Assembly: GCF_016859285.1 (NCBI RefSeq)
Contig: NC_053414.1
Span: forward strand, 12,835,517 to 12,899,516
Direction: 5' to 3'
DNA length: 64,000 nt
Source: Xiphias gladius
Lineage: Eukaryota; Chordata; Actinopteri; Istiophoriformes; Xiphiidae
This document shows, piece after piece, positions 1 to 64,000 of the stretch (its first letter is position 1; each line of letters starts with the position of its first letter). The notes beneath the pieces are model-generated. The model saw only the letters and a program-made list of their open reading frames with translations, did no database searches and had not been told where the DNA came from. Position numbers and translations under genes: made by a program.

Positions 1-216
1 CAGACAGACAGCTGATTGGGCAGAAGTCCACACACCCTCTCAGCCCCTTTAGCTCCTCCACAGATGATAACGGCACACATGCCGGTACAGAACACGGCTT
101 AACCCCCCGGTTGGTTAATAAGACATTTGCCCCTTTCACACGTTTACACCCCCCCGACGCCGGTTTTCCGTGAACAAAGGCCCGGGTCCACGGCCCCTTT
201 CCGCCTCTCTCCGCAG

Positions 217-651
217 ACAACCTGCCGTGCCACTTTGTGTCCGCGTTCGGCGCCGGCTTCGTCACCACGGTGATTGCCTCCCCGGTGGACGTGGTGAAGA
301 CCAGGTACATGAACTCACCCCCGGGCCAGTACAGGAGCGCCGTCAACTGTGCCTGGACCATGCTGACCAAAGAGGGCCCGACCGCGTTCTACAAAGGGTG
401 AGCGCTTTCTGCCCGAACCCCGCCGCACCTTTATTCGTTATGATTGAAAATATATATATATTCAAGCAATGAAAACCTGAGCCGTTGTTCTTCACTTCGA
501 GCCTCTGACCTCGTCTTGTTTTTTTTTGTTTTGTAGATTTGTGCCCTCATTTCTGAGGTTGGGATCGTGGAATGTCGTGATGTTCGTGTCGTTCGAGCAA
601 ATCAAGAGGGCCATGATGGTCACCAAGAAGCGGATCGAGGCCCCGAATTGA
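217..651 (+). CDS. ucp1: Mitochondrial uncoupling protein 1, last two coding exons (partial)
   Basis: Two exons, 217-397 and 537-651 (stop TGA 649-651), encode the C-terminal third of a mitochondrial carrier. The first begins (G)ac-aac as [11 protein letters not shown] and ends in YKG. The second reads [20 protein letters not shown] and ends RIEAPN. Seen: the carrier signature PVDVVKTR of the third repeat, then the GPTAFYKG and [11 protein letters not shown] segments typical of UCP1-3. Acceptors end in CGCAG and TTGTAG; the donor is GTGAGC. The protein is an inner-membrane proton/anion transporter of six helices; the first two repeats lie left of the window. Sequence alone barely separates UCP1, UCP2 and UCP3. 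I choose ucp1 because elmod2 follows tail-to-tail, the neighbour of UCP1 in mammals, whereas ucp2/ucp3 have other neighbours. Confidence 0.85.
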
Positions 652-1089
652 GTTTAGTGCTTCAAAGTTTGACTGAAAAAAAAACACCACTGGATGAAGA
701 AACCTAATGTGTACCAATTCGGGTTTTTTTTTGTTTGTTTTTTTTAGCTTTATTCAACAATCTTCTTGTCCTGTGGTGACAAAGAGGACAACCCTTTTTT
801 TAAAAAAAAGAGGAGTACTGGACAGTCTACCTTGTGTTTGACTTCATGTTCAACTCCTGTATCAAGAAGACACACACCGCTCCTTTCATATTTATAAATT
901 TGTCATAATGAGCCCATTCCAAATAGTTTGGGAGTGAATGATATGAACACAAGCTTGTGATAACCTCCTCTGGGAAGTGGGGTTTGCACTTTAAGACCTG
1001 TGACTCTAAATCTGCCAGTCATACATTTCAGGCAGCTTTAACCAGTGCAGGTTTTTATATTAAAAAAAAAAAAACAATACCGGTGCCAC

Positions 1090-1095
1090 AATAAA
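1090..1095 (+). terminator. Candidate ucp1 polyadenylation signal
   Basis: AATAAA about 440 bases after the ucp1 stop codon. The 3' UTR before it (652-1089) has several poly-T and poly-A runs and no other gene. Confidence 0.5.
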
Positions 1096-1109
1096 ATGTA
1101 AAACATGAT

Positions 1110-2007
1110 TATGTAAAGCTTAAAATATATTTGACCTGTTTTACACACACTGTGCTTGCTTCTTTCACTTGCCCCTACAACACATGGACACAAAACACAT
1201 TTCAAAACATCTAACTGTATTTATTAACTCAGGGCAAGTTGTGTAAATCATTACAGAACTTCCTCAAAAGCAAATCACAGCATTAAAATAGCAGGTAATG
1301 AAAACGCAGTATCAGTCGTCAGGCATACATATTTATGGAAAGCAGGCGAACAACGTTTTTTGAGCTCCACATCATTATCATTAGATAATACAGGTGGCAT
1401 TAATGGTATCAGTGGGGACCTGTTAAACCATGCGCAACCATTCAGATGAGAAACCCCACGGTGGAATTCATTCCTTACATTAGGCTTCAGCCATGGTCTC
1501 CAGACATAAATATCCAATTCCTGAGCAGGACAATTGTGAGAACAAACACAAACAAGACAGAAAAAAATACGGTAGTTAATCGCCATTTTTCAATAACTGT
1601 CTGTAAACTGCAACAATTTGGCTACTTGCTCACTGAAAGTGCTTCTACGCTCACAAACGACAGAGCTGTTCGTATCACCCCAGTCCTCTGCAGCAGCTCT
1701 CATTTCCCCTTCATGAAGTACAATTAGCCCCTGGAATGGTCATTTCTGAGGTATAGGGTGGTAGATTCTTGCTCTACTTTTAAAACAATTAAGTATGACT
1801 ATAACAAGAACAGAACATGACTAATGAACCACAAAACCAAATATAAGAGGATTCATTTGTTTGAATTTTTGAGGAATGTGAGTGTTTAAATGTTCCGCGC
1901 TGGTTATGCAGAACCTTGCTGCCTTCTTACACCTGATCAAACAATGCCAGGGGCTTTGGAGAAATCGGGGGGGGACCATAATAACCCTTTAAAATACTTT
2001 ATTTATG
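1110..2007. other. Tail-to-tail spacer between ucp1 and elmod2
   Basis: No conserved coding sequence seen. Short open frames on both strands have no family resemblance. It probably holds the 3' UTR of elmod2, transcribed leftward. A TTTATT (AATAAA on the minus strand) at 1998-2003 is only five bases past the elmod2 stop, probably too close to be the main signal; another lies near 1210. Confidence 0.5.
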
Positions 2008-5000
2008 TTAGTTTTTAGAACGGACAGTCAATGTGAAGGACACATCAGGGCTCTGTAGATGTGTCTTGACTATGTTATGGAATTTTTCTCTGTACTGATT
2101 GAACTGCATGATGCTTTCTGGTTCTTCCGCCACCCAGAACTTATCAAATTCGTACGCCAGGTAACCTAGAGAAGAAGAAACGAATGCGTTTAGAGAGTTT
2201 TCTCTAAACATATAAATAACAAAATTTGAATCAGAGGTGAATATAAAAAAAGAATGACGTTGGGTCTACTGACAGTACAGCTGATGAAAGTGCCGGAGTC
2301 CAGGTGTGCCCTGGACTGTATTGTAGAAATGTGGTTTCAAAGCACCATTCTTCAGGAGGCTGTAGGCCATCTCTGTCAAGTTGATCCCAACGATGGCATA
2401 TGAATAGCTAAAACATGTACGCAAAATGAGTATAGCACGGACGTTAAACGGGACAGCATCTTGTGTACACGTGGAGGACATGGTGAACCTGACGTCTTCT
2501 TCTGTCCAGGTCTAGTGATAGTGAGGCAGTGATTTTAAAAAGATGACACTCACACAATGCCAATGGACAACACACTGGTGCTCATATATGAATGTCTCTT
2601 ACCCTAGTTTAGGATGGTTTGCATGAGACAACACCTGACGAGCCTCGTCTGTGTAATTTTCGCTGAAAAAACTGCAAACAGCAAAAACATTGTAGTATCA
2701 TTATTGCTCCCCAACTATGGATGAGACCGCGTAAACATGCACTCACTGGTGATAACTGCAAACATTTACCGAGAAAAATCTACAAATTTTATATGGATAA
2801 CATTTTACATTGTAAGCAATGTGAATATTCATTTGGATGCATATTTAAGACTTTATTTCTTTTTATTTTATTGTATGTCTTATAGCTATTCATTGAGTAC
2901 TCACACGAGATTGATTAGTCCCAGCATGCCCATTCCTCTAAAGTCAGTCTTGGGGTCATCTCCTTGGAATCCGATGTCTCCCCACTGTTTGGTTATCCTT
3001 GATTCCAGTTTGACTGTTGGCATCAACAGGTCCCAGAGCTGAGGGAACAAATATTTACAGCATCACACGTTTTAATTGACACAATACTGAGTTACAGGTA
3101 CAATGGTTTCGAATGTGATTTTGTGCACAACATTTTGGATTCATAATCAATACTTTCAACATGGTAATGTAAGTCTATGCCATTTTATTGTGCTGGTAAA
3201 CCAGATTAAATTTCTAATTTCACAAATAAATGTGATTTCTCCCTCTAAAGTTTCAACTATGTTCAAAGTGTTTATGTTAAAAGGGCTAATTAGTTCATGG
3301 CGTTAAGTCCGCTACAGTGTATCTGTCCATCCAATCAACTGTCACTTCACTCAGTGTTTTAAAAATTTGGTCCAAAATGTCACTGAGTCGTCACAACATT
3401 TTGGTGGCTCACCATGTTCCAATATTGTCTGAGATATTCTGTCATACTCATGTGACTCTCATGACTCACAAAGAACGACAGAACAACTGCATGCAAATGC
3501 ATTCACCGAGCACTTTATTGGGAACATCATACTAATACTGGGTAGGGCCTCCCTTTGCTCTCAAAACAGCCATTCCACAAGATGTTGTGAAGATGTTGGA
3601 AACTGTCCTCTGAGATTCTGCTCCGTGTTGACGTGACTGCATCACATCATTTCTGCAGATCTGTCAGATGCACATTCATGCTGCCAATGTCCTGTTCTAC
3701 CACATCCCAAAGGTGTTTCATTGTATTCAGATCTGGTGATTGGGGAGGCCACTGAAGTACACTGAACTCACTCATGCTCATGAAACCAGTTTGAGACACT
3801 TTTGCTTTGTGACATGGTGCATTATCCTGCTGGAAGAAGCCATTAGAAGATAGTAAATTGTGCCTATAAAGGAAAACACATGGTCAGCAACAATACTCAG
3901 AGAGGCTGTGGCATTCAAATCAAGATTGATTGGTATTAAAGGGGCCCAAAGTGTCAAGAAAATATCCCCCACATCATTACACCACCACCAGCAGCCTGGA
4001 CTGTTGACACAAGTCAGGTTGGGTCCAAGGATTCATTCTGTTGACCCCAAATGCTGACCGTACCATCTACGTGCCTCAGCAGAAATCCAGATCCTTCAGA
4101 CCAGGCTACGTTTCTCCAGTCTTCAACTGTCCAATTATAGTGAGCCATTCTCTCAGTCTGGCCATTCTCCTCCAACCTCTCTCATCAACAAGGTGTTTCC
4201 GTCCACAGAACTGCCGCTCACTGGATGTTTTTCATTTTTCACATATTTCTGAGTAAACTCTAGAGACTGTTGTGCCCAGAAGAACAGCAGAAGTGGAAAA
4301 TCCCAGAAGAACCGCGGTTTCAGAAATACTCAAACCAGCCATCTGGCACCAACAATCATTTCATGGTCTGAGCCCCTGAGATCACATTTTCCCCCCATAC
4401 TGATGTTTTATGAGAACATTAAGTGGAGCTTCTGACCTGTAACTACAGGATTTTATGCATTGTGCTGGTGCCACATTAAATTGGATAGCTGCATGAATAA
4501 ACAGGTGTACAGGTGTTCCTAATAAAGTGCTTTGTGAATGCATGTATACCATGGAAATATCCTTATTTGTTCCGTGGAACATTAACTAGGTAGATAAAGC
4601 AACTGCTTCAGTTTTTTCTAATGTATAGATCTAGAGGCAGGGGACACATACCTTCAAAAGCATGGCCTCGTGTTCTGCATTCTCCGAACTGAAGACTTCC
4701 TTTCTCAAGTCTTCCACAGAAGAATAAAGACTGCTGTATCCTGTTATTTGTAACAGACAGATGTGCAGGCTCTCCTTGAACCTGGAAAAGTAAAGAGATT
4801 AAACCAGTAAATAATCATTAAATCAGAAAATATACTTCACTGAATATGATGAAAAGTAAAGCATTGCAGATGAAAAATTCAAACTAGTAGATAAGATGTA
4901 ACCTTACAGGGGATCTTTCTGGGGTTTGACATTCTTCTCTTTCATAATTTCATCCACACATTGATCTAATTTATCCTTGCTGGTTTCCAAAGCTCCTCTT

Positions 5001-7088
5001 AAAACCTACATGGGAAGAAAGCGCATGAGAGTGAGGAGGTAGCAACATTAAAATAATGATACAGCGAGCCCCCAGACAGACAACTTGCAAAGTGGCTGCT
5101 ATATAATCTTTGCTGACAACCACAGTGAAAATATGTTTCTCAAAGTCAACCCCTGGAAAGATGACCAAGCAATTCTGATTCCACACTGAACTGGACTGTT
5201 GATTAAAAAATGCTTACCTCGCTGTAACCATAAATGACAAGTACAGTCGATTCATCTAAGCCTGGCAAGTGTAGTGAAAGATAAAGACTGATAAAGCTCA
5301 CAGGATATGACTTTACTGGGCTTCACACATACAGCAGGCTTAAAGTTAATGTAGAGGTCAGTAGTAAAGCAAAGGCTGTTTGCTTGAGACTTCTCGTAGA
5401 GGTCAGTAGTAAAGCAAAGGCTGTTTACTTGAGACTTCACTGTGAGCCCACAAAGTGTAAAAATCACCTCAGACTAAACAGGCTTCCCTCTCCCATTCCC
5501 ATTTGCTGCAGCACCAGAATTATGAAATGGGACCACATTACCCCAGTCCGAGCATCTCGAAACTGTTTCCCCACACATTCTTTTTTTTCTTCAAATCCCC
5601 AGAGGTTGCTCACTCCGTATTTCTCAAGTTCTGACCCTCTCAACATTGTTAGGGGCCCGAGGTTCACCCAACAAAGACTCCTAGCCATCTTACAGTCTGG
5701 TAATAGAGATTTGTCCATAGCAGCCATTAGGGGGAGACTGTGACAGAAGAAAAGCCTCTGGTGTGTCTTTTCAGAACTCGTGTCTGCTTCCCATTTTGAT
5801 AAAGAAGCCTGTGTTTTCACTTACTACATTATTTATACTGAATACGATATTTTCTAATCTATTTAACCAGGAAGGTTCTTGAGATACATTATCTCTTTCA
5901 CAACAGACAAAACGGCAACATAAAATAAGTCTCACATGATTACATAAGAACACACATTATTAATTACAACAATCACATATAACACAACAGAAAAAGACCT
6001 GAGAAACCGGAGAGAGATAAAAATAAATATTTAAAACAAGTACATTCCCCATGAAAAATTTTTAATGTGATGTTTAAATGTCTGATATGAAGGCAGCATT
6101 TCCAGAAAAAGTTTATCTTGCTTTGATTGTGTTGCTGGTTTTGAGGATTTATGGTTATGCTTGACTGTGTGTCTGTACAATACGTGCAACCTAAAATTAT
6201 ATGTTACTTCCTTTACTCCATCTTTTCTAGCCTTTTTTCTTGAATTTTGTAAGGGTGATTTATTATTTCCGTAATCAATATACCTATCAAATTAACCATT
6301 TTGTGGTTAGACTTGTAGATTTACTTTTTAACCATTAAAATGGGCACAAAAAAAAAAAACAAGTTCACAATTTCCTGTGCCAAAAGTTACGCCTTAATAT
6401 TTTTTCATTTTTTTCTGACCAAAAAAAAAAAAACTAACTAAAAGCTATTTCATCTGTAATGATATTAAAACACATTGAGGCAACAAATCCTCAATTTTCA
6501 GAAGGTGAAACCTGAAAGTGTTTCCCATTTTGGTCAAGAAATTATTTAACCAAGATTATTTAGAGATTATCATAATATTTATAGAGAATTTGCTATTGAT
6601 CAGCAAATTTGTGCTAAATTGATTGTGTTTTTAGCTTTCAACAGCTATATAAAGTAATTTAAACTTAAATTGATATAAAACTGTCCCATTGAAAGCAATT
6701 GTTAAACCACAATTACTGAAGTTGTCCCTGGAATCTGCAATCCAGTGTATCAGAAACAAAACTAATCCTACGAACCATTATCTACGAAAAAATGTGAAAC
6801 AATGGAAACCTTTCTTACCTTGTTCTTAGATGACTGGAGGGAGTATTCTACAACAGGACACAGGAAGAAGATTAATATTATAGAAAAAAAATGTTAAGTA
6901 AGCATTAAAAGTAGACCAGATTTAGGTTGATTTAATTCACCTGCTTTTGTTGTCCTTGTAGCCCCTGGTTTGTATCCAGAGCATATTCTCTGCAGCTCAC
7001 ATTTCCCTGTCACCTGTCTGACGAGCCACTTCAGCCAGTATCTCAGGAAGGATGTGTAGATGTACTGCCAGATACTCCCCAACATTTT
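2008..7088 (-). CDS. elmod2: ELMO domain-containing protein 2, complete
   Basis: Eight coding exons join without a frame break to 298 codons (human ELMOD2 has 293). In transcript order: 6941-7085 (ATG at 7085), 6819-6847, 4908-5005, 4652-4781, 2905-3038, 2603-2671, 2274-2407, 2008-2165. The acceptor before the ATG puts the exon edge at 7088. The start is MLGSIWQYIYTSFLRYWLKW, an aromatic membrane-associating N-terminus like the mammalian one, followed by RQVTGKCELQRI. The ELMO domain fills residues about 75-280 and includes QWGDIGFQGDDPKTDFRGMG; the Arg of TDFR (residue 168) is the family's catalytic arginine. Later blocks are GYSYAIVGINLTEMAYSLLK and YLAYEFDKFWVAEEPESIM. The family acts as GAP for ARL2-type GTPases (known, not shown here). 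The donor of exon 7 is GTCAGT, slightly unusual. One intron carries a Tc1-like insertion. Confidence 0.95.
3497..4543 (-). mobile_element. Decayed Tc1/mariner-like DNA transposon in an elmod2 intron
   Basis: A unit of about 1.05 kb bounded by inverted repeats of about 30 bases, 3497-3526 and 4514-4543, each with the core AGCACTTTATT followed by GGAACA. They differ at about three positions. The minus-strand interior is a broken Tc1-like transposase. For example 3778-3972 translates to a segment with NATASLSIVADHVFSFIGT, a characteristic stretch of teleost Tc1 transposases, followed by a damaged version of the region around the second catalytic Asp. Many frameshifts and stops are present, so the copy is dead. 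No clear TA target duplication is visible at the edges. Confidence 0.8.
5351..5440. repeat. 45-bp tandem duplication
   Basis: Two adjacent 45-base units, 5351-5395 and 5396-5440, both beginning GTAGAGGTCAGTAGTAAAGC and ending in TTGAGACTTC plus two bases. They differ at two or three positions. They lie in an elmod2 intron between the exons at 4908-5005 and 6819-6847. Confidence 0.9.
5850..6010. repeat. Degenerate teleost interspersed repeat fragment
   Basis: The stretch TTTAACCAGGAAGG followed by TTGAGATACATTATCTCTTT resembles the common fish repeat motif 'aaccaggaagtcc...ttgagattaaaatctctttt'. It looks like the tail of a LINE/SINE-type element, heavily decayed. Call rests on remembered consensus. 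Confidence 0.4.
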
Positions 7089-7710
7089 CTAAGACACAAA
7101 AAGTGAAAAGACATCAATCACCTGAAGGAATTCAAGAAGAAAAATATGACAGTCAAGTAAGCAATCTAATATTTATTTTTAACATTTGTCTGATAAGCCA
7201 CTTTGTCAACAAGCCTGAAATGGGTGCTTGACTTAGATAGCATCACTTATCAGTGGTCCTGCATCATATGAACGTGGCTCCGCTTCGATTTTTATTCCAT
7301 GGTGCAAGAAATGCTTCGATCAGCAAAATACTCAGCAGTAAAAAGTATAAGTTAACATGTGAATATTTCTGTGGCTTACATACAGGCTGAACAACTATGC
7401 ACAGGACCACTTTGTAAAAATACTCTGTACATGTAAAAGTCTTGCTGTCAATTTTAGACTAAGTAATCTTATTTCAAAATACAATTAGGCGTTATTAGTA
7501 CAACCATATTCAGACACAGTATTGCCATTACCATTATTAACAAAATGTACATAAAGTATCGAAAGTAAACGTAACAGTTATTGTATATTATTAGTGCATT
7601 AACACGTTCGCAGCGTTTTTGTGGTGCAGCAGATCGAGCTGGAGCCAATTTATCTACCTTACAAAGAGCTGGACATTTTAACCTACAACAAGGCCACATA
7701 AACTCTGTAG

Positions 7711-7805
7711 ACACTTTATTAAGAACACCTGTCCAACATAATGCAATTCAATCCAAAACAGCTGTCATAAATTCTACCTTAACTAAGTTTGTAATGTTAA
7801 GTTTG
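7711..7805. repeat. Short teleost repeat, terminus resembling Tc1-type ends
   Basis: Begins ACACTTTATTAAGAACACCT and continues through AATGCAATTCAATCCAAAAC and CATAAATTCTACC to AGTTTGTAATGTTAAG. This matches a short repeat often seen near fish genes. It shares the CACTTTATT..GAACA core with the Tc1-like element at 3497-4543 but diverges straight after it, so it is probably a separate non-autonomous family. It lies in the first intron of elmod2. Confidence 0.5.
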
Positions 7806-8603
7806 TGTTGACACTGCCACGAATGTGTAACTTCAATCATACAGTCTCACCCGGGGTTGTTGCTTTTCTCAGTCCAGTTTAGGGTTTGCTGTCTGTCATA
7901 CGTGTTGTTTAGTGCAATAAATATTGGCAATTGTAAATTTGCATTTCTCGGCCAGTGATTTATTCAATGCAAATGTAGAACGGCAGATCTGGAAACTACA
8001 GCATCTATGTTGTTCGATAACGTAAGACCATATTTTCCCCTTAAATTACGTGTAATGTAAACTGTATTTAGGTGCAGGGCTGTACTTAGTTACTTTCAAT
8101 CACTGTCACCATTGTGACTGGGACTGACAGCGGTCAGTTCGGAGGAGCTGAGACCATTAATTCAGCTGGTCGCCATTAAAATACAAATACAAAGCCTACA
8201 CTAAGACAGCATCATGTTAATGCGAGAAAGGAGAAAGCTAGCGAACATTCAAACAACCAAAACAATACCATTGTAGCAACTAGCCTTAACGCTAATGCTA
8301 ACTTCAGGCAAACGTGACCATTCAGTTTACAAATGATTTGGTGAGTTTAGTGGCGCTTTGGGAGGAAATGTAACCACTGCATATTAATGTTAGCAAACTA
8401 CTAGCTAGTCACCCCTGATTTTATTAAACTAGTTCGGCTAACTAGCTTCAAAACTCCGAGATGACACTTAACCGGTTCAGACAACAGGTTGTCATTGTAC
8501 TCGCCTAACTGTTAGCTAGCAATATCACGTGAACCTACATTAGGTTACGTCGCAAGCATTGGCGTGCTGGATGGCATCTGGAAGAAATTAAAGTTAATCT
8601 TAC

Positions 8604-8720
8604 CTTACTGTCGCAGAGACGATGCTTCCAGACACAAGATAAACACAAACTTAGCTTCACTTTGAAGCTACCAGCAGCGTGGGAAGATCAGCGACGTTTC
8701 TCTTGACAACAGTCTGGCTC
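8604..8720 (-). promoter_or_regulatory. elmod2: Candidate elmod2 non-coding first exon and promoter
   Basis: On the minus strand a donor (CAGTAAG then GTAAGATT) ends a candidate untranslated exon at 8604. It would splice to the acceptor at 7089-7090, three bases before the elmod2 ATG. The surrounding 8.2-8.8 kb has more CG pairs than neighbouring DNA and no open frame of note. The transcription start is not identified; the right edge given is approximate. Confidence 0.5.
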
Positions 8721-8759
8721 TGATGCATTCACGTTCACGTCGGACACAAACCACTTCCA

Positions 8760-9404
8760 ATGTTAGCTCTTTATTACCTAGTAATAAAGTGCATCCTTAC
8801 ATTTAAGGATTACATGTGTATTGCTGCTTAATTTTTTTTTTTTATATCGTTGGTACTTTCTGCCAAAAACGGCGGACACAATCCGATTAAATTGGGTTTA
8901 AATTATTGTGAACGCCGATTGACATGATGTCGTTCAACATAGCACACGCCAGCCCTGTGAACGTGTGCTTGGAACGCTGCTGCTGCGGCGCCATCTACTG
9001 TCAACAAAACGTAGTGCAGTCTGCACAGGTCTGCACTGCATAGACCTGGCCCTGGCCCAGACCCTGGTCCAGACCCTCCAACAGAAGGGGAAGTTTTCTC
9101 TAGTATAGTTTGCATCAAAACATTTCTACAGATCTGCTTTATGTAGATAAAAGGTAAAACCAAGTAAACAGATATCATATCATCTAATACTGATTTGCAT
9201 CTCAAACACAAGTAAGTGGCAATTGATAATTAACCATATATTAAACAGGTCACTGTTAATTGTGTGTGGATAACCTATCAATTACAAGTCTTTACATTTG
9301 CATGTCAGAGCAATTTTTTGCCAAATGAATATTAACATAATCCGCTGTAACTGTTTTAGCCCTCACTAACTAATAAAAAAAAATTGTCATCTGTCCCCAG
9401 ATAC
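8760..9404. other. Intergenic DNA upstream of elmod2
   Basis: No gene seen. Contains a short GC-rich island near 8975-9080 with a tandem CCTGG/CCAGACCCTGG pattern, flanked by AT-rich sequence. Confidence 0.4.
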
Positions 9405-10120
9405 AAGTCAATTTATTAATAGAGCACATTTAAAAATAAAAAACGTTGACTGAAGTGCTTTACTGATGAAATTATGAGATTATTTGATAGATGATCAAAT
9501 TATCTCAAATAATCAAGTAAAACACAGACATGTGTGAGAGCATGTAAGTAAATTAATAAAAACATAGAATAACATAAAAAAAATAATCATAAAAACACAA
9601 ACAGCATTGCACAGAGAACAAAAAAAAACAAATAAAAACAGAGTGCCCAGTCACATCTTCATGATGACTGTTAAAAGGCTAAAGAAAAGAGATGGGTCTT
9701 TAGATGGGTTTTAAAGATATGAATGGAGGGGGAAATATAATTATTAATGACAAAAACTATTCCTCAGTTTAGGGCCAACAACTTAAAATGCTCAATCATG
9801 GTTGATGGTTTTTAACTGGGGGCGTGGGACGGAGAGCGGTGATTGGTCAGCAGATCTGGGGGGGCCAGATCTGATGGAATAGGTGATGTGGAGTTTCTGG
9901 AGCTCTAACCTGGATGTGCTGTGCTTTAAAAACTAATGAAACAATCCGAAACTCAATTCTGTATGTCACTGCTAACCAGCGAAGAGAGACCAGTGTGGGG
10001 GAGATAGGGTTTTTCTTTTTTTGGTACCGGTGAGGGGTTTTCACTGCTGCAGTTTGAACCGGCTGCAGGCAAGATAGGGCTGCCTGACTGAAAAAAAGAA
10101 TCGCTGAAGCGAGAAGAAAT
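9405..10120 (+). repeat. Teleost SINE/LINE-tail type interspersed repeat
   Basis: Starts CAATTTATTAATAGAGCACA, then AAGTGCTTTACTGATGAAA, later TTCCTCAGTTTAGGGCCAAC, and ends with AGCGAAGAGAGACCAGTGTG and GAACCGGCTGCAGG. This order (gcac-box near the start, 'fill-in' AAGTGCTTTAC, 'attcctcagtttagggc', 'gaagagagaccagtgtgggg') matches a very common fish repeat family. No intact coding capacity. Related truncated copies occur at 30575 and 35229. Confidence 0.65.
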
Positions 10121-12700
10121 AAAAGCAAGACCAATGGTTTCCAAAATCCAGCTAAGACGGAAGAAGCTATTGCTTACAATGGAGTTGATTTGCTGATTTT
10201 TTTTTTTTTTTTTTTTTTTTGGGGCTGACAACCCTAAAACAAATAGATCTATAAAATCAGTTTTACTCTTAAAAGAGATAAAATACTCTAAGAAAAAGAA
10301 AAAAAAACAGTGACCGCATATATGGATGCATCTCCACAGCATCTGGACAACTTTGTTGGCCCCCAGTTGAACAATGCTGAAAAAAGTGGCCCCCAGGCGA
10401 ACCTAGTTGCTGACCCCTGGCACAGAGTATGCTCCACGGCTACAGAGGAATACAGACAGCATATCATTCAAAGACTGTGTATTTTAAGCATTAGCTAGAT
10501 AGTAGATCCAAATTAGGTAGTCGTCACGACTTAAAGTCCTCATTACAGAGTAAAACCAAAACTGACCGAATTTTTGTTTAAAATGATCATTTTCTGCAGA
10601 TCAGGTTGGTTCAGCTAATACAACCCAGTTATAACTACTTGCCTTTCCCAAACTAACCACACGATGATGCCAGAGCCCCAAGATGACTGTGTGCGTTAGA
10701 TTCAATCGATTTCAAAGTCTATTTTTTAGAACAGACCGGCCATATTATGCAACTTGTTACTATGTTACTATACTTGGCATTAAGTCTGCATTGTTAGATA
10801 CCGTCAAATGAAGTTGCACACTTTCCGTGTCATTACATCTGGCCGCTGTTTAAAATGGTGGCCACAGACCAGGCGATCTTTATTGTCAAATGATATTTAT
10901 TCTCTCCCACTGTGTCACTTCCCAAACTGGCTGCCAGCCCTCACCCTGAAGCAGAAGTCTGGCGTATCAGCAGCGCATGCAGCCCATGCGGAGCTGCTCA
11001 CCAATGGTGCTCTCGACTGTAATTAAGCCGCGGTCTACCTTGTCACCTAATCAGTCCCTCTGGGCCTCTAAAGGCAGGAGGTTTATCCCGTACAATTACT
11101 GTCTTCCAAGCGGAGCTCCTGTCTCAGACACAGGTTATATTTGAAAGCCGAATCCCCAAAGTAACCACTTAGATTATAATAACACTCTGAGAGATTATTT
11201 TAGGATGAGCTAGGTAGCAGACTATAATGCTGATATTAAAATCAGTTATATTGGCACTGGCTGGTGTGACACCAAACCCTTTTCACAGCATCACAGGAAA
11301 TAGGAAAAATAACCTAATGGGATCGTTGTATTTTAATGCAGAACCTTAATGTGGTGTTGTTGTCTCTCTTCCAGCTTTTCCACCTACAGGGGTGAGTCCA
11401 TGGGGGGGGGGGCAGAGTTGGTGAGGGCTGACAGGACCATCAAACCACCACATTGTCTTAAGCTGGAGAAAACCAAAGCAAGGTTTCCTTTGATAGCACT
11501 GAGTGCAACATTTCTGACCAAATCAACAAGTCCTCCAACTTAACAAAAAAAAAAAGGTTGTTGTCACTACCTTAAGTGATCCACGAAAGCCTTTTCTGAT
11601 CCTTCACCCTGGATGTCATCATGTTCGTTTTCTTCCAAAATGCTTATGGTTGTTACAAAAATGGTATGACTCTTGTCTGAGGTTTGGTTTAGGTCCATAC
11701 ATGAATTGGCTAAGGTCAGGGAGATACTACGGTCATGGCTAAGAAAAACCATGTAACTCTCTCTAACTGTCTTTCATGATATGATATTATACGGTGTGCG
11801 CTGAAATGCCATGCCCAGAATTACATCCCTCCTCTAGTCTGTGCTTCTCTGGCCACTGTTTTCAGAACCGTTTATGTCAGTAGATCCAAACCTTTTTGGG
11901 TGAATGACCTCTTAAGCAAAGCGATGTCTACTAACCAACCCATCATCCCCGTGTCTACGTGGGGTGTGAGCTGCAATCGCTTCAAACAGGGCGATTGTTC
12001 CCCTCAGGTTGTTTTTCATTTGAACCATTTTAAGAGGCCTGATTGGGCAAATTATCAGTATTCCGCGAGAGAAAACAAAGATTAGAGAAAAGTCTGAAAT
12101 ATAAACAGAATTCTGTGTAGCAGAGTGTGTTTGTTCTTTCATATCTTCTTTATCATCCTGTGACACCTCAGATTTATCTTGTGGCCTCTTGGGCGTCTCT
12201 TCGCCTCCAGTTTTGGAGCCACTTAGCCACCTGCATATGCCGCTGCCCCCCTGTAACAATTAGTAAGCACACAGTGAACACAGGTTCACTTGAAAGTATT
12301 GATACGAGCTTACATTTTTCATGCCTGGAATCACCAAGCCAATAGCCTTGCCGCAAACGTCCTGACCATAGAGGTCATCTACTCGGCAGACCTCTTAAAA
12401 ACCACAGAGAGAATATTTCTTCACATTCAAATTTCAGATTCATGTGATAAAGGTGCTCCGAGCCTATTTGGAAACATGACCTGAAATACCTTAATGTCTC
12501 CCTCCAAACAGACACAACACACAGTTCACAGGCTTGGGTCTAGTCCTAAATCCATTTCTGAATGAAAGAAAATGGCCCGGCAAAATAAACTATCTATCTT
12601 CTTGGAATATTATAGGCTTCTTTAGGAGACAAAGACTAGTGCTAGGGATTTAAAAGTCATCAATTTCAAGTGCAAGTGAGCTTCCTATAGATGCCTGCGG
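10121..12700. other. Intergenic DNA between elmod2 and gprin3
   Basis: Poly-T at 10197-10220 and a short 'GTTGCTGACCCCTGG'-type fish repeat near 10340-10425. No exon with a recognisable family was found on either strand; the open frames are short and lack conserved motifs. elmod2 and gprin3 are transcribed away from each other across this interval, so distal regulatory elements of either could lie here. Confidence 0.4.
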
Positions 12701-12709
12701 CTTGACACG

Positions 12710-13137
12710 GCGCTGCCTCCACTCTCATCCTCTCCCCCATTCATCCATTCATCCGCGTTACTCTGCCGCACCATGTTGCCTGCGCTGCCTGGACCAGTTC
12801 CGTCCGGGATGGCACACGCAATGAGAGGTCCATTTTGTGAAAGGTCCACTCTTCCCGAGCACGAGGCGACGCTGATGAAGACCTCAGAGGCGGCATCCCT
12901 CGGCCGGACGGCGATGACTCATTGCGCACGGTCAGTCCGTCAGGGTGCTTGAGCTTTGCGCTTTGCTGTGGAGGATCGATACCTCTAAGACCCATATTCT
13001 GGTGGAAGGCGTGGCTTGGTGTCACCGACACAGGGTTGGCTTTCCATATTCATTTTCTGGGGTTTAGCCTCGTCTCACTGACACGGACGCGCAAGCGGCA
13101 CCCCACGGTACCTACGGGACACAAAGCGTCTCTCAAG
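12710..13137 (+). promoter_or_regulatory. gprin3: Candidate gprin3 promoter and untranslated first exon
   Basis: The most CG-rich stretch upstream of gprin3. It ends in a good donor at 13138 (TCTCAAG then GTAAGCC). A single intron to the acceptor at 15350-15351 would join it to the coding exon. Open frames cross it on both strands but none resembles a protein family. A non-coding first exon is usual for this gene type; the exact transcription start is not visible. Confidence 0.35.
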
Positions 13138-15351
13138 GTAAGCCTCCCTCCTCTTTCCATCACGCTGCGCTTTCCTTCGTGTCAGATGTCGAATTCGCTC
13201 GCAAGGTCAAAGCTTATCAGAAAATATCAGTGGCCTCTGAGAGGCTGGGGTGGGACGGGACCGCCGGTGTGGGCTGTGATACACGACAAAGATCTAAATT
13301 GGCCCGAATCGGTCGTGAGCATCACTTTGCTGTATGTTACGTTTGGCGTTTGGCGTGAATTCACAGTCTGCACACACAGACACCGGGCCGTTTTAACTGT
13401 TGAATATGTCATTACGGTCAGGACATGCGGCACATAAATATTTGCACTTTGACAACAGACAGGCAGATGCATGGCGCGCAGGGGGGGGGGGGGGGGGTTG
13501 CACGCAAATGGGTTCCACCTGTCCACTGACCCAGACCAGCAGCCTACCATTCCGTTTTCTGCAAGTCACATTCAAAAATTATGCTTTTAGGTTCGTGATT
13601 TATTATCCTTTAAACGGGTGACAGGAAGGACTGCTTCAGACATAAATAGGAGCCGACCAGTACGACGTGTATTGCGCTCGTTGTTTCTCTCCCAGAGAGG
13701 GGAGCAATGTGGAGACTTCTGCCGATACTTGCTGTTCTGAGAAATGGCATCATCCCAAAAGACGAGGCCGAGTTCAACATTAGTCTCACTGAGATGAAGC
13801 GCACATTGTGCAGAATGGATTATCATCGACACCGTCGCTGAAACCGAGATGGCCAGCCGGTTCCCTCCATGGACCACTGAAGTATACAGCGGTGTCCCTG
13901 CTCCCTCTTTATACTGTATAGGCTGTGAAGCATAATGAATCGCGGTGCAATTCATTCGTCAGACCCCGAAGGACCAGATCATTCAGACGTCTGCCGAGTG
14001 CTGGCACATTACTTGCACAGAATTGGCCCAGATGCTTTAACACATTTAGGAGACAGACTGAGGTGGAGTCATTCATCAGGCCTGGGATGAAGAGGAGAGG
14101 TGTGAAGCTGTAGGTCACTGCTTGGATTTTAGACGAGATTGATTACAGGACAGAAGAGGATCTAGAGACACATCTCGCTGGCTGTAAAAGATTTTCCGTT
14201 TATTTCTGACAAAAAGGTCTATGACAGTGAAAAGATAGTTGAACTTTAAATGAGAGATTATGGTTGTTTTCAGGGTGCACTTTTATTTCATCTGGTGTTT
14301 TGCAGGACTATTCTCAAAAAGGGAACTGAAATTGATATTGCTTTGTCTCAAATAACTGTGCTGAGATATTTCATATTTGAATTCTTATATAATTTTACTA
14401 GACAAGTTTTTTTTTTCAAAGAATTGCAATTTACTTGTGAACTTGTTACCTGGTATCTTTTTATAAGCTGTAAAGATCATTATTATTGGTATTTAGGATG
14501 AATTCAGATTCGGTTCGGATGATATACTGCCAGGCAAGCACACACAGTATGTGAGGCATTCTGAAACCAGATGAGACTGGTAGGTCAGACGAAACTCCAC
14601 TAGAAGAGGAACATCCGCAGTTTTTAATAAAAAGATATCCTTTATCTGTAAGCACTTTCAGCCTACATATGACAAAGTCTTATTTCTGCACTTTGCTTAC
14701 TTTACTTCCAAGTTTGTGAACTTTGCTTTGCTCTGATGCAGTATTTCTGCATGCTCTTTGGGGATTATCCCGTTATTCTTTTTTTTTTTTTTTTTTTGCT
14801 ATTGTTGTAATTCATACAGTTGGACCAAGCATTTTAAAAAATCTATTTGAAGTCTCTAATAATAATAATAATTTATAAAATCAGAAGATCACGTGTTGAA
14901 ATGTTTGAATCATGCTTTGACTGTCAGTTCATATATTTCCTATACGGAGGAAACATAGGTTGTGAAAAATACATAGTTCCAAACACTCCACATTACAATG
15001 ATTTAGACACACAGTTTTGTTATTAAGATTGCATGATATGATTAATTTGATAATTAGGCGTGGAATTATGTTAATCTTAGTTCAAAGCATTGATTAAATG
15101 AGGCAAATACGGGTCATTGATTGTTCTGGTGCTTGGCCCTTTATTCTTACAATGATTATTTAAATGCATGTTAATGACTCTTCCAAAAAACTACGTGGAA
15201 CGCGAGATGCAACTTACATAATGATCATCTAGGCCTTAAGTACTACGGGTCTGGTCTGATTATTTTCGTCTAAATTAAGATGTAAATGTTGTGAAAAGTG
15301 CAGCTCAATCATTTAAAACAAGCTAAATCTATTTCTATTTTCCACTTTTAG
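13138..15351 (+). other. Probable first intron of gprin3
   Basis: Between the candidate donor at 13138 and the acceptor TTTTAG at 15350-15351. Contains a run of G (13482-13497), a poly-T at 14779-14798 and a short AAT repeat near 14860. No coding sequence recognised. Confidence 0.35.
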
Positions 15352-15421
15352 GAACTTGCACAAAGTGACTGGCAGCACATTCTGTCTTCATCTTTGGATT
15401 ACGACAATATTTAAAGACTGA

Positions 15422-17641
<2,220 letters not shown>

Positions 17642-18444
17642 CACCGCACAGAGGTACCCAATGTCAGACTCTTCCCGTTTACTAGAGGTCAAAATGTTTG
17701 TCCTCCCCTTCGTCATGACTGCAATGCCAGGTGAAACATTAATGGGGCGACGATCCCTGTAAGTAAGTAAGTTATACGGGACTGTTGTAGCATAAAGAGT
17801 CAAACTATTTGTGATGTTTGTGATCAGAGGAGGTAGGAAATAGAAATATAAAATGAACAACTCAAGACTTCTTTTCTAGAAATAGATAATATAAAAAAGA
17901 GAGAATACTTCTAACAGTTTTTAAATAACAAAGGCAATAATAGTGAAACGCATGTATATTAGTTATAATGGCAGTTGTATGACCTAAAAATTAAGTCCAG
18001 ACCTTCACAGTACATGGCACTGCTCATGGGATAGACATATTACTTACCGTCAGAATATTTGTGCAAATATATTAAAGCAACATCTCATCACATTTGGTGC
18101 ATTTTGGTACATGTTTTTGAGGTGTTTTAGGGCCCTATATTTATAAGATTGCTGTATTTTCTTTTCATGCACATTTATTTTTAGTGAGTGATTACATTGT
18201 GCAAAAAAAAAAAAAAAAAAGGGACCGTATGCATACATACACTGTTTAATCTCTGTTCTCTTTGGTTTTCTATTAAAATAATAAAAAACTAAGTTGAGCT
18301 TTACACATTCTTTTCGTTTAAGCAAGTATAGCATCACTTTTTTTGGTCATTTTAAGAATCTTTCATGTGGTATTTTAAACCTTATTTCTAGACAAAGAGG
18401 TCGATGGCACTGGGACCATACAGAAATGAAAGGTCATGAAAAGA

Positions 18445-18450
18445 AATAAA
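18445..18450 (+). terminator. Candidate gprin3 polyadenylation signal
   Basis: AATAAA about 800 bases after the gprin3 stop. The 3' UTR (17642 on) is AT-rich with a poly-A run at 18201-18219. Other AATAAA-like hexamers occur near 18280, so the true end is uncertain. Confidence 0.3.
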
Positions 18451-19575
18451 AGCCGTGTATTAGAGAGACAGATCAAACACATCAGTAACTCAAGAAGAGA
18501 TGGTGTTTGTCGATGTGGCTAAGCCAAGTGCACATGTCAGGGGATGTGAGAGCAGCAGACAACATCAGGACTGTCCACAGGGGATGTGAGTGAGTGACAG
18601 ACTGCAGCCGAGAGTAAAGGTACAGTAGGTTGTAGTCTGTGCCGGATAAATTAGTGTCAAGCTTTATGAGACAGTTTCTGATCCCGAGGAATAATATGAA
18701 CGAGGGTATGAAGTTTGTTCAGAGGCAAAGACTTGTGCTCGTGACTGTTTCCTTTGGTTTGACAGGGATATTAACACCCCTGCATTTGAAGTTTTCAGAT
18801 CAGACTTGTCCGTCGCGTACGAATCCAATAGTCCGCTTTGCTTAGTTTTGTGTGAACATTAGATCTCCAAGTACAGGGTTGTGTCAGCCTGAGAATGAAA
18901 ATCAATGCATTTCTGTGAAACAGTTTTATAGGTCAGTGAAGGACAGGAGAGACCCAATTTGGGGGATATTTCAAACCAACAAGATGTAGAGCTTTGGGCA
19001 TTGCTTTGTTGTGCTGTAAATCTGAATTAAAGATAAGATTTTGAACAGATCATTTGCAGTGAGTGCAGAGTCATAGAAGACCAGGCTGGAAATTACTTAT
19101 TTGCAGCTCAGGGCCCAAAATGGGCAGTTTTAGCTTTATCTGCATTGAACAGAAGAAATTGTCTATTGTCTATTGTTATATTATATTGTCTGTGAGATTT
19201 CAGCTACACAAAGTGGTTAGGTATCATTGCTAGGATTTATCGTTATATAAAGGTGTGCACCATGTGGATAAGAGACCAGATAAGAGAGTGCCAGAACTGC
19301 CTCCCCGTTTTACCATTTTGAAGCAGGTAGAGGGAAAGCTGGGCAGCATCCATACCTGAGGGACACTAAAAAAAAGCCTTTTCACACGCAGACATGCCAG
19401 CCGCTGATATTGAAAAATACCAATGGGTGTGAGAGCAATGCTGGAGATACCGTGACTCTCTAAATCATAGAGAAGCTGCCACTGGTCCTGATTTTCAAAA
19501 GCGGCACTAGAAAGTGAGTAAGTTGCCGGTCCACAACCTTAGTATTCTGTATGGGCTTACGTTTTGACTTCTAAT

Positions 19576-19646
19576 GGTCTAAACGATTAATCGAGAAACT
19601 CATATGTAGATTAATCCATAATGAAAAAATCTTTAGTTGCATCCCT
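19576..19646. repeat. Fragment of palindromic MITE-like element
   Basis: Contains AACGATTAATCGAGAAACT and ends in TTTAGTTGCATCCCT, the same terminus as the nested element at 54881-55450. Confidence 0.55.
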
Positions 19647-20277
19647 AATTAGGACAGGGAAATCCAACTTTTCTGAAAGATATGTCCAAGTTGGCGACGT
19701 TCCTGAAAACCAAACAAAACACGGATGCCTCATGTCAAGTCCACCGTTCAATGCAATTAAACCCAAACTTAATGTATATAATATTACTTCATCAGTGGAC
19801 AGTATTTTTAGCCCTCACACGACCAAAACCTTTCCAATAGCGTAAACACTCACTAGTCATTAAAAGATATGATGTGTCACCAAACTCTTTGTAATAATAA
19901 TAATGATAAATGTGTCCTACCCTAACAGGTGCAGCAAAGCTAAAAGGAGTTTGAGGGAAACGTCAATCAAGCGCAGTTTGTATACACCCTGAAAAGAGGT
20001 CTTACCAGGCAGCACAAGTGAGGTGTGAGTGAAGGCCATGGGTGCATGTGGGCTTCAAGCTGTAAAGCAGGGCTGACCCTTAAAACAGCCCGGAGCAAAT
20101 TCCAGATCAACACCGGTTCTTAGGATAGATAATCTTACTGCAAAAGACAGATCCTTAACAAAATTGTACACTTATAATAAAAACGAAGTCCTCTGTTACG
20201 CTTTCATCGTGTCATGCTTCTGATTGGATTTAGGCACACGATTAGCCAGCTGGTCAATTTGTTAATCAAGAGTAAAA

Positions 20278-20405
20278 CTACTTGGTAACGATTTTTGATG
20301 ATCAGTTAATTGTTTAGGTCATTGTTCAAGCACACATGCCAAACGTTTGATGGTTCCAGCTTCTCAAATATAAGGATATGTTGCATCTGGTGACTTCAAC
20401 TTGGG
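20278..20405. repeat. Fragment of palindromic MITE-like element (interior)
   Basis: ATGCCAAACGTTTGATGGTT then AGCTTCTCAAATATAAGGAT matches the interior of the element at 54881-55450 (ATGCCAAACATTTGG..., AGCTTCTCGAGTACGAGGAT). Confidence 0.6.
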
Positions 20406-23400
20406 CTCTAGGGATTTGTGATGGGTATTTTTTTTTATTTTTAGACGCCACATTGCGCGTCGAATGTATGTAATTCAGAAGAATCTCAGTGTAAGATCAT
20501 CTGCTCATCTAATTTAATAAAAGTTTGGAGGTTAACTGTAGGGCTCTTCTGTCTGAGTTATGACCAGTTCTGCCTGATAATATTCCTCTCATGTGGTTGC
20601 CAGGTGTCGTTGTCCGGTGTAAAAAGATGATAACTAATTCTCTAAAGGCTTTGCATTGACTGAAACCCTACACACACAAAGTAATACTCTCCGCAAACCA
20701 GTATATGATGGTGAACACTTCCTTTCAGAGTGAATGTAATGTCCTGACTGGTGTAACACTGATTCAAGGCGACTGCTGTTATTTTCTTAACAAGCGTGTC
20801 ACTTTCTGTTAATGTCAGGAAGTGATAACAGGGGGAAAAAAGTCCTCTATACTCGTAGTCTTTGCGCTGCGAAATGTCACAGCCTGTAAAGAACAACACA
20901 GACTGAAACGGCTAATCCTTATACATCTTCTTTTTTTTTTTGGATCCACTGGGATCAGAGGACACGGGCACTAAGGCGTACTTGTATCTGTCCCATCCTA
21001 CCTGCCCAGATTTGCGTAAGACCTAGAGCCTTTGAATGTTTCTGGAGGTAGCGGTGCCACGGTGGCCTCTTTACATACATATTCTGCCTCAGGTAGATTC
21101 ATGTGTCTCTCCCTCCTCTTCCAGTCTAGGTCACATTCTCCTATACACATAGTCTCCGTTTCTGTTGGCCCGGTCACCAACCTTAATTCTGATTCTTTCA
21201 CCGTAGCTTTAATTAGCTGTGTTTCGATTTTTAATAACCCCCTACTCACCTTGTCGTTATGACTGGTTTCCATTTCGAAGTGCAAATTAGATTCAACCAC
21301 AGGCGGCGGTTGGCACGGATGGAGATTTATTCCAATGACAAGAAACTTGGAGACGGATTTCAAAGGCACATGGACAAAAAAAAACCACCTACTGCCAAGG
21401 TTACCAGAGGACAGCATTCAGCTTGCTTTCAATATTCACCTCACTGGCTGTGTGCTCCATGCCCTCCATGCCCTCCATAAATATTTTAATGAAGACACGT
21501 CTCGGGCACGTAGCTACACTCTGTATTCTTATAAGGGAAAAATCCACCGATGCTGACCCAGTGGTCTAAGGCACACGCTGTCACAGAGACATAGAAACAC
21601 ACTGGAATTGAATTTGGCCTTGGACCTTTATGGAGTATCCCTTTCACTCTCCCCTAATGTTTCTGTGTCTGCAGTCAATGGTCAAAAAATTTAAGAATAA
21701 TGTTATATATATAACTAAATAACTATATAACTAATCTGTAACAAATAATATGTTTTGATGAAAATCTATTGCCTCCCGGGTTATGTTTTCTATCAACACA
21801 ACGAGTTTCTATCAACAAGTTTTTGATGAACGTATCCGCCAAGTTGCAAAATGTTGATATTGAAAGTATCCCCAAAATGTCAACTCATAATGTGATGTTT
21901 TTTTTCTGTTTTTCCTACAATATCAGCTACAGAATGCCACATTTCCATGTTTATGTTTAGGCACTCACAGCATTTGGACAAGGTAAGGAGTAAAAAGTAG
22001 CATGAGACATGATTTTTTTATAATTAATTAGCATTGAACTGAAGTCAAAGTCTTCCCGAACCATAAACAAAGTGCTTTTGGTGCCTAAACCCAGCCATTT
22101 CCTTCACTGAAAAAGAAATGATGCCACTGAACATATTGCAGGCAGCAATTACATTTCCTTCAAAACATATTAGACAAAACAAATTAGTATTACAAACAGT
22201 AAATGCAATTTCTAGAAGGGTTGCACGGCATTTGTTCTTCCTGAAGACATAAATCTTAAAAGTCTAACATCAATCTAAATATTGATTGCAAATATATAAT
22301 TTCATTTAAAGTAATGTCTTAAAAGAGCTGGGCACTGTAGTTTTAAGCAAGCTTTATTCAAAAAGGAGTAAATAGTGCATTTGATGGGGACTATTTTCAG
22401 CTGTGGATAAATATGCAATTGGTGCACTGGTGCGTATTCACTGGAGCAATTCACTGGCGGATTTGGGATTGACTCAAAATAAATGAGAGACAACCATGTG
22501 CATCATAATTTTTCATTGGAGTTATTTTGAATAAGAAAAATATAGAATTACCAGCCTTATCTCTAAAGCTAAATTGCCATAAAAGAAAACAAAATACATT
22601 TTACTTTGCATACAAACAGATGTATTAGGAGTCATGCAATTACCTATTTTAGTTTAACCTCAAGGAATCTTAAAAAAAGTGATTATGCAGTGTTCCCCTG
22701 TGGCTCCACCTCACCATTAATACTATATTTTAATACTATATTCTATAATATGCAAATATTAGTGATGCCATAATGAATAATTGCATAACAACTGTCAAAG
22801 CTTAACACTGAGGTGCACAGCCGTGTTTCCAATTGGCAACTCATATTTTTTGCTTTAAAGAACAAAACTTATAACTAATAACACTGTGCTGTTAAAAACA
22901 CTGGTGACTGTATGCAAGTCTCTGAAACCCGACAGTGACAGTACAGCACCGACAACAGGCTGGAGAGCGTGATACCTCTTAACAAGGAAACTCCCAGGCT
23001 GTGTCGGAAGCTAAAATTAAAGACCGATAGTCCATGAGAGGAAGCGGGAGCCCCCTGTTACAGCCCAAAAAGCCTCCCCTGACTCACGCTGAGACATGTA
23101 TTTTAGAGTGGTGTGAAACATTTTCTGGATTTTGTTATTCATAGAAAGTGAAACCATGCATACATATTGTTCTTCTAGATAATTAATAAAAATCTAAAAA
23201 ATGATTGAGGGTACTTTGAAATGCCAAATCAGGTATTCTTGAGTGGAAAAGATTAGACACTCTCTTGCCCTGACTTGACCTTATTTGAATGCCACTGCAG
23301 ACATGTGTACATCAGTGATGGCATCCTCATATTCTGGGGGAATTCGGGGCAGCAGCAGAATTTTTGATCTATAATTGAACGATAAACTGGGATTTGAGAT

Positions 23401-24411
23401 TTGCTTTCAGTGACCCAGTTAGCTTCATAAACACACTCAGCTTCTTCAGCTCAGGCAGAAACCCTTATAAAGAGCCCTGCAGATGCCACAGCACTGGGAC
23501 AGAAGCCATTACAATTATCCAGACCATCGTCGGGATAAAATCTATCGACTCACCGATCATGTGTTGCATATTAGATACACTTTTATCGTGGGGATGAGTG
23601 TTAATTACTGTTTACAGATCATATTTTGAGATTGTGGCGTGGGTAATTAAAGGCAGCTGGTGATCGTAGTGTTGCCATTTAATTCTACATAACCCAGGCT
23701 CTGAAACTGCACTGGAGATTTGACTGCTGACTGGTGGAGGCTTTGAATATTTCCATATTCAGCCGTTTTTCACAACCATCTCTCTCCTCCTGTGTCCATC
23801 TCTGTGCCTCCTTCTCTCGCTGCGCCTTCCCCCTCAACTCCAACTCCCCATTTTCTCTCTAAGCCTCCATTTCTCTCTGTCCCAGACGCTCCTTTCTTTG
23901 TTCGATGATGATATCATAATGAAGCATAAGCCAGTACCAGTGAGGTGATTAAAGCTTCTGCTGGCCTCCACTCTGCAGAATATCTCCCATAAAACGCCCT
24001 ACTACTGCTTCTCTCCCTTACTTGTCCTCCTATTGTATTAGCCAGAGAGCTGGAAGTGAAGCTCATCCTCCTGATGGCCGCTCCGTTCCCAGTGGAATGT
24101 GTGGCCTACATTTGTTTGTGGTGCAGCGTTGGGCTGTGTGAGTGTGTTCCTTTATCAAACATGTCCAGTTTTCTGCAACGTACCCCTTTTGTCTCACTCA
24201 CTAGTCACTATTTTCTGGCTACACACTCTCTTTTAATTTGTCTGGTTCCCTTTTGCTCTCTGTCCTCTCATACATAGGTGCATGTATCCAGCATTTTCAT
24301 TTTAGAACTCATCATTGATTGCTTACCATTCACCTCAAAAGCACATGCCCTTGTAACCTTTGTAACAGAGCATACATGGGCACATTTGAAAAAAGCACGC
24401 ACACACAGACA

Positions 24412-24513
<102 letters not shown>

Positions 24514-24679
24514 AAGGTCACCTTCCCTGGCTTCATTAGAGACTGCTTTATTATGGCTGACAGATGTGCCCATAAATCATAGGTCCCCTGGTGGAGTGAG
24601 AAGATCCAAAACAAACTGTGCACTGATAAAGGGGAAACAGAGAGAAAGAGCGAAGGGGAGAGAGAGAGAGAGATAAATA

Positions 24680-26940
24680 GACAGTAAGAGAGACAGACAG
24701 ACGCACAAGCACTCATATGAATACATATGAATATACTGTATTTATTGACAGTGTCTTAAACAATAGGTTTCCACCATCATACTCCCTAAAGAATGATTTT
24801 ATTTTTTTTTTCTGTCTCAAGCGTCACTGTAGGGAGATAAGCAGCTTTTGTTACATCACTGCCTTTTGTCACAGAGAGAAAAAGGAAGGAAAGTCCTTAT
24901 CTTGAGAGAAAAATGAAATGTTAAAGGAGACAGACGGACCGATTGCTGCTTCAGATTCTAATACATCCAAAGTGAATCTGGGAAATGATTCTGATAAAAA
25001 CCCGTCGAGCATCTTCGTACGGAGATTCAGCCCCAGACGAAGATCCTCCTCGCGAAACTCATGACCGCCTCTGACCTCGCTGCTTTTGCCACAACACCGC
25101 CCGTGTCACTCTGCAAATGTCTGCAAGACAGCAAAGGAAGTTAATGCGCCTTTTCTTTTACCTGCTCATATCCGTGTGAGACACAGAAATGAACTCTTTT
25201 TTTGCTCCGTAAAAAAAAAGGTGGATAGACATTATGACTTAGAATAATTTCAGTTTTTGAAGAAGTTTTTTCGGAACGAGAGACAAGTACCTATGACAGG
25301 ACTCTTGTTGAGGTTTGCAGGTTTGAAGCGCCTTTTGTCTTGCAGCAGCCTACCTGTATGACAAACTTGCAATGTATGAACGAGGACAGCCCCTCAGGTT
25401 TTCTGGAGCAAGTCTTTTAGTCATTCCAAAGAGTAGGACAAAAACTTTTGGTGAGACAGCTTTTAGTTTTTATGCTGATTTTGATTTATTAAATTTATGT
25501 TTTTTATTTCTTCTTACCAATTTTATTTGTCATTGTGTTGAATCTATTTTACTGATTTTCTAAACTTTTTTAATTTTATCTTTATATCTATAGAACTTTT
25601 ACCTCTCGTCTGCATTAGTCTCATGTTGTTTTACTTTTTCCATTCACGCTTATTTATTATCAACTTGTCACTTATCTGTAAAGCACTTTAATTGCACTAT
25701 GGCGCTATATACAAATAAACCTAAATGGTGTTTTAAAGCTTTCTCCACATTGCCAGATGGTCCAGGTTAAAGTTCTAGGGGAAGAAATTATTTATTAATT
25801 TATTATTTTGTTGGCCAGAAAGTAGTCAAATTTAAACATGTAGTTAAAAAATATTGTAATTAGCTTATAAAATACCCATCATTTGTAAGTTTTTAGTGGG
25901 AAAATAAACCCCAGGTTACTGACACACACAAAATCATAGCATGACCTTAGTGTACTCAGTGTTCACTCCGGCCCTGATAATCTCTGGTCAAGGCCTTTTG
26001 CTTGAATCTGTTATCAATAAATTTAATGCTGACTATTGTTTAAGAGCTGTAAATAAAAAAGGTTTTGAGGTAATGAATTTGCTGCTTACAGCTGAGAAAA
26101 CGCCGGTTTTGCTCAGTTGCGGTGAGCAACTAGAGTAAAAGACACACACACACTTGATTTCCAATCTGTCCAAATAACAAAACTACCTGCAGTGTGATTA
26201 AAAAAAAAAAAAAAAAATCTAACCTAATCAAAATTACATTACAACACTGTACTGTCACATAATTTATTGTCCACCTTGGTTATCACATAAGGTCCTTTAT
26301 AGACTCTGGATTACACCCACAGGTGTGTTTTACAATGATGACGATGGTCACGTGTAATTTGGAAGATGGAAGGGCAAAAACGTCCTCTGACTGAGACAAG
26401 TTTTCTTTTAATTTTTATTGTTTTATTGTGGATTGAATATCTCACTCTTGCATGTGCTGCTTATTTTTATTGATTTAACCTCACTTTTATTTCCTACGCC
26501 ATGTCTTGTACTAGACTCAGCTCCTGTAACCCTGAAATGTTTTTTTTTTGTCGATGCCTTCACCAACCTGTAAACAATTAACAATAGAAACCTAAATGCC
26601 ACATATGACATGAAACACAAGCAGTGCTGTGCCACAGGTTAGAGTTTTTTTTTTTTTTTACCTTCCATAGCAATCAGTTCCCTTGAAAAATCCCAGTGAC
26701 CCCTTTATTGGGACACAAGCAGCATCAATAGTCATTAACTTGTTGTTACGTTGTGTAGGATTTACGGCTCAGTCACATCCATCTCACCCATGCTGGCAGG
26801 CTGCAATACCACATCTGATTGGGCTCAAAGTTCATCCTTACTGTCAAAGTTCAGATATAACCTAGAACTCCTTGTGTCATTAATAAGCCGGTGAATTGTT
26901 GGACGAGGCAAAGTCTGGTGTATCATCTCCACTGTGAGGG
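24680..26940. other. Intergenic DNA, right part, upstream of the CUB/protease gene
   Basis: AT-rich, with poly-A/T tracts (26200-26217, 26645-26660) and no recognised exon. The proximal promoter of the CUB/protease gene should lie in the last few hundred bases; no clear TATA box was identified. Confidence 0.4.
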
Positions 26941-26942
26941 AA

Positions 26943-27093
26943 ATGGATGAGGAGAAGGGTAGCTGTCGGTCCAGGGGTATGAGCACCCTGGAAAAATGTC
27001 TGATATTTCTCTTTGTGGCCATGACCGGCGCCTGCATCGGCCTCGTGGTCATCTACTTCATGGACAAAGCTGATTCTTCTACTCATGCAGAAG
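26943..27093 (+). other. Exon 1: cytoplasmic tail and signal anchor of the CUB/protease gene
   Basis: ATG at 26943 opens [18 protein letters not shown], then a hydrophobic run from Cys19 to Met40, then [10 protein letters not shown] before the first CUB domain. The basic residues precede the hydrophobic segment and no signal-peptidase site is evident after it, so I read it as a type II (N-in) anchor. An in-frame GTG nine bases earlier is not used as the start. The donor is AAG followed by GTGGGT. Confidence 0.75.
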
Positions 27094-30000
27094 GTGGGTG
27101 TGTATACGTAGAAAATGCATTGTCTTCTATTTTAATACCAACATGTATCTCTGGTACAGTGGTTAAAACACACTACGGACCTCAGCTGAGCAATAATCCT
27201 TAACATCACAGTAATATAGCGAAAAGAAAATTCTCAAACAATTTGCCTATGTCCATTACAAAAGTAGAGAATATTGCAACGGTAAACATTTCACAGGGAA
27301 AAGGAGCTGTGGGGAAATACAACAAGACAAGACTGTGAGGAATGTCGCCAGAAAATCTAAACTGAGGCCACTGGATCAGTGACTGAGCAACACCGAAAAA
27401 GCATGTTGTCAAACTGAACGTGCAGTCAATTTTAATCAATGACAAATGTCAATGTGAGTGGTTTTTCGCTGTCCACTGTATTGGGTGGAGAAAGTGATTT
27501 ATTACGACTTTGTTGGAGGGCAAACGGTGATCTGCACTGGGATTTTGCAGGTTTAGTGAAATGCAAACAGCACAAGAAATTATTTTTAAAAAAGAACCGA
27601 AAACCTCCTAACAATTTTTTCTTCTGTATTTTATGGCTCCAATTTGCATAATTTGCAACTTATTTATAATTTTCCACAAATTTTTCTGGAAAGACCTACA
27701 GGTTTCTAATTTGGTGCTTGCGAAACCCAAATGAGCATTCATCCATTATTCATTTATTATTGGAAGCTTGATCCTTCGTCCATGACGAATTTCACGCTTG
27801 CCTATACAAATTTCGTATGTTCACATGTTCGGCTGACCTGCGATGTAATGTCCACATAAACTCTACTGCGGCACATGTATTTGTCCAGCTGCCAGTGATT
27901 TAAACATATAGTCAGCACAGAGTTATGAATTCTTTGAGGTGCATAGAGTGCGAAAACATATGCACAGAAGTGTGGAGTCCTTATCAAGTAAGTAAGTAAC
28001 TGCAAAAAGAAAAAAATATGTATTGTTACACATACTGACAAGAATTTGAACCTCTGCTAGTATCCCATTTGTCTCAAAATTGTATCCCAAAAAAAATAAT
28101 GGTCATGAAAATGTAATTAATCTGACAAAATGTTTTGCATTTGACCAGTACTGAAAGTCTTATAGATGCAACTTGTCCTTGGACTGGAAATGTTCCATGG
28201 TCTTTTTAGTAGCAAAATGTGAACTGGACTTTTGAAATAAAATCAACATAGGAAATATAACTTGTCAGATAACAGATGTTGTGATACAAAAGATATGAGT
28301 AAGCAGTGTTTGTAGCTACCTTGAAAAGAAAAAGATCATTTTGGACACATAAAGACATCATTGGAAAATTTAAACACAGAGCAGATAATAGGAGATAAGC
28401 AGAAACAACCAGTACTTTATTATTACTATGATTTTCTACACCTGACCCCCGTACTGTATGAGCAATTTCATAGCAACGATGTATGTGTCATCACTACATC
28501 AGTAGTGTTCGCTGTGATAGCATACACCAAGTTTTTCAATTTTAAGAACCTGATATTTATTCTGGCTTTATGCAGGAAAAACTTTACTTCATTGTAAAAT
28601 GTCAGAGACTGCTTTATGAGAGAAGACACATTTCTGCTGCCTCATTTATTCTTTGGAAATAGAGGTGGGAAAATAGTTTGTGTTTGCATGAGAGGAGTAA
28701 AGTGGAGAAATTAATATCATCTGAACCACTTTGCTTTTAGAAGTACAACCCATCAAAGTCTTCTGCGCACCTGAATAAAAGTCTATGTGACAAGAGTGTT
28801 GGCAGATAGGACGACTACGAGGAGTTAGAACGTGCCCACTGTCCTCACTCGTTCCATATGATTTGTCCATAGTTGGATAAATTCAACAACAAATGAAAAA
28901 AGCAGTCTATCGTTATGAGATGCAGTACAAGGATTGCTGCCCCCAAAAAGAGATGTCTTGTTATTACATAACCGCACAACAATATGACATAAAAATGACA
29001 AAATATATTCCAGTTTTTTGTTGTTAAACACAGCTGCTCTCCAGACTCCTGAGCAGCAGCTGCTCCAGCCACAAAGGAAAACATGCTGCTACTGTGGATG
29101 GTGACACTTTGTGTTTGTGTTTTTGTGTTTTTTGTATAATCAATGCTGTTTCCTAGGCGTTGCAATTGATTTTTTCTTTTCACTGCAGTTACAATAAGGT
29201 GTTTTTCAATCACTTGAATTTCATGGTAAACATTTCCTCTCTTAACCTGCTGTCCGTTGTTTGTGCATTAATAAAAATATCATTACAATAATGTTTTTGT
29301 TGTGCTAGCGGCATGGCTGTATGAAGTGCAATGCTGGTCGGTCCACCATTTCAGTCCAGACAGAAATATCTCAACAACTGTTCAATGGATCGCCGTGAAA
29401 TTTTAGACAGACATCCATGGTCCCCAGAAGATAAATCCTACTGACTTTGGTGATCCACTAACACCACCAGCTGGTCGAAGACTTCTGTTATCCTGTGGAA
29501 ATATCTCGCCTACTATGGGCTTGTAATTTATGGCTTGGAGTGAAATGTCTCAAAAATTGTTGGATGGATTTCCATGAAATTTGGTAAACCAATCATGCTT
29601 CCCTCAGGATGAATTGGTGAGCCCCTCACGTTTCCTAGTGCCATCATCAGGTCAAAATTTCACTTCTTCCAACAGTTTGAATGGCTGCAAAACTCTTGAC
29701 ATTTCCCATCAGCCTCAACTGTTCTTTGTGTTTATTGCTAATAAGCAAATTCTGAATATGCTGGAATGCTTATGTTATCATTTAGCTCAAAGCACCACTG
29801 TACCTAAGTACAGTCTCACAGAGCCGCTAGCATGGCTGTAGACTCTTAGTGTTGAAAGAAAACAAATCTCTTTTACATAAAATAGAATTATAAAAACATT
29901 TAAAACAGAAATTGTAGGATCCTGCATGTGGTGAGTAAACAGTCAGTATGTTGCATGTTGTAACCTACATATTAGTTGAGGAGCTTTTTGTCATTTTGTC

Positions 30001-33000
30001 ACCAATACAGTTAATCAATTCACGGTACAAGCTGCTGTTAAAACAGGGTTTATGCTGCTGTAATTCCTAAAAAGATGACTAAATAACAAGTGTTTTCCTT
30101 TGTCGTACATTTCCAGGGTGTGGTGGTCCTCAGGAGCTGTCAGGAGAGTCAGGCACCTTCACCAGCTGGAACTACCCCAACAGCTACGACAACGGCAAGA
30201 GCTGCACCTGGCACATCAACGTGGACCCTGACAAGGTGACAGGGATCGTCATCACTGCTCTTCCAAACCCCAACCGGTGAAACCGTACAGTCTGTAGACT
30301 TACAGTCCCCTCTTTACACAAATAAGATCTACAGCCTTCATGTAAAGTCAGAAAAAATATTTAAAGTACTGACCGACCAGATTTAAATATTACTCAAGGA
30401 TAAGTCACTTTAATTGGATTGATAACCACTCCAGATAACATTTACTTATGTGGTCGACCATCCCAACATAACCATTTCAATATGGAGTAGCCTACTTTTT
30501 AATTTTACATCTTCTTTCAAGTACAGGAAACATGCCATGAGTGTGATGCCATTCATGAAAAGTAGTAATATTAAATTTTATTCATATAGCATCTTTCATA
30601 TACAAAATGCAGATTAAAGAGTGCTAATAAAGAGAAAAGAGCAGACAAGTTAAACAAAAATATTAAGATAAATTTATAACAAAGACTTGAATGACAATAG
30701 CCATAATCATGACTGTAACCATTTCCATCATCATCATCTCAATAACTGTAATCTTCAAAGATGGACCAGTGGTGTACATATTAAAAAATGGCAGTGGAGT
30801 ATTAATATCAGATCGTAGAAGCAGATAGTTCCACAGTTTGGGCTCAGAGATACAGAAAGCAGCTTTATTGTAGGTCTTAGTTTTTGGTAAGGTGAGCAAT
30901 AGATAGTGTTTATCATTAGATTATGTTGTGATTTTTATTTACATGACACGAGAAGACACTGATTGCGAAACACACAAGATTATTATCATTACTATAAATG
31001 GTCAGAAATAATTTTCCTCTTGAAAACCGCTTTCAACACATCATCGTATTTCTATTTTACAGGGCTGCGCAGATTAAAACAATTCAGTCATGTCTCTGTG
31101 TCAGACAGGGTCTCTCACAGTGTGTGTGCCTGGTGTTTAATCAGTAGAGCTTGTGAAGTTACTGTTGGGGAAACTGTCTCATGTGAGGCCAAGCAGTGGA
31201 GGACAGCTGGGGTGATCGCAGTGGCAGCGTCGTGTACAGATGGCTGCCTTGTCTCCTTCATTTTCCTCAGCTCTCCTCCCTACAACCACAAGCCAAAACA
31301 AAGTTCTTGATGCTTCTTTCTATGTTAGCATGGCTGCCTTCCTACCTGCCTGATGCAGTGGCTGCTTTTCTCTCTGTCTCTGTAGGTCTCTGTCTTCCTT
31401 CTGCTATCTTTAAACACACATAAACACGTCCAGGCACGTCCATACATGCGGTACATGCTCTCACGCGTGCACACACGCACTCGCATTTCACACCGAGCAG
31501 TCACTCTTGCCTTCCACCTATCTGCCTTATCGACTTCTCAGATTAAAAAAAGAAAGATGAAACACCTCTGCATGTTTCTGTTGCAGGTGATCCATCTGTG
31601 GTTCGAGGAGTTTTCTTTGGAGGACACCGCGCTCTGCACAGCTGACTTCATCACACTACAAGACTCTCTGGGAATCATTGGTAAAAATCTCATATTAATT
31701 CAAATCTTCAAAAGGGGCAAAAGAAATATTTAAAAAAAAAAACCAACACAAATATACAGACAGACAGACAGATAGATAGATACATAGATATTACACATGT
31801 AGAGCTATCCACTGGTCAAAGGCTAAGGGAATTGGGCTTTGATTTCATTCCCAAATCAGACTATCTATCCATGGACAGACTCAGCTAGTGAGTCACACAG
31901 TCCTGCTGGTCCACTGCACACTGCTCTACTTCCAGTAACACACACTCCAACACTAGTTCTCCAGCCAGACTGCAGAGTTCAAAGCAGTGTACTTAGTCAA
32001 AAAAAAAAAAAAACATGCTGGTTTTCAATTTGTTTGGAATGATCATTATCATGTATCCCCCATCTTGTGTTCTCTGTTAGTTACTAAGGGGCAAATTAAC
32101 CAGTGGCTGGGGTACGGATTCAAAGAAACAGAGCACATTTGGGACAGTAGTAAAAATGTTGTTAGGACACAAATTTAGAACCCTGGCAAGACACCGAGAC
32201 TGAAAGACATGCAAAGTGACTAAAAACGATGCGGCTGCATTATTTTGCGTCTACTTGTGGTCACTTGGTGTCACTTTGTAGCTGTTTTGCATCACTTTGT
32301 GGTCATTTGATTGACTTTCCAACAAGAAATGTTAATAGTCACTTCATGTAGATGTTCTGATAACAGGAAGCCAACTAACTATCACCTTCTTACTTTGGTA
32401 GAAAGGGCACCAAGGGTAGCTAGTCAGATCATGGGGGGGCCTGTGCTACCTTTGGCCAACCGCGTGGCCCTGCCTCTGAAATGAAAAGGCCTCACGATTT
32501 TCTGTCTTGACAATTAACTCTTCTTTCAATTGCAGAGGAATAAGCTGTGCAGTATTGTTCTCTCTTTGTACATAATTTCTGTGGTATTTGTAGGTAAATA
32601 CTGTGGCTACACCAAACCAAAGCCGGTGGTGTCACTGACAAACCACCTGACGGTCCACTTCGACACTAACGACAGAAAGACAGACCAAGGATTCAAGGCT
32701 CATTACCAAGCTGTGTCTCCAGAGCTCACACCCGGTAAGATGATGACTGGAAATCCATTTTAGCAAGAAAATTGCCTCAACTCTGACATAATGTTGGATG
32801 TCTGTTTTACAGTATATGATTGACCTAGAAAGTGAATGTGCTGGGTGAAGAGAGGGGTGGGAGAAGGGAAATGAAAATGGGGTGGATGGGAGTGGAGGGA
32901 GTGGGGATATATTGTGGCTATCTTTGAGGTGTCTGTGGAGCTCAAGTGCTCTCCATCCCTGCCGCCAGAAATAGCCGGAGCCGGTGGCTTTCTCCAAGGT

Positions 33001-36000
33001 GACCGGGGGGATCTGATGACCCCTGGCTTCCCTGAGCAGAACTACCCGAATGGAGCATTATACCAGGTACTGCAACACACATTAACAGCCCAAACGTGAC
33101 TGCTAGGGTGTGTAGCCACTTCCTGGAGTATCGTAGCTGACGAGCCACCAACGCTGACAGTTACAACTAAATAAGATCAAATATGAACGCCAATACAATT
33201 AATTCAGGTAAATTAAAAGGAGCAATACACTTGTTTGTTTCTAGTGTCGCTTGTTTACAAACGCCTACAAAACACTCAGAAGAAGCCCATATAGGCCATT
33301 TCAATAGTATGACTAGATGACTAGCAGTGGTGGTAGCCATCATTGAATAGACGTATCATAACCTGTTTACAGTATTTGAGAACATTACATTGTTGTCTGC
33401 TGTTAATATTTATATTCCAAGAGCAATGTGTCAGTTTGAGAATGGTGGCAGGTTTCAATGTTGTTTTTAGACTAGTTTTGAAGCTACATTTTTGTTTACA
33501 TTTGGATTTTACCTTTAATAAAGTACATTGATGTCGATGCTGTCACTTATTATGTAAGTCCATGCAAATTAAATCTAATGATTACAAAACAGGATATGCT
33601 TAGAGAAATAGAAGAGTTACAGAGGTTTCTTTTTTTGATTCCAAGAGAACTGCATTGTGAATTGTGTAAATTAACTGCAGCTCAATACCAGGCAGATGTC
33701 CTGAATATTATGCCAGACCTTATTACAGTTACCATCGTGTTGCACACAGTGTGTTAGTATTGATCAGCATGTGGTTGCAACCAAACCTTACGATTTCAGA
33801 TTAGCATCTCAAAGTAAATCCATCAGCTATGGATTTCAGCACAGTCACATTCACAGCGTTTGTGGTTTTGATCTGTAATAAATGCATCTAATTAAACCAG
33901 AGTCAATTTTGATGTCAGGGTTTGCATCCTGTGTTTGGATGTGGAGTCGTATGGTATTATTTGGCTGTCATTATGATTTCACCTTACTGTGGCTTAGCTT
34001 GACGTCTCACCGTCTGTCCAAACAGAAGCAGAATCAGTGGTAAAATTATGTATGAGTTACTGTATGTCAAACTGCAGCTCACGTTGCAACCATGAGACTA
34101 GACGTAGGAAAACACGAGGAGTGCTGCAGATAGCGGTTTGCTAGATCAAAGGGTTTTCTCTAGACTGATTAAAGAACCATCTGTTATAAACCCATGGTGG
34201 GTGTAGCCATTTGCACTCTTTTTGTTGTTTGAAATGAACTGCGATTTAATGGGAAAATTATTAGTGGAAATCTGTCTATGCTGGTAAAATTAATTGGCGT
34301 GTGTGTGTCTGTACTGTGCTTGTTTGTTGGATCAGTGGAGAATCACAGTGCCTGAAGGCGAGAGGGTCCGACTGACATTTACCTCCTTTGACCTGTTCCC
34401 TGAGGTCTGTGGAGACTATGTTCAGGTCTATGATGGCCACAAGGCCGGCTCTTCTTTAATGGGTAAGCATGACAGTATACATGTTCCCAGTGTGCAGTCC
34501 AGAAGATGAAGGGGAAAAGAAACTACTTTTAGATAAACTTCATCCGCTGTGCATGATGACGAACAGTGACTTTAAAACAAACCACAATATTTTCAGTCAT
34601 CAGCACAGTTTATTTCAAAGCTGGATGTGTGATTATGCAGGAAAGGGATATGTTAGAATTCAGAGTAGACTGGGGGCTTTGTTCAACATTAACAATGTCA
34701 ACTATGTGGGTCCATGAATAAAAGATTAGCTCAATTAAAAGTCTGAGAAGTTGTGCAATGGACAGAGCTTCTGGAGTCTATTTTAAACTTAATGAATTCA
34801 AATCTGTCTGCGTAGACTTAATTGTTAAAGCAGCACGGATGAGCTACAAATGTACTGTTTTACTGCCTATCAATTGTCTAAACAAGGACATAGGTTTGGT
34901 TTCACAAGTGGGGGTAGGTAAAAAAACAAAAACAAAAAAACAAAAACAAAAAAAAAAACACTGAAAATATATTCATATATATTCAATGTATATCAGTCAG
35001 CAAATAAACTGTGTATGTACAAAATTAAAGGCTATATTGATTGTGATATTATTTATTATTATTAATTCACCAGTGCCAATTAAAATTAAATTTCGTTTTT
35101 GGTCTTTTAAAATAAATATTGTACAGACTAAAATCGATCACAAAAATTCAACATCTGCATGAGAAAGAGACAGTGCCGTCTTTTACAGCGTTATCTTTGA
35201 ATACTCAGTTCTAGCATCTTATCATTGTATCAATCAAACTTTATTTGTATTGCACCTTTCATACAGGTTAGTGCAATTCAAAACTTTACAGATGACTGAC
35301 AAGCTGATAATATACAGTAATAGACAGTACAATGCACTCGAGCAAAGACAATAACAAATAAAATAGATGAGAGGGTGTAAAACAGTAGGTAGGAGCATAT
35401 TTTGAAAAGTGAGGGGGACATGTCTCCCCATCCCCAGTGGAAATTACACCCTTGTGTCTAAAACTGAAATTTGAGGATGTTGCTGTCTATTGGACAAGCC
35501 TGTGTGAATGTTTTGTCATCCATTAAAGGTAAATTCTGTGGGCGGACGATGCCAAAGCCAATGGAGTCCAGTAGCAACACAATGGTGGTCCTCTTCAAAT
35601 CTGACAACATGGTGACTTCAAAAGGATTCAAAGCTACTTACACAAAGACCAGCCTTCCACCTGTTGTTATTCCCACCACAACAAAACCCACACCCACAGC
35701 CACAGCCAGACCCACCACACAAACCCCTCCACCTCCTACATCTTCTGGTGAGTATTCTCTCCAAACCTATGTTGCTGTTTCATTTTCCCTCTTGTATACT
35801 TACAATAAACAGGTAAACTGGCATCTACTGTATATTTACTCATAATCCCATTACACAGTTTGGCTCAGTTGACCTTTTGAGCCAATGTACCCTTCCCTGC
35901 ACGTCTCTATTTTGATTTCAGTTAAAATATACAACAGCAGATATATTTGACTGCCACACTGCCAAATAACAGCATCAGTGTCAATGCAGCTGAACCAGCT

Positions 36001-39000
36001 TCCCAAGAAAACTGCCCATTACATTTTCCATTTTCTTTAGTTTACTTTGGATCTCAGCGATCACTTGAAAGTTAATACTGATGCACAATAAACTATGAGA
36101 TCATTATCTATGTTTTCCCATTGTCCCTTTGTTTCCTGGCTTCTTGATACATCTTACATAACTGTAATGATGAAGGTACTAGCTAATGAACCTGTGAATG
36201 GGGCATCAAAGTAAGCTGGTCCTTATCAATTGAAAAAAAAAATCACACACACAGATATACATAGCTTTTGATCAAGTTTCTCTTCTAAAAACAATTTGCA
36301 TAATGAGGTGTGAATACGGTAAAAATATTGTTTTATGCATCACTTCCTCTATTGTAATTGGGCAGGAAGTGGTGGTCCAGTAATCCTCCACGGGCGCAAA
36401 GGAGTGATCCAGTCCTTGGGTTTTCCAAATCCATATCCTGCTCATCTAAACAGTTCTTGGAAGATATCTGTGCCCAGAGGATTCCTGGTTAGACTGCAAA
36501 TCACTGAAATGGCCATCACAGGAGAGACTGGAAATTGCAAAGAGGACAAACTGATCATCTCAGATATTTATAGCATTCTAGGTGAGCCATAACCTAATCT
36601 TTTACTGTTGTACTCTAGTTATACTTATTTCCAGTACTTTAATTTGTTATTATATGAATATATATTAGTCAGATTTGTTTATCAGAGTTCCACAAGCCTG
36701 ACATTTTGCTTATTTTTGTACCTTCAACTTGCTGTTTGACCCCCAGATGTGTCTCAGATAACCTTAGAAAATCGATGCTGCTTCTGCTCTTTCAGCCATG
36801 TCTGTCTTTGCAGGGCCAGATTAGCAGCCGGTTTGGAGAAGGGGTTATAAACTCCCCTACCTCTTGCACTTAGAATTTCACACAGCAAACAAGCCCTCAT
36901 TATATATGAGGACTTTGGCAGGTTTTTGGTGGACCCTCCAAGATTAATAGCTCTAGAACTACAGTATAGCTCAATATCCATCCCCTGCTGTAAAACTGTT
37001 GATTCGGATCTTCTTTGCAAAGAGCCCAGCAAACTATCAATTACCTCTCTTTATTATTGACTCCAGTGGCTGCAGTGCGGCTGATACAGCTTTATTTATT
37101 GCTGAGACATCAAGGACTAAAGCACTGAGGTGCTAGCACACGTGTCATGTGAAACACACTCAGATAGGTGACGAGAGGGTTTTAGTGGTGCGTCCCATTA
37201 GTTGATAGGGTACGAATCCGTGTGCAAAATGCAGAAAGAAATGAAAAGCAGAAATGAGAGGAAGCGGCTAAAGTTCTGTTTGGAAACCCAAGCCATCTCA
37301 AAATGAGATGTAATTTATAGAAGATGAAATAAGATAATCTTAAACTTAAATTCATAAGCAATATAATTATTTCTATTTTATTTATTTAGTCATTTAAACA
37401 GATGACTTCCTGTAATGGGAAAGGGCTGTAATGCTGTTGATCCCACTGAGAATGAACTCATCAGGCTGCAGCTTTCCAAAGCTTTTAAAAGCTTTCAGCT
37501 CCTTGTTTTGGTTTACAGCTCGCAACGAGTCCTCCGACCTAAACAACCATACAGGTTGTTTGTGCCTACCCTCTGATACGACCCGTAGCAGCATCTGCTC
37601 AATTAGCACCCGCACAGCAGCCAAGAGACATGCCAAAGATAAACAGTTAAATATCACTGTCGAAAAATAAATGACCAAATCTGTTATGGTGGGTAAAGAT
37701 TTTGTTAAGTTTAGGCACAGAAACGACTTTGCTAGGTTTAGGAAAAGATCGTGGTTTGGGTTAAAGCAAGTACTTCCTTAAGGTTAGAGGACCTTTGTTG
37801 TCATGGTTACAATACTAAACACGTGGTTAAGGTTAGTGAACGATTGTGGTCATGGTTAAAAGAAACAGCGCTGACACTCGGTTTGACATGGGAAACAATC
37901 AGAAACGACTTTTTCATCTGTAGTCCCCGGAGAGATGTTACAAAGTTGCCCTGAGGAAAGAATATAAGATTAAAATAACAGAGTTATTTGGATCATCATG
38001 AGCACGCAGAGCAATAATAAATAGAGAAGAGATTAATAATGTTAATTAAAAACATCATACAGGTCACCATTATATTACATAGTCAGGTACTATTTAAAAC
38101 ATGCAGCACAGAGGCATATAATACAAGACATGCAAAGCCATGAAATGAGGAATTTTAATGTCAATAGAAATATGGATTAAGTAAGACAGCATTGTGCTGC
38201 TTTATTAGACACTAACTGTAATAGCCTCATTCATTGATCTGCATGCATTTGCAGAATTACACATTAAATGTTACTGATTGCTAAAGTGCTATCCTCTTTT
38301 CCACAAAAATACCGTATCTCTTCCTCAGAAGTTCATTTAGCTGCTTGACCTGTTGTACTAAAGAGCAGCATTTCAATTAATGTTAGCTAACATTACCAGT
38401 TAGTGTTATGTTTTGTGTTCCGAGGCTCTTCCAAGGTTCCAGTGTTTTTGCACCTTTCTTTGTGTTTAGTTCATAAGTAGATGATGTTCAGTAGCTTATT
38501 AAGTCACTCGCTTGGGGTCTTGTGGTGATACACACACTTATGTACACCCGGTGGTGCTTATTAACAGTTTAGCTGCATCCTTTGAACCATCCCCTCATCC
38601 CTCACTCAACTCTCTTCACCCCCCCCCACGTCCAGGCACACACTGTGGCTACATCCTTCCCCCAGTGGTGGTCAGTGCCAGTGACACAATATTTGTCACC
38701 TTCCAGTCCGACAGTCGCCTCACAGACCGAGGATTCTCCGCCAAGTGGGACGCTGTGTATCCTGAGGATATCACAGGTACTGAGGACTGACAAACACAGC
38801 CACGCTCACCCGCATGGGCGCACAACACACACACAGGAACACACTCACACCTGAGGCGCGCCTCACTGAAGCAGCTCAGCAGCTCGTTAAGAGTAACCAT
38901 AAAACGCCTCACTCCTCTGTCACACATTTACGAAAGCAGCAAAGTCGTTGCATAAGCACTGTGAACAGGTCAGAGTACAGTGTGAAGCATAAAAAGCAAG

Positions 39001-42000
39001 ATAAAAGCTCCTTTATCTTTTCTTTATCATGACTATCAGGCCAGAAAAAGACTTGAGACCCTATGTGTGGTGGTGGAAGAAGTACTTTACTTGTGTAAAT
39101 GTAGCAATACAACAATGTAGAAATACTCTATTACAAGTAAAAGTCTTGCTCTTTACATAGAATACACAAATATTATCAGCAAAATCTATTTGTGTAACAA
39201 AATTAAAAGAAGTAATTATACAGAAGGTATTGATGCATTTTATATGCATTATCATGTAAGCAACACTTTGTAGCTGGCGAAGGTGCAGCTAAGTTTCAAA
39301 TATTATAAATTGTTGGATAGTCTAATTTATAACAAAATCCTTCATATTATATTAGCTGAATAGTATTTTGTATGTACATTTTTAATCTGCAAAGGAGAAA
39401 TCATAGCTATCAAGTAAATGTAGTAAAGTACAACGTTATAATATATTCCTCTTAAATCTAATGAAGAAAAGGAAAATATGTGGTAGATAATATCAAACTT
39501 TTCTCAGTTAAGATACAAATACCTGAAAACTGTATCTACATACAGTACTTTACTAAATGAAATTAGTTACTTTCCACCTTTGCCCCTGTTGAAAATAAAA
39601 ACCAGACATGCTGGTGTCAATGTTTTATTACTTTTTTAAAATTACTTTTCTTATACATGCTTCAGCGTTAATTGCTTTTCTCTAAATGGAGTGACACATA
39701 GCGTTTCTACTTTAGCATAAACCCATGTTCAGATTTTGTCATGATGAGATTGTGCGTTTACTCCTCGAGACTCTCGCACTCTCACAGGCAGATACTGTAG
39801 CTTGTCTACACTTATCCAGTTACACAATCACGCAGCTAATACAGTTTCTCGATCACTCCCTCTTCCTGTTTCAGAAATCCAGGGCTGTGGCATTTCTTCC
39901 AGAGAGGAAACAGGGGTCATCAAGTCCCAAAACTGGCCTATGAACTACAACGCTAACACTGAGTGCATGTGGAACATCGCTATGCCTTTGGGAAAGAAAA
40001 TCACACTGACGTTCACCCATTTTGACCTAGAAGCCAAAGATATCCTAATGTTCAAATGCTATGACAACATAATGGTGTATGACATCAATGCTCTAACTAA
40101 TGCGCTGATTAAAAAGCACGGTAAGTTGGTTTGTGGAATAAAAAACAGTAGCTACCAGCTGAGCCCAAAACCATTTGGATCTTTCATGACAGTCAATCAC
40201 ATTGAAATCAAATAATCAAAAATAATTAAATTAACCCAGGTTTTAATTAATACAACCGTGTATCTACACTGTTCAAGTACTGATCACTGTTATAGAGAAT
40301 TATAGGCCCTCTGTATCTCTTTATTTATGCTGGACAAATTATTCTCTCAATCCCCTGTAGGTCCTTTTTGTGGGACTACGCTGCCTCGTACCATTAAGTC
40401 AAAAGGCAACAGGCTGGTGATTCGTTTCCATACAGACTTGTTTACTGAGGCCAAAGGCTTCAGGGCCTACTGGACCACAAACCCCAGTCTGCCTGTTCCC
40501 ACTGAGCCACCTGCTCAGCCCAACCCCTGGGATAACATCACCATAGGTAAAGCATCTGCGTCAGCCTGATACAGTTTGCAAACATCTTCATTGAACTACT
40601 ATGTTCAAAACCACACCAATCTGTATTTTTCATATTAATAATGGATCAACTGTTGATTTTAAAACCACAGAGAATTATCACCAAGTTCTGCAGGTCACTT
40701 CAGCTCTACAGAGCCCTTTAGCCTCTTTTAGTTGTTTGTTTTGGTTTTCTGGCACACAAGTCTACTCCCATCAACCTCATTTCCAAACACAGAAAGCTGC
40801 TGTGAATATTGACATAACTCAAGAGGACACAAACACAACTCAAAATGAAGGCTAATATGCCACACATTCGCTGAAACAACTTTGTAAGGCAATAATATAT
40901 CACTTGTTGTGTTTTCAGCTTGGTCTGTTTCCCCCGGCTGGCCAAAAAATAGCCCCAAATAACAGTTAAGTCAGCTTTGACAGCTGCAGCCCATTTCACA
41001 TAGCTGCATGCATGATGTAGCTTTACATTTGATATTTTGGGTTCCATGATTTACACGTCTCTAGCTATATTATAATGCACTGTCATCAGGTTAACATAGC
41101 AGTATTGTCCTGTCACCAATCACAGTGACTGACATTTAGTTTCAAACAGCTCCTTAGAAGCTGCACAAAGGCCTGCCCTATATTTATGTGAGTCACGCTT
41201 TCTCCCACCCTCACCCCTTCTTTGTACTCACCTCCCTCATGCTGCCCCCCGATATGTGCAGTAAAACAAGGTGATTTGTTTTGCTGAGAACACAATGTGA
41301 AGTGGCCTGGTGCGTCACTTTCTTTCCTTGCTGGCTGTCACCTGATTCCCATTCTTCAGCCTGCAAGGAGCCCCAGGTGGCCCAGGCCACTGCCGAGCCA
41401 ATTCCTGAAATGGAGTTTTATAGATGGACTCTGCTGCCGTCCCGGTTTATTTTCCACCCAGGCTCTGACCAGGGGTGGCCTGTGTGTCAGGTGAAGGTAG
41501 GAAAAAGAGAGATGAATGAAGAAAATGTGGGATCTAATTTATATCTTTATGCATACCATGATGTCAATTCGGGACGGATTATTTGTGTGCAGCAGGAGCT
41601 TCATATTATGTTTGCATGAAGATACACTGAATACATTACTGCAGACAAATAGATTAGGGGAAGCCAAAAACAGAGGGACACAGTTCACTGTAGCCAGCAG
41701 TGTCAATCTGGTGTGATTGGAAAATTATTTTAAAAATACTAATCAGAGCACCAGAGCCAATAATTGAAAGCAACTTTCCTTCAACACAAGAGCTTATCTG
41801 TTAGCTGCAGATACATACTGTATATTCAGCCTTTGTTTATACACACACAAAGCACAAACAAATGCACACACGATCCGACAACCAGACCCAGGATATATTA
41901 CAGAGGTTTCCTTTCATTTCCTAGACTGGCCCAGTACATGTGGCAAACCAGCCATTCCTCCTGCTGTTGTGTCACGCATCGTGAACGGAGAGCCGGCCAG

Positions 42001-45000
42001 GCCACACTCCTGGCCCTGGCAAGTGTCCATGCAGGTGAGAATCTCCGCTCGTGAACACTGAAAAGTCACAGAAAGATAGAAGTAATTACATCAGAATTCA
42101 AAGTATAGAATAACGGTGATTTCAAATGTGTAAATTTAGATACAGTTGAACCTGAAGTTACCGTTGTCCTTTCTATAAATCATAATTCATCAACTGACTA
42201 TATCTAACCCTCAAAAACCGGCATAATGATCAGTGCTGACTTTCTTCTCTGCTTGTTGGTGTGTGCTTGTTTCAGGTCTGGCCTGCTAGTCTTCTAGAAC
42301 CCACATTCCTCCACACCTGCGGTGGTACTCTTATCCATAAGAACTGGGTACTTACAGCAGCCCACTGCTTCATAAGGTAAATGCTCTGTTTCACCATCTT
42401 CACATAAGCGCATGTAAAATGAAGGGCAAATGGAAGCTGCTAAACTCATTCATATAAAAAAGGGGCTAGGTACAGTAGTTAAGGTTTTAAATGCCACTTT
42501 TTATTCTCAGACTTCCTGGAAGCCCATTTGCGTAATCTCGGGAGGCAGTTATTATTGTCTGTGCTTTCATTCCGGGCTTATTACAGTGCAAGTGCAACGC
42601 CTTGTTAGAGATGCCTCTCTGCCTTGGCTAATGGTCTTCAGTGCCGTGTAGAAAGGTAAATGCTGGCACGCTGTGGAGCCTTGTGCAGTTTATATGGTTT
42701 TTGAGGAGGATGTATACAAGGAAACTTGCCAAATGTACTGCATCACAGAGGTGCGGAGCAGTTTCAGTCAAAAACAGTGTTTACTTCCATTACATCCAGA
42801 ACATCCTGTTGGTTTATACAGTATGATGCAGTGACCCTGACAGGTATCTCAAGGTGGCCTGTATATTGTGTATTCACTGTAAACGGGGAAGTATTATTAA
42901 TATTGATTAATCTGCTGATTCCCTTTCCAGATATGCTGATGAGCTGCAACGTTGGCGGATGTGCCTTGGCAAAAACAACCTGACCGACACAGAACCAAGT
43001 GAACGCTGCTTTAATGTGACCGGTATCTATCGCCATGAGGGCTTCAAGTATCCCACAGTGCCCACGGTGGAGTTTGACATTGCCCTGGTCAGGCTGGACG
43101 GAGAGGTGATACCCAGTGATGAGATCGCTTGCGCCTGCCTTCCCTCCGAGGAAGAAGTGCTACCTAAGGGCAAGATGTGCTACGCCACCGGCTGGGGAGA
43201 TGAGAGTGGTGAGGTTTGAGTTTCACGTTCATTAGCAACCTGCCCATGCAGTTCACATTTGTATGTTTGTACATATATATAAAACTCTAGTCTCACCTTT
43301 TGAAACTAGTTTAAAGTCATATTTTATTCAGTGAAATATTTCAATAATGCACCACCTCAGGAGACACTCACATCTCATAATGTTTTTGCTGTTGTAATGC
43401 CATTAAAAATTCATTGTTGCATAGTTTGCATGCCCTCTGCTGGACTTAATGTGTAAATTACCTCCTATGTTTATGCTGCTACGGGTATTAAATTTAAGTT
43501 TCTTTTATAACAATCTATCTGTGTGTTTATAGGTGATTCACATAATCCTAAAGTTGCAGACCGCCTTAACCAGGTCGCCTTGCCTGTTGTGCCTTATGAC
43601 ACCTGCAAGAGGATGGATTATTGGTGGTTCCAGGTGAAGACCTCCATGATCTGCTGTGGTTATACCCTGCCTGATGAGCTCAAGTCTGTCTGTCAGGTAA
43701 AAGAAGACCTACAAGAGTAAAAGACAAATAGATACAATGGTTTTACACCATTCTGATCATCAATGAGATGAAAGTTTTTTCACATATCTAATTTTACACG
43801 GATGGTAAAAAATCCTCCTGATGGTGTTTTTGATGTTGTTTTAATGACTTTGATTTGCAGGGAGATTCAGGAGGTCCTCTGGTGTGCCAGGATACCCCAA
43901 GTGGCCCTTGGGAAGTACATGGTATAACCAGTTTTGGCCCCATTGGATGCATTATGAATAAGAAGCCCTCCGTGTTCACTCGCTCCTCTGCCTATCTCCC
44001 CTGGATCAAAAATGTCATCCGCAGAGACATCTACAATGAGCACAGTACGAATCCAGCTGGTCTGAACTGACCCACTTTGCTCAAAAACTAAATGTGGTAC
44101 AAGTCAGATTTTTTTTTTTTTTTGCTGGTTTTCAACCTCTCTTCTCCCTGTCTAGCATCTGGGTGTGGAGGGCCAAAGTACTTGACTGGTGGAGGTGGCA
44201 CTGTGTCCTCTATGGGTTACCCTGGCAGCTACATCAACAAAGCCCGCTGCCATTGGAACATCCAGGCACCTGTTGGCAAAGTGGTCCACTTCCAATTCCA
44301 CAATTTCTCCCTGGAGGAGAGTCAGATGTGCTTGAATGACAAAGTCAGCCTCACAGACAGAATAGGAAATCTAGGTATGTGTATATCTGCTTTCTTTTTA
44401 CTCTCCAGCTGATGGTAAGAAGAAGTTAAAAAGTAAAAAGTCAGAAAAGACTTTTCTGAGTTGCTCTTTGATATGATTACTTACAAAACCTTGAGCACAA
44501 TAACTGCAGTCTATCATTTTGCATGAAGGACATCTCACAAAAAAGTCTGTTGACAGTCAACTGACTGCCATCTATGCTAACTAGGACAGGTTTTTCAATT
44601 CAGGGCAATCATCTTCAGAGGCCAGTCCAAAAAACACATCCACATATTAAGAAACCAACAAGCAAAAACTACAAATTACAGGATATGACTGTAACATCTT
44701 ATATTAAAATTAAGAAAGGAATCCACAAAATACAAATCTGTATCTTCACATATAATGCTTCAAGAATATGTAAAGTCAAATAAACAAATCAAAATTAATT
44801 CTTCTTGATCTTTCAAGTCAGTGTATGAAAAACAATGACAATATCAAAAATGACAGGGCAAAAATTAAAAAAAAAAGAAAAACTTTGACAAAAAGAAAAA
44901 ATGATAATCCGTCCCAGTCAATATCACAAACACAATCGCTACATGCATAAAATGTGACAACTCTATAGCAAAAACATGTTTGTTACGGAGTAAATGTATA

Positions 45001-48000
45001 TAAAAAGCCACCAGTAGGGTCTGGACCCACAAAGAAGCAAAAACATTGTAAAAATTGTCTGAAGAGATCAAGTGAATGCTTTCCCATTCACTTTGTTTTT
45101 ATGTTTGCCTGCACTTCACAAGAGTAGGTGTGTGTTTCACTCTTCGGTTTTTTAATATGCAATAAAGTGACATATAAAACACACTGAATGCTAATTTCCT
45201 ATGTCTCAGTCTTAAATCCCACACATACGAATATATGTCATGAATGTATAATGTAAAAAAAGGATAGAAAGAAGCAATAAAGAAGTAATAAAGATGTTAA
45301 GAGACTTAAACACCATACACAAACACAGGACAGAGGTTCTCAGAAAAGTCAGGCTAACACTTTCTTCATTCTCACCTCTCCTCAGGCACCTACTGCAGCA
45401 ATGTACCCCCTAAAGATCTGGTGAGTGATGGAAACACACTTGACATCATCTTCTCCTCCAATGACAAGGTGGTGGACACAGGCTTCACTGCCACCTGGAG
45501 GGCAGTGGACCCTACAGAGGGTAAGACAGGAGAAAAGTATACCTGACAAGACACTGGGTGAACTATTCTCTAGGCAAAACTAATGTTCTTTTCGTTTTTC
45601 TTTCTCTCTTCTCTATTGTCCACACATACACATGCACGCACGCACACACACACACACACAATCACACACAGCTCCTTGTGGAGGAAGCTTCAGCAGTGAT
45701 CACGGTGAAATAACCTCTCCTAACTGGCCCAGTGACTACCAAGCCCTGTCTGTGTGCACATGGCGTATCACCATTCCTGTAGCAAAAAGTATCAACATAA
45801 CCTTCACTCACTTTGAGTTGCAAGCTGTAAATATATTAGGACGCTGTGTGGACTATGTGGAGGTCTTCGATGGAGAAACCATGGTATCGCTAGGTTGGTT
45901 ATTGTACTAAAAATGCTATTTTGTCCATTTTGTGTTCTGTTTTTTTTGCAAGTATTTCCTTTACAGTGTGTAGTGTTGTCAGTATCATTGTCTTAGAGGT
46001 TGTTGTCATTTTGCTGTGCAATGATGAAATAACTCGTATTTTCTTGTCTGTTGTTCAGGTAGATTCTGTGGCTTTGCACCTCCCCCCACCATCATCGTCT
46101 CGAGCAACACAACCGTCATTCGCTTCCTTAGTAATGGAGCCAATCAACAGCAGGGTTTTCGTGGTTACTGGACCACTGATGCCAGTGTTATCCCAACTTT
46201 ACCTCCTCCACCTCCCAACCCATGGGACAATATCACTATCAGTAAGTGTAGGCCTAGCCCAGCTCACAGCAGCCCTGTATCTCTGACGTGGGGTCATATG
46301 TTGTGATCTAATGTGGAGGTTCCCAGTTTCTAAACTGGTGCTTTTTTGGTTTTGTCTCCTTCGTATGAAATAAACGGCAGCAGGATATGAAACTGGATTC
46401 TCTGTTTTCTGATTCTAAAGTCTAATTTAATCCACCACTGACTATACCTTTACCTGTACAGGGCAGTTTTAAACGTATTAGTGTTTGTTTTTCATTGTGT
46501 TTATTTGCAATTACAAATGTAACACTGCTTTTGTTATCCTGTGTACACAAGGGACCCATGTAAAGTAGAGTGACATTCTTTCTTCGAACCACCCTGTATA
46601 AATGCAGGTTAAATTAATTAATGAATGATAACGGATGATGGCTTATTTATAGATAACTGAATTGTACATTTTCTCTTCCCAGGCTGGCCAGAAAATTGTG
46701 GACATCCAGCAGTGAAACCAAATACAGGAACCCCAAGGGTGGTTAATGGGGTGGAGGCAATACCCCACTCCTGGCCCTGGCAAGTCTCCATGCAGGTGCT
46801 GTCACCTCCTCTATCTCTGTGCCTGAATGACTATGAGGGAAAGAGAAGAGCTTTTATTTTGTAAAAATGTATTTCTCTTCCCCAGGCTTCACCAATGATG
46901 CCCATACCTTACATGCACGGTTGTGGAGGCTCTTTAATTCACAAAGAATGGATCCTAACAGCTGCTCACTGTTTCATGTTGTAAGATATACCTACAGACA
47001 GACCTACAGTACATGCCATTTTAACAGCCCACTGTTCTTTTTAAAGCGGCTATAATTGATATTTTTATGGTAATAATGCATCAGGACAATGTGATATGTG
47101 ACAAAGTGTCATGCATAGTGATGAATTGACAGAAAAGTATCACCTGAATCTGCAGCTCCCCCAATTTTTACAGAGCTTTATTGCAAGTTTCAGCTCATTG
47201 TTTCGCTGTCTGGTCCCCACCTTTGCTGTTTTGGTTCACTCTCACCACTGTTAAACTGTTGTTGTCAACCATGGCAGTCAGTTGTTTTCAACAAAAAACT
47301 TCTCAAAAAACCTTTTGAACATAGTTAAAATATTTCCGTCAGGTGTTGGTAGAGACCAAAAACAGAGCTAAAACACACATTAGCCAGGTGGAGAGAGACA
47401 TGACTCCAAATGAATTTTAATGTTCCACTGTAACTGCGTGATGTATAAATGAGGTACTGTTGATCACAAGTTCATATCAACTCAAAAGGAGATGTTTTTA
47501 CAACTTGTTTTTGCTGTCCCCAAGTGGCAAAAGAACAGTCATTGAAGGTTTAAAAGCAGCTCTTTGAAACACTTATTTTTCATCATTTTGTCTTGGCTAA
47601 AACCTTGCACAACAGCCATAGGAAAAAGTAAAACAAGTTCTGATTTTCTCCTTCACCTGTTTTCCAGCCCACTGAATAAACCCTCCTACTGGCGCATGTG
47701 TCTAGGGAAACACCACATGAACTCCTCCATGGATGTTCCCTCAGCAGAAGAGTGCTACAAGGTGGATGGTGTCATCCGGCACAAGGGGTTCGTCTACGAG
47801 CAGGATAAAACTGACATCACCAACGACATAGCCCTGGTGCATTTGGCTCAGCCTGTCAATATGACGAAGGAGATCAGCCCCATCTGTCTGCCCAAACCTG
47901 GGGCTGTGATGCCTGCTGGGACACCCTGCTTTGTCACCGGATGGGGGGACGAGAAAGGTAGAAGTGATCAAGCATTTAATTATCCTGTGAAGGACCTATA

Positions 48001-49203
48001 GTTATAACGCAGCACCAGGAACTAGAGGTAACTGTAGTTGTGGAAGTAGGTGCCGTCTGTGCTCCTAAAATTGTATGTGCCAGTGTGGAGTTATTGTGTA
48101 AATGTGTGAATCCAGTTTTCTTACCCCTTGTACTCTTTTCCTCTCTACTTTTTCTGTTTTTCACACTCCATAATGAGTATGTGACTTGAGGCCAGCAGCA
48201 GTGATGGCCTTAGGTTTATTGATACAATGAGTTTACTAAATATTAAAATATTTACAGGCAGGTGTGTGATGCTGTTTGACCAGCTTGCTGTGGCCTTGGC
48301 TTGATTACTAAAGATTAAGAGAGTTTGGGGGTTTCAAACTTCTCCTTTTCACTTCTGTCTTAGGTAGTCTGTTCCCGAAAGTGGCTGAGAAGCTAAATCA
48401 GGCAGCCCTTCCTATTATTGACTTTCAAACCTGCAGTAAACCTGCCTACTGGTGGGATACCCTCAGGCCCTCAATGATCTGTGCTGGATATGAGTCCCCA
48501 GATGAGCTTAAGTCAGCCTGCCAGGTGAGAGGACGCATCCAGAAAAAATAACAACTGTTTAAATTGACAAACTAGATTTTTATTAGGAGAGGATGGTGAA
48601 TGTTTGTTGAAATCCCCTCCATGCTTTTTCTCAAACATTATATAAATGATCTCGCCCCTAATGATTAAGTTGTCTGTTGTGTAACATCCAGTTAAGTGTT
48701 TTGTTTGTGATCAGTCAGCCTTGATTGCAAATGGCTGCCCAGTTTTCAGACATAATTGGACAACACTACAGACAACAGAACATAGGAACATTACTTGTTT
48801 GCCATAATGTGCAGTACAGGAATTTCAGTAGAGCTTCATAAAACACAACACTGATATTTGCCAGAAACAACTCTGTCAGGGTTTTGATAAATATTGACCA
48901 TTACAAATTGTAGGGCACAGAGATGATTTATAGTGTCTGTCAATATCAAATGCTCGCCAATGCAACCTCTTACCCTTACACTAAATTGTTGCCGATTTTC
49001 TTCAGGGTGACTCCGGCGGTCCTTTCGCCTGCATGGCTGCTGGAATCAACACAACCTGGGAGGTTCATGGTATCGTTAGCTTCGGACCACGCGGCTGCAT
49101 CAAAGACAAGAAACCGTCTGTATTCACCCGTGTCTCTGCTTTCAGTGACTGGATCAACAACAACATCAAGAAGTTTTTATATGAAAGTGGCAAAACTGAC
49201 TAA
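26943..49203 (+). CDS. Ovochymase-like type II transmembrane protein with six CUB domains and two chymotrypsin-fold proteases
   Basis: Twenty-five exons join to one open frame of 1396 aa. Exons: 26943-27093, 30117-30235, 31587-31680, 32594-32734, 32969-33066, 34336-34462, 35529-35747, 36366-36581, 38636-38776, 39875-40120, 40361-40546, 41925-42034, 42276-42376, 42931-43208, 43533-43696, 43861-44044, 44156-44374, 45386-45520, 45672-45893, 46059-46241, 46683-46795, 46886-46980, 47668-47957, 48364-48524, 49006-49203. Every junction keeps phase and uses GT-AG. Residues 1-18 are cytoplasmic, 19-40 a signal anchor ([20 protein letters not shown]), then CUB1 about 51-165, CUB2 169-285, Pro/Thr linker 286-316, CUB3 316-435, CUB4 436-560, protease 1 598-858, CUB5 859-976, CUB6 977-1095, protease 2 1131-1396. 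CUB-protease polyproteins of this kind are ovochymases and oviductins, which act on egg coats; tissue and role here are unknown. A membrane anchor is unusual for that group. Automatic annotation could split the gene at exon 16. Confidence 0.85.
29303..29850. repeat. Teleost MITE-like repeat with GCTAGC-GGC ends
   Basis: Bounded by GTGCTAGCGGCATGGCTGT and GAGCCGCTAGCATGGCTGTA. The interior has paired stretches such as CAACAACTGTTCAATGGATC and AAAAATTGTTGGATGGATTT, each followed by a CATGAAAT/CGTGAAAT-like block. This is a familiar abundant fish repeat; it lies in intron 1 of the CUB/protease gene. Confidence 0.65.
30575..30905. repeat. Partial SINE/LINE-tail type repeat
   Basis: TTTTATTCATATAGCATCTTTCATA start and AGTTCCACAGTTTGGGCTCAG interior resemble the family at 9405-10120. 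It is truncated and diverged, and lies in intron 2 of the CUB/protease gene. Confidence 0.5.
35229..35345. repeat. Short SINE/LINE-tail type repeat fragment
   Basis: ACTTTATTTGTATTGCACCT then CATACAGGTTAGTGCAATTC, the usual head of fish repeats of this type. In intron 6 of the CUB/protease gene. Confidence 0.45.
37686..37952. repeat. Teleost GTTTAGG/GGTTAAGG-containing interspersed repeat
   Basis: Repeated short blocks (TTAAGTTTAGGCACAGAAAC, CTAGGTTTAGGAAAAGATCG, GGTTTGGGTTAAAGCAAGTA, GTGGTTAAGGTTAGTGAACG) spaced about 35-50 bases apart. This is a known style of fish repeat that looks minisatellite-like but is dispersed. In intron 8 of the CUB/protease gene. Confidence 0.55.
39066..39582. 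mobile_element. Tol2-like hAT non-autonomous element, copy 1
   Basis: Starts GTGGTGGTGGAAGAAGTACT and ends AGTTACTTTCCACCTTTG, inverted ends of the GGTGGAAAAAGTACT type found in Tol2-related hAT elements. The interior AATACTCTATTACAAGTAAA followed by AGTCTTGC is shared, in the opposite orientation, with the element at 54698-55841. No transposase. About 515 bases, in intron 9 of the CUB/protease gene. Confidence 0.7.
44045..44070 (+). other. Intron-retention extension with in-frame stop after protease 1
   Basis: If the GTACGA donor is skipped, eight or nine codons follow exon 16 and end at TGA 44068-44070, giving an 866-residue product with a single protease. The intron is only 111 bases (44045-44155). 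No AATAAA is seen within it, so such a product would come from intron retention, not from early polyadenylation. Confidence 0.5.
44156..49203 (+). other. Module III: CUB5-CUB6-protease 2 (exons 17-25)
   Basis: CUB5 begins [16 protein letters not shown] and CUB6 begins [14 protein letters not shown]; both keep four cysteines. The linker again ends NPWDNITI, then [10 protein letters not shown], with activation at GTPR-VVNG (Arg1130/Val1131). Triad: His1177 (LTAAHC), Asp1234 (NDIAL), Ser1334 (GDSGGP). S1-pocket equivalents are Ser189 (KSACQGDSGG), Gly216 (VSFGP) and Ser226 (KKPSVFTR), the same as protease 1. The protein ends [19 protein letters not shown]. Exons 17-25 reproduce exons 8-16 in order, phase and approximate length, so this is a tandem copy of module II. 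Confidence 0.85.
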
Positions 49204-49217
49204 AGCTGTTATCTTGA

Positions 49218-49223
49218 AATAAA
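49218..49223 (+). terminator. Polyadenylation signal of the CUB/protease gene
   Basis: AATAAA 14 bases after the TAA stop, which implies a very short 3' UTR. Confidence 0.7.
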
Positions 49224-49229
49224 GAGTTT

Positions 49230-49960
49230 GACACTGTTTATTAGCAATTTCTGTTATTTTTTATGCTTCTACAGACTAAGCCATTTCTATTAAGGGGTCA
49301 CCTCGAAGTATTGCTCTCTGGTGAATTTTGCAATGGTACTGTTATAAAGCATCTTCTCTGGCTTCCTACTGAGGAAGTGGTATCAGAACAACTTTAATTT
49401 AATATTGTATCTAATATTTCCAATATTTTCACAATACACAAGTTAAAAAATGTTGCACAAAAACATTTTAAATAAATAAAGAAAATAAGTCATTAGCAAT
49501 TCTATTATTTAGAGAGATGCATTTGGTAAATGGTGCAATTAGTTTTGTATATAACTGATTGAAACTATAAACATGACAATGATTTTTCTACGTAACTCTT
49601 GCTGTCTTTTCCTATAATTCATAATGTTTAAAAGTCAATTATTACGAGGCTTATATGAGTTCAACCTATAAAGAACGTGTACGTATAATTAAAGTACAAT
49701 TACAATTATTATCAATCATTATAAATTGCAAATAATAAAGTTTCACTTTGTTCAAATTACATTATATACAATGTGAAAACTGGCCCAAGTGATGAATCTA
49801 TTGTAAGCACTGCAGCCATGTGTCAGTCTTAAAAATAGTTAAATTTCCTTTTTCTGTGTGTTGTGCATCCAGTTGAGTTTTCCTCTCCTCAAGCCAACCC
49901 CTCCAGTTCTGCAGTAGTTAAAAGATTCATCTCCCTGTCGTCCCTCATCTGCAGGCAGAT
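49230..49960. other. Spacer between the CUB/protease gene and fam13a
   Basis: AT-rich, no exon recognised. The gap from the end of one gene to the probable start region of the next is only about 0.8-1.1 kb. Confidence 0.4.
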
Positions 49961-49979
49961 GAATTGTGCAGGCACAGAT

Positions 49980-50377
49980 TTAAAGTTTTGGGTATTAACC
50001 CCTTAATCACATGACCAGGCAACTCAGCCAATAGGAGAGCTCGGCTCAGATTTCAGCCTAGAAGGAGAGAGGGTAATAAAGAGGGAGGAAGAGAAAGAGA
50101 CAAGCACTAATCTGTGCTCATAGGTTGGACAGCATACACTCTGCCGGTAGTGACAGCACTTCTTTACACTCTCTCCCCGTGTGGATTGGCTGTGTTGTGT
50201 TTTGGATTATTTGGATGGTGTATTTCAAGGTGAAAGGGATTCCCACCACTGGGAAAAATCCAAAAGTGTGTCCTGGCACAAAGTGAGGAGAAGAGGAGGA
50301 AGAGGAAGAGGAGGAGGGAGGACGGCAGCAATTTTTCCCCTCATCTTTGCCTCTGAAGGCGTTTCTTCTGTGGGAGA
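49980..50377 (+). promoter_or_regulatory. fam13a: Candidate fam13a promoter and 5' UTR
   Basis: Directly upstream of the fam13a start codon. Contains a CCAAT box (50028-50032), a TCACATGAC E-box-like site just before it, a TAATAAAG sequence near 50091, and a purine-rich AGGAGGAAGAGGAGG stretch near 50290-50320 probably in the 5' UTR. The transcription start is not established. Confidence 0.4.
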
Positions 50378-60615
<10,238 letters not shown>

Positions 60616-63600
60616 GTAAGAAAAAGTTTTCTAAGCATACAATTTATATCTGATGTGCGTATTTTTAATAGTTGCATGCTTATTTGGCATCTAGAGTTAT
60701 CTTATAAACTCAAGTAAGGTTTTTTTTTTTTTTTAGTAATTACAACCATCATGTGATACCTATCCTGAGAAACTTCCCAAATGCACAATAGGATATTAAT
60801 ACAATCACAAATGTAGTGAATATCTGGGTCTTGACTCCTATTGGATGATAAGCAAAGCTGTCTTTAGTTGGTGAAATTTACTATTAGCACTACAGTCATC
60901 TGCACCGGGCAGTGCTTTTAAAGGGACTGCTGTGTTAAGTGTGTGTGCGTGTGCGTGAGCGAGAGAGAGAGAGCGAGAGAGAGAGAGTCTGTGCGATTAG
61001 AGGAGTGATGGCCCTCATATCTCTGTCAATAATCTTGGAGGTCATAAAAGATAAGGTGAGTCATTTGGCAGGTGAAGTGTCTGTGCCCACTTTGTGCTCT
61101 CCTCCATCAAAGGGTTTAATCTGTTTAATGGGAGATGAGTGTACATTTTGGCTGCAGTATTCGATGTGCCCTGATAGACCACATAATACAAGCCTTTTTT
61201 TTTTTTTTTTTTTTTCTTCTTTCTTCTCCCTACTCTTCGCTGCAGGACTTGGCCATAACTACTGAATACAATTATATTTGTATTCTTTGTAAATTGCTTT
61301 GGCCTCCTTGCCACTTGAGGTATATGATGAATGGATGGATCAGAAGCTTAATGTGAAAAATGATTAGCAGATTATGAAAATACTCATAGATCAACTATAT
61401 TTGTACATATCAAGTTCAAGATATGCTTTATTTGTTCCCATAGAGAAACTTGTTCTGTGAGCTGACTCAAATAAACGAAAAAGTGTGCTATCCAGCTTCA
61501 TATCATGAGGGTTGAATTGGGATGAATTTAATTTTTGGGTAACGCTAACTGTTAGTGTTATACCTCGGACATATTGTGTAATGATTAATTTATGATTTGG
61601 TGGACAGATGTTATTCAGTGATGATTTTTAGAATTGATTATTCATTTTCAGTCATTTTCAGTCATGTTTATGTCTTTGTGAATGTGAGGAATTTCTGCAT
61701 TTCTCAGTTTAATATTATCATATAAAGTTGTAAACTGAATACCTGTGAGGGTTCTTCTTGCAGATTAAAAAATTGCCAATTATAAACATCACATTGAGCT
61801 CTGGGAAGTTGTGATGGAGGTCCTTATTTATTTATTTATTTATTGACATTTTATATCCTTAATGATTAACCAGTTAATTGAAAACATAATGGACAGATGA
61901 ACTGACAATGAAATTAATCATTACTTGCAGCGCTAAATGGTTACCTCTTTACTAATGGAGAGCATACTGCCCCGCAGCTTCCAGGAAAACCACATAAATT
62001 AACTAAAATTTCTTGTAGTAGATGAAATTTTGCTGTCAAGGGAAAATAATATTTTCAAATGGGCAGTTCAGACTTTTCAAAGCCCAGATTCTCAGGCACA
62101 TCTCATAACAATATTGCACAGTGTTTTTTGTTTTTTTTGTTCTGTCTGGATAGTTTTAGTTATGGCAGATTACGGCACTTTGACTGAACAGACAGAAAGT
62201 AAACAATCACGATGAGAAATTTTTTTTAATTGCTGAGTATTTTGTTTTATTTAGCTGAAAACAGGTTTAAAGTTGGATTGCCTTTTTTGCCTGTTACTTT
62301 TTTTGTTATCAGTATAAGACACAATTTATTGCCCATTTTATATTCTGTACAGCTTCTTCATATATTAAGTATACAATTATGCCACTTTCGAAGCTACTGA
62401 ATACGCATCTTAATTATCAGCCACACATATACAATCACACAGAAGTAACACACTGGTTAGCACATATAAATACATATGACTAAGTTTGTGAACACTATGT
62501 ACAGGGTGTTTTTAAAAAATACTTATAAAAGTACTTCTTATAAATATTATCCATGCCATCAAGCCAAAAGCAGCTCCATAACAACACTACTCTTTTTTCC
62601 AGTTAGTGAAAGGTGCTCCACCCAATGTCTAGATCTGTCAGATGAAGAAAAGTAAACATATATTAAAGAATGAATAGATAATGCATAAATAGACATACAT
62701 ACATACAGTATTTAAAAAATAGACTCAGTTAAACCAATTTAGGAGGAAGTTCACTGTTACATGTTGATTGAACATAGTACATCAATTTCTTCCATCTTAT
62801 TTTAAATACCAACAAAGGTTACCTCTTAGTTTATATGTTATTTTTTCCAAATGTTAAATTTGCCCTGTCGTTCCTCTCAATTTTTTACAGTTGTGGATAT
62901 ATTTCGTACAGTCACTTCTCGTTAATTAATTTCAAAGCAGTTACTTTCAATGTTTTCAGCAGATAAATTTTCTTGTCTACCATTTCTCTCAGCATTTTCC
63001 CAAAAAGTACAAAATCATGGTGATTACAGAAAGGTTTGATACTGTCATCTTTTGTTACACGTTTGTTTATATTTGAAAATTAATAAATTGTAGTAGCATA
63101 AATAAAATAAATGACATTGTTGAAACCTTTTTTTCAGTGTAATCTCTTAGGCAAAAATAATCAAACAAGTGTTCATTTATCAGTTTCTCACCTTAAAGTC
63201 GATTAATTCTGCTGGTCTCTCTCTATATCCACATACAGCACATGTCATTCTTTGCAGTGGTTTGGTCTTCTGATTTTCTGGCTTTATGGTGACTTGTCTT
63301 TTGATGTGCATCCTCTACATGTGCTGTGTATTTGCATGAAGTCTTTTTTTCTCATCCTTCAACGTAGGTTTGTCTAATACACTAACCTGTAAAAACTTGA
63401 TCAACTACTGCTTGAAAGTCCCCCCCCCTTCCAAAAAAGAAAAGAAGAAAACCCACACATGCAACCATGTACTTTACAATCTAATGTAAACACATACACG
63501 CACAATGTGAACTTTACCCAGGGGCAACAATAGCAGCTGTAAGTGAGCTAAGCCATTATTCCCCCTCTGCCTCTACATATTCAGGCGTACACACGTACCT

Positions 63601-64000
63601 GTGTACATGCTCACAGTCATGTAGGCACACATACCCACAACGTTTGCGTCACTCAGTCATTCAGGATCAGTAGCCATATCCGTTTATCCAACTCTGACCC
63701 AATTTTGTTTCCTGAGTAATAGCATCAACATATTTTTAGGCTCTTTCCACTAATGCTCACGTATTACTAGCCACCACAACTCAAGATTAGATATCACAGA
63801 GAGCAGGCGGATGGAGCGATCACTGTCTGCTGGAGACTGGCTGTAAAACTATTTTCTAAACTTAGGATTTGAACATTATTCACTTAAAGTCTATTTATGT
63901 TTTGCATATTGTGAACCTCTCTGAAGGAAATCCAGTCGGTTATGTCACTAATCACTGGTCATTTGTTCGAGTGTGGATAGGTTTAACCAGAATACCAGTT
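60616..64000 (+). other. fam13a: Start of fam13a intron 3
   Basis: No continuation of the RhoGAP domain found. Contains a GA-rich tract (60958-60988), poly-T runs (60720-60736, 61194-61215), a TTTA repeat near 61826-61843, a probable MITE fragment at about 61855-61937, and otherwise AT-rich sequence. Confidence 0.55.

Follow-up and report, generated by a model that had tools for sequence, protein, structure and literature searches.

Introduction

Pancreatic elastases and chymotrypsin C (CTRC) are secreted, and the solved ones are one-domain zymogens. Asp189 is the mark of trypsin-like specificity. CUB and S1 protease domains are found in one chain in the ovochymases: in the available portions of the reports, ascidian ovochymase has a signal peptide followed by a protease, two CUB domains, a protease, three CUB domains and a protease (PMC9265791), and mouse OVCH2 is secreted, with its CUB domains C-terminal of the protease (PMC10850435). 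Type II transmembrane serine proteases (TTSPs), which are called trypsin-like (PMC10376093), carry an N-terminal anchor and a C-terminal S1 domain. Polyserase-1 has several S1 domains per chain, and the polyserase S1 domains are, in the available part of that report, akin to those of TTSPs and tryptases (PMC1435904).

Here, we describe a gene of Xiphias gladius in a window of 64,000 nucleotides, the whole stretch of DNA that was analysed. It shares CUB and S1 domains in one chain with the ovochymases, a C-terminal S1 domain and a predicted N-terminal anchor with the TTSPs, and tandem S1 domains in one open frame with polyserase-1. By their titles and abstract openings, the literature matches listed do not describe its domain order.

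Results

The gene lies at 26943-49203 on the plus strand. The original prediction had joined 25 exons in phase to 1396 codons, and this is borne out by the splice borders (all 24 introns are GT-AG), by exon phases that are consistent throughout and by the absence of internal stops in the 4191 bases, which end in TAA. The Pfam scan of the whole protein gave six CUB stretches (E 4.1e-149) and two trypsin stretches (E 1.6e-118). The eight families found at E ≤ 0.001 were solely CUB-type, trypsin-type and DUF1986, so that, in contrast to TTSPs, SEA, LDLRA and SRCR domains are absent at this threshold. Gene model and Pfam together confirm the order proposed earlier, TM-CUB-CUB-stalk-CUB-CUB-P1-CUB-CUB-P2, where P1 and P2 are the proteases, and the evidence for this architecture is strong. 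The features, of which CUB1 to CUB6 were placed by Pfam and the gene model, are as follows.

26943-27093, plus strand: exon 1, ending in phase 1; short cytosolic tail (net charge 0) and a single 21-residue transmembrane (TM) segment, topology predicted
30117-32734, plus strand: exons 2-4; CUB1, with four cysteines
32969-35650, plus strand: exons 5-7 (5' part of exon 7); CUB2, without the first cysteine pair
35651-35747, plus strand: exon 7 (3' part); most of the stalk, the last two residues being in exon 8
36366-38776, plus strand: exons 8-9; CUB3, without the first cysteine pair
39875-40546, plus strand: exons 10-11; CUB4 and a Pro-rich linker ending in NPWDNITI
41925-44044, plus strand: exons 12-16; P1, with R597-IVNG, H646, D699, S800 and S794 as the Ser189 equivalent
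44156-45520, plus strand: exons 17-18; CUB5
45672-46241, plus strand: exons 19-20; CUB6 and a linker ending in NPWDNITI
46683-49203, plus strand: exons 21-25; P2, with R1130-VVNG, H1177, D1234, S1334 and S1328 as the Ser189 equivalent, then the TAA stop
49218-49223, plus strand: AATAAA polyadenylation signal, starting 15 bases beyond the end of the stop codon

One more candidate, which would have been a 26th exon (41360-41490), has AG/GT borders and one open frame; it was rejected because the phase is lost on joining to exon 12. Intron 16, between P1 and CUB5, measures 111 bases and contains neither AATAAA nor ATTAAA; unspliced, exon 16 would run on for 8 further residues to a stop codon at 44068-44070. 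The Rfam scan of the window returned no match.

We then consider exon 1. The 12 highest 19-residue hydropathy windows all start at residues 14-25, the sole TM-sized peak in the protein, and the TM segment was set at residues 19-39. Over 15 residues, the flanking charges are +2 on the N side and −2 on the C side. The ATG carries a G at both −3 and +4 and is separated by 48 bases from an upstream in-frame TGA. When the 12.4 kb from a GPRIN ORF to exon 2 were scanned for an ATG preceded by a purine at −3 and followed by a hydrophobic stretch and then a phase-1 donor, exon 1 was the sole candidate first exon (two start codons, one donor); among 100 first-order Markov controls, a candidate appeared in 1 with a 19-residue window and in 9 with a 12-residue window. 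Prediction favours an anchor, as in the TTSP layout of N-terminal signal anchor, short cytosolic tail and C-terminal S1 domain, rather than a cleaved signal peptide. The segment could also be a long signal peptide, particularly if translation starts at the second ATG (26979).

The stalk has 34 residues and is rich in Pro, Thr and Ser (14 S/T, 10 P). Several signs point to a repeated unit: P1 and P2 are 53% identical, CUB1 and CUB5 as well as CUB4 and CUB6 are 43% identical, and the exon phases run parallel in both proteases. With P1 as query, spliced alignment recovered all five P2 exons, one donor being 6 bases off. CUB2 and CUB3 fall off this pattern, CUB3 being nearest to CUB2 (36%) and CUB2 to CUB6 (37%), and CUB1 and CUB2 are set apart from the remaining CUB domains by one extra intron each. 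In the PDB search, the best solved relatives of CUB1-2 were cubilin and PCPE-1, which are binding proteins.

The catalytic triads of P1 and P2 are complete. Each head has a propeptide cysteine and its usual partner, Cys585 and Cys719 in P1, Cys1117 and Cys1254 in P2 (the Cys1/Cys122 partners), the propeptide cysteine being common to CTRC. An additional cysteine pair is present in P1 (661/676) and P2 (1192/1210) and absent from the other four aligned sequences; this pair, the CUB domains and the anchor distinguish the gene from pancreatic elastases and CTRC. The motif KKPSVFT lies at 225-226 in the protease heads. Position 189 is occupied by Ser, not Asp, in both heads, which therefore lack the trypsin-like mark of the TTSPs and are predicted, from these pocket residues, to cut in an elastase/chymotrypsin-like manner. 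Activation by a trypsin is predicted from the R-IVNG and R-VVNG sites. No RXXR site is present, and a single dibasic site lies between P1 and CUB5. An NCBIfam search with P1 returned no family.

In the PDB search, P1, P2 and the P1+P2 profile all had elastases and chymotrypsin C as their best solved relatives, with no ovochymase among the best 60 matches listed for each. The profile scored 238 bits with CTRC, 188-226 with elastases, 184 with hepsin and 163 with tryptase, a ranking that does not give it the TTSP/tryptase kinship of the polyserase S1 domains. Identity of P1 and P2 to bovine CTRC and pig elastase 2 is 44-48%.

A phylogeny of the two protease domains, as suggested in the original prediction, was run against elastase, chymotrypsin, matriptase-like and TMPRSS-like sequences, in a tree of 28 rows without ovochymase, oviductin or polyserase. 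The rows are P1, P2, three PDB chains and 23 own-genome sequences, some with doubtful exons; 28 locus strands had been modelled, of which L010, L015, L024 and L025, with partial or doubtful models, were kept out. P1, P2 and the own-genome locus L004 form a clade (100/96) that is sister to the elastase/chymotrypsin-C clade (100/97) and outside it, and both are apart from the rest (100/99), including the chymotrypsin row L009 and the matriptase- and TMPRSS-like rows. Constraining P1+P2 with five TTSP-type rows was rejected by the AU test (p 2e-14); of these rows, L018 (matriptase-like) and L028 (TMPRSS-like) were assigned by PDB search, and L023, L026 and L030 by tree position. A TTSP origin of the catalytic domains is ruled out by this tree and test. 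The earlier statement that the gene matches no nameable family stands for the domain order, which is neither that of ovochymase nor that of a standard TTSP; it does not stand for the catalytic domains, which lie on the elastase side, carry Ser189 and are not TTSP-like. By its sequence, the gene is not a classical ovochymase, as CUB pairs lead, and its catalytic domains set it apart from the TTSPs.

L004 (C9, about 6823.7-6827.3 kb, minus strand), a secreted protease of one domain, is the nearest same-genome relative among the matches listed. For the S1 family, 150 of 353 own-genome candidates were scored, and 150 of 318 for the CUB family; the P2 query covered 140 of 252 candidates and the CUB query 88 of 227, the S1 and CUB lists being crossed by eye. 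L004 resembles the two heads in identity (50% to P1, 48% to P2), in its five protease exons and in the phase-1 entry, its signal exon joining DWP..CG at the same phase-1 junction. It differs from them by a signal peptide, one protease domain, Ala at 189 and the lack of the additional cysteine pair. In the elastase-type own-genome gene L006, two exons of 129 and 137 bases take the place of the single exon of P1, P2 and L004 (278, 290 and 281 bases). Grouping of P1 with P2 has a support of 67/8, and P1+L004 is better by 0.89 log units (AU p 0.58). The tree gives no support to L004 as outgroup to P1+P2; as P1+L004 fits marginally better, L004 could be a derived one-domain copy. Spliced alignments of CUB domains across 28 kb around L004 scored 96-104, scattered over many tiny exons, and were taken as noise. 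Among 184 pattern matches in viral contigs no relative was found, and 35 pattern matches in GTDB contigs held one weak S1 match (26%).

A qPCR primer pair for the Atlantic salmon transcript 'ovochymase-2-like' (ovcm2) fits 46121-46183 in CUB6, in frame and with 8 mismatches in 38 bases; the salmon link consists of these two 19-base primers, and ovcm2 was compared with the swordfish gene at the primer sites alone, where 5 of 6 residues are alike at each. Elsewhere, the lowest mismatch sums for the pair were 12 on the other strand of the window, 11 across other own-genome loci totalling 254.7 kb, and 12-14 when 20 shuffled windows were scanned. Taken by itself, the forward primer (6 mismatches) has equal or better sites elsewhere in the window, the best, on the minus strand, having 3. 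The fit suggests a salmon ortholog that is annotated 'ovochymase-2-like' and transcribed in the hindgut, where, in the available portion of the study, RT-qPCR showed a significant difference in ovcm2 between two phenotypes of flesh colour. Of the literature matches listed for intestinal or enterocyte ovochymase in fish, this report alone was relevant. The RT-qPCR was made on whole hindgut and names no cell type. The gene group including ovcm2 is reported there to have low expression. Since the primers fit CUB6, the family is probably in the databases already under a misleading name, and the related salmon gut gene probably carries the name of an egg enzyme without being an ovochymase. The original description as an undescribed fish protease type is thus too strong.

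Discussion

We propose, with a probability of about 0.4, that this one gene encodes a type II membrane-anchored, trypsin-activated, two-headed elastase of the fish gut epithelium. The domain order, the triads, the activation sites, Ser189 and the elastase-side phylogeny are read directly from the DNA. An elastase-related protease would have been joined, through phase 1-1 modules, to an upstream CUB pair and the unit then repeated, a further CUB pair, the stalk and the membrane anchor being placed in front. Both heads would be made as zymogens and cut after Arg597 and Arg1130 by a trypsin-like enzyme. They would cleave after hydrophobic rather than basic residues, and so should not activate themselves. 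Through the predicted disulfides Cys585-Cys719 and Cys1117-Cys1254, the activated heads would remain linked to their own CUB arms, so that, with the predicted topology, the active enzyme would stay at the cell surface while the arms bind substrate or partners. As to tissue, activator and role, we infer the apical hindgut epithelium as the likeliest site, lumenal trypsin as the switch, and a role as a brush-border elastase that completes protein digestion or trims surface or lumen proteins. Substrate and tissue had been considered not visible in the DNA; a first indication comes from the residues of the S1 pocket and from the link to salmon.

The same anchored protein might instead be a non-digestive processing enzyme that trims substrates such as growth factors, mucins or immune proteins at epithelia, its CUB arms serving as receptors. 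The resemblance of CUB1-2 to cubilin and PCPE-1 agrees with this possible, though rather unlikely, role, as do the hindgut difference between the salmon phenotypes and the changes in metal ion transport, oxidation-reduction and immune response given in the available part of that study; an elastase-type pocket and two heads are better suited to broad cutting. A reading of the gene as the ovochymase of fish is more doubtful; its product would then be a secreted polyprotease of the egg or perivitelline fluid, with exon 1 as a cleaved signal peptide and the heads freed by processing. The building blocks are common to both, the salmon transcript is so named, and the sources, as far as available, report an ovochymase-annotated product in zebrafish perivitelline fluid and a chymotrypsin-like Xenopus ovochymase activated by a trypsin-like enzyme (PMC13079451), matching Ser189 and R-IVNG. 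However, a protease leads in the ascidian ovochymase as described in the available text (PMC9265791), whereas CUB pairs lead here; the hydrophobic run of 21 residues, with its positive-inside flanks, fits an anchor, processing sites are limited to the one dibasic site, and the salmon transcript was studied in hindgut.

A locus with two transcripts or genes, the first ending after P1 within intron 16 and the second comprising CUB5, CUB6 and P2, is very improbable. A stop is indeed reached 8 residues into the unspliced intron, but exon 17 carries the frame on in phase, and 111 bases leave scant room for a promoter; as intron 16 is short and lacks a polyadenylation signal, unlike the gene end with its AATAAA, a split there is unlikely.

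If the membrane-anchored double elastase is real, two elastase-like heads on CUB arms at the cell surface would add another kind of cutting specificity beside the TTSPs, which the available text calls trypsin-like (PMC10376093). Its relation to trypsin would mirror that of enteropeptidase, as trypsin would activate the surface enzyme instead of being activated by it. The annotation would also be corrected, the name pointing to eggs and the salmon transcript having been studied in gut. As the one-domain relative L004 with the same exon junction persists in the genome, the gene would offer a case of module shuffling. More tentatively, bony fish may have a separate cell-surface digestive class, a membrane-anchored, trypsin-activated gut double elastase shuffled from an elastase relative and filed as ovochymase-2-like. 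From the locus itself, a shorter transcript may also be made by read-through of exon 16 to the nearby stop.

Gene model and domain order

The gene was rebuilt from the window sequence as 25 exons with GT-AG borders in all introns and consistent phases, giving 1396 codons followed by TAA; the exon and codon counts of the original prediction were exact. The domain order it proposed was borne out by the Pfam matches (six CUB and two trypsin stretches) and the rebuilt frame: anchor, CUB1, CUB2, Pro/Thr stalk, CUB3, CUB4, S1 protease P1, CUB5, CUB6 and S1 protease P2. A candidate 26th exon at 41360-41490 broke the phase and was left out. The first conserved cysteine pair, which CUB1, 4, 5 and 6 retain, is missing from CUB2 and from CUB3 (32969-38776), the two domains that flank the stalk.

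Features of the window
174-398: mitochondrial carrier piece (Mito_carr), end of the gene at 174-650, upstream; UCP-like by eye
15437-17641: GPRIN-family ORF (GRIN_C, E 1e-51), upstream
26943-49203, forward strand: the CUB-protease gene
60336-60650: RhoGAP exon, gene at 50378-60653, downstream

The start of the RhoGAP gene presumably resembles FAM13A. In the human genome, OVCH1 and OVCH2 sit among different genes, so the place of the gene points to neither. A long GT dinucleotide repeat lies at about 52625-52720.

A single gene running across exons 16 and 17, as originally claimed, agrees with intron 16, the place of any split, being only 111 bases long and lacking a polyadenylation signal, and with the AATAAA after the final stop. 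Read-through of exon 16 meets a stop 8 residues further on (44045-44070, retained intron 16), so that a short transcript encoding a one-headed form, with CUB1-4 and P1, is possible.

Predicted membrane anchor

Exon 1, with two start codons and one donor, is the sole exon of its kind in the 12.4 kb from the GPRIN ORF to exon 2. In Markov controls (n = 100), such a candidate appeared in 1/100 using a 19-residue window and in 9/100 using a 12-residue window. An in-frame TGA is found 48 bases ahead of the ATG, with G at -3 and at +4. The encoded hydrophobic run of 21 residues has flank charges, counted over 15 residues, of +2 N-terminally and -2 C-terminally; this is consistent with a type II anchor, and the membrane topology is predicted on this basis. 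Alternatively, exon 1 may encode a cleaved signal peptide, for example from the second ATG (26979).

Protease heads

P1 and P2 are 53% identical. Both have a complete triad, Ser at 189 in the S1 pocket and KKPSVFT at 225-226, with activation sites R|IVNG or R|VVNG; like the domain order and the phylogeny, these triads, activation sites and pocket residues can be read from the sequence. Among proteins of solved structure, chymotrypsin-C and the pancreatic elastases are their best relatives. In the alignment, both heads retain the propeptide cysteine and its usual partner (Cys585/Cys719 in P1, Cys1117/Cys1254 in P2), so the activated heads, tied by these predicted disulfides as in chymotrypsinogen, should stay bound to the CUB arms. 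An extra cysteine pair (661/676 in P1, 1192/1210 in P2), absent from all four other aligned sequences, lies by its position near the calcium-binding loop of elastase and may act there as a staple. Cys717 and Cys784 occur in P1 only, with no counterpart in the other aligned sequences.

Phylogeny of the catalytic domains

The Xiphias gladius genome (690.8 Mb, 1298 contigs) was searched with P2, the regions were fetched and genes were modelled with our own spliced aligner, for which a control was run. In the 28-row tree, P1, P2 and L004, an S1 protease locus elsewhere in this genome, form one clade (support 100/96) beside an elastase/chymotrypsin-C clade (100/97), and both are split from the remaining 13 rows (100/99), which include matriptase-like L018, TMPRSS-like L028 and chymotrypsin L009. 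Forcing P1 and P2 together with five rows of type II transmembrane serine protease (TTSP) type (L018, L023, L026, L028, L030) cost 77 log units and was rejected (AU p 2e-14), a control that strengthens their separation from TTSPs. The phylogeny called for in the original prediction, as run with elastase, chymotrypsin, matriptase-like and TMPRSS-like rows, thus places the catalytic domains apart from TTSPs, while the predicted anchor is still shared with them.

A salmon transcript and known systems

A transcript named ovochymase-2-like was measured by RT-qPCR in Atlantic salmon hindgut RNA, and is among the 3 of 5 TruSeq-only genes whose colour-phenotype difference is reported as confirmed by this method (PMC8285899). 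Within CUB6, its primer pair (PMC8285899) fits 46121-46183 with order and frame both correct and 8/38 mismatches, 5 of them silent. Elsewhere the lowest mismatch sum was 10 at an overlapping site having the reverse-primer place in common, 11 across 254.7 kb of other loci from this genome and 12 on the opposite strand of the window, and 20 shuffled windows gave lowest sums of 12-14; these added controls strengthen the match. Taken by itself, the forward primer does not single out CUB6 (6 mismatches there, 3 at a minus-strand place), and the reverse primer has 2 mismatches at CUB6 and 4 at CUB4. The primers encode RFLSNQ and YWTTDP, CUB6 RFLSNG and YWTTDA. This fit is good, if not full, evidence for a salmon ortholog expressed in the hindgut and named after ovochymase.

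Ascidian ovochymase begins with a signal peptide and a protease, continues with two CUBs, a second protease and three CUBs, and ends in an inactive protease (PMC9265791). In mouse, OVCH2 is secreted and carries its CUBs C-terminal to the protease (PMC10850435). Polyserase-1 is bound to the membrane and combines three protease domains with an LDLRA module (PMC1435904). On these descriptions and the tests made, our protein has parts in common with each but lacks one or more of the features that define it. Its domain order was not found described in titles and abstract starts among the literature matches listed, most subscription journals lying outside this scope. The "undescribed" fish protease type originally proposed is too strong a label: by the primer fit, an ortholog apparently already bears a name in salmon.

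The best explanation is tentatively that of a membrane-tethered, trypsin-activated, two-headed elastase of the gut epithelium (probability about 0.4), of which we infer the tissue, activator and role. Of the main rivals, a surface processing enzyme without a digestive role is somewhat less likely. A secreted ovochymase-like egg protease would agree with the salmon name and a cleaved signal peptide; set against the anchor-like run and the hindgut source, it appears rather unlikely.

Origin of the two-headed order

L004 (G000:C9:6820001-6830000, minus strand) is the nearest relative of P1 and P2 among the own-genome matches listed. It is a one-domain, elastase-related protease with Ala at 189, predicted to be secreted from its own signal-peptide exon, which ends in phase 1 and is followed by the DWP..CG entry found in our gene and by five protease exons; no CUB was found in the 28 kb around it. 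The anchor exon likewise ends in phase 1, and each CUB pair, like P1, forms a phase 1-1 module. The best match of CUB1 is CUB5 and that of CUB4 is CUB6 (43% each), CUB2 and CUB3 being off this pattern. From these junctions and likenesses, we read the origin as a CUB pair set ahead of an elastase-related protease, the unit then having been repeated.

Grouping of P1 with P2 has support 67/8, and P1 with L004 fits slightly better (AU p 0.58), which weakens the case for L004 as the ancestor; the extra cysteine pair common to P1 and P2 would speak for their grouping. On this tree, L004 may be either the ancestor type or a derived copy. The DNA signature for WRMCLGK has two exact matches in the genome, in P1 and P2 only (reversed control, 0). 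No second gene of this kind was found among the 84 own-genome CUB-query matches listed, the next best by E-value lying on contig C14 (36-40%).

Elsewhere, at G000:C22:14203229-14206982 and G000:C9:12837218-12840255, sets of S1 matches are repeated with spacings of 2805 and 1977 bases and mostly equal scores, and are either very recent tandem copies or assembly duplication.
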